The notes under the pieces were generated by a model that worked only from the letters and a program-made list of their open reading frames with translations, did no database searches and was not told the DNA's origin. The position numbers and the translations under genes were made by a program. A stretch of 64,000 nucleotides of DNA from Amycolatopsis granulosa (GTDB lineage Bacteria > Actinomycetota > Actinomycetes > Mycobacteriales > Pseudonocardiaceae): NCBI RefSeq assembly GCF_011758745.1, contig NZ_JAANOV010000001.1, positions 2,046,001-2,110,000 on the forward strand, read 5' to 3'. This document shows positions 1 through 64,000 of this stretch, piece by piece. The stretch's first letter is position 1, and each line of letters opens with the position of its first letter.

Positions 1-1480
1 CGGTCCACTTACCCTTGTCGCGGATCTCGGCGAGGATGTCGTCGTGCTTGTGGCGGATGTTCTCCAGCAGCTCGGTGTTGAACCGGGCCACGTCCTCCAC
101 CGGCACGTCGTCGAACTGGCCCTTGGTGCCGAGGAACACCGTGACGACCTGCTGCTCCACCGGGATCGGCGAGTACTGCGGCTGCTTGAGCACCTCGTAG
201 AGGCGGGCACCGCGGTCCAGCTGGGCGCGCGAGGTCGGGTCCAGGTCGGAGGCGAAGGCGGCGAACGCCTGCAGCTCCTGGTACTGCGACAGGTCGATCC
301 GCAGCGAACCGGACACCGTCTTCATCGCCTTGATCTGCGCGTCACCACCCACCCGGGACACCGAGGTGGTCACGTCGACCGCGGGGCGCTGACCCGAGTT
401 GAACAGGTCGGACTGGAAGAAGCACTGCCCGTCGGTGATCGAGATGACGTTGGTGGGGATGTAGGCCGAGATGTCGTTGGCCTTGGTCTCGATGACCGGC
501 AGACCGGTCAGCGAGCCGCCACCCAGCTCGTCCGACAGCTTCGCGCACCGCTCGAGCAGCCGCGAGTGCAAGTAGAAGACGTCGCCGGGGAACGCCTCGC
601 GGCCCGGCGGGCGGCGCAGCAGCAGCGAGATGGCGCGGTAGGCGTCGGCCTGCTTGGTCAGGTCGTCGAACACGATCAGGACGTGCTTGCCCTGGTACAT
701 CCAGTGCTGGCCGAGCGCCGACCCGGTGTAGGGGGCGAGCCACTTGAAGCCGGCGGAGTCCGACGCGGGGGCCGCGACGATCGTGGTGTACTCCAGCGCG
801 CCCGCGTCCTCCAGGGACTTGCGGACACCGGCGATGGTGGAACCCTTCTGGCCGACCGCGACGTAGATGCAGCGGACCTGCTTGCTCGGGTCACCGGTCG
901 CCCAGTTGGCCTTCTGGTTGATGATCGTGTCGACGCAGACCGCGGTCTTGCCGGTCTTGCGGTCGCCGATGATCAGCTGACGCTGTCCGCGGCCGATCGG
1001 GGTCATCGCGTCGATGGCGGTGATGCCGGTCTGCAGCGGCTCGGACACCGGCTGGCGCTGCACGACCGACGCGGCCTGCAGCTCGAGGGCGCGGCGGTCC
1101 TCGGCCACGATGTCGCCGAGGCCGTCGATCGGCTTGCCGAGCGGGTCGATGACCCGGCCCAGGAAGCCCTCGCCGACCGGGATCGAGAGGATCTGGCCGG
1201 TGCGCTTGACCTCCTGGCCTTCCTCGATCGACTCGTAGTTACCGAGGATGACGACACCGATCCGGCGCGGCTCCAGGTTCTGGGCCACGCCCAGGATGCC
1301 GCCGGGGAACTCCAGCAGCTCGTTGGCCATCGTCGAGGGCAGACCCTCGACGTGGGCCACGCCGTCGCCGGTGTCCACGACGACGCCGACCTCTTCCCGG
1401 TTGACTTCGGGTGAGTAACTCGAGACGTAGTTCTCGATCGCGCTACGGATCTCGTCCGAGGAGATCGTCAGCTCCGCCAT
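1..1480 (-). CDS. atpA: F1Fo ATP synthase subunit alpha (C-terminus missing)
   Basis: Alpha subunit of the F1 head; with beta it forms the catalytic hexamer that makes ATP, and it carries the non-catalytic nucleotide sites. The protein starts [19 protein letters not shown]; the P-loop GDRKTGKT lies near residues 172-179 and the Walker B region reads [15 protein letters not shown]. About 493 codons are present, so roughly the last 50 residues of a normal 545-residue actinobacterial alpha subunit are cut off by the left edge. The ATG at 1480 follows the delta subunit gene by 50 nt, in the usual atpB-E-F-H-A order. Confidence 0.98.
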
Positions 1481-1530
1481 GTCGTTCCCGCTCTCTCGTT
1501 CCTGCAGGTGTGCAAAGTCTTGTTGTGGTG

Positions 1531-2355
1531 TCAGGCCAGCTGCCGGCGCAGCTCGGCGATCCGGCCCGCGGCGCTGCCGTCGATGACCTCGTCGCCCACG
1601 CGGACGACGAGCCCGCCACCGAGGCGGCGGTCGACCTCGACGTGCAGCCCGATCGGCCGCCCGTAGATCCGGCGCAGCTGCTCGGCCAGCCGCTCCCGCT
1701 GCTCCGCGGACAGCTCGCTCGCGCTCGTGACGTACGCGACCGAGCGCTCACGGCGCTGCGAGGCCAGCTCGACCAGCTCGTCCAGGCTGTACCCGACGCT
1801 GCGGCCCGCCGACCGGCCGACGACCTGCTCCACGAGGGCGAGGGCGACGTCGTCCACCTTGCCCTGCAGCAGCTCGCGCACCAGCCTGCGCTTCGCGTCG
1901 CCGGATGCCGTCTGGTCGGACAGCGTCTGCTCCAGCTCCGGGTTGCTCACCACGATACGGGCGATGCGGAACAACTGGTCCTCGACGGCGTCCAGTTTTC
2001 CGGCCCGCTCCGCGGCGGTGAGCAACGCGTTGCGGCCGAGCGACTCCACTCCGTCGACCAGTTCCCGCGGGCTGGACCAGCGGGCCTCGACCACGGCGTC
2101 GAGCACACGCAAGGTCTGCTCGGACACCTTCCCGGTCAGCACCGCGTGAACCAGCCGTGTGCGGGCGCGCGGGTCGGACGAGGCGTCGGCGACCGCGCGA
2201 CGCAGCCCGATCTCCCTGCCGAGCAGGTCGACCACGGCCAGCAGCTCGTTGCCGAGGGCGGCCGGGTCGGTGCCGGCCCCGCCGGTGACCTCGGCGAGCC
2301 GGGTCTCGGCCGAGGCGAGCGCCTCGCGGCTCGCGGCGTGCAGCGTCAGCGTCAT
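1531..2355 (-). CDS. atpH: F1Fo ATP synthase subunit delta
   Basis: Delta subunit (bacterial homologue of OSCP), which joins the top of F1 to the peripheral stalk. The 274-residue protein is longer than the roughly 180 residues of E. coli delta; extended delta subunits are common in actinobacteria. The C-terminal part carries the typical [27 protein letters not shown] segment seen in two pieces around residues 235-260. It starts with ATG 5 nt downstream of the atpF stop, so the two are translationally close. Function is secure from sequence and position. Confidence 0.97.
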
Positions 2356-2360
2356 CTGGA

Positions 2361-2915
2361 CTACTTCCCCGCTCCGTTACCGGCGCTGCTGCCGAGCTCG
2401 GCGAGGAACCGGTCGACCGTGCCCCGGCGGCGAACCTCGTCCTCGAGGTGCTCCCCGACGATCCGGCTCGCCAGCTCGATCGAGTTCCGGCCCAGCTCGT
2501 TGCGCAGCTCCGTGACGATCTGTGCCTTCTGCGCCTGCAGCGCGGCGTGACCCTGCGCGATGATCCGGGCGGCCTCGTCCTGGGCCTCGGCCCGCAGCTC
2601 CTCCTTGATCCGCTCCGCCTCGAGACGGGCGTCGTCACGGATCTTGGCGGCCTCGGAGTAGGCGTCCTTGAGCTGCGCCTGGTACTTCGCGAGCGCCTCT
2701 TCGGCTTCGGCCTGCGCCTTCTCCGCCTTGGCGATGCCACCCTCGATGGCCGCGGTGCGCTCTTCGTACATCTTCTCGAAGCGCGGCACGGCGAACTTCT
2801 TGAGCAGCCACAGCAGGATCAGGAAGGCGACCAGGCCGAGGATGATCTCGCTGACGTGCGGCAGCACCGGGTTCGGCGCTTGCTCGGCGGCCAGCACGAT
2901 CTGGGTCTTCACCAC
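2361..2915 (-). CDS. atpF: F1Fo ATP synthase subunit b
   Basis: Peripheral-stalk subunit b, anchoring F1 to the membrane subunit a. Residues about 21-42 form the single membrane helix (ILGLVAFLILLWLLKKF), followed by a long charged amphipathic helix rich in Glu, Lys and Ala (for example AEKAQAEAEEALAKYQAQ) that makes the dimeric stalk. At 184 residues the length is normal. It lies between atpE and atpH in the conserved operon. The GTG/ATG choice is not in doubt: MVKTQIVLAAEQ begins at an ATG with GGAGTCGT just upstream. Confidence 0.97.
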   Translation of the reverse strand: MVKTQIVLAAEQAPNPVLPHVSEIILGLVAFLILLWLLKKFAVPRFEKMYEERTAAIEGGIAKAEKAQAEAEEALAKYQAQLKDAYSEAAKIRDDARLEAERIKEELRAEAQDEAARIIAQGHAALQAQKAQIVTELRNELGRNSIELASRIVGEHLEDEVRRRGTVDRFLAELGSSAGNGAGK

Positions 2916-2944
2916 AACGACTCCTTCAGCGGTGAGCGGTTAAC

Positions 2945-3193
2945 TCAGGCGGCGGAGGCGATGAAGTAGACGACCAGACCGATCAGGGCGAGCACCTCGG
3001 TAAGCACGAAGGTGGTCCAGGCGATACCCATGAGCTTGCCCTGGGCCTCCGGCTGACGGGCGGTGCCGTTGATGACCGCGGCCCAGATCAGACCCACACC
3101 GATGCCCGGCCCGATCGCGCCGAGGCCGTAGCCGATGGCGGCGAGACCGGGGTTGATGCTGCTGGCGGCCTCGGCGAGAACGATGTTGCTCAC
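2945..3193 (-). CDS. atpE: F1Fo ATP synthase subunit c
   Basis: Proteolipid that forms the rotating c-ring. The 82-residue protein has two hydrophobic helices. The first holds the Gly-rich packing motif [14 protein letters not shown], the polar loop is ARQPEAQGK, and the second helix holds the proton-binding glutamate in [13 protein letters not shown] set the start at GTG 3193 ([14 protein letters not shown]), preceded by GAAAGGGA at a good Shine-Dalgarno distance; the open frame continues upstream but that part is low-complexity and does not resemble subunit c. Confidence 0.97.
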
Positions 3194-3249
3194 TTGCGTT
3201 TCCCTTTCAGTCGGTCCGCTACCACGCGGATCGGGGGCTTCGGTTTCTT

Positions 3250-4032
3250 CTAGTGGTCTTCGGCGAGCGCGGCGCCGATGTAGTTCGCCGACAGCACGGC
3301 GAACACGTACGCCTGGATCACCTGGATCAGCGCTTCCACGAAGGTCATCAGGATCGCGAACGCCCACGAGACCACCGAGATCGGCTTGAACACGCCTCCG
3401 GCGTGGAGAAGCAGGAACTCACCCGCAACCGTGAACACGAGCAGGATCAGGTGGCCGGCGAACATCGCGGCGAACACCCGGACCGCCAGGGTGAGCGGGT
3501 TGAGGACGAACTTCTGCAGGAACTCGATCGGCGTCAGCAGCAGGTAGATCAGGGCCGGCGCGCCCGGCGGGACGGTCGCGTGCTTGAGGTAGCCGACGAA
3601 ACCGTGCCGCTTGAACCCGACGTAGTGGTAGACCGGGTACACGACGAACAGCGACAGCGCGAGCGGGAAGCCGATGTGCGCGAAGGTGGGGAACTGGAAG
3701 ATCGGGATGATCCCGAACACGTTGTTCACCAGCACGAAGCTGAACAACGTCAGCACCAGCGGGATGAACGGCTTGAAGTCCTTCGACCCGATCTGCTCAC
3801 GGGCGATGCCGTTGCGCGCGAAGTCGTAGACGTACTCGGCGACGAACTGCCCCTTGCCCGGGACGACCTTCAGCTTGCGGGTCGCCAGCAGGAAGAAGGC
3901 CGCGATGATGATCACCGACAGCACGATGAGGATCATCGGCTTGGTGACGCCGAGGAAGATCGACGGCAGCTCGAAATCTCCGGCACCCGGGGGCGTGAAC
4001 GTGTCGCCCGCGGCCAATACCAGCGCGCCCAA
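3250..4032 (-). CDS. atpB: F1Fo ATP synthase subunit a
   Basis: Membrane stator subunit a with the two proton half-channels. The 260-residue protein has five or six hydrophobic segments. The essential arginine sits in [13 protein letters not shown], near residue 190, and the conserved C-terminal helix reads [18 protein letters not shown]. The start is TTG at 4032, chosen because AAGGAG lies 5 nt upstream and no ATG or GTG is available in frame nearby. The gene heads the ATP synthase structural genes and is separated from atpI by a 370-nt gap. Confidence 0.95.
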
Positions 4033-4402
4033 CTGGGCTCCTTCCGGTTCTCCCGGCCGGCGTTCACTCCGCCGGGGGAATCGTCACGATCTGGACTTAA
4101 CGTACCCGATACGTTTCGGGTAGTTGGAGGCGGATCCCCTGAGTGAACACCAGGTGTACAGTCAGCCACTTGGGGGTTTCGGTACTACGATCGCCGACGG
4201 CAGAATCAGGCCTTCCGGTTCAGGGGCCATCCGTCTCGATCGCCACGTTGCCGGTCGGGGTTCCGCATCGGGAGCGCGACCCGGGGGCCCACCTCCACAA
4301 TGCGGACGATACCAGCTGGTAAAACGACACCGTACGGGCGTACTCCTTAACGGCTCCGCACTTCGTTCCAGATCTGGAAAAAACCGCTGCGACCTGCGCG
4401 GA
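4033..4402. other. 370-nt gap between atpI and atpB
   Basis: No convincing gene is seen here. The gap is wide for an operon whose other junctions are mostly under 60 nt, so it probably carries a minus-strand promoter or long leader for atpB-E-F-H-A. I could not identify a clear -35/-10 pair. It contains the near-perfect palindrome CCCGATACGTTTCGGG at 4105-4120, listed separately, and the Shine-Dalgarno of atpB at its left end. Confidence 0.5.
4105..4120. promoter_or_regulatory. 16-bp palindrome upstream of atpB
   Basis: CCCGATACGTTTCGGG is self-complementary except for one T/T pair. It lies 73-88 nt upstream of the atpB TTG. It could be an operator or a short leader hairpin; the sequence alone cannot decide. 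Confidence 0.35.
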
Positions 4403-4834
4403 TCAGCCGGGGATGATCGTCGGGATCTTGGTCTTGCGGAAGGCGAGGAATTCCGCGGCCGCCCACACCAGGATGACCGCGAGCGTGGTGAAGGCCAGTG
4501 CGTAGCGGTTGAACGCATCCACGCCCTTGAGCGCGGTCATCACCCCGAACAGCACGAGCACCTTGAGGATGTAGCCCCCGACGGCCACCGCCATCACCAT
4601 GAACGGGTCCAGCGCCGCGGACTTGCGCATCATGAGCAGCGTGACCAGCGAAGACGCGAAGGCGATGGCCCCGCCGACGAGCGAGCCGAGCAGACCGGGC
4701 ACCCCGCTGAGCACCGTGGAGACGACCACGCCGACCACCACCGTGGCCACCGCGGGCCAGAGCGCGAAACGCAGCATCGCGTCGGCCAGCTTGAGCACCG
4801 ACTGCGCGTGCGGGTTCTCGGTCTTGTCGGTCAT
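4403..4834 (-). CDS. atpI: AtpI-like membrane protein at the head of the atp cluster
   Basis: Small membrane protein of 143 residues with four hydrophobic helices (about residues 25-45, 50-68, 82-104 and 112-132). Proteins of this type precede atpB in actinobacteria and are thought to help assemble the c-ring or supply Mg2+; that role is from the family, not from this sequence. The ATG at 4834 overlaps the TGA of the upstream wecA-like gene by 4 nt (ATGA), which implies translational coupling. Sequence divergence within the AtpI group is large, so the symbol rests mainly on position and topology. Confidence 0.75.
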   Translation of the reverse strand: MTDKTENPHAQSVLKLADAMLRFALWPAVATVVVGVVVSTVLSGVPGLLGSLVGGAIAFASSLVTLLMMRKSAALDPFMVMAVAVGGYILKVLVLFGVMTALKGVDAFNRYALAFTTLAVILVWAAAEFLAFRKTKIPTIIPG

Positions 4835-5991
4835 GACACTCCCTGGTTCCGCGATCGCAGGCGCGGAATGACGGACACGATGCCGGCGAGGACGAGGCCC
4901 ACGCCGACAATCCAGAATACCGCCGTGGTGTCGAACAGCGTCACCGAGACCGCGCCGAAGCCGAGCAGACCGGCCCACAGGTAGATCAGCAGCACCGCCC
5001 GGCGCTGCGAGTGCCCGATCTCCAGCAGGCGGTGGTGCAGGTGCATCTTGTCCGCCGCGAACGGGCTCTCGCCGCGCCGGGTGCGCCGCACGACCGCCAT
5101 CAGCAGGTCCAGCACCGGCAGGAACAGCACCGCGACGACGACCAGCAGCGGCGACAGCAGAGCCAGCGCGTCCGAGCCGCCGAACCGGGTGTAGCTGATC
5201 TTTCCGGAGGCGGAGGTCGTGGCACCGGCCAGCATCAGGCCGATCATCATCGAACCGGAGTCGCCCATGAAGATCTTGGCCGGCTGGAAGTTGTGCGGCA
5301 GGAAGCCCAGGCACGCGCCGGCCAGCGTCGCGGCGATCAGCGCCGGCGGGTAGACGCCGACGTCCCCGCCCTGCGAGTGGAGCAGGCCGAGCGAGAACGC
5401 GCAGGTCGCGGCCGCCGCGATGAACCCCAGCCCGGCGGCGAGCCCGTCCAGTCCGTCGACGAAGTTCAGCGCGTTGACCAGCACCACGACCAGCAGCACC
5501 ATCAGCAGGCCGCCCTGGTTGTTGTCCAGGGTGACCACAGAACCGAGCGCGTCGCCGTTGCCACCCCACGGCACCCAGAAGACGTTCCACTGGACACCGA
5601 AGATGACCAGGATCCCGGCGCACATGACCTGTCCGGCGAGCTTGGTCCAGGCGTCGATCTCGAACCGGTCGTCCAGGGCGCCGATCAGGACGATCACGCC
5701 ACCGCCGATCAGGACGCCGACCGGGTCGAGCGAGAAGTCGAACGCGCGGCGCAGCACGGGCAGCTGGTGAGCCATCGCCATCCCGCCGACCACGCCCAGG
5801 TACATGCCGACGCCGCCCATGCGCGGGATCGGGATGACGTGCACGTCGCGGGCGCGCGGGTTGGCGATCGCACCGAGGCGGATCGCCAGGCGGCGGATGA
5901 CGCCCGTGAGCAGGAAGGTCAGGGTCGCGGCGATGAGGCCGACCAGGATGTACTCCCGGATCGGGAGGCCGGCGGTCGTTACGGGAGTCAT
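4831..5991 (-). CDS. wecA: WecA/MraY-family undecaprenyl-phosphate GlcNAc-1-phosphate transferase
   Basis: Polytopic membrane enzyme that moves a sugar-1-phosphate from a UDP-sugar to a polyprenyl phosphate, here most likely GlcNAc-1-P for arabinogalactan or another cell-wall glycan. The 386-residue protein has about ten hydrophobic helices. Diagnostic motifs are PRMGGVGMYLG near residue 55, DDRFEIDAWTK near 108, NALNFVDGLDGLAAG near 165 and the C-terminal His loop HLHHRLLEIGHS near 320. MraY itself is normally in the dcw cluster, and placement between sua5 and atpI is the usual site of the Rfe/WecA paralogue in actinobacteria. Its ATG overlaps the sua5 stop by 1 nt. Confidence 0.92.
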   Translation of the reverse strand: MTPVTTAGLPIREYILVGLIAATLTFLLTGVIRRLAIRLGAIANPRARDVHVIPIPRMGGVGMYLGVVGGMAMAHQLPVLRRAFDFSLDPVGVLIGGGVIVLIGALDDRFEIDAWTKLAGQVMCAGILVIFGVQWNVFWVPWGGNGDALGSVVTLDNNQGGLLMVLLVVVLVNALNFVDGLDGLAAGLGFIAAAATCAFSLGLLHSQGGDVGVYPPALIAATLAGACLGFLPHNFQPAKIFMGDSGSMMIGLMLAGATTSASGKISYTRFGGSDALALLSPLLVVVAVLFLPVLDLLMAVVRRTRRGESPFAADKMHLHHRLLEIGHSQRRAVLLIYLWAGLLGFGAVSVTLFDTTAVFWIVGVGLVLAGIVSVIPRLRSRNQGVS

Positions 5992-6641
5992 CAGGCCGCG
6001 GTCTTCACCGGCGCGCCGAGCACCTCCGAGATCGCCTCGGCACCGACCGCGCCCGCCCGGAGCAGGACGGGCTCAGCCCCGGTCAGGTCGATGACCGACG
6101 AGGGCACCGGTTCACCGCTGGGCCCGCCGTCGAGGTAGACCGCGACCGACTCCCCCACCTGGTCCTGCGCCTCCGGCACGCTGGTCGGCGCGGGCCGCCC
6201 GGCCACGTTGGCGCTGGAGACGGCCATCGGGCCGACGTCGCGCAGCAGCTCCAGCGCGACCGGGTGCAGCGGCATCCGGAGCGTGACGGTGCCGCGGGTG
6301 CTGCCCAGGTCCCAGCGCAGGCTCGGCGCGTGCGGGAGCACAATGGACAGATCCCCGGGCCAGAACGCCTCGATCAGCGCCCGCGCCTGCGGCGGCACGC
6401 CGAGCACCAGACCGTCTACTGTGGACCAAGAGCCGACCAGGACGCCGACGGGCAGGTCCGGCCCGCGGTGCTTCGCCCGCAGCAGCGCGCCGACGGCGGA
6501 CGAGTCGAAGGCGTCCGCGCCGATGCCGTACACCGTGTCCGTGGGCAGCACGACCAGGCGCCCCGAACGCACCGCGCTCGCCGCCGCGGCCAGCCCCTCC
6601 GCCCGCGTTTCCGGACGGTTGCAGTCGTACACCGCGCTCAT
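5991..6641 (-). CDS. sua5: L-threonylcarbamoyladenylate synthase (Sua5/YrdC/TsaC family)
   Basis: Makes threonylcarbamoyl-AMP from threonine, bicarbonate and ATP, the first step of the t6A37 modification of ANN-decoding tRNAs. The 216-residue protein has the YrdC fold signature LVVLPTDTVYGIGADA at residues 30-45 and the SSANVAGRPAPTS segment near residue 150. The length matches the YrdC domain with no added Sua5 C-terminal domain. I chose ATG 6641 (MSAVYDCNRPETR); the much longer open frame upstream is a GC-rich extension that reads through an intergenic repeat region. Confidence 0.95.
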   Translation of the reverse strand: MSAVYDCNRPETRAEGLAAAASAVRSGRLVVLPTDTVYGIGADAFDSSAVGALLRAKHRGPDLPVGVLVGSWSTVDGLVLGVPPQARALIEAFWPGDLSIVLPHAPSLRWDLGSTRGTVTLRMPLHPVALELLRDVGPMAVSSANVAGRPAPTSVPEAQDQVGESVAVYLDGGPSGEPVPSSVIDLTGAEPVLLRAGAVGAEAISEVLGAPVKTAA

Positions 6642-6699
6642 GGGGTGAAGACTATTCCGGAGCGCGTAACGACTTGGTTGCGGGTCGCGGTCACGCTTC

Positions 6700-6770
6700 G
6701 GCAAACACGGCGCCGCGAGCGGCAAACACGCGGACGTGGCGTGTTCGCCGGTGCGGGCGGCGTGTTGGGC
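6700..6770. repeat. Cluster of four AACACG/CGTGTT repeats
   Basis: Between prmC and sua5 the sequence holds GGCAAACACGG (6700-6710), GGCAAACACGC (6721-6731), and the inverted forms GGCGTGTTCGCC (6738-6749) and GGCGTGTTGGGC (6759-6770). The same short unit is clustered again at 47710-47840 and single copies occur in other gaps. This looks like a dispersed intergenic element; its role is unknown. Confidence 0.6.
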
Positions 6771-6784
6771 AGTGCGGGAGGGGG

Positions 6785-7648
6785 TCAGCCGCGGAGGGCG
6801 GTCACGAAACGGGGGCGTCCGGCGAGGTCGCGGTGGTCCTGGACGTCCGTCAGCACCTTGCGGGACGCCAGCAGCGCCGGCGCGGCCGAACCGTGGGTGT
6901 CGTCGTGTTCCACGGCCACCCCGCCGCCGGGCTTGAGCAGCCGGCAGGCGGTCGCGACGGCCTGCCGGACCACCGCCAGCCCGCCGTCCGGGGCGAAGAC
7001 CGCCTGCGGCGGGTCGAAGTCGACCACCTCGGGCGGCAGGTCCCCGCCCGGCGGGACGTACGGCGGGTTGCACACCACCAGATCGACCAGGCCGTCCAGC
7101 TCGGCGAAGATCGTGTTGTCCCCGACGTCGCCGGAGTACAGGCGGATCGGGGTGTCGCCCGCCGCGGCTTGCTTGTCGGCGTTGTGCCGCGCCCACGCCA
7201 GCGCGTTCGGGTCGACGTCCACGGCGTAGACCACCGCATCGGGCCGCTCGTGCGCGATCGCCAGCGCCAGCGCCCCGGATCCGGTGCACAGATCGACCAC
7301 AACCGGGTACTGGCGGCCGTGGATGTGCCGCAGACCCCACTCGACCAGCAGTTCCGTCTCCGGCCGCGGGATGAACACACCGGGGCCGACGTCCAGGGTG
7401 ATGCCGGCGAACCCGGCCCACCCGGTCAGGTGCTGCAGCGGCACGCGCTTGGCCCGCTGCGCGACCAGCTTGCCGATCGCCTCCACCACCGGCGGGTCGA
7501 CGAGCGGCACCAGCGGCAGGCGGCCGCGCTCGACACCCAGCACGTGCGCGGCGATCAGCTCGGCGTCCGCGCGCGGGGACGCCACCCCCGCATCCTCCAG
7601 GATGCGCATCGCCTCGAGGATCGCCAGTCGCAACGGTTGCCGCTTCAC
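6785..7648 (-). CDS. prmC: Release-factor glutamine methyltransferase PrmC (HemK)
   Basis: SAM-dependent enzyme that methylates the glutamine of the GGQ motif of RF1 and RF2. The 287-residue protein has the N-terminal helical domain and a Rossmann methyltransferase domain with PRPETELLVEW, VVDLCTGSGALALAIAHE and the catalytic LVVCNPPYVPPGG. Start: GTG at 7648 (MKRQPLRLAIL), where similarity to PrmC begins; the open frame extends upstream by 91 codons without resemblance. Its substrate RF1 is encoded close by at 8562-9632, as in most bacteria, with one plus-strand gene in between. Confidence 0.95.
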   Translation of the reverse strand: MKRQPLRLAILEAMRILEDAGVASPRADAELIAAHVLGVERGRLPLVPLVDPPVVEAIGKLVAQRAKRVPLQHLTGWAGFAGITLDVGPGVFIPRPETELLVEWGLRHIHGRQYPVVVDLCTGSGALALAIAHERPDAVVYAVDVDPNALAWARHNADKQAAAGDTPIRLYSGDVGDNTIFAELDGLVDLVVCNPPYVPPGGDLPPEVVDFDPPQAVFAPDGGLAVVRQAVATACRLLKPGGGVAVEHDDTHGSAAPALLASRKVLTDVQDHRDLAGRPRFVTALRG

Positions 7649-7739
7649 GTACCCAACTTTTCCACAGCGCCCGCCCGGTGGTGGGGACGTGTGCTGCGAG
7701 CGGCCCGCGCGTCCGCGGGCTTGACCTTCACACCGGTAT

Positions 7740-7753
7740 GAACGCTTACGTTC
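7740..7753. promoter_or_regulatory. Candidate TetR-type operator before the alpha/beta hydrolase
   Basis: GAACGCTTACGTTC is a perfect 5+4+5 inverted repeat, a form often bound by TetR-family repressors. A TTGACC hexamer lies upstream at 7721-7726 and TACGTT at 7747-7752, 20 nt apart, inside the palindrome. If this is the -10, transcription would begin at the ATG at 7759. No regulator gene is adjacent. Confidence 0.45.
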
Positions 7754-7758
7754 GCGGC

Positions 7759-8529
7759 ATGACCGAACGTTTCTCGCATCTCGTCCGCGGGTCCGGCCCC
7801 GGCCTGCTGCTCGCGCACGGCGCGGGTGGCAGCGTCGAGGCCAACTTCGGCCCGATCCTGGACGACCTCGCCCGCATCCGCACCGTCGTCGGCCCGGACT
7901 ACCCCGGCACCGGGGCGACACCGCGCAGCCGACGGCCGCTGGACCTGGACGAGATGGCCGATTCCCTCGTGGCCACCGCCGTGGACGCCGGGGTGGACCG
8001 GTTCACCCTCCTCGGCTACTCGCTCGGCACCGCGGTGGCGGTGCGGGCGGCGACGCGGCACCCCGACCGGGTCACCGGCCTGGTGCTGACCGCCGGCTTC
8101 GCCCGCCTGTCGAACCAGATGCGGCTGGCCGTCGGCGTGTGGCGGGAGCTGCTCGACGCGGGGAACCCGGGGCTCCTCGCGCAGTACATGACGTTCGTGG
8201 CGACCGGCCGGGACTTCCTCAACGCGCTGTCCGGACCGGAACTGGACGCCGCACTGTCCGGGCTGGTCGTGCCGCCCGGGACGCCGGACCAGGTGGACCT
8301 GGTGGCCGCCGTGGACACGCGCCCCGACCTGCCCCGGATCGCCGTGCCCACGCTGGTGATCGGGACCCGGCAGGACCTGCTGGCGCCACTCGACCTGCAG
8401 CGCGAACTGGCGGCGGGTATTCCCGGCGCGGAGTACGTGGAGATCGAGTCGGGGCACCTGATGCAGATCGAGGCCCGCGACGACTGGCTCGCGCACATCC
8501 GGAAGTTCCTGGAGCGGGACCCGTCCTGA
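7759..8529 (+). CDS. Alpha/beta hydrolase
   Basis: Alpha/beta-hydrolase fold protein of 256 residues; substrate not predictable. The oxyanion-region motif LLLAHGAGGS is near residue 24, the nucleophile elbow is GYSLGTAV near residue 87, the acid lies in the TRQDLLAPLD segment and the histidine in IESGHLMQIE near the C-terminus. No signal peptide or membrane helix is seen. I prefer ATG 7759 (MTERFSHLVRG) over ATG 7738 because the palindrome and promoter-like hexamers cover the intervening codons; the earlier start adds MNAYVRG. It stands alone on the plus strand between prmC and prfA and converges on prfA. Confidence 0.8.
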   Translation: MTERFSHLVRGSGPGLLLAHGAGGSVEANFGPILDDLARIRTVVGPDYPGTGATPRSRRPLDLDEMADSLVATAVDAGVDRFTLLGYSLGTAVAVRAATRHPDRVTGLVLTAGFARLSNQMRLAVGVWRELLDAGNPGLLAQYMTFVATGRDFLNALSGPELDAALSGLVVPPGTPDQVDLVAAVDTRPDLPRIAVPTLVIGTRQDLLAPLDLQRELAAGIPGAEYVEIESGHLMQIEARDDWLAHIRKFLERDPS

Positions 8530-8561
8530 ACCGACCGGTGAGCTGACCCGTGCCGCCGCCG

Positions 8562-9632
8562 TCACTGGCCGGCGGCGGCCAGGCGCTCCTCGCGGTCGGC
8601 GGCGGCCAGCGCGTCCAGCACGGCGTCCAGATCGCCGTCGAGGACCTGGTCCAGGTTGTACGCCTTGTAGTTGACCCGGTGGTCGGAAATGCGGTTCTCC
8701 GGGAAGTTGTACGTCCGCACCCGCTCCGAGCGGTCCACCGTCCGGACCTGCGACTTGCGCGCGTCGGCGGCCTTGGCGGCGGCCTCCTCCTCCGCCATGG
8801 CCTGCAGGCGGGCCTGCAGCACCTGGATGGCCCGCGCCCGGTTCTGGATCTGCGACTTCTCGTTCTGGCAGGACACCACGATGCCGGTGGGCAGGTGGGT
8901 GACCCGCACCGCGGAGTCGGTGGTGTTCACGCTCTGGCCACCGGGCCCGGACGACCGGAACACGTCGATGCGCAGGTCGTTGGGGTCGATCTCGACCTCG
9001 ACCTCCTCCGGTTCCGGGTAGATCAGGACACCGGCCGCGGACGTGTGGATCCGGCCCTGCGACTCGGTGGCCGGCACGCGCTGCACGCGGTGCACGCCAC
9101 CTTCGAACTTCAGCCGCGCCCAGACCCCGTCGGTATCGCCGGCCTTGCTCTTCACGGCCACCGTGACGTCCTTGTAGCCGCCCAGGTCGGAGTGCACGGC
9201 GTCGAGGACCTCGGCCTTCCAGCCGTGCCGCTCCGCGTAGCGCAGGTACATGCGCAGCAGGTCGCCGGCGAACAGGGCCGACTCCTCGCCGCCCTCACCG
9301 GACTTGATCTCCATGACCACGTCGGAGCCGTCGTAGGGGTCGCGCGGCAGCAGGAGCTCGGTCAGCCGCGACTCCAGCTGCGGGATGCGGGCGGCGATCT
9401 CGTCGGCCTCGTCGGCGAACCCCGGGTCCTCCCCGGCCAGCTCGCGGGCCGTGGTCAGGTCCCCGCGCGCGCTGTCGAGCTCGGTGATGACCTTCACGAT
9501 CGGGCTGAGCTCGGCGTACCGGCGGCCGAGCTTGCGCGCCCGGCCCTGGTCGGCGTGCACGGCCGGGTCCGCCAGCTGCTTCTCCAGCTCGGCGTACTCG
9601 TCGAGCAGCCCGTGCAGGGAAGACGAGTCCAC
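8562..9632 (-). CDS. prfA: Peptide chain release factor 1
   Basis: Class I release factor recognising UAA and UAG. The 356-residue protein has the stop-codon reading motif PAT in [16 protein letters not shown] near residue 190 and the catalytic loop [18 protein letters not shown] near residue 230; PAT rather than SPF separates RF1 from RF2. The start is GTG 9632 ([18 protein letters not shown]), with GGAAGGGA 5-7 nt upstream. It is preceded by rpmE with a terminator between, so it may be read from its own or a read-through transcript. Confidence 0.97.
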
Positions 9633-9661
9633 GACCGTCCCTTCCTCTCGTTGCCGGAACA

Positions 9662-9702
9662 CAAAAGCGGCGCCCACCCCCGATGCTCGGGAGCGGGCGC
9701 CG
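9662..9702 (-). terminator. Rho-independent terminator after rpmE
   Basis: On the minus strand the arms CGGCGCCC and GGGCGCCG (9702-9695 and 9675-9668) form an 8-bp GC stem, with an internal smaller pairing, followed by CTTTTGTG. It sits between the rpmE stop and the prfA start and should end rpmE transcripts at least partly. Confidence 0.7.
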
Positions 9703-9711
9703 TCGGTGGAG

Positions 9712-9939
9712 CTACTTGGCGTCGGCCTGCTTCTGGCGCTTGCCGTAGCGCGCCTCGAACCGCGCCACCCGGCCACCGGTGTCCATGATCTTCTGCTTGC
9801 CGGTGTAGAAGGGGTGGCAGTTCGAGCAGATTTCGACCGTGATGGCACCGGAGGTCTTGGTGCTGCGGGTCGTGAAGGTGTTGCCGCAACCACAGGTGAC
9901 GGTGGTGGGCACGTACTCGGGGTGGATACCGCTCTTCAT
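9712..9939 (-). CDS. rpmE: 50S ribosomal protein bL31, zinc-binding form
   Basis: Ribosomal protein bL31 of the large subunit, 75 residues. It has four cysteines in CGC near residues 16-18 and CSNC near 37-40, so it is the zinc-containing (C+) form rather than the zinc-free paralogue induced by zinc shortage. The C-terminal [22 protein letters not shown] is typical. ATG at 9939. A possible promoter lies upstream on the minus strand: TTGACC at 10053-10048 and CAGAAT at 10028-10023 with 19-nt spacing. Confidence 0.97.
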
Positions 9940-10022
9940 GGAGTCCTCTCATCGTGGCCGCCGGGTCCCCGCGCAGATCTCTCATCACGTGGGGTGAACC
10001 GGAGCCGGACGTTAGCGGGTTG

Positions 10023-10053
10023 ATTCTGCCAGATGCACTGACGTGCAGGTCAA
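10023..10053 (-). promoter_or_regulatory. Possible rpmE promoter with inverted repeat
   Basis: Minus-strand TTGACC (10053-10048), 19-nt spacer, CAGAAT (10028-10023). The spacer contains TGCACTGACGTGCA (10034-10047), an inverted repeat with 5-bp arms. The spacing is longer than optimal, so this is tentative. Confidence 0.3.
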
Positions 10054-10071
10054 CGCCCCCCGCACCGCGCA

Positions 10072-10082
10072 TATTCCGAATA
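10072..10082. promoter_or_regulatory. TATTCCGAATA palindrome in the rpmE/secreted-protein divergent gap
   Basis: An 11-bp perfect palindrome in otherwise GC-rich sequence, 77 nt upstream of the secreted NlpC/P60-like gene. A direct repeat TGTACGGG occurs twice just downstream (about 10091-10108). Either could be a regulator site; no adjacent regulator gene is present. Confidence 0.3.
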
Positions 10083-10158
10083 CCGGGAGTGTACGGGTTT
10101 TGTACGGGCGCGCGGGAGCCTCTCACCAGACCCGGACCCGCCGGGTGAGGAGGAGCCG

Positions 10159-10650
10159 ATGTCCCGCACCGTCAAGTCCCTGACAGTCGCCGCGCTCGCG
10201 GCCGCGGCGCTCACGCTGGTCCCGCTCACGAGCGAGGCCACCACCACCGAGGCCGCGACCAGCGACCTGTCGGTCCTCAGCGCCGGTGACGGTACCGTCT
10301 CCGGCGCGATCGAGTGGTTCCAGAACCGCAACGGCAGCAGCGCCTACGAGGGCATGTGCGAAAAGGCCGTGGAGAACGCGTACGGCACCACCGGGGTGTG
10401 GTCGTCGGCCAACGCGCACTGGGAAGGCGCGAGCCCCAAGCACGCCGGTGACCACAACCCGCCGCGCGGCGCGTTCGTGTACTGGAACATCGGCGGGGGT
10501 TACGGCCACGTCGGCATCTCCGACGGTGCCGGCGGCTTCTGGTCGACCAGCGTGAACAACAAGATCGGGCACGTCACCAAGGCCATGGGCGGCTACGACT
10601 ACTTCGGCAAGTACCGGGGCTGGACACCCGCGGCGGTGCCGAGCCGGTAG
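10159..10650 (+). CDS. Secreted NlpC/P60- or CHAP-like protein
   Basis: A 163-residue protein with a Sec signal peptide: basic MSRTVK, hydrophobic core LTVAALAAAALTLVPL, likely cleavage near residue 27-33. The mature part holds a cysteine in YEGMCEKAVENAYG and a histidine in GGGYGHVGISDG, the order expected for a Cys-His papain-like fold of the NlpC/P60 or CHAP kind, which often cleave peptidoglycan peptides. The assignment is by motif layout only; it is small for an active hydrolase and has no cell-wall-binding repeat. GAGGAGGAG gives a strong ribosome site before ATG 10159. Confidence 0.65.
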   Translation: MSRTVKSLTVAALAAAALTLVPLTSEATTTEAATSDLSVLSAGDGTVSGAIEWFQNRNGSSAYEGMCEKAVENAYGTTGVWSSANAHWEGASPKHAGDHNPPRGAFVYWNIGGGYGHVGISDGAGGFWSTSVNNKIGHVTKAMGGYDYFGKYRGWTPAAVPSR

Positions 10651-10655
10651 TGACG

Positions 10656-10695
10656 CGAAAACGGCCACCCTCCGCGCGGAGGGTGGCCGTTTTCG
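10656..10695. terminator. Bidirectional terminator between the secreted protein gene and rho
   Basis: Perfect inverted repeat with 19-bp arms: left arm CGAAAACGGCCACCCTCCG (10656-10674), 2-nt centre, complementary right arm (10677-10695). Runs of A on the left and T on the right let it act for both converging genes. Confidence 0.9.
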
Positions 10696-10708
10696 TCCGT
10701 CACCAGGC

Positions 10709-12631
10709 TCAGTCGTCGTCCGACGCCAGCGCCGTCTTGGAGACCTGCATCAGGAACTCGATGTTGGTCTTGGTCTTGCGCAGGCGGGACAGCAGCAGGT
10801 CGATGGCCTGCTGGGAGTCCAGCGCGTGCAGGACCCGGTGCAGCTTGTGCGTCACCGCCAGCTCGTCCGGCGAGAGCAGCAGCTCCTCCTTGCGGGTACC
10901 GGACGGGTTGACGTCCACCGCGGGGAAGACTCGCCGCTCGGCGATCTTGCGGTCGAGCTTGAGCTCGGCGTTGCCGGTGCCCTTGAACTCCTCGAAGATC
11001 ACCGTGTCACCGGTGGACCCGGTCTCGACCATCGCCGTGGCGAAGATCGTCAGCGAGCCGCCGTTCTCGATGTTGCGCGCCGCGCCGAGGAACCGCTTCG
11101 GCGGGAACAGCGCGGTCGAGTCGACACCACCGGACAGGATCCGGCCGGACGCCGGGGCCGCCAGGTTGTAGGCGCGGCCGAGGCGGGTGATCGAGTCGAG
11201 CAGGACCACCACGTCCATGCCCATCTCGACCAGGCGCTTGGCCCGCTCGATGGACAGCTCGGCGACCGAGGTGTGGTCTGACGGCGGCCGGTCGAAGGTC
11301 GAGGCGATGACCTCGCCCTTCACCGAGCGCTGCATGTCGGTGACCTCTTCCGGACGCTCGTCGACGAGGACGACCATCAGGTGGCACTCGGGGTTGTTCG
11401 TGGTGATCGCGTTCGCGATGTCCTGCATGATCGTGGTCTTGCCCGCCTTCGGCGGCGACACGATCAGGGCACGCTGCCCCTTGCCGACCGGCATGACCAG
11501 GTCGATCACACGGGTGGTCAGCTTGTGCGGTTCGGTCTCCAGGCGCAGCCGCTCGTTCGGGTAGAGCGGGGTCAGCTTGGTGAACTCGGGACGGCGCTTC
11601 GCCTCGTCCGGGTCCAGGCCGTTCACGCTGTCGACGCGCACCAGCGGGTTGAACTTCTGGCGCTGCTGCTCACCGTCGCGCGGCTGCTTGACCACACCGG
11701 TGATCGCGTCACCGCGGCGCAGGCCGTGCTTGCGGACCAGGGACAGCGACACGTACACGTCGTTCGGCCCGGGCAGGTAGCCCGAGGTGCGCACGAACGC
11801 GTAGTTGTCCAGGACGTCCAGGATGCCGGCGACCGGCAGCAGGACGTCGTCCTCGCGGATCTCGGTGTCCGTGCCGCCCTCACCGCGGTTGCCGCGGCGG
11901 CGGCGGTCCCGGAACCGGCGGCCGCGGCGGCCGCCCTCGTCGTCGTCCCCGCCGCCGGAGTTCTGACCGCCGCCCTGGTTCTGCTTGGGCTGGCCACCAC
12001 CGGCGTTGTCGCGCTGGTTGTTCTGCTTGCGCTGGTCGCCACCGCCCTGCTGGGACTGGTCGCCACCGCGCTGGTCACGCTGGTCGCGCTGGTCCCGCTG
12101 GTCACCGCGCTGCTGGTCGTTGCCCCGGTTGTCCGGGCTGCCCGCCGCGCGGTTGGCACCGCGGCGACGGCGGGCGCCGCCCTCCCGCCGGGGGCCGTCC
12201 TCGTGCTGCTGGGGCGCCTCGGCACCGTTCACGGGCTTCTCGGCCTGCGCCGGCTTGTCGGCCTTCTCCGCCACAGGGGCGGCCTTGCCGGCCGGCACCT
12301 CCTCCTGCCGGGGCGCCCTGTCGATCGGCTTGCCCGCCGCCGGAGCATCCACCTTCGCGGCGATGCCGTCGAGGGGCAGGGTCTCGTCGGCGGCGCGCTT
12401 GCGCGGGGCCTTGCCCTGACGCTCGCGGATGGCGGCGATCAGGTCGCCCTTGCGCATCCCCTTGGTGTCGCCGATGCCCAGCTGGGCGGCGAGTTCCCGC
12501 AGGTCGGCGATCACCATGCCGGACAGGCCGCCACTGCGGCGCTTCGGCGCGGCCGTACCGTTCTGCTCCCCTGGTTCAGCGTTCGACGGGGCGGTCGCCA
12601 CGTCGCCGCTCAAAAGATCGGTGTTGCTCAC
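10709..12631 (-). CDS. rho: Transcription termination factor Rho
   Basis: Hexameric RNA helicase that ends transcription at unstructured C-rich RNA. The 640-residue protein has the N-terminal Rho-N helix bundle, an insertion of about 150 residues rich in Arg, Gly, Asp, Gln and Asn (including four DQR repeats), the cold-shock RNA-binding domain (VAGILDVLDNYAFVRTSGYLPG) and the ATPase domain with P-loop PPKAGKTT near residue 392 and Q-loop region toward the end. The insertion is typical of actinobacterial Rho and makes it longer than E. coli Rho (419). GTG 12631 is chosen because AGGAAGG lies 6 nt upstream; an ATG-like frame further upstream has no such site. Confidence 0.97.
   Translation of the reverse strand: MSNTDLLSGDVATAPSNAEPGEQNGTAAPKRRSGGLSGMVIADLRELAAQLGIGDTKGMRKGDLIAAIRERQGKAPRKRAADETLPLDGIAAKVDAPAAGKPIDRAPRQEEVPAGKAAPVAEKADKPAQAEKPVNGAEAPQQHEDGPRREGGARRRRGANRAAGSPDNRGNDQQRGDQRDQRDQRDQRGGDQSQQGGGDQRKQNNQRDNAGGGQPKQNQGGGQNSGGGDDDEGGRRGRRFRDRRRRGNRGEGGTDTEIREDDVLLPVAGILDVLDNYAFVRTSGYLPGPNDVYVSLSLVRKHGLRRGDAITGVVKQPRDGEQQRQKFNPLVRVDSVNGLDPDEAKRRPEFTKLTPLYPNERLRLETEPHKLTTRVIDLVMPVGKGQRALIVSPPKAGKTTIMQDIANAITTNNPECHLMVVLVDERPEEVTDMQRSVKGEVIASTFDRPPSDHTSVAELSIERAKRLVEMGMDVVVLLDSITRLGRAYNLAAPASGRILSGGVDSTALFPPKRFLGAARNIENGGSLTIFATAMVETGSTGDTVIFEEFKGTGNAELKLDRKIAERRVFPAVDVNPSGTRKEELLLSPDELAVTHKLHRVLHALDSQQAIDLLLSRLRKTKTNIEFLMQVSKTALASDDD
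12069..12104 (-). repeat. Four 9-bp tandem repeats inside rho
   Basis: The unit CGCTGGTCN is repeated four times without interruption and encodes (DQR) repeats in the disordered insertion of Rho. Such a short perfect array can change copy number by slippage. Confidence 0.8.
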
Positions 12632-13023
12632 ACATGTCCTTCCTGACCGATCCACGCCTCCAGGTGGATCAGCGGACTACCGCCCGCGTCCGATCGCGGA
12701 ACGGTCTGCTCCTGCCCGGTGTGGCTTCCCCGGCCGGGACACGCGGGTCACAGCGGCCGAGCCGCCACACGGGGTTCTCGCGTGTTCCAGGTGGAACGCG
12801 CCGAATTCGTGTCACCGTAGCTACCGGAAACCCGCCTAGGTCAATCCCTGCACCAGCTATGCGGAATTATCGACTCGACGAGAGAATGCGATCCGGGATG
12901 GAGTCCCCGGGACCGACACCGGGTGCGGATTGCCCGCGGTGATCGAACGCCCCCGAGGGTAGACCGACGCGGCACGTGGTGCAACAACCACCCCCCGGCG
13001 CGCCGCGAATCTCCGCACGGAAT
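12632..13023. other. 392-nt gap between thrB and rho
   Basis: No credible gene is seen. The part next to rho should be its leader and promoter: on the minus strand TTGACC (12844-12839) is followed after 19 nt by TACGGT (12819-12814). Within the leader is the palindrome GTTCCAGGTGGAAC (12784-12797). Beyond the thrB stop there is only a weak hairpin, GTGGT-GCAACA-ACCAC (12976-12991), without a T tract, so a clean intrinsic terminator for the thr genes is not evident. Confidence 0.5.
12784..12797. promoter_or_regulatory. Palindrome in the rho leader
   Basis: GTTCCAGGTGGAAC has 6-bp arms around a 2-nt centre and is flanked by further partly symmetric bases (CG...CG at 12781 and 12800). It lies about 17 nt downstream of the putative rho -10. 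In RNA it would be only a weak hairpin, so a DNA operator is as likely. Confidence 0.35.
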
Positions 13024-13905
13024 CTACCGGCTGGTGACCCGGACCCCGGCCTGGTCGACCGCGAGCTCGATGACTTCGAAACCTTCAACGCCGGCCACGG
13101 GCGGGATTATTCCGTCGGTCGTCAGGGCCAGCACGGTCGGCCCGGCGCCGGACACGGTGGCCGCGACGCCCGCGGCGCGCAGGTCCCGCACCAGGCGGCC
13201 GGTCCCCGGATACGCGGGCTCGCGGTAGTGCTGGTGCAGGCGGTCCTCGGTGGCCGGCAGCAGCAGCGACGGGTCGGTCGTCAGCGCGTGCACCGCGAGC
13301 GCCGTGCGGCCCGCGGAGAACGCCGCGTCGGCGTGCGGCACCTCGGCGGGCAACAGGCCGCGCGTCGCCTCGGTCGACGACTTCACCGGCGGCACCGCCA
13401 CGACCGGCCGGATCGACGGGTGCGGCGTGAGCCGTTCCGCGTGGAAGCGGCCGTGGTCGCACCAGGCCAGCACGAAACCACCCAGCAGGCTGGCGGCCGC
13501 GTTGTCGGCGTGGCCCTCGAACTCCGCGGCCAGCTGCACCGCGTCCCCGTCGAGAGAGTGGCCGGCGAGCGCATAGCCGGCCGCGATGCCGGACACCACC
13601 GCCGCGGCCGAGGAGCCCAGCCCGCGCGCGTGCGGGATCTTGTTGAAGCACCGCAGGTGCAGACCCGGCGGGGTGACGCCGAGGTACTGGCACGCGCGCC
13701 GCAGCGCCCGCACGACCAGGTGGGTCTCGTCGGTGGGGACGTCCTCGACCCCGCCGGCCCCGGCGTCGAACACCTCGACCTTGAGACCGGCGTCGGTCAC
13801 CTGCACCTCGACGACGTCGTGCAGCCCGAGCGCCAGCCCGAGCGCGTCGAAGCCCGGGCCGAGGTTCGCGCTCGACGCCGGGACGGTGACACGCAGAGCG
13901 GTCAC
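13024..13905 (-). CDS. thrB: Homoserine kinase
   Basis: GHMP-family kinase that phosphorylates homoserine for threonine synthesis. The 293-residue protein begins with [24 protein letters not shown] and has the ATP-binding loop [18 protein letters not shown] near residues 90-105. Start GTG 13905 overlaps the thrC stop by 4 nt (GTGA). It is the last gene of lysA-hom-thrC-thrB, which turns aspartate semialdehyde into lysine and threonine. Confidence 0.97.
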
Positions 13906-14966
13906 GCCAGCTCCAGCGCGGCGGCCACGGCGCTCGGGTCCACCGCCAGCGGCTCGACCTCGACGTTGCCCTCCAGCGCGGTGCCCGGGTCCTTCAGGCC
14001 GTGACCGGTGACCGTGCACACCACCGTCGAGCCCTTCGGGATGCGGCCATCGGCGGCGGTGGCGAGCAGGCCCGCGACGCTGGTCGCCGACGCCGGCTCC
14101 ACGAACACGCCCTCCTTGCCGGCCAGCAGCCGGTAGGCGGCGAGGATCTGCTCGTCGGTCACCGCCTCGAACAGGCCGGCGGAGGCGTTCTTCGCCTTGA
14201 CCGCACCCTCCCACGAGGCCGGGCTGCCGACGCGGATCGCGGTCGCGATCGTCTCCGGCTCGGCCACCGGCTCACCGTGCACCAGCGGCGCGGCTCCGGC
14301 GGCCTGGAAGCCGAACATACGCGGCGTGTTCTTCACCACACCGTCCGCGGCGTACTCGGAGTACCCGGCCCAGTAGGCGGTGATGTTGCCGGCGTTGCCG
14401 ACCGGCAGGCAGTGGATGTCCGGCGCCTCGCCCAGGACGTCGCAGACCTCCCACGCGGCGGTCTTCTGGCCGATCAGGCGCACCGGGTTGACGGAGTTGA
14501 CCAGCGTCACCGGGTGGTCGATCGCGGTCTTGCGGGCCAGCTCGAGGCAGTCGTCGAAGTTGCCGTCGATCTGCAGGATGCGGGCACCGTGCAGGATGGC
14601 CTGCGCGAGCTTGCCCATCGCGATCTTGCCCTGCGGGATGAGGACCGCGCAGGTGAGCCCGGCGCGCGCGGCGTAGGCGGCGGCCGAGGCCGAGGTGTTG
14701 CCGGTGGAGGCGCAGATGACCGCCTGCAGCCCGCTGGCCTTCGCGTGGGTGATCGCGACCGTCATGCCGCGGTCCTTGAACGAGCCGGTCGGGTTGGCCC
14801 CTTCGACCTTCAGGTAGACCGTCGAGCCGGTCAGCTCGGACAGGTGCGGTGCGGGCATCAGCGGCGTGTTGCCCTCACCGAGGGTCACGACCTCCGCCCC
14901 GGCCGGAACCGGCACCCGGTCGGCGTACGCCTCGATGATCCCGGGCCAGCCGGCCTTCGCAGTCAT
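13902..14966 (-). CDS. thrC: Threonine synthase
   Basis: PLP enzyme converting O-phosphohomoserine to threonine. The 354-residue protein has the PLP lysine at position 64 in [10 protein letters not shown] and the phosphate-binding cup VGNAGN near residue 187. The length fits the short class of threonine synthases common in actinobacteria. The ATG at 14966 overlaps the hom stop by 4 nt. Confidence 0.97.
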
Positions 14967-16279
14967 GAATCCTCGCCTTCCACCCGCATCACGCTGACGA
15001 CCTCGTTGACGACGTCCATTGTCCCGATGGCCTCGACGGTGGCTTGCAGTGCCGCGTCCGGTGCGAGGTGCGTCACGATGACCAGGCTCGCCGTGTCGTG
15101 CCGGTCCCGCTGCCGGACCGCCGCGATGCTCACCCCGTGGTCCGCGAACACGTGCGCGACCTGGGCGAGCACACCCGGCTTGTCGGCGACGTCGAGGCTG
15201 ACGTGGTAGCGGGTCGGGGTCTGGCCCATCGGCCGCACCGGCAGCGCGGCGTGCGCGGACTCGCGCGGGCCGCGTCCGCCGATCACCCGGTTGCGCGCCA
15301 CCGCCACCAGGTCGCCGAGCACCGCGCTGGCGGTCGGCGCCCCGCCGGCACCCTGGCCGTAGAACATCAGCTGGCCGGCCGCGTCGGCCTCGACGAACAC
15401 CGCGTTGAACGCGCCGCCGACGCTGGCCAGCGGGTGGCTGCGCGGGATCATCACCGGGTGCACCCGCGCGGAGACCGACTCGGTGCCGTCCGCGCTCTCC
15501 ACGCGCTCGCAGATGGACAGCAGCTTCACCGTGCGGCCCAGCGCCTTCGCCGCCGCGATGTCCGAGGCCGAGACGTTCGCAATGCCCTCGCGGTGCACGT
15601 CGGAAGCGGTGACCCGGGTGTGGAAGGCGAGTGAGGCGAGGATGGCCGCCTTCGACGCCGCGTCGTAGCCGTCCACGTCCGCGGTCGGGTCCGCCTCGGC
15701 GTAACCCAGCCGGCTGGCCTCGTCCAGGGTCTCGGCGTAACCGGCACCGGTGGAATCCATCGCGGAGAGGATGAAGTTGGTGGTGCCGTTGACGATGCCC
15801 ATCACCTTGGTGATGCGGTCACCGGCCAGCGACTCGCGCAGCGGGCGCAGCAGCGGGATCGCCCCGGCCACCGCGGCCTCGAAGTAGAGGTCGGCGCCGG
15901 CGGAGTCGGCTGCCTCGAACAGCTCCGCGGAGTGCTCGGCCAGCAGCGCCTTGTTCGCGGTGACGACCGACTTCCCCTTGCGCAGCGCGGTGAGCAGCCA
16001 CTCGCGCACCGGGTCGACGCCACCGATCAGCTCGACCACGACGTCCACATCGGACTCCACGAGCGCGGCCGCGTCGTGGGTCAGCAGGTGCTGCGGCAGC
16101 TCGGGGTGCTTGTCCGGGCGGCGCACCGCGATGCCGGCCAGCTCGACCGGGGCGCCGGCGCGGGCGGCCAGCTCGTCGGCGTGCTCGGTGAGCAGCCGGG
16201 CCACCTCGGTACCCACCGTGCCGCAGCCCAGGAGCGCCACCCGTACCGTTTTGCCGTCTACAGTGGACATTGCAGTCAC
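14963..16279 (-). CDS. hom: Homoserine dehydrogenase
   Basis: Reduces aspartate semialdehyde to homoserine with NAD(P)H. The 438-residue protein has the Rossmann motif [14 protein letters not shown] near residue 15, the [12 protein letters not shown] catalytic segment and a C-terminal ACT domain (residues about 350-430; [20 protein letters not shown]), which usually gives threonine feedback inhibition. Start taken as GTG 16279, which overlaps the lysA TGA by 4 nt; an ATG three codons later is an alternative. Confidence 0.97.
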
Positions 16280-17712
16280 GACACCTCCAGCTGCAGCATG
16301 TCGTCGATCGTCTCGCGGCGCAGCAGCAGCCGCGCGCTGCCGTTGCGGACCGCGACGACCGCCGGGCGCGGCTGCCGGTTGTAGTTGCTGGCCATGGAGT
16401 AGCAGTAGGCGCCCGTCGCGGCGACCGCGAGCAGGTCGCCCGGGGCGAGGGTGTCGGGCAGCCAGCAGTCGCGCACCACGATGTCACCGGACTCGCAGTG
16501 CTTGCCCACCACCCGGCTCAGCGCCGCGCCGACCTGCTCGTTCGTCCCGTCGTCGCTCGCGCGTGAGACCAGGCGGACGTCGTACACCGCGTCGTAGAGC
16601 GGCGTGCGGATGTTGTCGCTCATCCCGCCGTCGACGCTGACGTACCGCCGCGACTCGGTGTCCCCGAGCGACACGTCCTTGATGGTGCCGACCTCGTAGA
16701 GCGTGACCGTGCCCGGGCCGGCGATGGCGCGGCCCGGCTCGCCCGCGATGCGCGGCACCGGCAGGCCGGCGAACTCGCACTCCTTGCGCACGATCTCGCG
16801 GATCTGGGTGATCATCTGCGCCGGCGGCGGCGGGTTGTCCTTGTCGGTGTAGGCGATGCCGAAGCCACCGCCGAGGTCCACCAGCGACAGCTGCTCCAGC
16901 AGCCCCTCGCCGTGCTCCTTGACCAGCTCGGCCATCAGCCCGATCACCCGGCGCGCGGCGACCTCGAAGCCGTCGGCGTCGAAGATCTGCGAGCCGATGT
17001 GGCTGTGCAGGCCGACCAGCCGCAGCGACGGCGCGTTGAGCACGCGGCGTACCGCCTCGGCCGCGTCGCCCGCCGCGAGCGAGAACCCGAACTTCTGGTC
17101 CTCGTGGGCGGTGGCGATGAACTCGTGGGTGTGCGCCTCGACGCCGACCGTGACGCGGATGAGCACCTTCTGCTCCACGTCCAGCCGGGCCGCGACGTCG
17201 GCCAGCCGCGCGATCTCGTAGTAGGAGTCGAGCACGACCGTGCCGACCCCGGCGCCGACCGCCGTCTCCAGCTCGGCGACCGACTTGTTGTTGCCGTGGA
17301 AGGTGATCCGCTCCGGCGGGAACCCGGCGCGCAGCGCGACCGCCAGCTCACCGCCGCTGGCCACGTCCATGCTCAGGCCCTGCGCCGCGACCCACCGGGC
17401 CACCTCGGTGCACAGGAACGCCTTGGCCGCGTAGTGCACCAGCGACGGGTCGTCGAACGCCTCCGCGTACTCGGCGCAGCGGGACTTGAAGTCCGCCTCG
17501 TCCACGACGAACAGCGGGGTGCCGTAGGTCTCGGCCAGCTGCCGGACGTCGACACCGGCGATGCGCACCACACCGTCCGGGGCGCGGTAGGTGTTGCGGG
17601 GCCAGACCTTCGGGTAGAGCCGGTCGAGCTCCTCGGAACTGGAGGGTGGGAAACCGGAGGCGTCGGCGTGCGGGTAGACCTCCGCGTGCCGTGGGCCGGC
17701 GGGGTGTGCCAT
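16276..17712 (-). CDS. lysA: Diaminopimelate decarboxylase
   Basis: PLP enzyme that decarboxylates meso-diaminopimelate to L-lysine. The 478-residue protein carries the PLP lysine at residue 97 in LVHYAAKAF, the HIGSQI motif near residue 235 and the active-site cysteine in [11 protein letters not shown]. Fold-type III alanine-racemase barrel followed by a beta domain. It lies 6 nt downstream of argS and heads the overlapping lysA-hom-thrC-thrB run, as in many actinobacteria. Confidence 0.97.
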
Positions 17713-17718
17713 CAGAAG

Positions 17719-19374
17719 TTACATCCGTTCCGGAGCGGAGACACCGAGCAGGGCGAGACCGTTGGCGAACACCTGGCGCGCCGCCTCGCACAGGGCGAGC
17801 CGCGCGAAGGTGAGGGGCGTGGCCTGTTCGTCGCCCTTGGGGAGGACCTGCGCGACGGCGTAGAACTTGTGGAACGCGCCGGCCAGGCTTTCCAGGTAGC
17901 GCGCGACGCGGTGCGGTTCCCGCAGCTCGGCGGCGCGCTGCACGACCGTGGGGAACTCCCCGATCGTGCGGATCAGGTCACCCTCGCGGTCGAGGGTGAG
18001 CAGCCCGAAGTCGGCGTCGTCGTCGAACTCGAGGCCCAGTTCCGCGGCGTTGCGCTGCAGCGAGGCGAGCCGGGCGTGCGCGTACTGCACGTAGTACACC
18101 GGGTTCTCGTCGCTGCTCTTGCGCAGCAGGTCGAGGTCGATGTCCAAAGAGGAGTCCACCGAGTAGCGGCTCAGCTCGTACCGGGCGGCGTCCACGCCGA
18201 CGGCCTCGACCAGGTCCTCCATGGTGATCACCGTGCCGGCGCGCTTGCTCATCCGGACCGGCTTGCCGTCGCTGACCAGGTTCACCAGCTGGCCGATCAG
18301 CACCTCGACCACGGCCGGGTCGTGGCCCATCGCGGACGCGGCGGCCTTGAGCCGGGCGATGTAGCCGTGGTGGTCCGCGCCGAGCATGTAGATGCACAGG
18401 TCGAACCCGCGGTTGATCTTGTCCTGCAGGTAGGCGATGTCACCGGCGATGTAGGCGGGGGCGCCGTCGCTCTTGATGACCACGCGGTCCTTGTCGTCGC
18501 CGAACTCGGTGGAGCGCAACCACCAGGCACCGTCGGCCTCGTAGAGGCTGCCGTTCTCCTTCAGGCTCGCCACGGCCTTCTCCACCGCGCCGCTGCTGTG
18601 CAGCGAGTCCTCGTGGAAGTAGACGTCGAAGTCGGTGCCGAACTGGTGCAGGCTGTTCTTGATCTCGGCGAACATCAGCTCGACGCCGACCCGGCGGAAC
18701 GTCTCGTTCCGCTCGCCCTCCGGCAGCGACAGCGCACTGGGCTCCTGGCGCAGGACCTCGGCGGCGATGTCGGTGATGTAGCCACCGGCGTAGCCGTCCT
18801 CCGGCGCGGGCTCGCCCTTCGCGGCGGCGATCAGCGACCGGACGAACCGGTCGATCTGCGCGCCGGCGTCGTTGAAGTAGTACTCGCGGGTCACCTCGGC
18901 GCCCTGCGCGTCGAGGACGCGGCCGAGCGCGTCGCCCACCGCGGCCCAGCGCGTGCCGCCCAGGTGGACGGGCCCGGTCGGGTTGGCCGAGACGAACTCG
19001 AGGTTGATGCGGCGGCCGGCCAGCGCGGTGCCGCGGCCGTAGGCGTCGCCGAGGGTGAGCACCTGGCGGATCTGCTCGCCCTGCGCGTCGGCGGCCAGCC
19101 GGAGGTTCACGAAACCCGGGCCGGCGATCTCGGCCGAGGCGATGCCGCCCGCTTCCGCGAGCGCGCCCGCGAGCTCCTGGGCGAACTCGCGCGGGGCGAG
19201 GCCGGCCTTCTTCGCCACCTGGAGCGCGACGTTGGTGGCGTAGTCTCCGTGGTCCGGGTTGCGGGGGCGCTCGACCGTCACCGTGGCGGGGAGCACGGCG
19301 GTGTCGGCGCCGCGGGCGGAGAGCACCCGCTCGGCGGACGTACGGACCAGGTCAGCTAGGGCCTCGGGAGTCAC
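17719..19374 (-). CDS. argS: Arginyl-tRNA synthetase
   Basis: Class I synthetase charging tRNA-Arg. The 551-residue protein has an N-terminal Add-1 domain, the HIGH-type signature [12 protein letters not shown] near residues 128-139, a KMSKS-type loop [12 protein letters not shown] near residue 380 and a C-terminal DALR anticodon-binding domain ending in [13 protein letters not shown] 19374 is the only reasonable start. Its cognate tRNA-Arg(CCG) is encoded 2.7 kb away. Confidence 0.98.
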
Positions 19375-19476
19375 CAGCCGAGTGTAAGGGCCACGACCTC
19401 GGGCGTTGACAGGGACCGAACACGCGGACCCTAAACTCTACCCCGGTATATCCAGTTGACAGGAGACGCGGGAGCC

Positions 19477-20283
19477 ATGGCCAGCGGCACGAAGAAGAAG
19501 GGCGCACCGAAGAAGGGCAGCGTGACGGCTGCCCGCGGTTCGGTGGTGTCCAAGAAGGGCGTGCCCTGGGGCACGATCATCTCGGTGGTCGCGGTCGTCG
19601 CGCTGGCCGCCGTGGTGGTCACCTACTACCTGGTCCAGTCGGCGCCCAAGCGCGCGCTGGCGAGCTGGACACCCTCCGCGGACAACCCGGACCCGTCGCT
19701 GAAGATCTCCGGCATCGTCACCGCGCAGTACCAGGGCAGCGTGCACGTCCTGCCGACCGAGCGGGTGGCCTACGACCACACGCCGCCCTTCGGCGGCCCG
19801 CACGACGGCTACTGGGCGGCGTGCAACGGCATCGTCTACCCGAAGGCGGTGCGCACCGAGAACATGGTGCACTCGCTCGAGCACGGCGCGGTGTGGATCG
19901 CCTACAACCCGGACCAGGTCACCGGTGACGCGCTGAACACCCTCAAGGGCAAGGTCGAGGGCAAGCCGTACACGATGATGTCGCCCTACCCAGGCCTGGA
20001 CAAGCCGGTCTCGCTCCAGTCGTGGGGGCACCAGCTCAAGGTCGACTCGGCCGGCGACCAGCGCATCGACGAGTTCATCGCGGCCCTGCGGACCAACCAG
20101 AACACCTATCCGGAGGTCGGTGCCTCGTGCGACGCGCTCGGCCCGGGCGCGTTCGACCCGGACAACCCGCCGCCGTTCGACCCGGCCCCGCCGGGGCCGG
20201 ACGCCAAGCCGATGAACTACCAGGGCTCGACCGGCACGCAGCAGGACTCGGGCATGCCGTCGGCCCCGGCGCCGACGTCCTGA
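19477..20283 (+). CDS. DUF3105 membrane-anchored protein
   Basis: A 268-residue protein with a Lys-rich N-terminus, one membrane helix (about residues 28-50, TIISVVAVVALAAVVVTYYL) and a large outside domain. The domain has the DUF3105 hallmarks YDHTPPFGGPHDGYWAACNGIV and MVHSLEHGAVWIAY, with conserved histidines that could bind metal. Function is unknown. ATG 19477 is preferred, with AGGAG upstream. It is followed after 5 nt by a DUF305 gene, a pairing I know from other actinobacteria. Confidence 0.8.
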   Translation: MASGTKKKGAPKKGSVTAARGSVVSKKGVPWGTIISVVAVVALAAVVVTYYLVQSAPKRALASWTPSADNPDPSLKISGIVTAQYQGSVHVLPTERVAYDHTPPFGGPHDGYWAACNGIVYPKAVRTENMVHSLEHGAVWIAYNPDQVTGDALNTLKGKVEGKPYTMMSPYPGLDKPVSLQSWGHQLKVDSAGDQRIDEFIAALRTNQNTYPEVGASCDALGPGAFDPDNPPPFDPAPPGPDAKPMNYQGSTGTQQDSGMPSAPAPTS

Positions 20284-20288
20284 TCGTG

Positions 20289-20999
20289 ATGGCCGGCGAA
20301 GACGAGTCCCCGGCGGCGGACCGCCCGGGTCCCCGGCCGGTCGTCCTCGGCGCGACGGTGGTCGTGGTCCTGCTGGTCGGCGCGGTGCTGGGGATGTTCC
20401 TGACGCAGCTCGCCCTGCGGCCGGACTCGTCGGCGACGCCGGCCGCCGGGTCGGTGGAGACCGGGTTCGCGCAGGACATGTCGGTGCACCACCTGCAGGC
20501 GGTGACGATGGCGAGCTGGGAGCGGGACCACACCACCGACCCGGAACTCAAGCAGCTCGCCTTCGACATCGAGTCCACGCAGCGCGAACAGGTCGGCCGG
20601 ATGAAGGGCTGGCTCATGCTGTGGGGCCAGCCGGAGCAGGCCGCCGGCGCGCCGATGACCTGGATGACCTCCGACGCGGGGCACGGTCACATGGCGATGG
20701 CGCCGCCAACGGCCGCCGCGGGCGGTTCCGACGGGGCGGTGATGCCCGGCATGGCCACCAACACGGAGCTGGCCCGGCTGCGGTCGCTGTCCGGTCGTGA
20801 CCTGGACGTGTACTTCCTGCAGCTGATGCTGCGGCACCACCAGGGCGGCACGGAGATGGCGCAGTACGCGCACGACCACACCACCGTGGCGGCGGTCAAG
20901 GCGCTGACCCAGAGCATCCTCACCTCGCAGGGCGCGGAGATGACGCAGATGCGGACGATGCTCGCCGCGCGTGGCGCGCAGCCACTCCCCTACCCCTGA
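20289..20999 (+). CDS. DUF305 ferritin-like membrane-anchored protein
   Basis: A 236-residue protein with one N-terminal membrane helix (about residues 15-40) and an extracytoplasmic helical domain of the DUF305 family. Conserved His pairs are seen in FAQDMSVHHLQAVTMA and LMLRHHQGGTEMAQYA, and the linker is Met/His-rich (GHGHMAMAP). Such residues suggest metal, perhaps copper, binding, but no reaction is known for the family. The start may instead be GTG 20286. Likely cotranscribed with the DUF3105 gene. Confidence 0.8.
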   Translation: MAGEDESPAADRPGPRPVVLGATVVVVLLVGAVLGMFLTQLALRPDSSATPAAGSVETGFAQDMSVHHLQAVTMASWERDHTTDPELKQLAFDIESTQREQVGRMKGWLMLWGQPEQAAGAPMTWMTSDAGHGHMAMAPPTAAAGGSDGAVMPGMATNTELARLRSLSGRDLDVYFLQLMLRHHQGGTEMAQYAHDHTTVAAVKALTQSILTSQGAEMTQMRTMLAARGAQPLPYP

Positions 21000-21011
21000 C
21001 GCGCCGGTCCG

Positions 21012-21929
21012 TCACCAGCGGAGTTCGTTGCAGCGCGCCGCCGATTCGCGCGGTTCGCACTGGAGCGTGGCGTGTTTGATGGAGTACTCGTCCGCCAGGA
21101 GTGTCTGCGCGGCGGCGAGCACCTCGGCCGGCTGCGCGGCGCGCTCCAGGGTGAGGTGCGCCGAGGCGACCTCCATGCCCGAGGTGAGTGTCCACACGTG
21201 CAGGTCGTGCACGTCGCACACCCCGGCCAGGGCGGCGAGGTCCCCGCTGATGCGCTCGACGTCGAGGTCCGCGGGGGCGTGCTGGAACAGGATGCGCAGC
21301 GCCCGCCGGGCCAGCGCGACGGTCCGCGGCAGCACGAACAGTCCGATCGCCACACCCACGATGGGGTCGGCGTACCGCCAGCCCGTGGTGAGCGTGATCG
21401 CGCCGCTGATCAGCACACCGATCGAGCCGATCAGGTCGGCGAGCACCTCCAGGTACGCGCCGCGGAGGTTGAGGCTTTCCGTGGCGCCCTTTCGGAGCAG
21501 CGCGAACGCGACGACGTTCGCGGCCAGCCCGCCGGCCGCCACGAGCAGCACCGGGAGCCCGGGCACCTCGGGCGGGTCCGCGATCCGCTGGACGGCTTCG
21601 AAGACCACGTAACCGGCCACCGCGAAGAGCAGAAGGGCGTTGGCCAGGGCGGCGAGCACCTCGGCGCGGTACAGCCCGAACGTGCGGCGGTACGTCGGCC
21701 CCGACCGGCGCGCCAGGACGATCGCGGTGAGGGCCATGCCGAGACCGAGGACGTCGGTCAGCATGTGACCGGCGTCGGAGATCAGCGCGAGCGACCCGGT
21801 GGCCACCCCGACGACGACCTCGAGGACCAGGAACGCGACCCCGATCCCGAGCGCCGCCGCCAGGCGTGACAGATGGCGGCCCGATGCGCTGGCGGGCAGC
21901 TGGTGCCCGTGTCCGTGGCCGTGTCCCAT
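21012..21929 (-). CDS. Cation diffusion facilitator (CzcD-type metal exporter)
   Basis: Proton-coupled efflux protein for divalent metal, 305 residues, six membrane helices and a cytosolic C-terminal ferredoxin-like domain. The N-terminus is His-rich (GHGHGHGH). The first metal-site motif is intact as HMLTD in helix 2. In helix 5 the equivalent place reads EVLAD, with Glu instead of the His common in zinc exporters, so the metal may not be zinc. ATG 21929 has AAGGAGGT upstream, at a rather long 11-nt spacing. The promoter and a DtxR-like box are listed separately. It converges on the DUF3105-DUF305 pair. Confidence 0.9.
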   Translation of the reverse strand: MGHGHGHGHQLPASASGRHLSRLAAALGIGVAFLVLEVVVGVATGSLALISDAGHMLTDVLGLGMALTAIVLARRSGPTYRRTFGLYRAEVLAALANALLLFAVAGYVVFEAVQRIADPPEVPGLPVLLVAAGGLAANVVAFALLRKGATESLNLRGAYLEVLADLIGSIGVLISGAITLTTGWRYADPIVGVAIGLFVLPRTVALARRALRILFQHAPADLDVERISGDLAALAGVCDVHDLHVWTLTSGMEVASAHLTLERAAQPAEVLAAAQTLLADEYSIKHATLQCEPRESAARCNELRW

Positions 21930-21960
21930 GTGCGCTCGTACCTCCTTCGCCCGCACCCGG

Positions 21961-21989
21961 AATATATAGTGATATGCGCATGTATGCAA
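21961..21989 (-). promoter_or_regulatory. Promoter of the cation diffusion facilitator gene
   Basis: Minus-strand TTGCAT (21989-21984), 17-nt spacer, TATATT (21966-21961). The spacer contains the 8-bp palindrome ATGCGCAT (21974-21981). The region is strikingly AT-rich against its surroundings. Confidence 0.7.
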
Positions 21990-21991
21990 TG

Positions 21992-22010
21992 AGAGGTGAG
22001 GCTTACCTTG
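21992..22010. promoter_or_regulatory. DtxR/IdeR-like box
   Basis: AGAGGTGAGGCTTACCTTG matches the known iron-regulator consensus (TTAGGTTAGGCTAACCTAA) at 14 of 19 positions, with the core AGGTnAGGCTnACCT complete. It ends 3 nt upstream of the -35 of the metal exporter, a position suited to activation or to control of the same promoter by a DtxR-family protein. Confidence 0.65.
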
Positions 22011-22114
22011 CTCCCCGCGCCCCACAGCCTAGCCACCCCCGCCGCCGTTAGGGGAGTCGCTCACCGGGCGGAAACCCGGGTGCGCTAGGCTGTACCACGT
22101 CGCACAGCGATGAA

Positions 22115-22187
22115 GCCCTCGTAGCTCAGGGGATAGAGCACTGCCCTCCGGAGGCAGGTGTCGCAGGTTCGAATCCTGCCGAGGGCA
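22115..22187 (+). tRNA. tRNA-Arg (anticodon CCG)
   Basis: Full cloverleaf: acceptor GCCCTCG pairs with CGAGGGC, D-stem GCTC/GAGC, anticodon stem CTGCC/GGCAG around loop CTCCGGA (anticodon CCG, reading CGG), T-arm GCAGG-TTCGAAT-CCTGC. The discriminator is A and the CCA end is not encoded (ACCC follows). CGG is a frequent Arg codon in this genome. Confidence 0.97.
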
Positions 22188-22210
22188 CCCCCGTCCTGAT
22201 CTCGAAAAAC

Positions 22211-22248
22211 CGGCCCCGGCCAGCGGAAACGCCAGTCGGGGCCGTTCT
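22211..22248. terminator. Hairpin terminator after tRNA-Arg
   Basis: Arms CGGCCCCG (22211-22218) and CGGGGCCG (22237-22244) with an 18-nt loop, preceded by AAAAAC and followed by TTCTCGTT. It lies between the tRNA and the convergent CGNR regulator gene and may serve both. Confidence 0.6.
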
Positions 22249-22286
22249 CGTTCCGGCGCGATGGGTGGACGTCCATCCGGTGACGA

Positions 22287-22862
22287 TCACTCCGCCGATT
22301 CCGGGTTCTTGCGCTGCTTGGCGATGAAGCGCGCCTTCTTCTGACGATTCCCGCACGTGTTCATGTCACACCATTTGCGGCTGCGGCTCTGGCTGGTGTC
22401 GAAGAAGGCGGCCCGGCAGGTGGGCGAGGCACACAGGGCCAACCGTCCGTCTCGTTCGCCCGCGATGATGCTGATCGCGTCCGCGGCGATCACGCCGAGG
22501 GCGTCTTCCACCGCGGAAGGCGAGCTGAGCTGCCAGCGCCGGCTGCCGTCGGGCGTCAGGACGGCCGCGGCCCGGCCCTGAGCGCTGCGGTCGTTGATGA
22601 CCCGGACAGCATCGGCGGGGAGAGGGTCCCGGGTCGCGGCCGCTGTCGCGGCGGCGTGAATCGACTCCCGCAGTTCCCGGGCGAGTTCGAGCTGCGCGGT
22701 GGTGCAGGACGTCACGGTGAGGTCGTTCACCGCCAGCCAGTCGACGAGCCGCTGCGGGGTGGGAATGCGCTCCACCGGGTTGCCATGACGCTCCGACAAA
22801 GTCCCCGTGAAGCTGGTCGCGAGCACGGTGCCGAGGCGGAAGTCAGGGAACTCGGCGGGCAT
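22287..22862 (-). CDS. CGNR zinc-finger (ABATE domain) transcriptional regulator
   Basis: A 191-residue protein with an N-terminal ABATE ligand-binding domain (residues about 10-135) and a C-terminal CGNR zinc finger: CASPTC, then CDMNTCGNRQKKARF. The family acts as local repressors in actinobacteria. It is transcribed divergently from the epoxide hydrolase gene. One of two similar operator-like repeats abuts its start codon, which suggests autoregulation and a leaderless or very short leader mRNA. Confidence 0.9.
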   Translation of the reverse strand: MPAEFPDFRLGTVLATSFTGTLSERHGNPVERIPTPQRLVDWLAVNDLTVTSCTTAQLELARELRESIHAAATAAATRDPLPADAVRVINDRSAQGRAAAVLTPDGSRRWQLSSPSAVEDALGVIAADAISIIAGERDGRLALCASPTCRAAFFDTSQSRSRKWCDMNTCGNRQKKARFIAKQRKNPESAE

Positions 22863-22863
22863 G

Positions 22864-22923
22864 GAACCACCTTAGCAGGTTGCCCGGGGTCGGCCGACGT
22901 GTTAGAACCGTCTTAGCCGGTTC
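22864..22923. promoter_or_regulatory. Two matching operator-like repeats between the CGNR regulator and epoxide hydrolase genes
   Basis: Copy 1 is GAACCACCTTAGCAGGTTG (22864-22882) and copy 2 is GAACCGTCTTAGCCGGTTC (22905-22923). They agree at 15 of 19 positions, are 41 bp apart start to start, and copy 2 is an inverted repeat with 6-bp arms. They are the natural candidate sites for the CGNR protein. Confidence 0.7.
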
Positions 22924-22953
22924 CAGCCGGCTCCGTGACGGTCAGGAGGTCTC

Positions 22954-24126
22954 ATGCCCAGCCCAACCAGCGACGTACAAGCGTTTGAAGCCCGTGCAAC
23001 TGACGCCGACCTCGACGATCTGCGCGCACGACTGGCCGCGGCGCGGCTACCGGAGGCCGAGACGGTCCATGGCGCCGCGCCCGGCCCGCGCCGATGGGAA
23101 CAGGGCGTGCCGCTCGCCGACCTCGTCGATGTCGTGGACTACTGGCGCACCGGGTACGACTGGCGGTCGTTCGAAAAGCGCCTCGACCGCATCGGCCAGT
23201 TCCGCACGACCATCGACGATCTGGGAATCCACTTCCTGCACCGCCGGTCCGCGCGCGCGGATGCCACTCCGCTGATCTTGACGCACGGCTGGCCGGGCAG
23301 CGTCGCCGAGTTCGTCGACGTGGTGGACGAGCTGGCGGGTCCGGACGACGCGAACGCGCCGGCGTTCCACGTCGTGGTTCCGTCGCTACCGGGCTTCGGC
23401 TACAGCGACAAGCCGGCCACCACCGGGTGGGGAACCGAAAAGATCGCGGCCGCCTGGGTGGAACTGATGGGACGGCTGGGCTACCACCGCTTCCTGGCCC
23501 ACGGCGGCGACTGGGGCGGGAACATCACCACGGTTCTCGGCGGCAGGTTCCCGGAGCACGTGCTCGGCATCCACACGACGTTCGCGGAGGGACCGCCCGG
23601 GTTGACCACGGACGGGCTGACGGTGCTCGAACGCGAGTGGGTCGAGGACACCCGCGATTTCTGGCACCACCGCGCCGCGTACGCGAAGCAGCAGGCGACC
23701 CGGCCGCAGACCGTCGGCTACTCGCTCGTCGACTCACCGGTCGGGCTGCTCGCCTGGATCCTGGACAAGTTCGCCGAGTGGTCGGACACCGAGGACAGCC
23801 CGTTCGAGACGATCCCCCTGGACCGGGTGCTCGACGACGTGACCCTGTACTGGCTGACGCGGACCGGAGCATCGGCGGCGCGCATCTACTACGAAAGCCA
23901 CAACTCGCTCGACCCCGAACTCCGGGTCGACGTCCCCTCGGCGATCACCATCTATCCCCGCGACATCGAGAAGTACCCGCGCCCCTGGGCGCAGCAGCGG
24001 TACCGGCAGATCGTCCGGTGGCGCGCACCCGAAACCGGGGGCCATTTCCCGTCCCTGGAAGTTCCCGGGTATTTCGTCAAGGACCTGCGAGAAGGGCTCG
24101 CCGCGGTGCTGGCCGCCACTCGCTGA
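22954..24126 (+). CDS. Epoxide hydrolase (EHN-domain, microsomal/juvenile-hormone type)
   Basis: Alpha/beta hydrolase of 390 residues that opens epoxides to diols. An N-terminal EHN domain occupies residues about 10-115. The oxyanion motif is HGWPGS near residue 112, the nucleophile is the Asp in HGGDWGGN near residue 190, and the catalytic His is in GGHFPSLEVP near residue 365. AGGAGG precedes ATG 22954. Divergent from a CGNR regulator with shared operators, so it is probably repressed until a substrate epoxide or lipid is present. The natural substrate cannot be named. Confidence 0.92.
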   Translation: MPSPTSDVQAFEARATDADLDDLRARLAAARLPEAETVHGAAPGPRRWEQGVPLADLVDVVDYWRTGYDWRSFEKRLDRIGQFRTTIDDLGIHFLHRRSARADATPLILTHGWPGSVAEFVDVVDELAGPDDANAPAFHVVVPSLPGFGYSDKPATTGWGTEKIAAAWVELMGRLGYHRFLAHGGDWGGNITTVLGGRFPEHVLGIHTTFAEGPPGLTTDGLTVLEREWVEDTRDFWHHRAAYAKQQATRPQTVGYSLVDSPVGLLAWILDKFAEWSDTEDSPFETIPLDRVLDDVTLYWLTRTGASAARIYYESHNSLDPELRVDVPSAITIYPRDIEKYPRPWAQQRYRQIVRWRAPETGGHFPSLEVPGYFVKDLREGLAAVLAATR

Positions 24127-24189
24127 ACGCACCGCGAACCTCGGCTTCGCCACACCGCAGCCTGGCGGAACACGCGAGGTCGCGCCAAG

Positions 24190-24612
24190 ATGATCGACAT
24201 GACGCTACCGACCCTGAGCCAGATCGTCCTCGACTGCACCGACCCCCGCCGCCTCGCCGAGTTCTACCGCGAGCTGCTCGGGCTCGTGTACCGGGCGGGC
24301 GACGAGGACGGCGATCTCGACTGGCTGGTGCTGCGGACCCCGGACGGCGTTCCCCAGCTGGCGTTCCAGCAGGTCGGCTCCCTGCCGGAGGCGACGTGGC
24401 CGGACGGCCCGGTCCCGCAGCAGCTGCACCTCGACATCACGGTGCCCTCGAAGCACGACCTGGACGCCCAGCACGAACGGGTCCTGCGCCTGGGTGGACG
24501 GCTGCTGCGCGACCAGAGCGACGACCCCGTGGAGCCGCTGCGCGTGTACGCCGATCCGGCCGGTCACCCGTTCTGCCTCTTCGTACCGCCGTCGTTGGCC
24601 GCTACCAGGTGA
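24190..24612 (+). CDS. VOC-superfamily (glyoxalase-like) protein
   Basis: A 140-residue protein made of two beta-alpha-beta-beta-beta modules. The first begins SQIVLDCTDPRRLAEFYRELLGL, and the second ends with RVYADPAGHPFCLF, the pattern of the VOC fold in the glyoxalase/bleomycin-resistance group. Likely metal ligands are a Gln/His in the first module and His/Glu in the second, but the reaction is unknown. The start could be ATG 24190 or 24199. Its 3' end overlaps the end of the convergent P450 gene by 11 bp. Confidence 0.8.
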   Translation: MIDMTLPTLSQIVLDCTDPRRLAEFYRELLGLVYRAGDEDGDLDWLVLRTPDGVPQLAFQQVGSLPEATWPDGPVPQQLHLDITVPSKHDLDAQHERVLRLGGRLLRDQSDDPVEPLRVYADPAGHPFCLFVPPSLAATR

Positions 24613-25813
24613 CCGGGAGTTCGTGCACGCCGTAGATGTTCATGTCGGTGCGCAGCTGCACATCAGCGGCGGGCACGGCGAGCGCGAGGCCGGGGAACCG
24701 GCGGAGCAGCCCGTCCAAACCGGCCCGCATCTCGATCCGGGCCAGTTGCTGGCCGAGGCACTGGTGGACGCCGTGGCCGAACGACAGGTGCCCGCGCGCC
24801 TTGCGGTGCACGTCCAGCACATCCGGGTTCTCGAAGCGCCGCGGGTCGCGGTTCGCCGCGAGCAACGACACCACGACGGTCGACCCCTTCGTGATGAGTT
24901 CACCGCCGAGCTCGACGTCCTCGGTCGCGTAGCGGTAGAAGATGTCGGCGACGGACAGGTAGCGCAGCAGTTCCTCCACCGCGCCGGGCATCAGGCCGGG
25001 ATCGGCACGCAGTTCGGCCAGTTGTTCCGGGTGTTCCAGGAGCGCGAACGCGCCCAGCCCGAGCATGTTGGCGGTGGTCTCGTGGCCCGCGAGCAGCAGC
25101 AGGAAGGCGGCACCGGTCAGCTCCTCGATCGTCAGGTCGTCGTGGCGGGCCAGGTCGGACAGGATGTCCTCGCCCGGGGCGGCGCGCTTGGCGGTGACCA
25201 GTTCGGACAGGTACGTCATCATCGCGCCGTAGGCGGCCATCTTCTCGTCGATCGCGAGGTCCCGGACCATGAAGCGGGCGGCGTTGGTCTGGAAGGTGTC
25301 CCGGTCGGCGTAGGGCACGCCGAGCATCTCGCAGATCACCAGCGACGGCACCGGCAGGGCGAACTCCCGGACCAGGTCGGCCGGCGCCGTCAAGGACGCC
25401 AGGTGGTCCAGCTGCCGCTCGACGATCCCGGCGATGTGCTCCTCGAGCGTCTTCATTCGCTTGACCGTGAACGCGCCGGTCAGCCGGCGCCGCAGCCGGG
25501 TGTGCTCCGGCGGGTCCATGGCGATGAACAGGCCCGGGATCGGCGGGGACGGCTCGGTCTGGACGGGCATGCCGGGCACCTCATACGGCACGTGGAGGAC
25601 ACCGATGTCCTGCCGGGAGCTGAACCGGATGTCGGTCATCATCCGGCGCACCTCCTCGTAACCGGTGACCAGCCAGCCCTCGTGGCCGTCCGGGAAGATC
25701 AACGGACTGACCGGGCGGGCGCCCCGCAGCCGGGTGATCTCGGCGGGCGGGTCGAAGGGACCGGCGTCGCGTTCCGTCGGAAGACCGTGCGGGACCGGAA
25801 CCGGGTGGGTCAT
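24602..25813 (-). CDS. Cytochrome P450 (bacterial class I, CYP105/107-like)
   Basis: Haem monooxygenase of 403 residues, soluble. Helix I has LLLLAGHETTANM, helix K has EELLR, and the haem loop is FGHGVHQCLG with the cysteine ligand near residue 352. No ferredoxin or reductase gene is adjacent, so electrons must come from elsewhere. ATG 25813 is supported by GAGAGGA upstream. The promoter region carries three 7-bp direct repeats at 11-bp spacing (listed separately), which is unusual for a housekeeping gene and suggests activation by a winged-helix regulator. Substrate unknown. Confidence 0.95.
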   Translation of the reverse strand: MTHPVPVPHGLPTERDAGPFDPPAEITRLRGARPVSPLIFPDGHEGWLVTGYEEVRRMMTDIRFSSRQDIGVLHVPYEVPGMPVQTEPSPPIPGLFIAMDPPEHTRLRRRLTGAFTVKRMKTLEEHIAGIVERQLDHLASLTAPADLVREFALPVPSLVICEMLGVPYADRDTFQTNAARFMVRDLAIDEKMAAYGAMMTYLSELVTAKRAAPGEDILSDLARHDDLTIEELTGAAFLLLLAGHETTANMLGLGAFALLEHPEQLAELRADPGLMPGAVEELLRYLSVADIFYRYATEDVELGGELITKGSTVVVSLLAANRDPRRFENPDVLDVHRKARGHLSFGHGVHQCLGQQLARIEMRAGLDGLLRRFPGLALAVPAADVQLRTDMNIYGVHELPVTW

Positions 25814-25859
25814 CGGGTGTCCTCTCGTCGCGGTTGTGCCGCCACGATGACCGGCGCGC

Positions 25860-25888
25860 CTGACACGGCCCTGACACGACTCTGACAC
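25860..25888 (-). promoter_or_regulatory. Three 11-bp-spaced direct repeats upstream of the P450 gene
   Basis: CTGACAC occurs at 25860-25866, 25871-25877 and 25882-25888, exactly 11 bp apart (GTGTCAG on the transcribed side). The last copy is about 10 nt upstream of CATCGT (25849-25844), a possible -10. Direct repeats of this spacing just before the -10 are the arrangement bound by OmpR/PhoB-type and SARP activators. Confidence 0.55.
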
Positions 25889-25914
25889 CGGCCCCGCCCG
25901 ACCCGCGCCGCGAC

Positions 25915-26826
25915 CTACACGGTCAGGACGATCTTGCCCCGGGTCCGGCCCGACTGGCTGAGCCGCCACGCCTGAGCCGCCTCGGCGAGGGGCAGCGCGT
26001 GATCGACGTGCACGGTCAGCTTGCCGTCGTCGGCCAGGCGGGCCAGCTCGGCCAGTCCGGCGTCGTCCGGACGGACCCACACGTAGTGGCCGCCGCGGGT
26101 CTCGGCTTCGGGGTTGGCGACCGACGCCACCCGTTCGGGGCGCACGAACTCCAGGGACACCTCGACCGCGTCGCCACCGACGAAGTCCACGGCCGCGTCG
26201 ATCCCACCGGCCGCGCGCAGCCGCTCGGCCAAGCCCTCGCCGTAGGCGACCGGCTCGGCGCCCAGCGACCGCAGGTAATCGTGGTTGCGCTCGCTCGCCG
26301 TACCGATCACGCGGGCGCCCAGCGCCACCGCGATCTGCGTGGCGAAGGACCCGACACCACCCGCGGCGGCGTGGATCAGCACCGTGTCGCCGGCCCGGAC
26401 ACCCACCCGCTTGAGCGCGCGGAGAGCCGTCAGGCCCGCGAGCGGCACGCCGGCGGCCTGCGCCCAGTCGAGGGAACGCGGCTTCTTCGCCAGCATCCGG
26501 ACGTTCGCCGACGCCAGCTCCGCGTACGCGCCCTGCTGCACCCAGTCCTTGCGGATGTACCCGAAAACCTCGTCACCGACGGCGAACTCGCCCGCGTCCA
26601 GCCCCACCTTCTCGACCACGCCCGCGACGTCCCAGCCGGGCACGAGCGGGAACCGGACCTCCATCAGGCCGTCCAGCCCACCGGCGGCGAGCTTCCAGTC
26701 GACCGGGTTGACCGCGGCCGCCTTCACGCGGATCAGCACCTCGGCCGGGCCGACCTTGGGATCCGGGAGGTCGATCAGCTGGAGGTCGTCTGCGGAACCG
26801 TACGCGCGCAACGCGATTGCCTTCAT
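25915..26826 (-). CDS. Zinc-free NADPH:quinone oxidoreductase-type MDR protein
   Basis: Medium-chain dehydrogenase/reductase of 303 residues. The N-terminal GroES-like domain lacks the zinc cysteines. The nucleotide-binding motif is AAAGGVGSFATQIA near residue 150, typical of quinone reductases using NADPH. ATG 26826 (MKAIALRAYGSADDL) is the natural start although no strong ribosome site is seen; a longer frame upstream overlaps the next gene. It lies 40 nt downstream of the MocR gene on the same strand, so read-through from that gene is possible. Confidence 0.9.
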   Translation of the reverse strand: MKAIALRAYGSADDLQLIDLPDPKVGPAEVLIRVKAAAVNPVDWKLAAGGLDGLMEVRFPLVPGWDVAGVVEKVGLDAGEFAVGDEVFGYIRKDWVQQGAYAELASANVRMLAKKPRSLDWAQAAGVPLAGLTALRALKRVGVRAGDTVLIHAAAGGVGSFATQIAVALGARVIGTASERNHDYLRSLGAEPVAYGEGLAERLRAAGGIDAAVDFVGGDAVEVSLEFVRPERVASVANPEAETRGGHYVWVRPDDAGLAELARLADDGKLTVHVDHALPLAEAAQAWRLSQSGRTRGKIVLTV

Positions 26827-26866
26827 GTGCTGGGCAACGACCCGGTCCGGAAGAGATATTCCCGCG

Positions 26867-28384
26867 CTAGGGCGGCCCGCCCTGGCCCCCGGCGACCGGC
26901 CCGGCCAGCTCCGCCACGACGGCGATGCCGTCGGCGATCTCACCCGGAGGTGTGGCGCCGTAGCCGAGCACGAGGCCCGGCGGCCCGGGGAGCTGCCGGT
27001 GCCAGGACAACGGCTGGACCTTCACGCCGCGGGCCAGCGCCGCGGCGGCGAGCTCCACATCGGACAGTCCGGGGCGGAACGTGATCGTCAGGTGCAGGCC
27101 CGCCGCCGCGCCGTGCACGGTCGCCGACGGGAGGTGGCGGGCCAGTGCGGCGATCATCGCGTCCCGGCGGCGCCGGTGGCGGCGGCGCAGCAGCCGCAGG
27201 TGCCGCTCGAGTTCGCCGGACTCCATCAGGTGCCCCAGCACCAGTTGCGGCAGCACGGCGTTGCCCAGGTCCGCGTGCCGCTTGACGTCGACCACCTCCC
27301 GCTGGTAGCGAGGGGGCACCAGCACCCAACCGATCCGCAGCGCCGGGGCGAGCAGTTTCGAGATGCTGCCGGCGTAGCAGACGCGTTCCGGCAGCATCGA
27401 CCGCAGCGCGGGCACCGGCGCGCGGTCGTAGCGGTGCTCGGCGTCGTAGTCGTCCTCGATGATCAGGCCGCCGTCGCCCGCCCACCGGATCAGCTCGCGC
27501 CGCCGCCCACCGGCGAGCACGACCCCGGTCGGGAACTGGTGCGCGGGCGTCAGCAGCACCGCGGGTGACCGCAGACCGGTCACCCGGATGCCGTCGTCGT
27601 CCACCGGCACGGGTGGTGTGGTGAGGCCGGAGTTCCGCAGGTGCTGCCGCACGCCCAGCGACCCGGGGTCCTCCACCGCGACCTCGGTGATGCCGTGCCC
27701 GGTGAACACCGTTGCGAGCAGTCCCAGCGCCTGCGCGACGCCGGCCACCACGACGACATCGCCGGGACCGGCCCGGATTCCCCGGTTGCGGGCCAGCCAG
27801 TTGACGACCGCGAGCCGGAACGCCGGCGCGCCCCGCGGGTCGCCGTACCCGAGGTCCGGCGCCGACAGGTTGTCCAGCACGGCTCGTTCCGCACGCAGCC
27901 ACGCCGTCCGCGGGAACGCGGCGAGGTCCGGCAGGCCGGGAGTGAGGTCTATGCGCGCCGGGGCGGCGCGCAGGCGGTCGAACACGTCCGGCCCGGGGTC
28001 GAAGCCGGTGACGGTGCTCGTTGCCGTGCTCGTTGCCGTGCCTGTTGCTGTGCCCGTTGCCCGGACCGGGGCGGGTACCGGCGCCGTCACCGGCACCGCG
28101 ACGACCACTGTGCCGGCCCGCCCGCGCCCGGCAACGTGCCCCTCCTCCACCAGTCGCTGGTACGCCTCGGTGACCACGCCGCGCGACACGCCCAGCTCGG
28201 CGGACAGCGTGCGCGTCGCGGGCAGCCTGCTGCCCACCGGCAGGCGGCCGTCGGCGATCGCGTCCCGCAGCCGCGCCGCGAGCCACGCCGATCTGCCGCC
28301 CGGGGGCGCCGCGCCGATGTCGAGCTGGAGGAAGTCCGAGCCCGTTATGGTCCCCTCGACCGGCTCCCCTTTGGACCTGTGCAC
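26867..28384 (-). CDS. MocR-family (GntR-aminotransferase) transcriptional regulator
   Basis: A 505-residue fusion of a winged-helix GntR DNA-binding domain (residues about 30-95, with TRTLSAELGVSRGVVTEAYQRL) and a class I aminotransferase-like domain that binds PLP. The PLP lysine is near residue 343 in SISKLLAPALRIGW. The linker has a four-residue repeat (ATGT/ATST) from a 12-bp DNA array. Start GTG 28384 has no ribosome site; GATACT lies about 7 nt upstream, so the mRNA may be leaderless. Divergent from a LysE exporter gene with only 28 nt between starts, the usual position for the regulated target. Confidence 0.93.
   Translation of the reverse strand: MHRSKGEPVEGTITGSDFLQLDIGAAPPGGRSAWLAARLRDAIADGRLPVGSRLPATRTLSAELGVSRGVVTEAYQRLVEEGHVAGRGRAGTVVVAVPVTAPVPAPVRATGTATGTATSTATSTVTGFDPGPDVFDRLRAAPARIDLTPGLPDLAAFPRTAWLRAERAVLDNLSAPDLGYGDPRGAPAFRLAVVNWLARNRGIRAGPGDVVVVAGVAQALGLLATVFTGHGITEVAVEDPGSLGVRQHLRNSGLTTPPVPVDDDGIRVTGLRSPAVLLTPAHQFPTGVVLAGGRRRELIRWAGDGGLIIEDDYDAEHRYDRAPVPALRSMLPERVCYAGSISKLLAPALRIGWVLVPPRYQREVVDVKRHADLGNAVLPQLVLGHLMESGELERHLRLLRRRHRRRRDAMIAALARHLPSATVHGAAAGLHLTITFRPGLSDVELAAAALARGVKVQPLSWHRQLPGPPGLVLGYGATPPGEIADGIAVVAELAGPVAGGQGGPP
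28014..28061 (-). repeat. Four 12-bp tandem repeats in the MocR linker
   Basis: Units of the form GTGCTCGTTGCC are repeated four times (two exact, two with two or one changes). They encode the Ala/Thr/Gly/Ser linker between the DNA-binding and aminotransferase domains. Confidence 0.75.
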
Positions 28385-28412
28385 CGGACCAGTATCCCGT
28401 CAGGGTGGTGTC

Positions 28413-29012
28413 ATGTCCGTCGAATTCCTGCTCACCGCGCTGGTCATCGTGGCCACGCCGGGGACCGGCGTCCTGCTGACCGTCAACGCCGGTCTGACCC
28501 GCGGCCCACGGGCGAGCGTCGTCGCCGCGCTCGGCTGCACGCTCGCGATCGTCCCGCACGCGGTCGCCGCGATCACCGGACTCGCCGCCCTGCTGCACGC
28601 CGGCACGGTCGCGTTCCAGGCGATCAAGTGCGCCGGCGTGGCATACCTGCTCTACCTGGCGTGGTCGTCGTTGCGCGAGAAGGACCAGCCGCCCGGGACG
28701 GCCGCGCCGAAGTCCCCGGGCCGGGTGATCCTCTCCGCGGTGCTGGTGAACGTGCTCAACCCGAAGGTCACGATCTTCTTCTTCGCGTTCCTGCCGCAGT
28801 TCGTGCGCCCCGGGGACCCGCGTTCGCTGCTCACCATGATCGAGCTGAGCGGGGTGTTCATGGCGCTGACGCTGGTCGTGTTCCTCGGGTACGGGGTGGC
28901 GGCCGCCGCGGTGCGCGACCGCGTGCTGGCCCGGCCGCGGGTGCGGGCGTGGATGCGCCGGGTCTTCGCGGGCACGCTTCTCGCCCTCGCCGCCCGGCTG
29001 GCCGTCGAATGA
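28413..29012 (+). CDS. LysE/RhtB-family amino-acid exporter
   Basis: Membrane protein of 199 residues with five or six helices. The family motif is TPGTGVLLTVNAGLTRG near residues 15-31, and the conserved LVNVLNPKVTIFFFAFLPQF lies near residue 112. It exports amino acids or related compounds, probably with the proton gradient. It starts 28 nt from the divergent MocR gene and overlaps the next gene by 4 nt (ATGA), forming a two-gene operon with the B3/B4 protein. Confidence 0.92.
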   Translation: MSVEFLLTALVIVATPGTGVLLTVNAGLTRGPRASVVAALGCTLAIVPHAVAAITGLAALLHAGTVAFQAIKCAGVAYLLYLAWSSLREKDQPPGTAAPKSPGRVILSAVLVNVLNPKVTIFFFAFLPQFVRPGDPRSLLTMIELSGVFMALTLVVFLGYGVAAAAVRDRVLARPRVRAWMRRVFAGTLLALAARLAVE

Positions 29013-29689
29013 TCCGCTTCCGGCACGCCCCCGCGATCTGGTCGGACTTCCCCCAGCTGGTCCCCGGCGTCCTCCACGCGCAGCACGCCGGCACCACCGG
29101 CGAGCACCTCGAGCACTACTGGCGGATCGCGGCGGAGCGGCTCGCGGCCGGTACCGAATCGGGGCTGCCGGAGATCCAGGCGTGGCGCCACGCCTTCGCG
29201 CGGATGGGCCTGAAGCCGACGCGGTACCGGTGCGCGGCGGAGTCGCTGTTGCGCCGGTTCCGGCGGGAGGGGTCGCTGCCGTCGATCCACCCGCTGATCG
29301 ACCTGGCCAACGCGGTCTCGCTCGCCTACGCGATCCCGGTCGCCGTGTTCGACGCGGACGCGATCGACGGCCTGCTCGAAGTCCGCTACGCCACCGGGGA
29401 CGAGACGTACCTGGCGTTGTCCGGGGAGACCGAACACCCCGAGCCCGGGGAGGTGATCTTCGCCGACGAGCACGGCCAGGCGCACGCACGGCGGTGGACG
29501 CACCGCCAGAGCGCGCGCTCGGCCGTCTCGGCCGGCACCGGGTCGGTGCTGATCGTCGCGGAAGCCCTGCACGCCGGCGCCGCGCGGGACGTGCCCCGGC
29601 TGCTCACCGCGCTGGGCGACGAGCTGCCGGGATCAGTGGCCGCACTGCTGACCCCCGGCGCCCCGGAGTTCCGCACGAGCAATAGTTGA
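29009..29689 (+). CDS. Free-standing B3/B4 tRNA-binding domain protein
   Basis: A 226-residue protein covering the B3/B4 domain, which in the PheRS beta subunit removes wrongly attached tyrosine from tRNA-Phe. Recognisable are GLKPTRYRCAAESLLRRF near residue 70, SIHPLIDLANAVSLAYAIPVAVFD near residue 92, and GEVIFADEHGQAHARRW near residue 150. Free-standing members may edit in trans, but this has been shown only for some of them. It is translationally coupled to the amino-acid exporter, so a role in protection against a toxic or non-standard amino acid is an inference. Confidence 0.8.
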   Translation: MIRFRHAPAIWSDFPQLVPGVLHAQHAGTTGEHLEHYWRIAAERLAAGTESGLPEIQAWRHAFARMGLKPTRYRCAAESLLRRFRREGSLPSIHPLIDLANAVSLAYAIPVAVFDADAIDGLLEVRYATGDETYLALSGETEHPEPGEVIFADEHGQAHARRWTHRQSARSAVSAGTGSVLIVAEALHAGAARDVPRLLTALGDELPGSVAALLTPGAPEFRTSNS

Positions 29690-29721
29690 CTCTGACTAAT
29701 CAGTCCTGGATAGTCGAGTCA
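29686..29721 (+). promoter_or_regulatory. Leaderless promoter and operator of the PadR gene
   Basis: TTGACT (29686-29691), 17-nt spacer, GATAGT (29709-29714), and the ATG at 29721 where transcription should begin. TGACTC (29687-29692) and GAGTCA (29716-29721) form an outer inverted repeat, and CTGACTAATCAG has inner symmetry, so PadR self-repression is plausible. Confidence 0.65.
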
Positions 29722-30317
29722 TGGCGAAGAAGCGACCGGTGGGGAACCTGCTGGCACTGGCCGTGCTGGCCTACCTCACCCGCGAACCGATGCATCCGTA
29801 CGAGCTCAGCCGCACCCTGCGCACCAACGGCGACGCCCGCAGCATCAAGTTCACGCACGGCTCGCTCTACATGGTCGTGCAGCAGCTCGCCAAGGCCGGC
29901 TTCATCGCCGCGCACGAAACCCGGCGTGAGGGCCTCCGGCCCGAGCGCACCACCTACGCCCTCACCCCGGAAGGCCGCGCGGAACTGCGGGACTGGCTGC
30001 GGGAACTGGTCGAAGAACCCCGGCACGAGTACCCGCACTTCGTCGCCGCGCTGTCGCTGATCGGGGCGTTGCCGCCCGACGACGTGGTGACGCTGCTGCG
30101 CAACCGCAAGCGCCACCTCGGCGAGCAACGCGCCGGGATCACCCAACTGATCGAGTCGGCGACGGCCGATGGCGTGCACCCGCTGTTCCTGGTCGAGGAG
30201 GACTACCGGCTGGCGGTGCTGGACGCGGAGATCGCGTTCGTCGACCGGTTCCTCGACCGGATCGGCGACTGGCGGGACACGTGGGCGAAGTTCCACGAAG
30301 AGAGGGGAAACCCATGA
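29721..30317 (+). CDS. PadR-family transcriptional regulator
   Basis: A 198-residue protein with the PadR winged helix at the N-terminus (residues about 10-90: MHPYELSRTL, GSLYMVVQQLAKAGFI, RTTYALTPEGRAEL) and a C-terminal Vir-like helical domain that makes dimers. It overlaps the flavin monooxygenase gene by 4 nt, so the two form an operon and this regulator probably controls both. A leaderless promoter with inverted repeats precedes it. Confidence 0.92.
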   Translation: MAKKRPVGNLLALAVLAYLTREPMHPYELSRTLRTNGDARSIKFTHGSLYMVVQQLAKAGFIAAHETRREGLRPERTTYALTPEGRAELRDWLRELVEEPRHEYPHFVAALSLIGALPPDDVVTLLRNRKRHLGEQRAGITQLIESATADGVHPLFLVEEDYRLAVLDAEIAFVDRFLDRIGDWRDTWAKFHEERGNP

Positions 30318-31507
30318 CCAGAACCGCAGTGGTCGCCGGCGGCGGCATCGCCGGACCGGTGGCCGCGATGGCGTTGCGGCGGGCCGGCATCGAGGCCGTC
30401 GTGTACGAGGCGTACCCGGGTACCGCCGACGGGGTCGGTGGCGGGCTGAGCATCGCGCCCAACGGCCTGGATGCGCTGGCGGTGGTCGGCGCGCATGCGG
30501 CCGTGGAGCGGATCGGCACCCCGATCGCGGGCATGGTCATGCAGAGCTGGACCGGCAAGCGCCTGGGCGAGTTCGGCAGCCCGGCGCACCTGCCGGCGAT
30601 GCAGTTCGTCTGGCGCGACGAGCTGTACCGGGCGCTGTACGACGAAGCCGTCCGCGCCGGTGTGACCTTCGCACACGGCAAACGGCTCGCCGGCGCCGAG
30701 GACCTCGGCGACGCCGTCCGCGCCCGCTTCGCGGACGGGACCACCGCCACCGCGGACATCCTGGTCGGCGCCGACGGAATCCGCTCCACCGTCCGCGGCC
30801 TGATCGACCCCGCGGCGCCCGGACCGCGCTACACCGGTCTGCTCGGCTTCGGTGCGCGCACGACCGCGAGCGGGCTGCCGGGCACCGGCGGGCGGATGCA
30901 CCTGGTGTTCGGCAAGCGGGCCTTCTTCGGCTACCAGATCGAGGCCGACTCGTCCGGCGGCTGGTTCGCGAACCTGCCGCGGCGCACCCCGATGAGCCGC
31001 GCCGAGGCCGCCGAGATCCGCGCGGAGGACTGGCTGCGCGTCCTGCGTGACGCCTTCGCCGCCGACCGCACGCCGGCGACGCGGCTCATCGACCTCACCG
31101 ACCCGGCCGACCTCGTGATCACCGGTGCGCTGGAGGACATTCCCCGGGTGCCGGTGTGGAGCCGGGGCCGGATGGTCCTGATCGGCGACGCCGCGCATCC
31201 CACGTCACCCAGCTCGGGCCAGGGCGCGTCACTGGCGATCGAAAGCGCTGTCGAACTCGCCCGCTGCCTGCGCGATCTGCCGCACGGCACAGCGTTCGCC
31301 GCATACGAGCGGGCGCGGCGGTCGCGTGTCGAACGGATCATCGCCCTCGCCGCCCGCACCAACAGCGACAAGGCGGCCGGGCCGGTCGCGCGCGTCCTGC
31401 GCGACCTGCTGATGCCGGTCGCGATGCGGTTCGCCAAGCCGGAGAAGTTCGCGTGGCAGTTCGAGCACCACATCGAGTGGGACTCCCCGGCCACGGTGCC
31501 CGCCTGA
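30314..31507 (+). CDS. FAD-dependent monooxygenase (aromatic hydroxylase type)
   Basis: Flavoprotein hydroxylase of 397 residues, group A. The dinucleotide motif is VVAGGGIAGPVAAMALRRAG at the N-terminus, the DG motif is ILVGADGIRSTVRG near residue 155, and the second FAD motif is MVLIGDAAHPTSPSSGQGASLAIE near residue 292. Such enzymes hydroxylate phenols, antibiotics (TetX-like) or other aromatics with NAD(P)H and O2. ATG 30314 overlaps the PadR stop, indicating joint control, which fits a drug or aromatic-compound response. Substrate unknown. Confidence 0.92.
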   Translation: MTRTAVVAGGGIAGPVAAMALRRAGIEAVVYEAYPGTADGVGGGLSIAPNGLDALAVVGAHAAVERIGTPIAGMVMQSWTGKRLGEFGSPAHLPAMQFVWRDELYRALYDEAVRAGVTFAHGKRLAGAEDLGDAVRARFADGTTATADILVGADGIRSTVRGLIDPAAPGPRYTGLLGFGARTTASGLPGTGGRMHLVFGKRAFFGYQIEADSSGGWFANLPRRTPMSRAEAAEIRAEDWLRVLRDAFAADRTPATRLIDLTDPADLVITGALEDIPRVPVWSRGRMVLIGDAAHPTSPSSGQGASLAIESAVELARCLRDLPHGTAFAAYERARRSRVERIIALAARTNSDKAAGPVARVLRDLLMPVAMRFAKPEKFAWQFEHHIEWDSPATVPA

Positions 31508-31513
31508 CCGGCT

Positions 31514-31541
31514 GTGCCGGGGACCGGCCGGCCCCCGGCAC
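31514..31541. terminator. Hairpin between the monooxygenase and fdhA
   Basis: GTGCCGGGG (31514-31522) pairs with CCCCGGCAC (31533-31541) around a 10-nt loop, between two converging genes. There is no T run, so it may be a weak or Rho-assisted terminator. Confidence 0.5.
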
Positions 31542-31550
31542 CACTTCCGC

Positions 31551-32771
31551 TCAGGCGTTGACCAGCATCCCGTGCGGGTCGAGCACGTACTTGCGCGCCG
31601 CACCCTTGTCGAACTCCTGGTACCCGCGCGGAGCCTCGGCCAGCGGGATCGGCGTCGCGTTGACCGCCTTGGCGATGTGCACCCGGTCGTGCAGGATCGC
31701 CATCATCAGCCGCCGGTGGTACCGCATCACCGGGCACTGCCCGGTGGTGAACGCGTGCGACTTCGCCCAGCCCAGGCCGATCCGGATGGACAGCGAGCCC
31801 TGGCGCGCCGCCTCCTCGGACGCGCCCGGGTCGCCCGTCACGTACAGGCCCGGGATGCCCAGGGCACCGCCGGCGCGGGTGATGTCCATCAACGAGTTCA
31901 GCACCGTGGCCGGGTGCTCGGTCGCCGCCTCCTTGCCGTGCCCGCGTGCCTCGAACCCGACGGCGTCGACCCCGCAGTCCACCTCGGGTACGCCGAGGAT
32001 CTGCTCGATCTGGTCCTTCGGGTCACCCTGGGACACGTCCACCGTTTCGCAACCGAAGCTGCGGGCCTGCGCCAGCCGCTCCTCGTTGAGGTCGCCGACG
32101 ATGACCACGGCCGCACCGAGCAGCTGCGCGGACGCCGCCGCCGCGAGACCGACCGGCCCCGCGCCCGCGATGTACACCGTCGACCCGACACCCACGCCCG
32201 ACGTGACACAGCCGTGGAACCCGGTCGGGAAGATGTCGGACAGCATGGTCAGGTCGAGGATCTTCTCCATCGCCTGGTCGCGGTCCGGGAACTTCAGCAG
32301 GTTCCAGTCGGCGTAGGGCACCATCACGTACTCCGCCTGGCCGCCGACCCAGCCACCCATGTCCACGTAGCCGTACGCCGACCCCGGCCGGTCCGGGTTG
32401 ACGTTCAGGCAGATGCCGGTCTTGCCCTCCTTGCAGTTCCGGCACCGCCCGCAGGCGATGTTGAACGGCACCGAAACCAGGTCGCCCTCCTTGATGAACT
32501 CCACGTCCCGGCCCGTCTCGACCACCTCCCCGGTGATCTCGTGCCCCAGCACGAGCCCTTCCGGTGCGGTGGTGCGGCCGCGGACCATGTGCTGGTCGCT
32601 GCCGCAGATGTTCGTCGCGACACTCTTCAGGATGACGCCGTGGTTGACCTCGCGTCCCACGTTGGCCTGGTGCACGCCCGGGCCGTCCTTGAGCGAGAAG
32701 GTCGGGTAGTCGATCGTCTCGACCTCGACCTTGCCCGGCCCCATGTAGGTGACCGCCTTGTTGCCCGCCAT
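31551..32771 (-). CDS. fdhA: Glutathione-independent formaldehyde dehydrogenase
   Basis: Zinc MDR enzyme of 406 residues resembling Pseudomonas putida FDH, which oxidises formaldehyde to formate with tightly bound NAD. The catalytic zinc cysteine is in TNICGSDQHMVRG near residue 56, the structural-zinc cysteines are in CGRCRNCKEGKTGIC near residue 105, and the Rossmann motif is AGAGPVGLAAAASA near residue 180. Length and the NVNPDRPGSAYGYVDMGGW segment match this family and exclude ordinary alcohol dehydrogenases. It stands alone; formaldehyde could come from demethylation reactions elsewhere in the cell. Confidence 0.92.
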   Translation of the reverse strand: MAGNKAVTYMGPGKVEVETIDYPTFSLKDGPGVHQANVGREVNHGVILKSVATNICGSDQHMVRGRTTAPEGLVLGHEITGEVVETGRDVEFIKEGDLVSVPFNIACGRCRNCKEGKTGICLNVNPDRPGSAYGYVDMGGWVGGQAEYVMVPYADWNLLKFPDRDQAMEKILDLTMLSDIFPTGFHGCVTSGVGVGSTVYIAGAGPVGLAAAASAQLLGAAVVIVGDLNEERLAQARSFGCETVDVSQGDPKDQIEQILGVPEVDCGVDAVGFEARGHGKEAATEHPATVLNSLMDITRAGGALGIPGLYVTGDPGASEEAARQGSLSIRIGLGWAKSHAFTTGQCPVMRYHRRLMMAILHDRVHIAKAVNATPIPLAEAPRGYQEFDKGAARKYVLDPHGMLVNA

Positions 32772-32957
32772 GACTTCTGCCGCCTCGATTCCTCGTTCGC
32801 CGTTGAACGTCTGGACCCGATGCTAGGAACCCCCGCACGGGCGGGCCTAGGGCCGGAAGACCATTTCGGAGCGGGATTTCCGGACGCGGGCCGGGTGACC
32901 GGGACGAATGCGGCACCGGTGAGCGGGGAACAGCCCGCCGGCTGCTGTGCGAGGCGG

Positions 32958-33242
32958 TCAGGGCAGCAGCACGACCTGCAGGGCGGTGAGCACGCCCGCG
33001 GCCGCGACGGCGATCGAGGCCGCGGCGAGAACGCGCCGGGAACTGCCGGTCCGGGGTGGGCGCCGCACGGCGACGAACCACAGCACCACGACGACGGCTG
33101 CGCACCCGGCGGCGGCGAAGTCGAGTGGAGCGCCCCGGGTGAGCCCGCTGCGCAGCAGCAGCACGGCCGCCACGGCGGCGGCGAGCGCGGTGCGCTGCCA
33201 GGCCAGCTCGGTGCGCTCCGGCTGGAGCCCCGGATCGCTCAT
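32958..33242 (-). CDS. DUF202 membrane protein, second of a pair
   Basis: A 94-residue protein with three predicted helices. The N-terminus has the DUF202 signature PERTELAWQRTALAAAVAAVLLLR. Function is unknown. ATG 33242 overlaps the stop of the preceding DUF202/YidH-like gene by 4 nt, so the two small membrane proteins are probably made together and may form one complex. Confidence 0.8.
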   Translation of the reverse strand: MSDPGLQPERTELAWQRTALAAAVAAVLLLRSGLTRGAPLDFAAAGCAAVVVVLWFVAVRRPPRTGSSRRVLAAASIAVAAAGVLTALQVVLLP

Positions 33243-33595
33243 CGCACGCTGGCCAGCACGACCACGAGGACGACGGCCCCGGTGGCCGCCGCCGCCCATC
33301 CGACGATGAACGGCAGCCACGTCATCGGCAGGGGCCGCTTGTGCCGCATCGCCCGCTGCACCCGCGCCCAGCGGCGGTAGCCGAACCCGGCGAGGAGGGT
33401 GCCCGTGACGGCGAGCAGCGCGGCGAGGGCGGCCCGCAGCCCGGCGACGGAGAACTGCGGTACGAACTGCATGAGCGCCACGGACCCGGCGACGAGCGCG
33501 AGCGCGGTCCGCAACCAGGCGAGGAACGTGCGCTCGTTGGCCAGCGTGAACCGGTAGTCGGGCTCCTCCCCCTCTTCGTACCACCGTGGGCTCAT
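33239..33595 (-). CDS. YidH-like DUF202 membrane protein
   Basis: A 118-residue protein with an acidic N-terminus (YEEGEEPDYRF), the DUF202 signature LANERTFLAWLRTALALVAGSVALM and three predicted membrane helices. ATG 33595 is preferred over GTG 33604 because the usual N-terminus begins MSPRWYEEGEEPDYR. The YidG/YidH proteins of E. coli have the same paired layout. No function is established. Confidence 0.82.
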   Translation of the reverse strand: MSPRWYEEGEEPDYRFTLANERTFLAWLRTALALVAGSVALMQFVPQFSVAGLRAALAALLAVTGTLLAGFGYRRWARVQRAMRHKRPLPMTWLPFIVGWAAAATGAVVLVVVLASVR

Positions 33596-33692
33596 GCGGC
33601 TCACGTTACTGTTCGGCCAGGTCGGGGCCGCCGGTGGTGTCCCGGCGCCCTGCGGCCGGGAGCATCTCGACGGCCGGCGCCGGGAGAGCGGG

Positions 33693-34613
33693 TCAGCGGG
33701 CGCGGGGCAGCTGGACCGGGTCGTCGTGGAGGGTGGCGAACAGGTCGCCCAGTTCCGCGGTGCGGTCCAGGACGTCGTCGCTGCGGAACGTGAGCTGGGC
33801 GGGCCGGCGACAGGCCTCGACCTCGTCCCAGGTGAGCGGTGTCGAGACCGTCGGCTCCGCGCGGCCGCGCAGCGAGTACGGCGCGACCGTCGTCTTGTGC
33901 GGGTTGTTCTGGCTCCAGTCGATGAACACCTTTCCCGGTCGCAGGCTCCTCGTCATCGCGGCGGTGACCGTGTCCGGGGTCTCGGCGGCGAGTTTCCTCG
34001 CCGCTTCCCTCGCGTAGGCCGACGTGTCCTCCGGCGTCGCGGTGCGCACCGCCGCGTACAGCTGCATGCCCTTCGACCCGCTGGTCTTCGGGTACAGCCG
34101 CAACCCGTCGGCGGCCAGCAGGTCACGCAGCCGCTCGGCGACCCGGCAGCACTCGACGATCGTCGCCGGCTCCCCCGGGTCGAGATCGAACACCAGCAGG
34201 TCCGGGTTGCGGCGCGCGCCCCGCGGGCCCACCGTCCACTGCGGCACGTGCAGCTCCAGCGCGGCGAGGTTCGCCGCCCAGATCAACGTCGGCACATCAT
34301 TGACGAGGGGGTAGGCGTTGACGTCCGAACTCTGCCCGCGGCCGCCGCCGGCGATCTTCGCGGTGCGCACCCAGCTGGGCGCGTGCCGTCCGGCGTCCTT
34401 TTCGTAGAACGGGTTCGCCTGGACACCGTTGGGCCAGCGGCGGAAGGTCAGCGCGCGGTCCCGCAGGTGCGGCAGGATCACCGGAGCGATCCGCGCGTAG
34501 TAGTCGATCACCTGACCCTTCGTGAAACCGGCCTCCGGATAGAGGACCTTGTCCAGATTGGACAACGCCAGCCGGCGCCCGTCGACCTGCACCGTCACCC
34601 TGTCCTCGGCCAT
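33693..34613 (-). CDS. Free-standing LigD-type polymerase/primase domain protein
   Basis: Archaeo-eukaryotic primase-like polymerase of 306 residues, the PolD domain of LigD without ligase or nuclease domains. Start region ALSNLDKVLYPEAGFTKGQVIDYYARIAPVILPHL in pieces matches the family; the metal-binding motif is VFDLDPGE with Asp about 143 and 145; the next motif is KTSGSKGMQLY, where many relatives have His in place of Gln. Such proteins fill gaps or add nucleotides in non-homologous end joining or base-excision repair. No ku or ligase gene is in the window. Confidence 0.88.
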   Translation of the reverse strand: MAEDRVTVQVDGRRLALSNLDKVLYPEAGFTKGQVIDYYARIAPVILPHLRDRALTFRRWPNGVQANPFYEKDAGRHAPSWVRTAKIAGGGRGQSSDVNAYPLVNDVPTLIWAANLAALELHVPQWTVGPRGARRNPDLLVFDLDPGEPATIVECCRVAERLRDLLAADGLRLYPKTSGSKGMQLYAAVRTATPEDTSAYAREAARKLAAETPDTVTAAMTRSLRPGKVFIDWSQNNPHKTTVAPYSLRGRAEPTVSTPLTWDEVEACRRPAQLTFRSDDVLDRTAELGDLFATLHDDPVQLPRAR

Positions 34614-34699
34614 GCCCCCAGCGTGCCCCAGCACCACCCGCCGTGCACGGCGGCTCGGAGCGGCAGCCGGCGTCCCCCGGACACGCGCCGCCCGGCGGC

Positions 34700-35749
34700 T
34701 CAGGGCACCAGGACCAGGCGGATCGGGTTGCCCTCCTTCCGTTCCAGGTGTTCCACCGCCGTCACGGCCTCGGCGAGCGGGAACGTGCCACTGATCGAGC
34801 GGCTCCATTCGACGCGGTGGTAGCGGGCCAGCTCGATGAGCTGCTCCACCGCGCCGGGCGGCGACCCGTAGTGGCCGAGCAGGCGCTGCCCGCGGTAGCT
34901 GAACCCGATGCCGTCGGTGACGGTCAGCGGTTTCGGGGTCAGCCCGACGAGCACGAGACGCCCGCCGAGACCCAGGCAGCTCACCGCCTGCTCGCGCACG
35001 GACGGCACCCCGGCCATGTCGAAGGCCACGTCCAGCCCGGCTCCCCCGGTGACGGCGAGGATCTGCTCACGCAGGGTCGGCTCCTCCGGATCCAGGACCA
35101 GGTCGGCACCGAACTCCAGCGCCCGCTTCCGCGCCGCCTCCAGCGGATCGACCGCCACGATCGGCGCCGCGCCGACCAGCCGGAGCAGCTGAACCGCGTG
35201 CGCACCGAGGCCGCCCGCGCCCCAGACGCCCGCCGGCCGCGCGGGCTGGGCCTGCCCGGTGCCGGTGATCGCGCCCCACGGCGTGGACACCGCGTCCGGC
35301 ACGATCGCCGCCTGCACGAACGGCAGGTCGTCCGGGATCGGGATCAGGGTGTGCTGGCTCGCCAGGGCGTATTCGGCCCACCCGCCGTCGTAGTCCACGC
35401 CCCGTGTCCGCACCTGGAGGCAGGGGTCGCGGAACCGGACGCAGTTCGGGCACTGGCCGCACCGCTCACCCGCCTCGAGCGCCACGCGCTGCCCCTCCTG
35501 CCACCGGCCCGGCACGTCCGGCCCGATCGCGTCGATCTCGCCCGCCACCTCGTGGCCGAGGGTCACCGCGGGAGCGTCGAGGAAGAGCGGGGTGAGGCTG
35601 CCGTCGATCAGGTGCACGTCCGACAGGCACACCCCGGCCGCACGGACCTTGATCCGCACCTGTCCGGGGCCGGGTTCGGGTACCGGCACCTCCGTCACGC
35701 CGAACGTGCGCGAACCGATCTCCAGCCGGCCGGCCAGCATGGTGGCCAT
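34700..35749 (-). CDS. Zinc-dependent alcohol dehydrogenase
   Basis: MDR enzyme of 349 residues with both zinc sites: catalytic residues in AGVCLSDVHL and GHEVAGE, structural cysteines in CGQCPNCVRFRDPC near residue 100. The NAD(P) motif is VWGAGGLGAHAVQLL near residue 180. It is of the AdhP/xylitol-like broad group; substrate cannot be set. ATG 35749 has GGAGGACACC upstream; an ATG three codons later is possible. Neighbours give no pathway clue. Confidence 0.9.
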   Translation of the reverse strand: MATMLAGRLEIGSRTFGVTEVPVPEPGPGQVRIKVRAAGVCLSDVHLIDGSLTPLFLDAPAVTLGHEVAGEIDAIGPDVPGRWQEGQRVALEAGERCGQCPNCVRFRDPCLQVRTRGVDYDGGWAEYALASQHTLIPIPDDLPFVQAAIVPDAVSTPWGAITGTGQAQPARPAGVWGAGGLGAHAVQLLRLVGAAPIVAVDPLEAARKRALEFGADLVLDPEEPTLREQILAVTGGAGLDVAFDMAGVPSVREQAVSCLGLGGRLVLVGLTPKPLTVTDGIGFSYRGQRLLGHYGSPPGAVEQLIELARYHRVEWSRSISGTFPLAEAVTAVEHLERKEGNPIRLVLVP

Positions 35750-35952
35750 CGGTGTCCTCCCGTCGTCGCGGCCCGTGTCCTCCACATGGTGACCCGGCCG
35801 CGCGGACTTCACACGTGAGCGGGGGGACCACGATCGATGACGGATGCCCGCTCTCGACACCGGCCGACCGTCGTCGGGTTCGCCCGATCGGGGAAGAACA
35901 GGACAGCGCTGGCCGGCGCTCGCCAATCCCGCGGTGACGAGGACAGGGCCGG

Positions 35953-36165
35953 CTACCTGTGGTGGAGGCGCGGACCGCTCAGCGGTTGCGGCACGGGCGG
36001 GACGTCGCCGCGGCGGGCGGTGACCTCGCCGTCGATCCGTGGCGCGTCCCGGTCCGCGACGTCGAAGCTGCCCGACATCCGCGGTGACCCCTGGCGGCGG
36101 TGGTTGTGGTTGAGGCTGCTCACGACGAGGGCGACGAGCAGGAGGACTGTCAGCAGTGCGATCAT
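35953..36165 (-). CDS. Small membrane protein, unknown function
   Basis: A 70-residue protein with one clear helix at the N-terminus (MIALLTVLLLVALVVSSL) and a basic, Pro-rich tail. No family is recognised. It lies divergent from the GlxA-type regulator, sharing a 92-nt promoter region. The hydrophobic start and GC-third pattern favour a real gene, but the short length leaves doubt. Confidence 0.5.
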   Translation of the reverse strand: MIALLTVLLLVALVVSSLNHNHRRQGSPRMSGSFDVADRDAPRIDGEVTARRGDVPPVPQPLSGPRLHHR

Positions 36166-36192
36166 GGCAGAAATTATTCGCTCCTGGAAAAA

Positions 36193-36208
36193 CTGCCAGA
36201 AGTGGCAG
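36193..36208. promoter_or_regulatory. CTGCCA-GAAG-TGGCAG palindrome before the GlxA-type regulator
   Basis: Perfect inverted repeat with 6-bp arms and a 4-nt centre in the divergent region. TGCCA...TGGCA is a common shape of sites for DJ-1/GlxA-type AraC regulators, so this is a candidate autoregulatory site. TATGCT (36247-36252) lies 6 nt before the ATG at 36258, so the regulator mRNA is probably leaderless. Confidence 0.55.
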
Positions 36209-36257
36209 AACCGACCATGTTCGTCAAAATCCCGCCAGTTGTCAGCTATGCTGAGGC

Positions 36258-37208
36258 ATGCTCCGCACCGTGGCCAGTGTGCTGGTGGACCGCTCCGCCG
36301 TGTTCGAGTTCGGCGTCGTCTGCGAGGTGTTCGGCCTCGACCGGACCGAGGACGGCGTCCCGCCCATCGAGTTCCGCGTGTGCGGCGAACGCGCCGGTGA
36401 GCCGATCCAGGCCAGCGTCGGCGTTCAGCTGGTCCCCGAACACGGCCTGGACGCGCTCGACGGCGCCGACCTGGTCACGATCCCGGCGGCCACCGTCCGC
36501 GACGAGTACCCGGAGGCGGTGCTCGACGCGATCCGGAAGGCGCACGCGAACGGCGCCACCATCCTGACCGTGTGCAGCGGCGCGTTCCTGCTCGGCGCCA
36601 CCGGCCTGCTCAACGGCCGGCCGTGCACGACGCACTGGAAACACATCGACGACTTCAAGCAACGCTTCCCCGAGGCCTACCTCGACCCGGACGTGCTGTT
36701 CGTCGACGACGGCGACATCATCACCAGCGCCGGCACCGCCGCGGGCATCGACGCCTGCCTGCACCTCGTCCGCCGGGAACTGGGCTCCGCGCCCGCCACG
36801 GCGATCGCCCGCCGCATGGTGGTGCCGCCGCAGCGCGACGGCGGCCAGCGCCAGTTCATCGACCTGCCGATCCCGGAGTCCACAGCGGACAACCTGGAAC
36901 CGGTGCTGTCGTGGATGGTCGAGCACCTCGCCGACGAGCACACCGTCCCGGAGCTGGCCCGGCGCGCGCAGATGTCCGAGCGCACCTTCGCGCGCCGGTT
37001 CGCGGCGGCGACCGGCACCACACCGGTCAAATGGCTGACCACGCAGCGCGTCCTGCACGCCCGCACCCTGCTGGAAACCAGCCGGCTGGGCATCGAGGAG
37101 ATCGCCCGCGAGTGCGGGTTCGGCACGGGAGCCCTGCTGCGGCACCACTTCCGCCGGGTGGTCGGGGTGTCCCCGCACGATTACCGCCGCACCTTCGCCG
37201 CTTCGTGA
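36258..37208 (+). CDS. GlxA/FtrA-type AraC-family regulator with DJ-1/PfpI domain
   Basis: A 316-residue regulator. Residues about 1-185 form a class-I glutamine-amidotransferase-like sensor with ILTVCSGAFLLGATGLLNG near the nucleophile elbow, and residues about 215-312 carry two AraC helix-turn-helices (TVPELARRAQMSERTFARRF and LGIEEIARECGFGTGALLRHHF). Members often control catabolism of nitrogen compounds. The next gene starts 3 nt downstream, so they are cotranscribed. Its own promoter holds a TGCCA/TGGCA palindrome. Confidence 0.92.
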   Translation: MLRTVASVLVDRSAVFEFGVVCEVFGLDRTEDGVPPIEFRVCGERAGEPIQASVGVQLVPEHGLDALDGADLVTIPAATVRDEYPEAVLDAIRKAHANGATILTVCSGAFLLGATGLLNGRPCTTHWKHIDDFKQRFPEAYLDPDVLFVDDGDIITSAGTAAGIDACLHLVRRELGSAPATAIARRMVVPPQRDGGQRQFIDLPIPESTADNLEPVLSWMVEHLADEHTVPELARRAQMSERTFARRFAAATGTTPVKWLTTQRVLHARTLLETSRLGIEEIARECGFGTGALLRHHFRRVVGVSPHDYRRTFAAS

Positions 37209-37211
37209 GGC

Positions 37212-38420
37212 ATGCTGGGCCACGTGACCTACGACGTGACCACCGTCCGCGCACACTTCCCCGCGCTCGCCGAGGGCGCCGCGCACTTCGACGGTCCGGG
37301 CGGATCCCAGGTGCCCGATGTGGTCGGCGAAGCGGTCGCGGCGACCCTGTGCGCGGCGATCGCCAACCGCGGCTCGGTCACCGCCGCCGAACGCCGCGCC
37401 GACCGCATCGTCGCCGACGCGCGCCAGGCCGCCGCCGACCTGCTCGGCGCCCAGCCGGGCGGCATCGTGTTCGGGCGCAGCATGACGCAGCTGACCTACG
37501 ACTTCTCCCGCACGCTGGCGAAGACGTGGCAGGCCGGCGACGAGGTGGTGGTGACCCGCCTCGACCACGACGCGAACATCCGGCCGTGGGTCCAGGCCGC
37601 CCAGAGCCGTGGGGTGACCGTGCGGTGGGCGGACTTCGACCCGGCGTCCGGTGAACTCGCCGTCGAGGCGGTCCGCGGCCTGCTGTCGGACCGCACGCGG
37701 CTGGTCGCGGTCACCGCCGCGTCGAACCTGCTCGGTACCCGCCCGGACATCCCGGCGATCGCCGCCGCGGTGCACGAGGCGGACGCGCTGCTCTACGTCG
37801 ACGGTGTGCACCTGACCCCGCACGCGCCGGTGGACGTCACCGCCCTCGGCGCGGACTTCTACGGCTGCTCCCCGTACAAGTTTTGCGGCCCGCACCTCGG
37901 CCTGGTCGCCGCCGCGCCCGAGCTGCTGGCGACCCTGCACCCGGACAAGCTGGCGCCGTCGACGAACGCGGTGCCCGAGCGGTTCGAGCTGGGCACCCTG
38001 CCCTATGAACTGCTCGCCGGAACCACCGCCGCGATCGAGTTCCTGGCGAACCTCGTCCCGGGCGAAGGCACCCGCCGGGAGCGGCTGCTGCGGTCGCTGA
38101 CCGAGCTGGAGAAGCACGAACAGGCCCTGCTCGACCGGCTCGACACCGGGCTCGCGCAGATCCCGGGCGTGACCCGGTACGGCTCTCCCAGCAGGCACCG
38201 CACCCCGACCGTGCTGTTCTCGGTCGCGGGCGTGCCCTCGCAGGTGGTGTACGAGCGGCTCGCCGCGCGCGGGGTGAACGCGCCCGCGAGCAGCTTCTAC
38301 GCCCTGGAATGCTCCCGCCACCTGGGGCTGGGTGACGCGGGTGCGGTGCGCGCCGGAATCGCGCCGTACACCACGGCCGGCGAGGTCGACCGACTTCTGG
38401 ACGCGGTCCGCGAGCTCTGA
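37212..38420 (+). CDS. Cysteine-desulfurase-like class V aminotransferase
   Basis: PLP enzyme of 402 residues belonging to the cysteine-desulfurase-like group (related to SufS/NifS). The PLP lysine is near residue 223 in GCSPYKFCGPHLG; the N-terminal part reads FPALAEGAAHFDGPGGSQVP. It is not in an iron-sulfur assembly cluster, so it more likely acts on a special substrate. ATG 37212 or GTG 37224 could be the start. It follows the GlxA-type regulator by 3 nt and precedes the NCS1-HyuA-DUF917 locus by 113 nt. Confidence 0.85.
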   Translation: MLGHVTYDVTTVRAHFPALAEGAAHFDGPGGSQVPDVVGEAVAATLCAAIANRGSVTAAERRADRIVADARQAAADLLGAQPGGIVFGRSMTQLTYDFSRTLAKTWQAGDEVVVTRLDHDANIRPWVQAAQSRGVTVRWADFDPASGELAVEAVRGLLSDRTRLVAVTAASNLLGTRPDIPAIAAAVHEADALLYVDGVHLTPHAPVDVTALGADFYGCSPYKFCGPHLGLVAAAPELLATLHPDKLAPSTNAVPERFELGTLPYELLAGTTAAIEFLANLVPGEGTRRERLLRSLTELEKHEQALLDRLDTGLAQIPGVTRYGSPSRHRTPTVLFSVAGVPSQVVYERLAARGVNAPASSFYALECSRHLGLGDAGAVRAGIAPYTTAGEVDRLLDAVREL

Positions 38421-38426
38421 CCGGCC

Positions 38427-38462
38427 GAGGTGCACAGGCGAGCGGGCGAACCTGTGCACCTC
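38427..38462. promoter_or_regulatory. 12-bp inverted repeat before the NCS1-HyuA-DUF917 locus
   Basis: GAGGTGCACAGG (38427-38438) and CCTGTGCACCTC (38451-38462) are perfectly complementary with a 12-nt centre. The repeat lies 7 nt after the stop of the desulfurase-like gene and 5 nt before a -35-like hexamer. It may be a terminator stem or an operator for the PucR protein; there is no T run, which favours an operator. Confidence 0.6.
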
Positions 38463-38467
38463 GCACA

Positions 38468-38496
38468 GTGACCGGGGCGTTGGCGCTGTTTACGGT
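38468..38496 (+). promoter_or_regulatory. Probable promoter of the NCS1-HyuA-DUF917 locus
   Basis: GTGACC (38468-38473), 17-nt spacer, TACGGT (38491-38496), agreeing with the actinobacterial nTGACC and TAnnnT forms. AAAGGAGG lies just before the ATG at 38534. Confidence 0.5.
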
Positions 38497-38533
38497 GCTG
38501 TGAACCGCATCTTCTCCGGATAAAGGAGGTCGC

Positions 38534-39859
38534 ATGGCCTCGTCAGTCGGTGTCGACGACTACGCCCTGACCAGAGTCCCGGACAGCGCCCGCTACGCCT
38601 GGTGGTCGGTCGCGGTCCAACGGTTCGGTCAGGTCTCCGCGCTGTCCCAGTTCCTGCTCGGCGCCACCATCGGCTTCGGCATGGGGTTCTGGCAGGCGTT
38701 CCTCGCGTTCACGCTGGGCGCGGTCATCCTCGAACTGATCACGATCCTGGTCGGCGTGATCGGCATGCGCGAGGGCCTGTCCACGTCGATGATCGCCCGC
38801 TGGACCGGTTTCGGCCGCGGCGGCTCGGCGCTGATCGGGCTCGCGATCGGGATCAGCCTCATCGGCTGGTTCGGCATCCAGTCCGCCGTGTCGGCGCAGG
38901 GTCTCGTCTCGCTCATCGGCGGCCTGCCGGAATGGGGCTGGGCGCTGGTGTTCGGCCTGGCCGTGACCGCGATCGTGGTGCGCGGCTTCCACTCGATGAC
39001 GTGGACGGCCTACCTCACCGTGCCGGCGTTCCTCATCCTGGTCGGCTGGTCGATCATCTCCGAGCTGTCCAGGCACGACATCGGCGCACTGGTGGCGTCG
39101 GCACCGCCCGGGCCGCAGCTGAGCCTGCTGCAGGGCACCACCCTGGTCGCCGGCGGGTTCATCGTGGGCGCGGTGATCACGCCGGACATGACCCGGTTCA
39201 ACCGCACCACCGGTGACGTGGTCAAGCAGACCCTCGTCGGCGTCACGCTCGGCGAGTACGTCATCGGCATGGCCGGTGTCCTGCTGGCCCACGCGGTGTC
39301 CTCCGCCGAGATCACCACGATCGTCACGTCGTCGGTCGGCTGGGTCGGGCTGCTCATCGTGATCGCCGGCACCATCAAGATCAACGACTGGAACCTGTAC
39401 TCGTCCGGGCTCGGGGTCGTGAACTTCATCGGCACCGTCTCCGGGCGCAAGGCCCACCGCGGCCTGGCCACCGCACTCCTCGGCCTGGCCGGCAGCGTGC
39501 TCGCGGCGGCCGGGATCCTGAGCAAGTTCACCGACTTCCTCACCGTGCTCGGCGTCGCGTTCCCGCCGATCGCCGGGATCATGGTCGCCGAGTACTTCGT
39601 GGTCAAGAAGTGGCGCGGCGACCTGGAAGCGGCGCGCGCCAACGGCACCGTGCCCGAGGACGCACCGCTGTGGGTGCCCGCCACGATCGTGGTCTGGGTC
39701 GCCGCCGCGCTCATCGGCGAGTTCGTCGACTGGGGCCTGCCCAGCATCAACTCGCTGGTCGTGGCGTTCGTGCTGTACGTGGTCGCCGGCAAGCTCGGGC
39801 TGATCCGCGGTGTCGGCCGCAGCCGCACCGCCGACGCCGACCCCATCCCCGCTCACTGA
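38534..39859 (+). CDS. NCS1-family permease (CodB/hydantoin-permease type)
   Basis: Membrane transporter of 441 residues with about twelve helices, NCS1 family. The first helix region reads GQVSALSQFLLGATIGFGMGFWQAF, and the conserved TPDMTRFNRTTGDV loop lies near residue 217. Known NCS1 substrates are cytosine, purines, allantoin and hydantoins (Mhp1 is a sodium-hydantoin permease). AAAGGAGG precedes ATG 38534. The next gene, HyuA-type, begins 22 nt downstream, so the permease probably brings in the substrate of that pathway. The name CodB alone would be misleading, since no cytosine deaminase is nearby. Confidence 0.9.
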   Translation: MASSVGVDDYALTRVPDSARYAWWSVAVQRFGQVSALSQFLLGATIGFGMGFWQAFLAFTLGAVILELITILVGVIGMREGLSTSMIARWTGFGRGGSALIGLAIGISLIGWFGIQSAVSAQGLVSLIGGLPEWGWALVFGLAVTAIVVRGFHSMTWTAYLTVPAFLILVGWSIISELSRHDIGALVASAPPGPQLSLLQGTTLVAGGFIVGAVITPDMTRFNRTTGDVVKQTLVGVTLGEYVIGMAGVLLAHAVSSAEITTIVTSSVGWVGLLIVIAGTIKINDWNLYSSGLGVVNFIGTVSGRKAHRGLATALLGLAGSVLAAAGILSKFTDFLTVLGVAFPPIAGIMVAEYFVVKKWRGDLEAARANGTVPEDAPLWVPATIVVWVAAALIGEFVDWGLPSINSLVVAFVLYVVAGKLGLIRGVGRSRTADADPIPAH

Positions 39860-39881
39860 CACATCCAGGAAAGGAAATCTC

Positions 39882-41432
39882 GTGCGCATCGGCATCGACG
39901 TCGGCGGCACCAACACCGACGCGGTCCTGCTCGACGGGCGCAAGGTGCTCGCCTCGATCAAGACCAGCACCACCGAGGACGTCACCTCCGGCATCGTCGC
40001 CGCGATCAACGGCCTGCAGCAGCAGCGGGCGTTCGATCCGGCCGCGGTGCAGGCCGTGATGATCGGCACCACGCACTTCATCAACGCGCTGGTGGAGGCG
40101 CACCGCCTGGCGCCGACCGCCGCGGTGCGGCTCAGCCTGCCCGCCGGGGCGTCGCTGCCGCCGATGGTGGACTGGCCGCAGCGGCTGGTCGGCGCGGTGT
40201 CCGGGCGCAGCTACCTGGTGCACGGCGGGCACGAGTTCGACGGCCGCCACATCGCCGAGCTCGACGAGGGCGAGCTGCGCAAGGCGGCCGAGGACATGGG
40301 GCAGGCCGGGGTGCGCAGCGTGGCGATCACCTCGGTCTTCTCCCCGGTCAACGCCGAGTTCGAGGCCCGCGCGGCGGAGATCATCGCGGCCGAGCTGCCG
40401 GACGTGGCCATCTCGCTGTCCCACGAGATCGGGCGGATCGGTCTGCTGGAGCGGGAGAACGCGACGGTCATCAACGCGGCGCTGCGTGAGCTGGCCGCGC
40501 ACATCGTGGACGGCCTCGCGGCGTCGGTGTCCGGCGCCGGCATCACCGCTCCGCTGTATCTGAGCCAGAACGACGGCACGCTGATGGACGTCGACTTCGC
40601 CCGCCGCTACCCGGTGGCGACCTTCGCCTCCGGTCCGACCAACTCGATGCGCGGCGCCGCCGTGTTGTCCGGTTTGGACACGTGCGCGGTGGTCGACGTC
40701 GGCGGCACCACCAGCGACGTCGGCGTGCTGCGGCAGGGCTTCCCCCGCGAGGCGACCACGGACGTCAGTGTCGCCGGGATCCGCACCAACTTCCGCATGC
40801 CGGACGTGCTGTCCATCGGCATCGGCGGTGGCAGCCGGGTACGCGGCGGCGCGGGTGACGTCACGGTCGGCCCGGACTCGGTCGGCTACGAGCTGACCTC
40901 GAAGGCACTGGTCTTCGGCGGTGACACGCTCACCGCGACCGACATCGCGGTGGCCGCGGGCCGCGCCGGGATCGGGGACCCGAGCCTGGTCGCCCACCTC
41001 GATCGTGACCTGGTGCGCGCCGCGCTGGACAAGATCGCCGCGGACGTGGCCGACGTGGTCGAGCGGATGCGCACCTCGGCCGAGCCGCTGCCGGTGGTGG
41101 CGGTGGGCGGTGGTTCGGTGTTGCTGCCGGACGAGCTGGCAGACGCCGGGACGGTGCACCGGCCGGAGAACTACGCGGTGGCCAACGCGATCGGCGCCGC
41201 CATCGCGCAGATCGGCGGCGAGGTCGACCGGGTGTACGCGATCGAGCCGGGGCGCCGCGAAGCGGTGGTCGAGGAGGCCAAGCAGGAGGCCGTGGACCGC
41301 GCGGTCGCCGCCGGGGCCAGCCCGGCCTCGGTCGGGATCGTGGACTTCGACGAGGTGCCCATCCCCTACCTGCCCGGCAACGCCACCCGCATCCGGGTCA
41401 AGGCCGTCGGCGACCTGCAGCTGGGAGCGTGA
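39882..41432 (+). CDS. HyuA-type hydantoinase/oxoprolinase subunit, short form
   Basis: ATP-using amidohydrolase subunit of 516 residues (ASKHA fold). It begins MRIGIDVGGTNTDAVLLDG, an acetate/sugar-kinase-like phosphate loop, and has a second DVGGTTSDVGVL near residue 288 and GGGSRVRGG near 319. HyuA subunits of ATP-dependent hydantoinases are about 700 residues and need HyuB, which is absent here. Short forms like this are typically found with DUF917 genes, and in fungi HyuA and DUF917 are fused into one protein. GTG 39882 has AGGAAAGGA upstream. Ring opening of a hydantoin-like compound is the likely role. Confidence 0.88.
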   Translation: MRIGIDVGGTNTDAVLLDGRKVLASIKTSTTEDVTSGIVAAINGLQQQRAFDPAAVQAVMIGTTHFINALVEAHRLAPTAAVRLSLPAGASLPPMVDWPQRLVGAVSGRSYLVHGGHEFDGRHIAELDEGELRKAAEDMGQAGVRSVAITSVFSPVNAEFEARAAEIIAAELPDVAISLSHEIGRIGLLERENATVINAALRELAAHIVDGLAASVSGAGITAPLYLSQNDGTLMDVDFARRYPVATFASGPTNSMRGAAVLSGLDTCAVVDVGGTTSDVGVLRQGFPREATTDVSVAGIRTNFRMPDVLSIGIGGGSRVRGGAGDVTVGPDSVGYELTSKALVFGGDTLTATDIAVAAGRAGIGDPSLVAHLDRDLVRAALDKIAADVADVVERMRTSAEPLPVVAVGGGSVLLPDELADAGTVHRPENYAVANAIGAAIAQIGGEVDRVYAIEPGRREAVVEEAKQEAVDRAVAAGASPASVGIVDFDEVPIPYLPGNATRIRVKAVGDLQLGA

Positions 41433-41434
41433 CG

Positions 41435-42505
41435 ATGCACGAGATCACGATCGACCACCTGGACGACATCGCGCGCGGCGCGGCCATCCTCGGCACCGGC
41501 GGCGGGGGCGACCCCTACATCGGCCGGCTGCTGGCCTCCGCCGCGGTGCGCGACCACGGCCCGGTGCCGCTGGTGCCGCTGGACGAGATCGGCGACGACG
41601 CGGTGGTCCTGCCCGTCGCGATGATGGGCGCGCCCACCGTGATGGTGGAGAAGCTGCCCTCGGCCGAGCAGGTCGGGCTCGCCGCCCGGACCCTGGCCAC
41701 CTACCTGGGCAAGGAACTGACGCACATCGCGTGCGCCGAGGCCGGCGGGGTCAACTCGCTCATCCCGGTGGTCGCGGCGGCGCAGCTGGGCCTGCCCCTG
41801 GTGGACGCCGACGGGATGGGCCGCGCGTTCCCCGAGCTGCAGATGGTGCTGCCCACGCTGTACGGCGTCCGCGCGACCCCGATGTCCATCGCCGACGAGA
41901 AGGGCAACCGCGGCGTCCTGGACACCGTGGACAACCACTGGGCCGAGCGGCTCGCCCGCTCCGCGACGGTCGACATGGGCTGCTCGGCGATGATCAGCAA
42001 CTACGCGATGTCCGGCGCGCAAGCCCGCGAGTCGCTGGTGCCGGGCACCCTGACCCTGTGCGCCGAGCTGGGCGCGCGGGTTCGGCAGGCGCGGGCCGAG
42101 CACGCCGACCCGGTCGCCAGCGTGGTCGAGCGGCTGGGCGGCCGGACGCTGTTCAGCGGCAAGGTCGTCGACGTCGCCCGGCGCACGGTGACCGGGTTCG
42201 CCCGCGGCGAGGCGAAGCTGTCCGGAATGGACGGTGACATGGGCAGCGAAATGGTGCTGAAGTTCCAGAACGAGCACCTGGTGGCCGAACGCGACGGCGT
42301 CCCGGAGGCGTCGGTGCCGGACCTGATCTGCTGCCTGGACCACGAATCCGGGGAGGCCGTCACCACCGAGGGCCTGCGCTACGGCCAGCGCGTCACCGTG
42401 ATCGCCGCGCCCGCCGACCCGCGCTGGCACACGCCGGGCGGGATCGAACTGGCCGGGCCGCGCTACTTCGGCTACGACATCGACCCCGTCGGGGTGTTCG
42501 CGTGA
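41435..42505 (+). CDS. DUF917 (S-methyl-thiohydantoin desulfurase family) protein, copy A
   Basis: A 356-residue soluble protein. Family marks are ARGAAILGTGGGGDPYIGRLL near residue 14, the EAGGVNSLIP segment near 105, DADGMGRAFPELQM near 128, YAMSG near 190 and the ending LKFQNEHLVAERDG...PDLICCLD. Pfam now names DUF917 after an S-methyl-thiohydantoin desulfurase of ergothioneine breakdown; whether this copy has that activity is unknown. ATG 41435 has GGGAG upstream; GTG 41429, overlapping the hyuA stop by 4 nt, is an alternative. Copy B follows with a 4-nt overlap. Confidence 0.85.
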   Translation: MHEITIDHLDDIARGAAILGTGGGGDPYIGRLLASAAVRDHGPVPLVPLDEIGDDAVVLPVAMMGAPTVMVEKLPSAEQVGLAARTLATYLGKELTHIACAEAGGVNSLIPVVAAAQLGLPLVDADGMGRAFPELQMVLPTLYGVRATPMSIADEKGNRGVLDTVDNHWAERLARSATVDMGCSAMISNYAMSGAQARESLVPGTLTLCAELGARVRQARAEHADPVASVVERLGGRTLFSGKVVDVARRTVTGFARGEAKLSGMDGDMGSEMVLKFQNEHLVAERDGVPEASVPDLICCLDHESGEAVTTEGLRYGQRVTVIAAPADPRWHTPGGIELAGPRYFGYDIDPVGVFA

Positions 42506-43596
42506 GCTGGACGCTGACCGAGGAACACCTCGAAGACCTCGCGCGCGGTGCGGCCGTGCTCGGCACCGGAGGCGGCGGCGACCCGTACGTCGGGCGGCTG
42601 CTGGTGCGGCAGGCGATCCGCGAGCACGGGCCGGTCACCGTCCTCGACCCGTCCGAGGTCGGCGACGAGGACCTGGTGGTGCCGACCGCGCAGATGGGCG
42701 CGCCGACCGTGGTGCACGAGAAGCTGCCCAGCGGCGCGGAACCGGTGCTGGCGCTGCGCACGCTGGAGAAGCACCTCGGCAGGCGGGCGAGCGCGACCAT
42801 GCCGATCGAGTGCGGCGGGATCAACTCGATGATCCCGCTGGTCGTCGGCGCGCGGCTGGGCCTGCCGGTGGTCGACGCGGACGGGATGGGCCGCGCGTTC
42901 CCGGAACTCCAGATGGAGACGTTCGGCGTCTACGGCGTGCCCGGGTCGCCGATGGCCATCGGCGGGGAGCGCGGTGAGACCACGGTGATCGACACCGGGA
43001 CCGACAACCGGCGGATGGAGTGGCTGGCCCGCGGCATCACGATCCGGCTCGGCGGGGTGGCGCACATCGCCGAGTACGCGATGAGCGGCGCCGAGGTCAA
43101 GCGCACCGCGGTGCCGCGCACGTTGTCGCTGGCGCTGACCGTGGGACGCACGATCCGGGAGGCGCGGGAACGCAACCTCGACCCGGTGGCGGAACTGGGC
43201 ACGGCGCTGGGCGAGACGCTGTACGGCCACCTGCGCGTCCTCTTCCGCGGCAAGGTGTCCGATGTGGAACGCCGGACCGAGGCGGGCTTCGCGCGCGGCC
43301 GCGCGCAGGCGACGTCGTTCGACGGTGACCACAAGCTGGAGCTGCTGTTCCAGAACGAGAACCTGCTGGCACTGGTCGACGGCGAGGTGCGCTGCCTGGT
43401 ACCGGACCTGATCTGCGTGCTGGAGTCGGAGTCGGGCGAGCCGATCACCACGGAGACGCTGCGCTACGGCCAGCGGATCGTGGTGGCCGGGATTTCCACC
43501 CCGCAGCTGATGCGCACCCCCGAGGCGCTGGCCACCTTCGGACCGGCCGCGTTCGGCCTGCCCTACGAATTCACCCCCGTGGAGGAACTGCAATGA
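42502..43596 (+). CDS. DUF917 protein, copy B
   Basis: A 364-residue paralogue of copy A, with the same landmarks (ARGAAVLGTGGGGDPYVGRLL, IECGGINSMIP, DADGMGRAFPELQM, YAMSG, LLFQNENLLALVDG). By eye about half the residues match copy A. Differences include His-Ile-Ala-Glu before YAMSG where copy A has Met-Ile-Ser-Asn, so the active sites may not be identical. Start GTG 42502 overlaps the copy A stop by 4 nt (GTGA). Two adjacent, coupled paralogues suggest either a heteromer or two steps on related substrates. Confidence 0.85.
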   Translation: MSWTLTEEHLEDLARGAAVLGTGGGGDPYVGRLLVRQAIREHGPVTVLDPSEVGDEDLVVPTAQMGAPTVVHEKLPSGAEPVLALRTLEKHLGRRASATMPIECGGINSMIPLVVGARLGLPVVDADGMGRAFPELQMETFGVYGVPGSPMAIGGERGETTVIDTGTDNRRMEWLARGITIRLGGVAHIAEYAMSGAEVKRTAVPRTLSLALTVGRTIREARERNLDPVAELGTALGETLYGHLRVLFRGKVSDVERRTEAGFARGRAQATSFDGDHKLELLFQNENLLALVDGEVRCLVPDLICVLESESGEPITTETLRYGQRIVVAGISTPQLMRTPEALATFGPAAFGLPYEFTPVEELQ

Positions 43597-44303
43597 ATCT
43601 GACCGAGCGCACCGTGGTGATCATCGGCGGCGGATCGGGGATCGGGTTCGAGGTGGCGCGCCGCGCGGCGGACGCCGGCGCCCACGTGTTCCTCGGGGGC
43701 CGAACCGAGTCGACCCTGGCGGCCGCGGCCGAGAAGATCGGTGCGCAGTGGCACGTCGTCGACAACACCGACCAGGACTCGCTGGCCGAGTTCTTCGGCG
43801 CCGTGCCGCGCGTGGACCACCTGTTCACCCCCGGCGCTTCCTACCGCACCGGGCCGATGCGCGAGCTGTCCGACGAGGACGCGGCGAGCCCGTTCGTCAC
43901 GAAGTTCTGGGGCCAGTACCACGCCGTGAAGCACGCCGCCCCGAAGCTGTCCCCGGACGGGTCGGTGGTGCTGATGTCCGGTGCGGCGAGCGTCCGGCCG
44001 CCCGGGCCGGCACCCGCGTACATCGCGTGCAACGCGGCGATCGAAGGGCTCGGCCGCGGGCTCGCGGTGGAGCTGGCACCGGTGCGCGTCAACGTCGTCG
44101 CGCCCGGCACGATCGACGGGAACCTGTGGTCGCAGCGGCCCGCCGAGGTGCGTGAGGCGAGCTTCGCGCAGTACCGGTCGGACACCGTGCTGCACCGCGT
44201 CGGCCTGGAGTCCGAAGTGGCCGACGCGGTGCTCTACCTGTTCGGCGCCACCTTCACCACGGGTTCGACGCTCTACCCGGACGGCGGCTACTCGTTCCGC
44301 TGA
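43593..44303 (+). CDS. SDR-family protein with Asn in place of the active-site Lys
   Basis: Short-chain dehydrogenase/reductase fold of 236 residues. The NAD(P) motif is [19 protein letters not shown] at residues 8-26. The catalytic region has Ser near residue 129 (LMSGAAS) and Tyr 143, but four residues on, where Lys is expected (YxxxK), there is Asn 147 ([11 protein letters not shown]). The C-terminal [13 protein letters not shown] is normal. Loss of the Lys usually abolishes or changes activity. The ATG overlaps the stop of DUF917 copy B by 4 nt, tying it to the pathway. Confidence 0.9.
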
Positions 44304-45097
44304 ACCGGCACGCGGTACTCGCTGTCGGCGCGGTCGGTGATGAACATGTGGCCGGGCGAGTGGGTGATCGCGAACGGTGGTTTCGACGCCATCAGCGCCG
44401 CCTGCGGCGTGACCCCGCACGCCCAGAACACCGGTACGTCACCGGGGTCCGCCTCGACCGGTTCACCGAAGTCGGGGCGGCCCAGGTCGGCGATCCCGAG
44501 CTCCCCGGGGTCGCCGACGTGCACCGGTGCGCCGTGCACCGCCGGCATCGCCCCGCTGATCGCGACGGCCTCGCCGACCAGGCCGGCCGGGATCGGGCGC
44601 ATCGACACGACCAGCGGGCCGTGCAGCCGCCCGGCCGGGCGGCACCGCCGGTTCGTCACGTACATCGGCACGTTGCGGCCCTGCTCCAGGTGCCGCAGCG
44701 GGACGCCGGCGGCACGCAGTCCGGCCTCGAACGTGAAGCTGCATCCGATCGAGAACGCGACCAGGTTCTCCTGCCACAGGCCGCTCACGTCCTCGACCTC
44801 CTCGGCCAGCTCGCCGTGCCGCCACACCCGGTACCGGGGCAGGTCCCGGCTCAGGTCGGCGCCCGGCGCGAGCACCGTCGAGGTGTCACCCGGGTCGGTC
44901 ACGTCGAGCACCGGGCACGGCCGTGGGTTGCGCTGGCAGAACAGCAGCACGTCGTAGGCCCAGTCGCGCGGGACGGCGATCAGGTTGGTCTGCGTGAAGC
45001 CGGGAGCCCATCCCGACGTCGGCGCCACGGTCCCGGCGCGGAACGCCGCGCGCGCCTGCTCCGGTGAGGTGGTCGCCGGATCGTCTACCCTGGTCAT
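44288..45097 (-). CDS. D-glutamate cyclase / DUF1445 (putative hydro-lyase) family protein
   Basis: A 269-residue protein of the DUF1445 family, related to YcsI and to the mitochondrial D-glutamate cyclase domain that turns D-glutamate into 5-oxo-D-proline. Marks are [28 protein letters not shown] near residue 31, [13 protein letters not shown] near 115, [12 protein letters not shown] near 141 and [29 protein letters not shown] near the end. Bacterial members are largely uncharacterised. It runs against its neighbours: its end overlaps the SDR end by 16 bp, and its start is 29 nt from the divergent third DUF917 gene. Confidence 0.85.
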
Positions 45098-45126
45098 GCC
45101 CTCCAGCTCAGCACACGAAGGCCGGC

Positions 45127-46191
45127 ATGCGCATCACCGCGGCGGACGTTCCCGCACTCGAACGGGGTGTCGCGCTGCTCGGCTCCGGCGGGGGCGGTGA
45201 CACGATGACGGCGGCGGCGCTGCTGCGCCAGCACGTGATCCACGGGCGCGAACCCGAGGTTCCCGCCGCACTGGACCCGGCGACCCCGGTCATGCCGGTC
45301 GGCATCGCCGGCTCGACCGCGGCCTTCACCGAAAAACTGCCGAGCGGGTCGGAGTTCGCGACCGCGGTGTCCGCCCTCGAACGCTGGACCGGCGCCCGCG
45401 CCGGCGCCCTGATGTCGATCGAGATCGGCGGCCTCAACGGGCTGGTGCCGCTGGTGGCCGCCGTCGAGCTGGGCCTGCCGTGCGCCGACGCCGACCTGTC
45501 CGGACGCGGCCTGCCGCGGCTGGACCAGCTCGCCATCGCCGCGGCCGGCCGCGGTCTCGCCCCGGCCGCGCTCGCCGAGCCCGGCGGGCAGGTGCTGCTG
45601 CTGGCGGCCGGACCGGACGAGGCGATCGAACGCAGCGCCCGCACGTTCGTGGCCGGTTCCGGTGGCTGGGCGGCGATGGCGTTCGCCCCGGTGCCCGCCG
45701 GTGAACTGCCCGGGTGCGCCGTCATGGGCAGTGTGCGCGCGGCGCTGGAGCTCGGTAGGCGCGTGCTCGCGGCCGGGGAGAGCCCGGACCCGGACCGGCT
45801 CGCCGCGGCCTCCGGCGGGCAGGTGCTGGCGATGGGCCGGGTGCTGGAGGTGTCCAGGCACGTCGGCCCCGGGCGGCACGGCAGCGCCGGGTTCGGCCGC
45901 GGCAGCGCCACCCTGACCGACCACCGCACCGGCGCGCTGCTGCGGCTGGAGATGGAGAACGAGTACCTCCTCGCGCTGCGCGACGGGCAGCCGGTGGCCT
46001 CCACGCCGGACGTGCTCGCCGTCGTCGACCACCGCACCGGGGTCCCGGTGTCCTGCGACACGATCCGCGCCGGGATCGAGGTCGACGTGCTGCGCCTCGC
46101 CGCGGCGCCGTTCTGGACCGATCCGCGGCGGCTGCCGGTGCTGGAGCCGCGCGCCTACGGCATCGACTGCGATCCGGTGCTCGCACCATGA
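45127..46191 (+). CDS. DUF917 protein, divergent copy C
   Basis: A 354-residue DUF917 relative. It keeps [27 protein letters not shown], a DAD, the [10 protein letters not shown] strand and [13 protein letters not shown]...PDVLAVVD, but where copies A and B have DADGMGRAFPELQM it has [15 protein letters not shown], and the YAMSG region is absent. It may therefore bind a different ligand or act as a partner subunit. ATG 45127. The stop overlaps the PucR start by 4 nt, so regulator and copy C are cotranscribed from the promoter facing the DUF1445 gene. Confidence 0.8.
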
Positions 46192-47684
46192 TCCTGCGCC
46201 GACTGCTGGCCCTGCCGTCGTGGGCCGCCGACGTCCGGGTCGTCGCCGGGCGGTCCGGGCTGGACGGTCCACTCAAGACGGTCCGGGCGACCCTGGACGC
46301 CGCGGACAGCCCGGGCCCCGGCGAGCTGCTGGTGCTGGCCCGCGAACTGCGCGGCACGGACTGGCAGATCGACGCCCTGCTGCGGCGCGGCGCCGACAGC
46401 GGCGCGGCCGGCCTGCTCCTGCCGGAGGTCGACCCGCAGACCGCGACCCGGCTGCTGGCCGACCGGCTGGCGATGCCGCTGCTGGTGACCTCCGCCCGGC
46501 CACTGGACCTGCTGGTGGACGCCCGGCTCATGCTCGCCGCGCCGGACCTGGACCGGGCGAACCTGGTGCTGGCGACGCACCGCGCGCTCGGCGAGCGGCC
46601 CCGGTCGCCGGAGGAGGTCGTGGCGGCGCTGCGCGGGCTGCTGCGGTCGCCGGTGGCGCTGCTGGACGACCGGGGCGAGCCGGTGGCCGGGGAGCTGCCG
46701 TCGGCCGGACGACTCCGGGTGGCCGAGCCGGTGCCGCAGCGCGTCGAGCTCGACGACGGTGTCCTGCTCGCGCATCCCGCGCTGCTGGCCGGTCCGGTGC
46801 TGTGGGTGGCGGCCGAGCTGACCGGGGTGCACGCGGCGCGCGCGGACGTCGTGCCGCCCGCGCTGGCGGTCGCCGCCGGCGCGGTGCAGCGGTGGCTGCT
46901 GGCGAACCGGCTGGAGCTGGAGCGGGACGCGCGGTCGCGGACGGCGCTGCTCGGTGATCTGCTCCGGCTGGACGCCGAGCCCGGCGCGGACCTGCGGCGG
47001 CGCGCGGCCGACGCCGGGTGGCGGCTGGGCGGCTGGCACGTGGGACTGCGCATCGGCGTACCGTCCGGTGTGGACACCGTGGCGCGGACGACCGAGGTGG
47101 TGCGCGCGCTGCGGGCGGAACAGATCGAGGCCGTGGTCGTCGAGCACGGCGACGGGTGGACCGGGTGGGTGACGTTCGACCAGGAGCCGACGGCCCAGCG
47201 CGTGCGCACGCTGGCGACCCGGCTGCGCGCGGCGCACAAGGCGTTGCGCCGCACCCTCGGCTCACACCTCGGGGTCGGCCGGCCGCACCCGCAGCCGGAC
47301 GGCCTCGCGGCGACGGTCGCCGAGGCCACCGACGCCGCCCGGCTGGCCGCGACCCGACCCGAGTCGGGGCACTTCCTGCACGTGGACCAGCTCGGGATGG
47401 CGCAGCTGCTGCTGGAGTGGACGCGCACCGACACGTTCGAGCCGGCGGCACGGGCACTGGTCGCACCGTTGCGCGGTGCGCCCGGTGACCTGGTGCGCAC
47501 CCTGGCCACCTACCTGGACGCGGAATCGTCGATCGCCGAGACCGCCGCCGTGCTCGGCGTGCACCGCAACACGGTCGCGGCGCGGATCGCCCGCATCGAA
47601 CAGCTCCTCGGGGTGGACCTCTCCCGCCCGGACGACCGTCTCGCCCTGCACCTCGCCTCCCGCGCCATCACCCTCGGCGACTGA
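46188..47684 (+). CDS. PucR-family transcriptional regulator
   Basis: A 498-residue regulator. Residues about 1-125 form the PucR ligand domain (LLALPSWAADVRVVAG), the middle has a GGDEF-like degenerate domain, and the C-terminus has the PucR helix-turn-helix SIAETAAVLGVHRNTVAARIARIEQLLG near residues 445-472. PucR proteins usually activate genes for purine, allantoin, hydantoin or amine breakdown in response to the substrate. It is translationally coupled to DUF917 copy C and is the obvious regulator of the whole 38.5-46.2 kb locus. Confidence 0.92.
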   Translation: MILRRLLALPSWAADVRVVAGRSGLDGPLKTVRATLDAADSPGPGELLVLARELRGTDWQIDALLRRGADSGAAGLLLPEVDPQTATRLLADRLAMPLLVTSARPLDLLVDARLMLAAPDLDRANLVLATHRALGERPRSPEEVVAALRGLLRSPVALLDDRGEPVAGELPSAGRLRVAEPVPQRVELDDGVLLAHPALLAGPVLWVAAELTGVHAARADVVPPALAVAAGAVQRWLLANRLELERDARSRTALLGDLLRLDAEPGADLRRRAADAGWRLGGWHVGLRIGVPSGVDTVARTTEVVRALRAEQIEAVVVEHGDGWTGWVTFDQEPTAQRVRTLATRLRAAHKALRRTLGSHLGVGRPHPQPDGLAATVAEATDAARLAATRPESGHFLHVDQLGMAQLLLEWTRTDTFEPAARALVAPLRGAPGDLVRTLATYLDAESSIAETAAVLGVHRNTVAARIARIEQLLGVDLSRPDDRLALHLASRAITLGD

Positions 47685-47709
47685 GCCCGGGGGCGCCGCC
47701 GCCCGGCCC

Positions 47710-47840
47710 GGCCAACACGCCGAACACCGGCGTGTTCGCCACTCCCGCGCACGTACCCGGGTTGGCCGCTTCCGACGCTTCGTGAGCAGCCAACACGGCA
47801 CCCCGAGCGGCGAACACGCCGCGGCGGCCGGCCAACACGC
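47710..47840. repeat. Second cluster of AACACG/CGTGTT repeats
   Basis: Copies are GGCCAACACGCC (47710-47721), GGCGTGTTCGCC (47729-47740), GCCAACACGGC (47789-47799), GGCGAACACGCC (47809-47820) and GGCCAACACGC (47830-47840). Both orientations occur. The 203-nt gap between the PucR gene and the convergent LLM gene holds nothing else recognisable. Confidence 0.65.
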
Positions 47841-47887
47841 TGCGAGGTCATCCGCCGGGCGGCGCGCTGCGTCGGCCCGACCGCCCC

Positions 47888-48841
47888 TCAGCCCTTGAGC
47901 TGGGGCAGCACCTTCGACGACCAGGCGTCGAAGAACTTGTCCTGCTCCGGCCCGATCTGCGACACGTACACCTCGTCGAACCCGGCGTCGGCGAACTGGC
48001 GCACCGCCTGCGCGTGCGCGTCGGCGTCCGGGCCGCACGGGATCTGGCCCGCGACCTGCTCCTCGGTGACCACCGGCACGGCCTGCTCGAAGTCGCGCGG
48101 GGTCGGCAGGATCCGGCCGAGGCTGCCGGGCAGCAGGTCGCTCGCCCACAGCCGGTGCGCCGTCTCGCGGGCCTGGTCGGCCGAGTCGGCCCAGCACACC
48201 TTGAACCCGCCCTGGACCGGCCCGCGGCCACCGGCCTCCCGGTAGGAGTGCACCAGCTCACCGTCGGGCATCACCGTGGCGAAGCCGTCCGCGATCTTCG
48301 CGATCCGGCGCGCGATCCTGGGCCCGAACGCGGACACGTAGATCGGCACCGGCTGCTCCGGCAGGGTGTAGATGCGGGCCTGCTCCACCGTGTAGTGCTT
48401 GCCGTAGTGGGTGATCTCCTCGCCGGTGTGCAGCTTGCGGATCACCTCCACGGCCTCCTCCAGCATCTCCAGCCGCCGCGACCCGGGCGGCCACCGGTCG
48501 CCGAGGATGTGCTCGTTGAGCGCCTCCCCGGAACCGACACCGAGGACGAACCGGCCCTCGCACTGCACGGCCGCCGTCGCCGCGGCCTGCGCGATGATCG
48601 CCGGGTGGATCCGCACCGTCGGGCACGTGACCGCTGTCGTGATGGGCAGCGACACGGCCTGGGACAGAGCACCGATCACCGACCAGACGAACGGGCTGTT
48701 GCCCTGCTCGCCGGTCCACGGGTGGAAGTGGTCGGAGATCCACAACCGCTCGAACCCGGCCTGCTCCGCCTTCTTCGCCTGTTCCACCAGCTCACGGGGC
48801 CCGTGCTCCTCGCTGGACAGGAAATAGCCGACACTCACCAT
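47888..48841 (-). CDS. F420-dependent LLM-class oxidoreductase
   Basis: Luciferase-like TIM-barrel flavin/F420 enzyme of 317 residues, close to the F420-dependent glucose-6-phosphate dehydrogenase branch: VGYFLSSEEHGPRELVEQAKKAEQAGFERLWISDHFHPW in the first 45 residues, and VLGVGSGEALNEHILGDRWP near residue 100. Cofactor F420 is common in actinobacteria. The substrate is not predictable. ATG 48841. It stands alone between the repeat cluster and the STAS gene. Confidence 0.88.
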   Translation of the reverse strand: MVSVGYFLSSEEHGPRELVEQAKKAEQAGFERLWISDHFHPWTGEQGNSPFVWSVIGALSQAVSLPITTAVTCPTVRIHPAIIAQAAATAAVQCEGRFVLGVGSGEALNEHILGDRWPPGSRRLEMLEEAVEVIRKLHTGEEITHYGKHYTVEQARIYTLPEQPVPIYVSAFGPRIARRIAKIADGFATVMPDGELVHSYREAGGRGPVQGGFKVCWADSADQARETAHRLWASDLLPGSLGRILPTPRDFEQAVPVVTEEQVAGQIPCGPDADAHAQAVRQFADAGFDEVYVSQIGPEQDKFFDAWSSKVLPQLKG

Positions 48842-48863
48842 GTGCCGGGACTACCCACACCGC

Positions 48864-49184
48864 TCACCGCTCACGCACCGTCGCCAACGGCTCGAAGCCG
48901 GACATCATCAGGACCCGGCGCACGGGTGAGGCGGGTGCCACGATCAGGTCCAGACCCATCTGCAGCACCTTCAGCCTCCCGGCGAGCGTGAACAGCACCC
49001 GCAGACCGGAACTGTCCAGATAGGTCACGTCGGTGAGGTCGATCGAGACGTGTGACGCGTCGTTGCCGATGGCGGAGAAAACCTGTTCCTGGACGAGGTC
49101 GGCGTTGGCCAGGTCGATCTCGCCGCTGACCGTCAGCACCACGTGCCCGCCGTCGTGCTCCGCGTCGATGGTCGCCGTGGTCAT
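48864..49184 (-). CDS. STAS-domain anti-sigma factor antagonist
   Basis: A 106-residue STAS protein of the RsbV/SpoIIAA type. The phosphorylatable serine is in TYLDSSGLRVLF near residue 57. Unphosphorylated, such proteins bind an anti-sigma kinase and free its sigma factor; a PP2C phosphatase returns them to that state. ATG 49184 overlaps the stop of the upstream phosphatase/kinase fusion by 4 nt, so the switch components are made together. No sigma factor gene is present in the window. Confidence 0.92.
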   Translation of the reverse strand: MTTATIDAEHDGGHVVLTVSGEIDLANADLVQEQVFSAIGNDASHVSIDLTDVTYLDSSGLRVLFTLAGRLKVLQMGLDLIVAPASPVRRVLMMSGFEPLATVRER

Positions 49185-50791
49185 TGCGCTTGCCCGTCCA
49201 CGATCGTCCGGCGAATCATGACCTCCGTCCCCTGGGGCCGATGGTCGATGCGGACCTCGTCCCCACAGCGGTGCATCAACAGTGTCCCGCGGCCGCGGTT
49301 CTCGCCGCGCGGGGGACGCCAGCGGCCCTCGTCGCACACCCTGGCGATTACGTCGGACCCGTGCCGGTCAAGCTGGACGCGGACCACGCCGCCGGCCGGC
49401 CCGTAGGCGTGCTCGACCGCGTTCGAGGTGGCCTCACCGACCGCGACCAGCAGGTCGGACGTGGCGTCCGGGCTCGCCCCGACGAGGTTCAGCCACCGCC
49501 GCATCGCGGAGCGGACCTCCTTCAGCGACTCGGGCACCGCGGGCACGGCGAGGTCCAGCGGGCCGACCTCGCTGCCGTCCTGGCGGCGCACGGCGAGCAG
49601 CGCGACGTCGTCGTCCGGGTTGTCCTCGCCGATCATCGCGCCCATCACGTCGGCGCAGACATCGGTGACCGGCACCGGGCGCACGGCCGCGCACAGGCGG
49701 TCCAGCCCCTCGTCGAGCGGGACACCGCGTCGTTCGACGAGGCCGTCGGTGTAGAAACAGACGACCGAGCCGGGCGGGATGTCCACCACGCTCACCCGGC
49801 GCCGCACGTCCCGCAGCGCCCCGATCGGCGGGTCGACGGCGACGTCCAGCAGCCGGGCCGGTTCCCCGACGCGGCCCTGGACCGGCACCAGGTGGCCGGC
49901 CGAGGACACGTGCAGCCGCTCGAAGTTCGGCTCCACCACCGCGTAGAGCACGGTCGCCATCATGCCCGGCTCGAAGTGCTGCATCTTGCGGTCGAGGTTG
50001 ACGAGCACCTCGGCCGGGTCGCCGCCCTCCAGAGCGAACGCCCGCAGGGCACTGCGCATCCGGCCCATGACGATCGCGGCCGGCAGGCCGTGCCCGACGA
50101 CGTCACCGATCACCACGCCGAGCCAGTTGTTCGGCAACAGGAACACGTCGTACCAGTCGCCGGCGATCGCACCCTGGTCCCCGGGGACGTAGCGGGCGGC
50201 GAGCTCGAGCCCCGGGACGACCGGCAGCTTGCTCGGCAGCAGGCTGCGCTGCAGCTCGGCCGCCGCGGCCCGCTCGGCCTGCGACCGCTGGGCGTGCGCG
50301 GCCAGCGCGATCCGGTCGGCGGCCAGCTGGAGCAGCTCGACGTCCTCCGGGGTGAACTCGCGCTTGCTCAGCGTGCCGACGTGCAGCACACCCAGCGGTT
50401 CACCACCGACCAGCAGCGGAACCCCCAGCAGGGTCTGGATGCCCTTCTCCCACAGCAACCGGTTGACCACCGTCGTGGAGTCGACCCGCTGCAGCTGCAC
50501 CGGTTCACGGCGCGCGACCACCTGCCCCGCGAAACCCTTGCCGACCGGGACCCGCACGCCCTGCGCCACCTCGGTTTCGATGCCGCGCGCGGCGACGGCG
50601 AGGAGCTCGCGGCCGCCCGGTTCGAGCAACAGCACGGCCGCGGTGTCGGTGTGCAGGACCTGGCGCACCCGGTCCAGCAGCTCGGTCAGCAGGTCCTCGG
50701 CGGCCAGGTGGGCCAGCGCGCTGTCGCTCACGAGACCGATGCGCTGCAACTTCTGCTCGGCTTGCAGGCGCGTGCTGGCCGATGTGGACAT
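49181..50791 (-). CDS. GAF-PP2C(SpoIIE)-HATPase fusion, RsbU/RsbW-like
   Basis: A 536-residue signalling protein. Residues about 20-165 are a GAF sensor, residues about 185-395 a PP2C/SpoIIE phosphatase (GDWYDVFLLPNNWLGVVIGDVVGHG and EDNPDDDVALLAV), and residues about 410-530 an anti-sigma-type ATPase (VGEATSNAVEHAYGP, then GRGTLLMHRCGDEV). Thus the phosphatase and the kinase that act in opposite directions on a STAS protein are on one chain. The STAS partner is the next gene with a 4-nt overlap. ATG 50791. Confidence 0.92.
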   Translation of the reverse strand: MSTSASTRLQAEQKLQRIGLVSDSALAHLAAEDLLTELLDRVRQVLHTDTAAVLLLEPGGRELLAVAARGIETEVAQGVRVPVGKGFAGQVVARREPVQLQRVDSTTVVNRLLWEKGIQTLLGVPLLVGGEPLGVLHVGTLSKREFTPEDVELLQLAADRIALAAHAQRSQAERAAAAELQRSLLPSKLPVVPGLELAARYVPGDQGAIAGDWYDVFLLPNNWLGVVIGDVVGHGLPAAIVMGRMRSALRAFALEGGDPAEVLVNLDRKMQHFEPGMMATVLYAVVEPNFERLHVSSAGHLVPVQGRVGEPARLLDVAVDPPIGALRDVRRRVSVVDIPPGSVVCFYTDGLVERRGVPLDEGLDRLCAAVRPVPVTDVCADVMGAMIGEDNPDDDVALLAVRRQDGSEVGPLDLAVPAVPESLKEVRSAMRRWLNLVGASPDATSDLLVAVGEATSNAVEHAYGPAGGVVRVQLDRHGSDVIARVCDEGRWRPPRGENRGRGTLLMHRCGDEVRIDHRPQGTEVMIRRTIVDGQAQ

Positions 50792-51008
50792 GATGCGAGA
50801 CTAGCCCCTGCCCCGGGCGGAGAAACCTGTGGTTTCCAGCTGGTCGGAGCGGTTCCGCCACGGTTGTGCACCGGTAGGCCGCACGAGCGGTACGACAACC
50901 CCGCAGGCCAGGCCGTTCCGGCCGGGATGTGCACCACGATCCGCGCCGGGACCACGGCGTCCGCCACGCGGACCGAGATGACCTTCCCGGGTGATCATCG
51001 GCCGCCGC

Positions 51009-53498
51009 TCAGCCACGCTCGATGAGGTGCCCGACGACCTCCGGACCCGGATGCGGCGCACCGGACGCGTCGCGGCGGATGGTCGGTTCCGGCAGCTCCA
51101 CCGGGTCGCCGTTCTTCGCGGCACCAGCGGGCCGCGGGCCCACCCAGCCGACCGTCAGCCGCGCCTCGCCCTTCAGGAACCGGTGCGCGCGCACCCCGCC
51201 CGTCGCCCGGCCCTTCGCCGGGTACTCCGCGAACGGCGTCGTCTTCACGCTCTGCCCGGTGGCCGTCACCACCATCGGCTCGCCGTGCGCGGCGTCGTCG
51301 GTGCGGACGGCGCCGAAGAACACCACCTCGGCATCCCCGGCCAGCTTGATGCCCGCCATGCCGCCGCCCTTGAGACCCTGCGGCCGCACCAGCGACGCCG
51401 GGAACCGCAACAGCGACGCATCCGAGGACAGGAACGCCAGCGTCTCCTCGCCGCCGGTGAGCCACGCCGCGCCGACCACCTCGTCACCGTCCTTGAGGCC
51501 GATGACGTCGAACTCGTCGGAGCGCACCGGCCAGTCCGGTGCCACCACCTTCACCACCCCCTGCCGGGTGCCGAGCGCGAGTCCCGGCGACCCGGCGGCC
51601 TGCTCGCCCAGCGGCGCGATGCCGACGACCTTCTCGCCCTTGTCCAGCGGCACCAGCTCGCGCGCCGCCATCCCGCCGCGCAGCGACACCGTGCCGGCCC
51701 GCTCGGGCAGCACCGGCAGGGGCAGCACATCCGTTTTGAACGCGCGTCCGCGGCTGGTGAGGAGCAGGATCTGCCCACGCGCGGTGGAGTGCACCATCGC
51801 CGCGACGGTGTCGTGCTTCACGCGCCCGTTGCGGCGGCGGCCCTCCGGCGCCTCCTCCGACTCCGCCGCGGTGCGCGCGACCAGGCCGGTGGCCGACAGG
51901 ATCACCTGGCACGGGTCGTCGGCGACCTCCAGCGGCCCGGCCGGCTTGGACGCGGCCAGCACCTCCTTGAGGTCACCGTCGATGAGCGCGGTGCGCCGCT
52001 CGGTCGGGAAGTCCTTCGCGATCTTCGCCAGCTCGGCGGAGACGACCTTCTTCAGTTCCCGGTCGTCGTCGAGGATCTTGGTCAGCTCGGCGATCTCGGC
52101 ACGCAGCCGCTCCTGCTCGTCCTCGAGCTCGAGCTTGTCGTACCTGGTGAGCCGCCGCAACGGCGTGTCGAGGATGTAGGTCGCCTGGATCTCGGACAGC
52201 TTGAACCGCTTCATCAGGCCGTCCTTGGCCTCCGCGGCGTTGTCGCTGTTGCGGATCAGCCGGATCACCTTGTCGATGTCCAGCAGCGCGACGAGCAGGC
52301 CCTCGACCAGGTGCAGCCGTTCCTCGCGCTTGCGGCGCCGGTACCGGGTGCGCCGCGTCACCACCTCGTAGCGGTGGTTCAGGAACACCTCGAGCAGCTG
52401 CTTGAGCCCGAGCGTCTGCGGCTGCCCGTCGACCAGCACGAGGTTGTTGATGCCGAACGACTGCTCCAGCGGCGTGAGCCGGTAGAGGTCGGCCAGCAGC
52501 GGCTGCGGGTTGACGCCGACCTTGCACTCGATGACCAGGCGGGTGCCGTTCTCCCGGTCGGTGAGGTCCTTGACGTCGGCGATCCCGGTCAGCCGCTTGG
52601 ACTTGTTGACCTCCTCGGTGATCTTCTCGATCACCTTCTCCGGCCCGACGCCGTAGGGCAGCTCGGTGACGGTGATGGCCTGGCGGCCGCGGCTGCCGGG
52701 CAGCGGGCCGATCTCGACCTTGGCCCGCATGCGGACCACGCCTCGGCCGGTCTCGTACGCCTTGCGCACCTCGTCCAGGCCGAGCAGCATGCCGCCGGTC
52801 GGCAGGTCGGGGCCCGGGACGAACTCCATCAGCTTGTCCAGCGTGGCGCCCGGGTGGTTGATCAGCCACCGGGCGGCCGCGATGACCTCGCCCATGTTGT
52901 GCGGGATCATGTTGGTGGCCATACCGACCGCGATGCCCGAGGTGCCGTTGACCAGCAGGTTCGGGTAGGCGGCCGGCAGCACCGACGGCTCCAGCAGGGA
53001 GCCGTCGTAGTTGGGCCGGAACTCGACCGTCTCCTCGCCCAGCTCGCCCACGAGCAGCATCGCCTCGGGCGACATGCGTGCCTCGGTGTACCGGCTCGCC
53101 GCCGGGCCGTCGTCCGGGCTGCCGAAGTTGCCGTGCCCGTCGATGAGCGGCGCGTTCATCGAGAAGTCCTGCGCGAGGCGCACCATCGCGTCGTAGATCG
53201 CCGTGTCGCCGTGCGGGTGGTAGCGGCCCATCACGTCGCCGACCACGCGCGAGGACTTCACGTACGCGTGGCTGGGCCGGTAGCCCGCCTCGTTCATCGA
53301 GAACAGGATCCGGCGGTGCACCGGCTTGAGACCGTCGCGCGCGTCGGGCAGGGCGCGGGAGTGGATGACCGAGTAGGCGTACTCCAGGTAGGAGTCCTCG
53401 ATCTCGGTCTTGACCGGGTTCTCGAAGACCTGCGCGCCCGCCTGGTCGAACGCGGCCGGATCGACGCGGGTGACGGTGGTCTTGGATCGGCGTGCCAT
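51009..53498 (-). CDS. parC: Topoisomerase IV subunit A (second type II topoisomerase, ParC-like)
   Basis: DNA-cleaving subunit of 829 residues. The active-site tyrosine is 137 in AASRYTEARM, and the N-terminal LEYAYSVIHSRALPDARDGLKPVHRRILF is typical. The C-terminal beta-pinwheel (residues about 520-810) has no QRRGGKG-like GyrA box that I can find, so it is not gyrase. Streptomyces has a comparable non-gyrase pair. It follows parE by 22 nt in the same direction, an order reversed or split in many bacteria. Confidence 0.9.
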   Translation of the reverse strand: MARRSKTTVTRVDPAAFDQAGAQVFENPVKTEIEDSYLEYAYSVIHSRALPDARDGLKPVHRRILFSMNEAGYRPSHAYVKSSRVVGDVMGRYHPHGDTAIYDAMVRLAQDFSMNAPLIDGHGNFGSPDDGPAASRYTEARMSPEAMLLVGELGEETVEFRPNYDGSLLEPSVLPAAYPNLLVNGTSGIAVGMATNMIPHNMGEVIAAARWLINHPGATLDKLMEFVPGPDLPTGGMLLGLDEVRKAYETGRGVVRMRAKVEIGPLPGSRGRQAITVTELPYGVGPEKVIEKITEEVNKSKRLTGIADVKDLTDRENGTRLVIECKVGVNPQPLLADLYRLTPLEQSFGINNLVLVDGQPQTLGLKQLLEVFLNHRYEVVTRRTRYRRRKREERLHLVEGLLVALLDIDKVIRLIRNSDNAAEAKDGLMKRFKLSEIQATYILDTPLRRLTRYDKLELEDEQERLRAEIAELTKILDDDRELKKVVSAELAKIAKDFPTERRTALIDGDLKEVLAASKPAGPLEVADDPCQVILSATGLVARTAAESEEAPEGRRRNGRVKHDTVAAMVHSTARGQILLLTSRGRAFKTDVLPLPVLPERAGTVSLRGGMAARELVPLDKGEKVVGIAPLGEQAAGSPGLALGTRQGVVKVVAPDWPVRSDEFDVIGLKDGDEVVGAAWLTGGEETLAFLSSDASLLRFPASLVRPQGLKGGGMAGIKLAGDAEVVFFGAVRTDDAAHGEPMVVTATGQSVKTTPFAEYPAKGRATGGVRAHRFLKGEARLTVGWVGPRPAGAAKNGDPVELPEPTIRRDASGAPHPGPEVVGHLIERG

Positions 53499-53520
53499 TG
53501 CTGTTGTCTCCTAGGAAAGC

Positions 53521-55578
53521 TCAGACGTCGATCGCTTCGCGGTCCACCCGGGCGGCGGATTCGACGAGCCAGTTGCGCCGGGGTTCGACCTTCTCCCCCA
53601 TCAGCAGCTCCAGCGCGGCTTCGGCCGCCTCGGCGTCGTCCAGGGTGATGCGGCGGACCGACCGGGTGGCCGGGTTCATCGTGGTCTCCCACAGCTCGTC
53701 GGCGTCCATCTCGCCCAGGCCCTTGAACCGCGGGACCGGCTTGACGATCTGCTTGCCGGCGGCCTCCAGCTCGGCGACCTTCTGCTCCATCTCGCGCTGG
53801 GTGAAGGTGAAGATCGTCTCCGGGTTGCGGCCCTTCGTCACGATCTTGTGCAGCGGCGGCATCGCGGCGAACAGCCGGCCGTCCTCGATCACCGGCCGCA
53901 TGTACTTGGCGAACAGCGTGATCAGCAGCGTCCGGATGTGCGACCCGTCCACGTCCGCGTCGGCCATCAGGATGACGCGGCCGTACCGCATCGCGGACAG
54001 GTCGAACGTGCGCCCGGTCCCCGCGCCGAGCACCTGCACGATCGAGGCGATCTCGGCGTTCTTCAGCGTGTCGCCCAGCGAGGCCTTCTGCACGTTGAGG
54101 ATCTTGCCGCGCAGCGGCAGCAGCGCCTGGTACTCCGACACCCGCGCCATGCGGGCCGAGCCGAGCGCGCTGTCACCCTCGACGAGGAACAGCTCGCTGC
54201 GCGAGATGCCGGTGGTGCGGCAGTCGACGAGCTTCGGTGGCATCGCCGCGCCCTCCAGCGCGGTCTTGCGGCGCGCGGCGTCCTTCTGCTGCTTCTGCGT
54301 CAGCCGCACGCGCGCGGCGTCGACGACCTTCTGCAGCACGACCTTGGCCTCGGCCTTGGTCCGGCGGTGCTCCGTCCACTCCTTGAGCTGCCGCTCGACG
54401 ACGCCCTGCACCACGCGGGTGATGCCGGTGGTGGACAGCTCGTCCTTGGTCTGCGAGGTGAACTGCGGCTCCGGGATGCGCACGTGGATGACCGCCGTCA
54501 TGCCCTCCAGCACGTCGTCGAGCGTGGGCAGGTCCTCCTTGGCCTTGAGCAGGCCGCGGGTGCGGGAAATCGCTTCCTGCACCGCCTTGGTGACCCCCCG
54601 GTCGAAGCCGCGGCGGTGCGTGCCGCCGTGCACGTTGCGGATCGTGTTGGTGAAGGACTCGACGGTGCGCTCGTAGCCGGTGCCCCAGCGCAGCGCGATC
54701 TCCACCTCGGCCTGACGCTCCACATTGGACCGCATGACCCCGTTGGCGTCGGCCGCGTTCTCCTTGTACGTGCCCTCCCCGCGGATGATCAGCGTGCCGG
54801 ACACCGGCTTCTCGTCCGACGGCGCGAGGTACTCCACCATGTCGGACAGGCCGTGCGGGAAGTGGAACGTCTCCTCGCTGATCGACCCCTCGGTGGCGGT
54901 GCGCAGCACGTACTCCACGCCGGGCACGAGGAACGCGGTGTTGCGCAGCTTGGTGCGCACCTGCTCGACGTCGAGCTCCGCGCCCTTTTCGAAGTAGCGC
55001 GCGTCGTGCCAGTAGCGGATCGAGGTGCCGGTGCGCTCGCCGCGCTTCATCTTCCCGGCGACGCGCAGACCCGGCTGCGGCGTGAACTTCGCCCTCGGGC
55101 CGGGGCCGTCGAACACGCCGGGCGTGCCGTGCGCGAACGACATCTCGTGCACCTTGCCGCCCTGCTTGACCGTGACGTCGAACCGGTGGGACAACGCGTT
55201 CACCGCCGAGGCGCCCACACCGTGCAGGCCACCGGAGGTCTTGTAACCGGACCCACCGAACTTGCCACCCGCGTGCAGCCGGGTCAGCACCAGCTCGACA
55301 CCGGACAGACCGGACTTGGCGTGCACGCCGGTCGGGATGCCGCGCCCGTCGTCGTCGACCTGGACGCTGCCGTCCGCGTGCAGGGTCACCACGACCCGGG
55401 TCGCGTGACCACCCACACCCTCGTCCGTCGAGTTGTCGACGATCTCGCTGAACAGGTGGTTGACGCCACGGCTGTCGGTCGACCCGATGTACATGCCGGG
55501 GCGCTTGCGGACCGCTTCCAGGCCTTCCAGGTGGGTAAGGTCGTCGGCCCCGTAGAGAGGCTCAGCAGAAGCAGTCAC
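53521..55578 (-). CDS. parE: Topoisomerase IV subunit B (ParE-like)
   Basis: ATPase subunit of 685 residues. GHKL motifs are SEIVDNSTDEG at residues 44-54, DDDGRGIPTG near 76 and GGLHGVGASAVNAL near 116. TOPRIM motifs are EGDSALGSARMARV near 466 (most relatives have GG where this has LG) and DADVDGSHIRTLL near 539. The C-terminus ends with GEKVEPRRNWLVESAA. Start GTG 55578, with GGGAGAG upstream. Operon with parC; together they relax and unlink DNA. Confidence 0.92.
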   Translation of the reverse strand: MTASAEPLYGADDLTHLEGLEAVRKRPGMYIGSTDSRGVNHLFSEIVDNSTDEGVGGHATRVVVTLHADGSVQVDDDGRGIPTGVHAKSGLSGVELVLTRLHAGGKFGGSGYKTSGGLHGVGASAVNALSHRFDVTVKQGGKVHEMSFAHGTPGVFDGPGPRAKFTPQPGLRVAGKMKRGERTGTSIRYWHDARYFEKGAELDVEQVRTKLRNTAFLVPGVEYVLRTATEGSISEETFHFPHGLSDMVEYLAPSDEKPVSGTLIIRGEGTYKENAADANGVMRSNVERQAEVEIALRWGTGYERTVESFTNTIRNVHGGTHRRGFDRGVTKAVQEAISRTRGLLKAKEDLPTLDDVLEGMTAVIHVRIPEPQFTSQTKDELSTTGITRVVQGVVERQLKEWTEHRRTKAEAKVVLQKVVDAARVRLTQKQQKDAARRKTALEGAAMPPKLVDCRTTGISRSELFLVEGDSALGSARMARVSEYQALLPLRGKILNVQKASLGDTLKNAEIASIVQVLGAGTGRTFDLSAMRYGRVILMADADVDGSHIRTLLITLFAKYMRPVIEDGRLFAAMPPLHKIVTKGRNPETIFTFTQREMEQKVAELEAAGKQIVKPVPRFKGLGEMDADELWETTMNPATRSVRRITLDDAEAAEAALELLMGEKVEPRRNWLVESAARVDREAIDV

Positions 55579-55806
55579 AGGTTCTTCTCTCCCAGTAGTG
55601 ATTGGGGTGATGTGGCGCCCGTGGCCCCACGAGAGTGCAGGGTAACCGAGGGCACCGACAACCCCGGTGATCGCGGCCCGCCGCCTCGCTGTGCGGCCCG
55701 GCCGGCCACCAGGGGCGGAGGGAGCACCTCCAGTGTAGGCGCCCCCGTCCCCGGCCGTCCGGCTCCGGTCTGAGCTGCGCGGACGTGACGGCTACAGTGC
55801 TCGTCG

Positions 55807-56742
55807 ATGAGACGCAAGCCGCCCCCGTCCCCGTTGCCGCCACGCGACGGGGTGAACGCGGCGCGCATCCGGACCCCGCCCGAGGGCCCGTGGGCCACGA
55901 TCCGCGACTACCTGGTGCGGAAGCTGACCCGGCTGCCGCCGGAGACGATCGACGCCATGCTCGCCCAGGGCGCCGTCGTCGGGCTGGACGGGCCGGTCGG
56001 CATCGACACCCCGTTCACGCCCGGCACGTTCCTGTGGTTCCACCGCGACCGGCGGGACGAGGTGCCGGTGCCGTTCGAGCTCACCGTCCTGCACGAGGAC
56101 GACGCGCTGCTGGTGGCCGACAAGCCGCACTTCCTGGCGACCACGCCGCGTGGCGGGCACGTGCGGGAGACCGCGCTGGTGCGGTTGCGGCACGCGCGTG
56201 ACCTGCCCGGCCTCTCCCCGGCGCACCGGCTCGACCGGCTCACCGCGGGCGTGCTGATGTTCGTCAAGACCGCGGAGCACCGCAGCACCTACCAGAACCT
56301 GTTCCGGGATCGGCTGGTGCACAAGGAATACGAGGCGATCGCACCGTACGCGCCGGAGCTGGCGCTGCCGCGGACGGTGACCAGTCGCATCGTGAAGAAG
56401 CGCGGGGTGCTGACGGCGCGTGAGCTTCCCGGGCCGGCGAACGCGTCGACGTACGTGGAGCTGCTGGAACACCGCGACGGGCTGGGGCGCTACCGGCTGG
56501 TGCCGGAAACCGGCCGCACGCACCAGCTGCGCGTGCACCTGAACTCGCTGGGCGTCCCGATCCTCGGCGATCCGCTGTACCCGGCGATCCGCGAGGTGCC
56601 GCCCGGTGACTTCTCCCGGCCGCTCCAGCTGCTGGCGAAGGTGCTCGCGTTCACCGATCCGCGGACGGGCCGCGAGCTGCGCTTCGAAAGCCGGCTCCGG
56701 CTGGGCGCGTGGGACTCCTACACGGACTGGGCCGGCGAGTAG
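55807..56742 (+). CDS. RluA-family RNA pseudouridine synthase
   Basis: Enzyme of 311 residues that converts specific uridines in rRNA or tRNA to pseudouridine. The catalytic aspartate is 143 in SPAHRLDRLTAG; the family ending PETGRTHQLRVHLNSLGVPILGDPLY is present in two parts near residues 238-260. The N-terminal region is S4-like but short. The exact target base cannot be read from the sequence. ATG 55807, divergent from parE with a 228-nt gap that contains nothing further recognised. Confidence 0.92.
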   Translation: MRRKPPPSPLPPRDGVNAARIRTPPEGPWATIRDYLVRKLTRLPPETIDAMLAQGAVVGLDGPVGIDTPFTPGTFLWFHRDRRDEVPVPFELTVLHEDDALLVADKPHFLATTPRGGHVRETALVRLRHARDLPGLSPAHRLDRLTAGVLMFVKTAEHRSTYQNLFRDRLVHKEYEAIAPYAPELALPRTVTSRIVKKRGVLTARELPGPANASTYVELLEHRDGLGRYRLVPETGRTHQLRVHLNSLGVPILGDPLYPAIREVPPGDFSRPLQLLAKVLAFTDPRTGRELRFESRLRLGAWDSYTDWAGE

Positions 56743-56759
56743 GACCGTCCACTCCGGAG

Positions 56760-57374
56760 TCACGACCCGCCGGCCGGCGGTGCCAGCGCGATCTGCCGGT
56801 CCAGCGTCGTGCGGAAGACGTCCCGCGCGGTCTCCGCCGGGCCGGTCGTTTCGACGACCACCACCCGGTCGTAGAGCACGTACGCGGTGCCGAACCGGGC
56901 CGGTGCGGTACCCATCGGGGTCCGGTGGACGGTCACGCCCCGCATCGACAGCTCCCGGTCGGTGGTCAGGCCCTGGTCCGCCATCCCCTGGCCGTAGGCG
57001 GCGACGACGACCGCCGGATCGGTGGTGACCAGGGCGAACAGCGTGGTCGTCGCATCCGCCCGCAGACCGGTGCGGCGCACCGCGTCGCGCAGTCCGGCCG
57101 TGGTGAGCACGTCGACCACCGACTGCGGCAGGGACACGGTGCTGCGCAACGCGGCGAGCTGGAACGGCCCGCCCGGGCCGGGTGCGCCGGGCGGTTCGAC
57201 GAGCGCTGCCGCGCTGTCCGCGGGCGGCGGCTTGGCGTCCGGCGGGTCGGGCAGGCCGGCGTTGCTCGTGCGGAGGTAACCGGCCGCGGACACGGCGAGT
57301 CCCAGTGCCAGAACCACGACGATCGCGATCCCGAGGTTGAGCTCCCGGCGCTGCCGGCGGGCGAAAGTGGACAC
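56760..57374 (-). CDS. Single-pass membrane protein, unknown function
   Basis: A 204-residue protein: basic N-terminus (RRQRRELNLG), one membrane helix (about residues 14-34), a Pro-rich linker (PDPPDAKPPPADS) and an outside domain with no recognised fold. It is probably anchored in the membrane with the domain outside. Start GTG 57374, divergent from the glycosyltransferase fusion with 79 nt between starts. It ends just past the RluA gene, converging on it. Confidence 0.7.
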   Translation of the reverse strand: MSTFARRQRRELNLGIAIVVVLALGLAVSAAGYLRTSNAGLPDPPDAKPPPADSAAALVEPPGAPGPGGPFQLAALRSTVSLPQSVVDVLTTAGLRDAVRRTGLRADATTTLFALVTTDPAVVVAAYGQGMADQGLTTDRELSMRGVTVHRTPMGTAPARFGTAYVLYDRVVVVETTGPAETARDVFRTTLDRQIALAPPAGGS

Positions 57375-57453
57375 CGTCGGTTATTCCCTCCCCGCCGGAG
57401 ATTACCGGGCATCGGTCACCGGACCGCCCGCGGTACCGGTAGCCTTCCGGCCC

Positions 57454-60132
57454 ATGGGTTCCCCGGGGAGCGTGTCCGGCGAGGTCCGGGTGATCTACGA
57501 GCAGTACCACCGCTACGCCCTCGCCGCCCGCTACGCGTTCGGGCGCCGCGTGCTCGACCTCACCGGCGGTGCCGGGCAGGGCAGCGTGTTGCTGGCGGCC
57601 AGCGCCGCCGAGCTGGTGCGGCCAGGCGACCCGGGCACCGGGGAGTTCGGTACCGGGCAGTTCGGCGTGATCACCTGTTTCGACCTGCCCGAGCGGGCCG
57701 CGGAGCCGGACGAGCTGATGAGCGTGGTGCGCGAGCGGCTCGCGCCCGGCGGCCTCTTCTTCGCCGCCACCCCCGACGCACTGGCCGGCGCGCGCTCCGG
57801 CGGGTTCACCGAGCCCGCGTTCCGCGCGCTGCTCGCCGGCTCGTTCCGGCACGTGACGGTCCTGCGGCAGAACATCGCGGTCGGCTCGGTGCTGACCGGC
57901 GATCGCGAGCACGGACCGGTGCTGTCGCAGCAGCTGCGCCGCGCGGGCACCTGGTCGGCCGGTCCGGGCGTGCCGCACACCCACCTGGTCGGGATCGCCT
58001 CCGACGAGCCGGTGGAGCCGCCGGCGGCGGCCACGCTGCTCGACCCGGACGAAACGCTGCTCACGGCCGTCGCCGACGGCGCCGCGGAGCCGCTGCGCAC
58101 CGAGATCGAGCGGCTGGCCTCCGGCCACGACGACGTGCGGCCGGTGCGGCGGCTGATCGGGCGGTACCGGCCGCACCGCCGCGCCACCGAAGACCCGGTC
58201 GCGGTGAGCACGAGCGACGAACCGCTGGTCACCATCGTGATCCCGGTGCACGGTCGGTGGAGCTACACGCGCCGCTGCCTCCGGTCGATCGAGGACAGCG
58301 GTGCGCGGGTGCCGTTCGAGGTGGTGGTGGTCGACGACGCCTCGCCCGACGACTCGGCCGCGCAGCTCGCGGCGTGCCCGGGCGTGCGGCTGGTGCGCAC
58401 CCCGGAGAACACCGGGTTCGGCGGGGCCGTCAACCTCGGCGCCGCGCACGCCCGCGGCGAGCTGCTGGTGCTGCTCAACAACGACACCGAGGTCCGGCCC
58501 GGCTGGCTGGACGCGCTCACCGGCGTCGTCCGCGGCGACGAGTCGGTCGGCCTCGCCGGGGCGAAGCTGGTGTACCCGGACGGCCGGCTGCAGGAGTGCG
58601 GCGGCATCGTCTTCGCCGACGGCAGCGCGGCGAACTACGGGCACGGCGACGACCCGGACGACCCGCGCTACCAGGGCGTGCGTGACGTCGACTACTGCTC
58701 CGGCGCGGCCATCCTGGTGCGGCGCGACCTGTGGGAGCGGCTCGGCGGGTTCGACGAGCGCTACTCCCCCGCCTACTACGAGGACACCGACCTCGCGTTC
58801 GCGGTCCGTGACGCGGGCTACCGCGTCGTGGTGGTTCCGGACGCGGTCGTCGTCCACCACGAGGGTGTTTCGCACGGAACCGACATCACCCAGGGCATCA
58901 AGCGGTTCCAGGAGGTCAACCGCGCGGTGTTCGCGGAGAAGTGGGCGGCCGCCCTCGCCGAACAGACCGACCCGGGCACCACGCTGTGGGTGGCGCGGCA
59001 GCGGACGCCGGGCCGTGCGCCGCGGGAGGCCGAGTTCGTCCTCGTCGCCGATGTCGTGGTGCCGGCGCCGGACCGCGACTCGGGCTCGGTGCGGATGCGC
59101 GCCCTGCTGGACGAACTGGTCGCGCTCGGGCACCGGGTGGTGTTCTGCCCGATGCACGACGCGCCCCGGCAGCCCTACCTCGACCAGCTGCGGCGCGCGG
59201 GCGTCACCGTCCTGCCCGATCCGGCCACCCGGGAACAGTTCCTGCACGAGGCGGGCGGCCGGATCCGGCTGGCGCTGCTGTCCCGGCCCACCGTGGCGTG
59301 GCACCTGGCGGACCGGCTGCGGATCTGCGCACCCCGGGCGCGGATCGTGTTCGACACCGTCGACCTGCACTTCGTGCGGCTGGCGCGGGAGGCCGAGCTG
59401 GTGGAACGGCTCGGCGGCGCGCCGGAGACCTCCGCGATGCTGCACCACCGCGCCCGGCTGTACCGCGAGCTGGAGCTCGGGCTGGTGCGGGCCTGCGACC
59501 GCACGCTCGTGGTGTCGGAGGCGGAACGGGACCTGCTGGCCGAGCTGGCGCCCGGCGCGCCGGTCGATGTGCTGTCCAATGTGCACAGTCCAGGGCCACC
59601 GGCGAGCCCGGCGGGGCGGCCGGGTGTGCTGTTCGTCGGCAGCTTCGAGCACGCGCCCAACCGGGACGGGGCCCACTGGCTGGCCGGGGAGATCTGGCCG
59701 CTGGTGCGCCGCGAACGGCCGGACGCGGTCCTGGACCTCGTCGGGCACGATCCGACGGACCAGCTGCGCGCGCTCGACGGGCACGGCGTCCGGTTCCGCG
59801 GATGGGTGCCCGATCTCGCCGCGCTGTACGGGACCGCGCGGTTGTCGGTGGCGCCGCTGCGGTTCGGCGCCGGTGTGAAGGGCAAGGTCGGCGAGAGCCT
59901 CGCCGCCGGGGTGCCGGTGGTCGGCACGACGCTGGCGTTCGAGGGCATGCGGTTGCGGCACGGGGCCGAGGTGCTGGTGGGCGACAAGGCCGAGGAGATC
60001 GCCGCGGGAATCCTGTCGCTGCTCACCGATGACGGGTTGTGGCTGCGGTTGTCCCGCGCCGGGCAGGACGCGGTGGCCGCGCAGTTCGGCCCCGAAGCCG
60101 CCCGTGCCACGCTGACCGGGCTGCTGGGCTGA
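57454..60132 (+). CDS. Methyltransferase-like / GT2 / GT4 triple fusion protein
   Basis: A large 892-residue protein in three parts. Residues about 1-175 resemble a SAM methyltransferase (VLDLTGGAGQGS, then a FAATPDALAG region). Residues about 255-485 are a GT2 (GT-A) glycosyltransferase: TIVIPVHGRWSYTRRCLRSIE, VVVDDASPDDS, the NNDTEV metal-binding motif and YYEDTDLAFAVRDAG. Residues about 520-890 are a GT-B enzyme of the GT4/GT1 kind with GVLFVGSFEHAPNRDGAHW and FGAGVKGKVGESLAAGVPVV. It likely adds two sugars to a surface glycan. No membrane helix is seen. ATG 57454; an acyltransferase gene follows after 3 nt. Confidence 0.85.
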   Translation: MGSPGSVSGEVRVIYEQYHRYALAARYAFGRRVLDLTGGAGQGSVLLAASAAELVRPGDPGTGEFGTGQFGVITCFDLPERAAEPDELMSVVRERLAPGGLFFAATPDALAGARSGGFTEPAFRALLAGSFRHVTVLRQNIAVGSVLTGDREHGPVLSQQLRRAGTWSAGPGVPHTHLVGIASDEPVEPPAAATLLDPDETLLTAVADGAAEPLRTEIERLASGHDDVRPVRRLIGRYRPHRRATEDPVAVSTSDEPLVTIVIPVHGRWSYTRRCLRSIEDSGARVPFEVVVVDDASPDDSAAQLAACPGVRLVRTPENTGFGGAVNLGAAHARGELLVLLNNDTEVRPGWLDALTGVVRGDESVGLAGAKLVYPDGRLQECGGIVFADGSAANYGHGDDPDDPRYQGVRDVDYCSGAAILVRRDLWERLGGFDERYSPAYYEDTDLAFAVRDAGYRVVVVPDAVVVHHEGVSHGTDITQGIKRFQEVNRAVFAEKWAAALAEQTDPGTTLWVARQRTPGRAPREAEFVLVADVVVPAPDRDSGSVRMRALLDELVALGHRVVFCPMHDAPRQPYLDQLRRAGVTVLPDPATREQFLHEAGGRIRLALLSRPTVAWHLADRLRICAPRARIVFDTVDLHFVRLAREAELVERLGGAPETSAMLHHRARLYRELELGLVRACDRTLVVSEAERDLLAELAPGAPVDVLSNVHSPGPPASPAGRPGVLFVGSFEHAPNRDGAHWLAGEIWPLVRRERPDAVLDLVGHDPTDQLRALDGHGVRFRGWVPDLAALYGTARLSVAPLRFGAGVKGKVGESLAAGVPVVGTTLAFEGMRLRHGAEVLVGDKAEEIAAGILSLLTDDGLWLRLSRAGQDAVAAQFGPEAARATLTGLLG

Positions 60133-60135
60133 GCC

Positions 60136-61293
60136 GTGGTCGCGGTCGGCAACGCGGCGGAGCGCACCCAGGAGATCCGGCCCGCCCGCTACGCCGGGGC
60201 GGAGACCGGGTTCGCCTGGCTGCGGCTCATCGGGGCGAGCATGGTGGTGATCGAGCACTCGTTCCCGCTGGTGAACCCGGAGCGGCTGTGGATGCTGCCG
60301 CAGAGCTGGCAGATCTCGCCCGGCTACTTCGCGCTCATGGGCTTCTTCGCGATGAGCGGGTTCCAGATCACCGACAGCTGGACGCGGGACGCGTCGTGGT
60401 GGCGCTACACCGTCAAGCGGGTGCTGCGCATCTGGCCGCCGCTGCTGGTGGTCGTCATGGTCACCGCGTTCGTGATCGGCCCGCTGGTCACGGTGGTGGA
60501 TCAGGCGGAGTACTGGCGGGACCCGGCGACCTGGGGCTACGTGGTGCACAACGCGGCGATGTACCCGTTGCAGCACCTGCTGCCCGGCGTGTTCGCGAAC
60601 AACCCCTACCCCTGGTCGGCGAACGGCTCACTGTGGACACTGCCGATGGAGACCACCGGGTACGCCCTGGTCCTCGTCGCGGGACTGACCGGACTGCTCG
60701 GGCGCGCCCGCGCGGGCCTGTTCGCGGTGCTCGCCGGCATCGTGGTGCTCGACGGTTTCCTCGGCGCCACCTACGCGTTCCAGGGCCGCGGTGGCTCGTT
60801 CCTGTCGATGCCGGTCGGCGCGACGGTCGCGTTCGGGGTGGCGTTCGTGACCGGGATGGTGCTGCACCGCTTCGCCGGCACGATCCCGTTGTCCCGCGGC
60901 GCCGCGTACGCGGGCGTCGCCCTGTACCTGGTGGTCAACTTCGTGCCGGTGCTGCACCCGTGCGCGCGGACCGTCCTGCCGTTCGCCGCGGGATACGGCG
61001 CGGTCGTGTGGGCGCACCACTGGCCGCGGCGGCTGGCGCGGTACGACAAGTGGGTCTACGGCAGCTACGGGATGTACATCTGGGCGATGCCGGTTCAGCA
61101 ACTGATCGTGTTCGCCGGGGTCGGTGAGACCGGTGACCCCTACCTGCTGATGGCGCTCGCGTTGCCGCTCGCCTACGCGTGCGGGTTGCTGTCCTGGCTG
61201 GTGGTCGAGGTGCCGACGCAGCGCTTGCGGGTCTTCCTCCGACCGCGGCCGGCAGCTTCCCGCCCGGCGGTGAGCCGGGCCGGCCGCCCATAG
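60136..61293 (+). CDS. Membrane acyltransferase (acyltransferase 3 family)
   Basis: Polytopic protein of 385 residues with about ten helices. The conserved early His lies in GASMVVIEHSFPLVN and the Arg in VKRVLRIWPPLLVVV, the marks of acyltransferase-3 enzymes such as OafA/NodX that O-acetylate surface sugars. GTG 60136 is 3 nt after the glycosyltransferase stop, so both act on one surface glycan. The stop codon lies inside a strong hairpin. Confidence 0.88.
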   Translation: MVAVGNAAERTQEIRPARYAGAETGFAWLRLIGASMVVIEHSFPLVNPERLWMLPQSWQISPGYFALMGFFAMSGFQITDSWTRDASWWRYTVKRVLRIWPPLLVVVMVTAFVIGPLVTVVDQAEYWRDPATWGYVVHNAAMYPLQHLLPGVFANNPYPWSANGSLWTLPMETTGYALVLVAGLTGLLGRARAGLFAVLAGIVVLDGFLGATYAFQGRGGSFLSMPVGATVAFGVAFVTGMVLHRFAGTIPLSRGAAYAGVALYLVVNFVPVLHPCARTVLPFAAGYGAVVWAHHWPRRLARYDKWVYGSYGMYIWAMPVQQLIVFAGVGETGDPYLLMALALPLAYACGLLSWLVVEVPTQRLRVFLRPRPAASRPAVSRAGRP

Positions 61294-61311
61294 CAGGGGC
61301 GGCCGGCCCGG
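61275..61311. terminator. Strong hairpin between the acyltransferase and hemerythrin genes
   Basis: Perfect 15-bp GC arms, 61275-61289 and 61297-61311, with a 7-nt loop. It overlaps the acyltransferase stop codon and ends 4 nt before the hemerythrin stop. No T run follows, but the stem is stable and serves two converging genes. Confidence 0.65.
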
Positions 61312-61314
61312 GTG

Positions 61315-61866
61315 TCACCGCTTCAGGATGCTCCGGATGGCGTCGCGTGCCCGGTCCATGAGCGCGGCGGGCGGGCCGAGCAGCATGTTCTTCGCAGCGC
61401 TTTCCGCACCGGGGTGCGGGCGGGTCGGGGCCACGGCCTCGGCGGCCCGCACGGTGTCGGCCATCGCCGCGAGCCGCGAGGCGTCGCAGTACCGGCGCAG
61501 CAGCGGGAATTCGGCCCGCTCCTCGTGTTCGGCGTGCGCCAGCACGTCGTCCCGGAGCTGGATGAGCAACGTGTCGAAGCCCTCCGCGTCCGGCCCCATG
61601 TCGTCCAACGTGGACAGCAGTTCCTTGGCGCGGTGCTCCTCGCCGAGCCGTGCCTCGACGATCTGCTCACCGCCCTCCTGGCGGCGCACCTCGGGGTGGA
61701 CCAGTTCTTCCTCGGCCGTTTCGTGCACCGACAGCAGGTGCACCAGCTCGCGGAACGCGTCCCGGCGTTCGTCGCCCTTGGCCCGTTCGACCTCGCCGAA
61801 CAGTCGGCGGATCTCCTGGTGCTGGTCCTCCAGCAACGCGATGACGTCCTTGTTGTCCGTCGGCAC
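61315..61866 (-). CDS. Hemerythrin HHE-domain protein
   Basis: Helical di-iron protein of 183 residues. Likely iron ligands lie in LLEDQHQEIRRLF, LLSVHETAEEELVHPEV, LGEEHRAKELL and LAHAEHEERAEFPLL, giving the repeated H...HxxxE pattern of the HHE family. Roles in the family include oxygen or NO sensing and stress; none is proven here. ATG 61866. It is followed downstream by the strong hairpin. Confidence 0.9.
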   Translation of the reverse strand: MPTDNKDVIALLEDQHQEIRRLFGEVERAKGDERRDAFRELVHLLSVHETAEEELVHPEVRRQEGGEQIVEARLGEEHRAKELLSTLDDMGPDAEGFDTLLIQLRDDVLAHAEHEERAEFPLLRRYCDASRLAAMADTVRAAEAVAPTRPHPGAESAAKNMLLGPPAALMDRARDAIRSILKR

Positions 61867-61921
61867 GATGTCCTCCTTCGCTTCGCCGGGGGGCTACCCG
61901 GATCGGCGGCGGTTCACTCGC

Positions 61922-62902
61922 TCAGTGCCGGACGCGGACCACGACCTTGCCCACCTGGGCGTTGGACTCGAGGTGCCGGTGGGCCTCGACGATGTCGGAC
62001 AGGTCGTCGAACACCCGGTCCACGGCGGGGCGCAGCGTGCCGAGGCGCAGTCCGGCGTTGATGAAGTGCTCCGACCGCCGGCGCCGTGCGGGATCGCGCT
62101 GGAGGTAGCTGACATTGCCGTAGCCGAAGACGGTGACCTGGCGGTTCCAGTTCATCGGCAGGGGCGGCCTTCCGGCCACCCAGCCGTACTCGATGAGCAG
62201 GCCGCCGACGGCGGTGGCTTCCACCAGGTCCACCACGCCCGGGCCGCCCACGGAGTCGAACGTCAGCCGGGCACCCTCGCCACCGGTGAGCGCGCGCACC
62301 TCCTCGACCAGGTCCTGCGAGTCCAGGGTGACGACGTGCGCGGCGCCGGCGGCGAGCAGCTGGTCGCGCTTGGCGCCGGTGCGGGTGACCGCGATCGGCA
62401 CCGCTCCGAAGTGGTTGGCGATCTGGATCGCGGCCAGGCCGACCCCGCTGGAGGCGGCGGTGAGCAGCACTGGGTCGCCGGGGCGCAGGCCGCCCCGTTC
62501 GACCAGCGCTCCGTACGCGGTCTGGTAGGTGAGCCAGACTGCGGCGCCGGTGACCTCGTCGACGGTGCGGCGGACCAGGCTGGACGCCGGTACGACGACG
62601 CGGTCGCCGTACACGCTGTAGTCCCGCATGGAGAACGAGGCGATCGTGCTGATCTCGGTGCCCTCGGGGAAGCCCTCGACGGCGGTTTCCACGACGCCGG
62701 CCGCCTCGTAGCCCAGACCCGAGCCGGGCAGCACCGGCTGCTCGAAATAGGTGCCGGCGCGGAACATCGCCTCGGCCCGGTTGAGGCCGATCGCGTCCAC
62801 GCGGATGCGCACCTCCCCCGGTCCCGGTTCGGGGACCGGCCGGTCCTCGACGCGCAGCACCTCGGGTCCGCCCAGCTGGTCGAACACCACCGCTCTCGCC
62901 AC
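61922..62902 (-). CDS. Zinc-free quinone oxidoreductase-type MDR protein
   Basis: MDR protein of 326 residues without zinc-binding cysteines. Nucleotide motif TAASSGVGLAAIQIA near residue 150. Related to QorA-type NADPH:quinone or enone reductases. Start GTG 62902 has GAGGAG upstream. It is divergent from a TetR gene, with a perfect 17-bp palindrome in the shared promoter, so it is the probable target of that repressor and may detoxify quinones or other electrophiles. Confidence 0.9.
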   Translation of the reverse strand: MARAVVFDQLGGPEVLRVEDRPVPEPGPGEVRIRVDAIGLNRAEAMFRAGTYFEQPVLPGSGLGYEAAGVVETAVEGFPEGTEISTIASFSMRDYSVYGDRVVVPASSLVRRTVDEVTGAAVWLTYQTAYGALVERGGLRPGDPVLLTAASSGVGLAAIQIANHFGAVPIAVTRTGAKRDQLLAAGAAHVVTLDSQDLVEEVRALTGGEGARLTFDSVGGPGVVDLVEATAVGGLLIEYGWVAGRPPLPMNWNRQVTVFGYGNVSYLQRDPARRRRSEHFINAGLRLGTLRPAVDRVFDDLSDIVEAHRHLESNAQVGKVVVRVRH

Positions 62903-62927
62903 GACTACTCCTCATCACCGTTCATTT

Positions 62928-62944
62928 ACTACACGGCGTGTAGT
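62928..62944. promoter_or_regulatory. TetR operator between quinone reductase and TetR genes
   Basis: ACTACACGGCGTGTAGT is a perfect palindrome with 7-bp arms. A partial second copy, ACTACACGGGGAATAGT, follows at 62946-62962. It covers the promoter region of both divergent genes. Confidence 0.8.
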
Positions 62945-62986
62945 GACTACACGGGGAATAGTAGACCAACGCCGTACAGTGTCAAG

Positions 62987-63682
62987 GTGGGTGAAGCGAG
63001 GACGAGCCGCCGGGAACGGCTGCGGACGGAGACGGCGCGCGAGATCAAGGCGATCGCGCTGGAGCTGATGGCCAAGGGCGGGCCGGACGCCATCTCCCTG
63101 CGCGCCATCGCGCGGGAGATGGGCATGACCGCCGGCGCGATCTACGGCTACTACCCCACCCGGGACGACCTGGTCACGACGCTGATCTCGGACGTCTACA
63201 CCTCGCTCCTGGACGCCGTGGAGCGGGCGCGGGACGCGGTGCCCGCCGACGATCCGGGCGGGCGGATCCTGGCCTGGGGCCGGGCGCTGCGGCGGTGGTC
63301 ACTGGACAACCCGGAGGGGTTCCGCCTCGTCTACGGCGACCCGGTGCCCGGCTACCGCCCGCCGGACGGTGGCGCAGCGGCCGACGCCGGGCTCCGCGCG
63401 TGCGCGGGACTGACCGGGCTGGTCGCCGCCGCGTGGCCGTCGATGGGAGCGCCGCCGGACGAGTTCACCTGGGCGGACTTCGGCCCCGAGCTGGTGCGGC
63501 ACATGCACGAGGAGTTCCCCGGCCTGCCGCCCGCCGTGCTGGCGCTGTCGCTGCGGACGTGGGGCCGGATGCACGGCCTGATCACGCTCGAGGTCTACGG
63601 GCACCTCGGTCCGCAGGTCACCGACGCGGAGAAGCTGTACGAGTCCGAGCTGCGGGACCTGGTCCGCTCGCTGGGGTGGTGA
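62987..63682 (+). CDS. TetR-family transcriptional regulator
   Basis: A 231-residue repressor. The helix-turn-helix is at residues about 25-60 (PDAISLRAIAREMGMTAGAIYGYYPTRDDLV), followed by a C-terminal WHG/TetR_C_33-like ligand domain with FTWADFGPELVRHMHEEFPGL. Start GTG 62987; TACAGT lies 6 nt upstream at 62975-62980, so the mRNA is probably leaderless. It very likely represses itself and the divergent quinone reductase gene through the palindrome at 62928-62944. Confidence 0.92.
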   Translation: MGEARTSRRERLRTETAREIKAIALELMAKGGPDAISLRAIAREMGMTAGAIYGYYPTRDDLVTTLISDVYTSLLDAVERARDAVPADDPGGRILAWGRALRRWSLDNPEGFRLVYGDPVPGYRPPDGGAAADAGLRACAGLTGLVAAAWPSMGAPPDEFTWADFGPELVRHMHEEFPGLPPAVLALSLRTWGRMHGLITLEVYGHLGPQVTDAEKLYESELRDLVRSLGW

Positions 63683-63703
63683 CCGCGCCACGCCGGTGGT
63701 CGT

Positions 63704-64000
63704 TCACAGCCGCTGGGACACCCCGGCCAGCCACACCCGCACGGGCCGCGCCAGAGCCGTGATGTCCGTCAGCGGATCGCCGTCCACCAGCAGCAAGTCG
63801 GCGTCGAAACCGGGCCGGATGCGGCCCTTGTGGCCGCCCAGGCCGGCCACGTCCGCGGCCACCGAGGTCGCCGAGGCAAGGGCCGCCGCGGTGGCGACAC
63901 CCCCGTCCACCAGCCATTCCACCGAGCTCGCGACCATGCCGTGTGGTTTGGCCGGGGAGATGCCCGAATCGGCGCCGGACACGATCCGCACCCCGGCGCC
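63704..64000 (-). CDS. Amidohydrolase, C-terminal fragment (cut by window edge)
   Basis: Only the last 98 residues are present. The ending ASATSVAADVAGLGGHKGRIRPGFDADLLLVDGDPLTDI is the typical C-terminal part of metal-dependent amidohydrolases of the imidazolonepropionase/prolidase-like group; ISGADSGISP just before it matches the TDSG/GSDxG metal-site strand. The start lies beyond position 64000. Substrate unknown. Confidence 0.85.
   Translation of the reverse strand, partial: GAGVRIVSGADSGISPAKPHGMVASSVEWLVDGGVATAAALASATSVAADVAGLGGHKGRIRPGFDADLLLVDGDPLTDITALARPVRVWLAGVSQRL

Follow-up and report, generated by a model that had tools for sequence, protein, structure and literature searches.

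HyuA-type ATPases of the classical two-part enzymes work with a metal-containing partner, HyuB. In Amycolatopsis granulosa, the 64,000-nucleotide stretch of DNA analyzed here as a whole (the window) contains a locus that has a HyuA gene, three DUF917 genes and no HyuB. This raises the question of what this HyuA works with and on which kind of compound.

Gene content of the locus

Gene calling and Pfam searches of the window found 8/8 genes at the positions given by the preliminary description, whose eight-gene arrangement was borne out by both coordinates and Pfam scores (Table 1). Four junctions, HyuA/DUF917-a, DUF917-a/DUF917-b, DUF917-b/SDR and DUF917-c/PucR, are 4-nt overlaps. A GTG start following AGGAAAGG gives HyuA its 516 residues, and ATG 45127 is the best start of DUF917-c. 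Pfam scores were well over the cut-offs for the permease (87.5 versus 23.5), the HyuA domains PF05378 and PF01968 (130.4 versus 25.2 and 122 versus 22.9), the N domains of the three DUF917 proteins (128.5 to 199.1 versus 27), the SDR (115.5 versus 27) and the D-glutamate cyclase family (220.2 versus 25). The regulator passed the HTH_30 and GGDEF_2 models and scored 26.8 with PF07905 (PucR), for which the cut-off is 33.5. A cysteine-desulfurase-like gene (TIGR01976) is located upstream of the locus, inside the window.

Table 1. Features of the locus and their positions in the window
Feature	Positions	Strand	Basis
Predicted tandem operator	38423..38466	.	Exact GTGC-N5-GCAC 38454-38466; decayed copy (2 mismatches) 38423-38435, 31 bp upstream
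NCS1-family permease, CodB-like, 441 aa, import	38534..39859	+	PF02133 87.5 bits; phmmer to CodB 7qoa E 2.5e-24
Short HyuA, 516 aa, predicted ATPase half	39882..41432	+	PF05378 and PF01968; phosphate motifs; model
DUF917-a (S-Me-THD-like), predicted HyuA partner in HyuB's place	41429..42505	+	PF06032/PF20906; pairing counts; model
DUF917-b, second predicted partner, paralogue of DUF917-a	42502..43596	+	PF06032/PF20906; nine polar residues
SDR-family oxidoreductase, optional add-on	43593..44303	+	PF13561; absent from many relatives of the core
D-glutamate cyclase family (DUF1445/PF07286), lineage-specific add-on	44288..45097	- (opposite to core)	PF07286 220.2 bits
DUF917-c, coupled to regulator gene	45127..46191	+	PF06032/PF20906; DUF917-c-PucR order; nine polar residues
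PucR-type transcriptional regulator, 498 aa	46188..47684	+	HTH_30 77.7 bits; GGDEF_2 55.1

The short HyuA resembles ATP subunits and has no HyuB

No HyuB was found within the locus, either as a separate gene or as a PF02538 fusion, and the two HyuB genes detected by a genome search each adjoin one of the two full-length HyuA genes. The locus thus has a HyuA without HyuB, as originally described. This HyuA covers only positions 1 to 211 of the 291 of the Hydantoinase_A profile. Both phosphate-binding motifs were present in 61/61 short HyuA homologues. The adenosine motif GxxPGP, carried by both full-length HyuA proteins of the same genome, was present in 0/61, so that nucleotide use could differ.

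The structure model of the short HyuA (pLDDT 91.8) matched CapA of the caprolactamase CapAB from Pseudomonas jessenii (PDB 6yra; TMq 0.79), and it also resembled the ATP subunits of acetone carboxylase, acetophenone carboxylase and N-methylhydantoinase. The locus shares with CapAB the fold of the ATP subunit, the phosphate motifs, the logic of a two-gene enzyme and, as we propose, the opening of a cyclic amide ring. However, there is no CapB, the HyuB-type subunit with a metal site, and its position is taken by DUF917. In addition, the window HyuA falls short of the CapA chain by about 175 residues and has no GxxPGP motif. Similarly, the HyuA N and A domains are those of the ATP-dependent N-methylhydantoinase/5-oxoprolinase (HyuAB), but the HyuB domain of those enzymes is missing.

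DUF917 accompanies the short HyuA in other genomes

Pairing was determined for 85 HyuA genes, 23 short and 62 full-length, of 20 related genomes. DUF917 was found within 3.5 kb of 23/23 short genes and HyuB near 0/23. HyuB adjoined 59/62 full-length genes, and DUF917 adjoined 0/62. Two genomes, G012 and G100, had no HyuB match, yet they contained a short HyuA. The pairing of short HyuA with DUF917 is thus exclusive in the 20 genomes examined.

Relatives were then sought using HyuA peptide patterns only, so that adjacency of DUF917 was not built into the search. In 75 of the 80 best-scoring named loci, out of 577, DUF917 was on the same strand and at most 600 nt from the short HyuA match. Among the other five, it was on the same strand but apart (L118 and L146), on the opposite strand at 3.8 and 2.8 kb (L123 and L128), or not found within the stretch examined (L131). 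HyuB lay immediately ahead of the short HyuA in 2/80 (L140 and L146). No fused HyuA-DUF917 protein was detected among the six-frame open reading frames of 129 loci.

DUF917 shows no detectable homology to HyuB and is distant from the named desulfurases

All three DUF917 proteins contain PF06032 and PF20906, the S-Me-THD N and C domains. The model of DUF917-a had a pLDDT of 96.0. The DUF917 model matched the DUF917 structure 2o3i (E 2.3e-25), and in a Foldseek search of the PDB only the two chains of that entry had E < 0.001. Homology of DUF917 to HyuB was considered and rejected: profile comparison with four HyuB sequences gave a probability of 0.1%, and no HyuB was among the best 50 of 842 Foldseek matches. 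Nine near-invariant polar residues of DUF917, all E, D, N or R, are kept in DUF917-a, -b and -c. There is no conserved His or Cys in DUF917, and therefore the Asp-His-Asp-His metal site of HyuB is not reproduced.

The two NCBIfam models for DUF917 proteins of characterized type are named for the (S-methyl-)thiohydantoin desulfurases of ergothioneine breakdown (NF058532 and NF058529). Both span most of all three proteins, but the scores of DUF917-a, -b and -c were 109, 85 and 68 bits against a cut-off of 450 for one model and 72, 80 and 61 against 440 for the other. Four further DUF917 proteins were also far under these equivalog cut-offs. Unlike the desulfurases, the window proteins are tied to HyuA and a permease. 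Thiohydantoin desulfurases carry out hydrolysis at a ring carbon with a leaving group, a chemistry that would suit DUF917 as a hydrolytic partner, whereas to our knowledge the DUF917 proteins so named work without HyuA. The preliminary description proposed removal of a ring substituent by such a desulfurase as a separate step; these scores speak against it, and the thiohydantoin route is not supported. Given the strict pairing of short HyuA with DUF917, a single enzyme fits better than two serial steps. One related operon, at L077, includes OsmC and a cysteine-synthase-like PLP enzyme.

A smaller core is conserved and widespread

Conservation of the neighborhood in relatives, a test suggested at the outset, was examined and found to be strong. 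The compact locus of the preliminary description therefore stands as a conserved neighborhood, but the conserved unit is smaller than the one described. The core consists of the permease, the short HyuA (516 aa) and at least one DUF917, usually with a PucR-type regulator, and the DUF917-c-PucR gene order is maintained in many relatives. The SDR, the D-glutamate cyclase and the aminotransferase upstream are accessory genes, present for the most part in close relatives, which places the proposed "D-glutamate/5-oxoproline exit" outside the core. That proposal is further weakened by the DUF1445 gene, which adjoins the module in 7/38 same-family regions, all of the same genus, and by two PxpA-family genes elsewhere in the genome (of the Pxp genes, PxpA alone was searched for).

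The permease-HyuA-DUF917 unit recurs across bacteria and archaea. Plasmid records with NCS1-DUF917-HyuA units, with or without PucR, came from Bacillota (Lactiplantibacillus and Parageobacillus) and from Sodalis. A small unit of this kind is present in a 569-kb record of Listeria, and another in Planococcus, where the permease is annotated in two pieces. Near the best 80 of 577 loci, the importer was NCS1 in 38, ABC in 24, both in 0 and neither in 18; ABC import takes the place of NCS1 in other loci.

Module genes were counted by a six-frame profile search and accessory genes from gene calls, so that accessory counts may be low. Asp/Glu/hydantoin racemase genes occurred in 13/129 loci compared. 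Some relatives have Opp-type (peptide ABC) import, a racemase and an M19 dipeptidase nearby, and luciferase-like monooxygenases and Mo-hydroxylases are present in some neighborhoods. A nitroreductase-family gene beside some relatives was considered as a cyclodipeptide oxidase and rejected, since its best PDB matches were other nitroreductases and albonoursin synthase had E 0.098.

The permease is CodB-like and its gene is preceded by a candidate operator

CodB, the cytosine permease (PDB 7qoa), was the sole solved relative of the permease found by phmmer at E up to 1, which replaces the earlier analogy with Mhp1. The substrate-stacking Trp of CodB is conserved in 74/74 aligned entries (the window counted twice). 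In contrast, its cytosine-binding Gln105 aligns with Leu in 64/74 entries and with Gln in 0/74, and its Na-site Thr278 aligns with Lys in 70/74.

Exact GTGC-N5-GCAC was present in 27/61 non-redundant NCS1 upstream regions, compared with a mean of 0.84 (maximum 3) in 100 shuffles. In relatives, copies occur in tandem with 30-31 bp spacing, and many actinobacteria have this tandem operator at the promoter. A search of the genome of the window, allowing at most 2 mismatches, matched the tandem pattern at 6 places and a backwards control at 15; as the pattern is not unique there, the case for the operator comes only from comparison between genomes. The protein that binds it would be the PucR-type regulator. 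An inverted repeat (38426-38438/38451-38463; z -3.2) was first read as the terminator of the upstream aminotransferase. Because it overlaps two operator copies, this is no longer claimed, even though the repeat may also act as a terminator.

A proposed two-part cyclic amide hydrolase

The gene content backs a dedicated system for import and ring opening of an N-heterocycle or cyclic amide, as the preliminary description had it. We propose that this operon serves the catabolism of one small cyclic amide, which may be a lactam, a hydantoin-like ring or a cyclic dipeptide, and that the NCS1 permease would bring it in. The short HyuA would bind ATP and activate the ring carbonyl; the simplest activated form would be a phosphorylated lactim, which has been proposed for CapA. 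DUF917 would take up and hydrolyze the activated ring, the role of the metal-containing HyuB/CapB in the classical enzymes. There is a precedent in parts of PMC8453981, with activation in subunit A and hydrolysis in subunit B. DUF917-a and -b may be different partners of one HyuA or form a mixed complex with it. The PucR-type protein, perhaps with DUF917-c, would sense the compound and act at GTGC-N5-GCAC ahead of the permease gene. We give this two-part ATP-dependent hydrolase, with DUF917 replacing HyuB, slightly better than an even chance. Gene content, the exclusive pairing in the genomes examined, phylogenetic spread, the conserved ATP-site motifs and operator conservation are observed; we infer that the two proteins form a complex, that ATP drives the opening of the ring, how labor is divided between them, that the regulator acts at the operator, and to which class the substrate belongs.

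Might DUF917 instead strip sulfur or another ring substituent before HyuA opens the resulting hydantoin, as first suggested? The names of both matched NCBIfam models, the sulfur-related genes at L077 and the TIGR01976 gene would fit such a series. However, sulfur-related neighbors are found in few loci, the cut-offs are far from reached by three window and four other DUF917 proteins, in the 20 genomes examined DUF917 pairs with no HyuA other than the short one, and HyuA would still be without HyuB, which makes the series improbable. We find it similarly improbable that HyuA and DUF917 form another ATP-dependent enzyme, a ligase or a carboxylase of the acetone/acetophenone type, rather than a ring hydrolase. 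The match of the HyuA model to carboxylase subunits as well as to caprolactamase, and the monooxygenases and Mo-hydroxylases near some loci, are in line with it, but the peptide-type ABC import, racemases and M19 dipeptidases of some relatives better suit amino-acid-derived cyclic amides, and the three-gene plasmid units would appear to lack dedicated enzymes for a carboxylated product.

A sensor or carrier role of DUF917 tied to regulation, with HyuA acting alone or with HyuB from elsewhere, would fit the overlap of the DUF917-c and regulator genes, the recurrence of this pair in relatives, and the HyuB genes at L140 and L146. It is a long shot, as short HyuA was near HyuB in 0/23 cases, occurs in G012 and G100 (2/20 genomes) without any HyuB match, and is accompanied in the window by three DUF917 proteins with all nine polar residues intact. 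Least probable, and very unlikely in our view, is a 5-oxo-D-proline/D-glutamate module, with 5-oxoproline as the substrate of both D-glutamate cyclase and HyuA. Membership of HyuA in the oxoprolinase superfamily, the DUF1445 gene and the racemase genes of 13/129 loci are compatible with it, but DUF1445 adjoins the module in same-genus relatives only, and two PxpA-family genes (PxpA alone among the Pxp genes was searched for) and two HyuAB pairs elsewhere may already supply oxoprolinase-type activity.

If the two-part hydrolase is real, it gives a role to DUF917, a large and mostly uncharacterized family, and the hydrolytic half of a HyuAB-type enzyme has been swapped for an unrelated protein. 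The module is compact, sometimes plasmid-borne and equipped with a predicted operator, which makes it easy to test; the orphan activity of opening cyclic dipeptides or similar cyclic amides then becomes directly testable. Cyclic dipeptides are plausible substrates. A wider claim, that short HyuA and DUF917 are an unrecognized class of ATP-dependent cyclic amide hydrolases of bacteria and archaea, plasmid-carried, with a non-homologous HyuB replacement and cyclic dipeptides as main natural substrates, is speculative and rather unlikely to hold in full. If it did, the module would provide the enzyme so far missing from diketopiperazine breakdown. Parts of PMC3852281 call the enzymes that open diketopiperazine rings unknown and list strains with the activity from Leifsonia, Microbacterium, Rhizobium, Bacillus, Paenibacillus and Streptomyces. 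For four of these genera, Leifsonia, Microbacterium, Rhizobium and Streptomyces, modules of the HyuA-DUF917 kind were found here, though in different strains.

Cyclodipeptide-oxidase gene clusters are enriched in DUF917 and hydantoin racemase and have peptide transporters, according to portions of PMC11055893, but Pfam matches around the window locus include no nitroreductase-family gene. The sections consulted of a nitrogen-limitation paper (PMC4617892) and a Ti-plasmid paper (PMC6733357) contain no direct match to the HyuA-DUF917 module; those of the latter concern the HyuA/HyuB type and suggest lactam opines.

Organization of the locus

The preliminary description had claimed eight genes for the locus, and all of them were found where it had placed them. 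The window has a G+C content of 72%, in a host genome that forms a single contig of 5.62 Mb. HyuA and DUF917-a, DUF917-a and DUF917-b, DUF917-b and the SDR gene, and DUF917-c and the regulator gene all overlap by 4 nt, and 22 nt separate NCS1 from HyuA (see the table). The closest named relative of the window HyuA among the best 80 of at least 577 matches is that of Amycolatopsis tucumanensis (98%), which makes an Amycolatopsis the very probable source.

Features of the locus and its surroundings (window positions)
Feature	Position	Strand	Remark
LigD primase-polymerase domain protein	33693-34808	-	
AraC/DJ-1 regulator	36258-37208		directly ahead of the TIGR01976 aminotransferase
Class V aminotransferase	37212-38420		TIGR01976, 'cysteine desulfurase-like' family
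Predicted GTGC-N5-GCAC operator	38423-38466		ahead of the NCS1 gene; kept in many actinobacteria
HyuA	start 39882		516 aa
D-glutamate-cyclase-family gene			between SDR and DUF917-c, opposite orientation
DUF917-c	start most likely 45127		
Luciferase-like monooxygenase	47888-48841	-	
GAF-SpoIIE-HATPase protein	49181-50791	-	
DNA gyrase/topoisomerase IV A and B genes	51009-53498 and 53521-54960	-	

Short HyuA genes adjoin DUF917 genes

The genome carries three HyuA genes: two are full-length and each adjoins HyuB, and the short one is the window gene. DUF917 is present in 76 of 200 same-family genomes, and 20 of these 76 were sampled for HyuA pairing; the choice of genomes that carry DUF917 does not itself produce the pairing. 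Removal of 7 fragmentary or weak rows, one of which (G113:C1:95373) has a DUF917 at a distance of 1.3 kb, reduced 92 HyuA rows to 85. Genes were called full-length when the Hydantoinase_A profile matched to position 286 or beyond, and short when the match ended at 173-212 of 291, giving 62 and 23 genes, respectively. Within 3.5 kb, measured between match starts, HyuB was found near 59 of the full-length genes, neither partner near 3 and DUF917 near none, a count that a weak DUF917 could escape since weak matches were left out of the DUF917 list. All 23 short genes had DUF917 nearby and none had HyuB. No HyuB match was found in 2 of the 20 genomes.

We also scanned public genomes with HyuA peptide patterns, which returned at least 577 relatives, and compared the best 80, a set that partly duplicates the same-family one, L127 being the same contig as L053. 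These 80 come from Actinomycetota, Chloroflexota, Acidobacteria, Alpha- and Gammaproteobacteria, Bacillota, Thermaceae and two archaea. Of these, 75 have DUF917 in the same orientation as the short HyuA and at most 600 nt away. As for the exceptions, HyuA, a racemase, an Opp-type transporter and DUF917 run in one direction in L118, a ROK gene separates HyuA from DUF917 in L146, DUF917 is on the opposite strand in L123 and L128, and L131 has no DUF917 in the locus. Contrary to the pairing seen otherwise, HyuB directly precedes the short HyuA in 2 of the best 80: in L140 (1411-4654) a partial HyuA of the full-length type precedes HyuB, and in L146 (1113-4349) the contig does not extend far enough to tell whether another HyuA does.

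A conserved core with variable additions

We compared 38 same-family regions of 16 to 20 kb around DUF917 genes, one per genome. A good-scoring HyuA was present in 36, DUF917 adjoined HyuA on the same strand in 35, and NCS1, HyuA, DUF917 and a PucR-type gene occurred together in 29, including two (L035 and L069) whose only NCS1 is distant. The most frequent order was NCS1-HyuA-DUF917(-DUF917)-...-DUF917-PucR. The upstream aminotransferase AT5 (8/38) and D-glutamate cyclase (7/38) were confined to the same genus, and SDR genes near the module were mostly found in same-genus loci; outside these 38 regions, AT5 also lies ahead of NCS1 in the Nonomuraea locus L086. In other genera little sequence separates DUF917-b from -c, or different genes occupy the interval (in L036, for example, a GH1 glycosidase). 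This distribution indicates that SDR, D-glutamate cyclase and AT5 are dispensable for the core function. The finding is real and conserved, and the HyuA-DUF917 pairing and the operator are of more interest than the pathway put forward in the preliminary description, namely import, removal of a ring substituent, ring opening and a D-glutamate/5-oxoproline exit.

Transport genes varied among the best 80 of the at least 577 relatives: 38 loci had NCS1, 24 two or more ABC transporter genes, none both, and 18 neither, some of the latter being short contigs. ABC-type versions occur in Rhizobium, Aureimonas and Haloferax. PucR-NCS1-DUF917-HyuA units are found on a Lactiplantibacillus plasmid record and a 569-kb Listeria record, and NCS1-DUF917-HyuA units on a Sodalis plasmid record and in Planococcus, where the permease annotation is split in two. 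The Planococcus module (L073) has a class V aminotransferase in its vicinity. On a Parageobacillus plasmid record, two HyuA-DUF917 pairs flank one permease. A second, lower-scoring HyuA with its own DUF917 was seen in L047, L049, L064, L115, L119, L125, L132 and L134, which belong to several actinobacteria; this pair lies upstream of NCS1-HyuA-DUF917 and adjoins a divergent PucR-type gene.

A possible division of labor between HyuA and DUF917

The phosphate motifs DVGGTxTD and DxGGT[TS]xD are both present in 61/61 aligned short HyuA homologues, and GxxPGP, which both full-length HyuA proteins of the genome contain, in 0/61. The model of the short HyuA (pLDDT 91.8) resembles N-methylhydantoinase 9h03, the ATP subunits of acetone and acetophenone carboxylases and the caprolactamase subunit CapA, with TM scores over the query of 0.72-0.79 for six of the seven chains and 0.64 for the seventh. 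In caprolactamase the ATP site is in CapA and the metal site in CapB, CapB metal-ligand mutants are inactive, and an activated lactim was proposed to be handed from A to B and hydrolysed there (PMC8453981). Should the short HyuA perform the first half of the reaction, activation, another protein would be needed for the second; the only near-constant neighbor of the short HyuA, and our candidate for that role, is DUF917.

The DUF917-a model (pLDDT 96.0) matched only two PDB chains below an E value of 0.001, both from 2o3i, an uncharacterised DUF917 protein, and no sequence relation between DUF917 and HyuB was seen. In a set of 260 DUF917 sequences that retains near-duplicates, conservation reaches 95% or more at nine polar positions (E74, E104, N109, D126, D128, R132, E173, R177 and E282) and at no His or Cys. 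DUF917-a, -b and -c each retain all nine, so none of them looks dead. The putative carboxylate-rich active site would differ from the Asp-His-Asp-His site of HyuB. The NCBIfam models that these proteins resemble are named (S-methyl-)thiohydantoin desulfurase. Such desulfurases act on a ring carbon that already carries a leaving group; by analogy, a phospholactim made by HyuA would offer DUF917 the same kind of substrate.

A predicted operator ahead of the permease gene

Sufficient NCS1 upstream sequence was available for 73 of 75 loci, and 61 remained after removal of near-identical ones. Exact GTGC-N5-GCAC was found in 27/61; 100 dinucleotide shuffles gave a mean of 0.84 and a maximum of 3. 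When one mismatch was tolerated, the figures were 40/61 against 15.5 (maximum 23). Spacers of other lengths between 1 and 12 gave 0-2 matches, and GTGC ranked first among the 256 palindromic tetramers with N5 (27; next, 8). The exact motif was missing from 34/61 upstreams, among them Lactiplantibacillus, Listeria, Parageobacillus, Desulfosporosinus, Sodalis, Archaeoglobus and alphaproteobacterial loci. It was commoner in loci with a PucR-type gene (24/48) than in those without (3/13).

Across 2.17 Mb of loci there were 25 tandem pairs, defined as one exact copy and one with at most one mismatch 30-31 bp apart, several of them in near-identical Amycolatopsis sequences. Of the 25, 19 precede NCS1, 4 adjoin the start of the regulator gene and 2 that of a DUF917 gene, with none elsewhere; nine control distance pairs gave 0-1 matches. 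In the window the proximal copy (38454-38466) is exact and the distal one has two mismatches, which places the window outside this count. The tandem pattern is not unique within its own genome.

Permease and candidate substrate

The window permease (38534-39859) is CodB-like. In an alignment of 74 NCS1 entries, in which the window protein counts twice, the position of the cytosine-contacting Gln105 of CodB is Leu in 64 and Gln in none, that of the Na-site Thr278 is Lys in 70, and the stacking Trp is retained in all 74 (residue roles from PMC9379551). These replacements make both cytosine as a substrate and sodium coupling doubtful, and the Lys suggests sodium-independent, perhaps proton-coupled transport.

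The existence of three-gene units suggests that the product joins ordinary metabolism unaided; a dipeptide or an amino acid would fit, and a carbamoylase would be required for an N-carbamoyl amino acid. Relatives' loci are enriched in Opp-type peptide import, in Asp/Glu/hydantoin racemases (13 genes, about 1.7 expected) and in M19 dipeptidases (6 genes, about 0.7 expected). The background is rough: its 16 genomes were picked by hand, in part because they carry these genes, its inputs were rounded (67 in place of 68 racemase rows above the cut-off, 85 Mb in place of 84.3 Mb), and the loci are not independent. The window locus has neither a racemase nor an M19 dipeptidase. XDH-type molybdenum hydroxylases create ring carbonyls beside nitrogen. 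Their large subunits were found in 7/80 named loci (best 80 of at least 577), and XDH-type genes lie near the module in L094, L101, L110, L123, L126, L131 and L135.

DUF917 and hydantoin racemases are described as enriched in cyclodipeptide-oxidase clusters (PMC11055893), diketopiperazine-cleaving strains have been reported with ring-opening enzymes called unknown (PMC3852281), and, for the CapAB type, it has been suggested that some oxoprolinase-annotated genes may encode cyclic dipeptide hydrolases (PMC6061476). Taken together, these observations favor cyclic dipeptides or a near relative as the candidate substrate.

DUF917 proteins are described as not experimentally characterised, with hydantoinase activity guessed (PMC11055893). 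No proposal of HyuA-DUF917 as one enzyme appeared in the excerpted open-access DUF917 literature; subscription journals may hold earlier reports. In Clostridioides difficile, permease, DUF917 and hydantoinase genes with consecutive locus tags changed in the same direction (PMC12915319). Strain-distinguishing genes of Lactobacillus rhamnosus include a cytosine permease, DUF917 and a hydantoinase (PMC7513527), and in Eubacterium limosum a deletion was reported in the intergenic stretch that separates PucR and DUF917 genes (PMC9503626).
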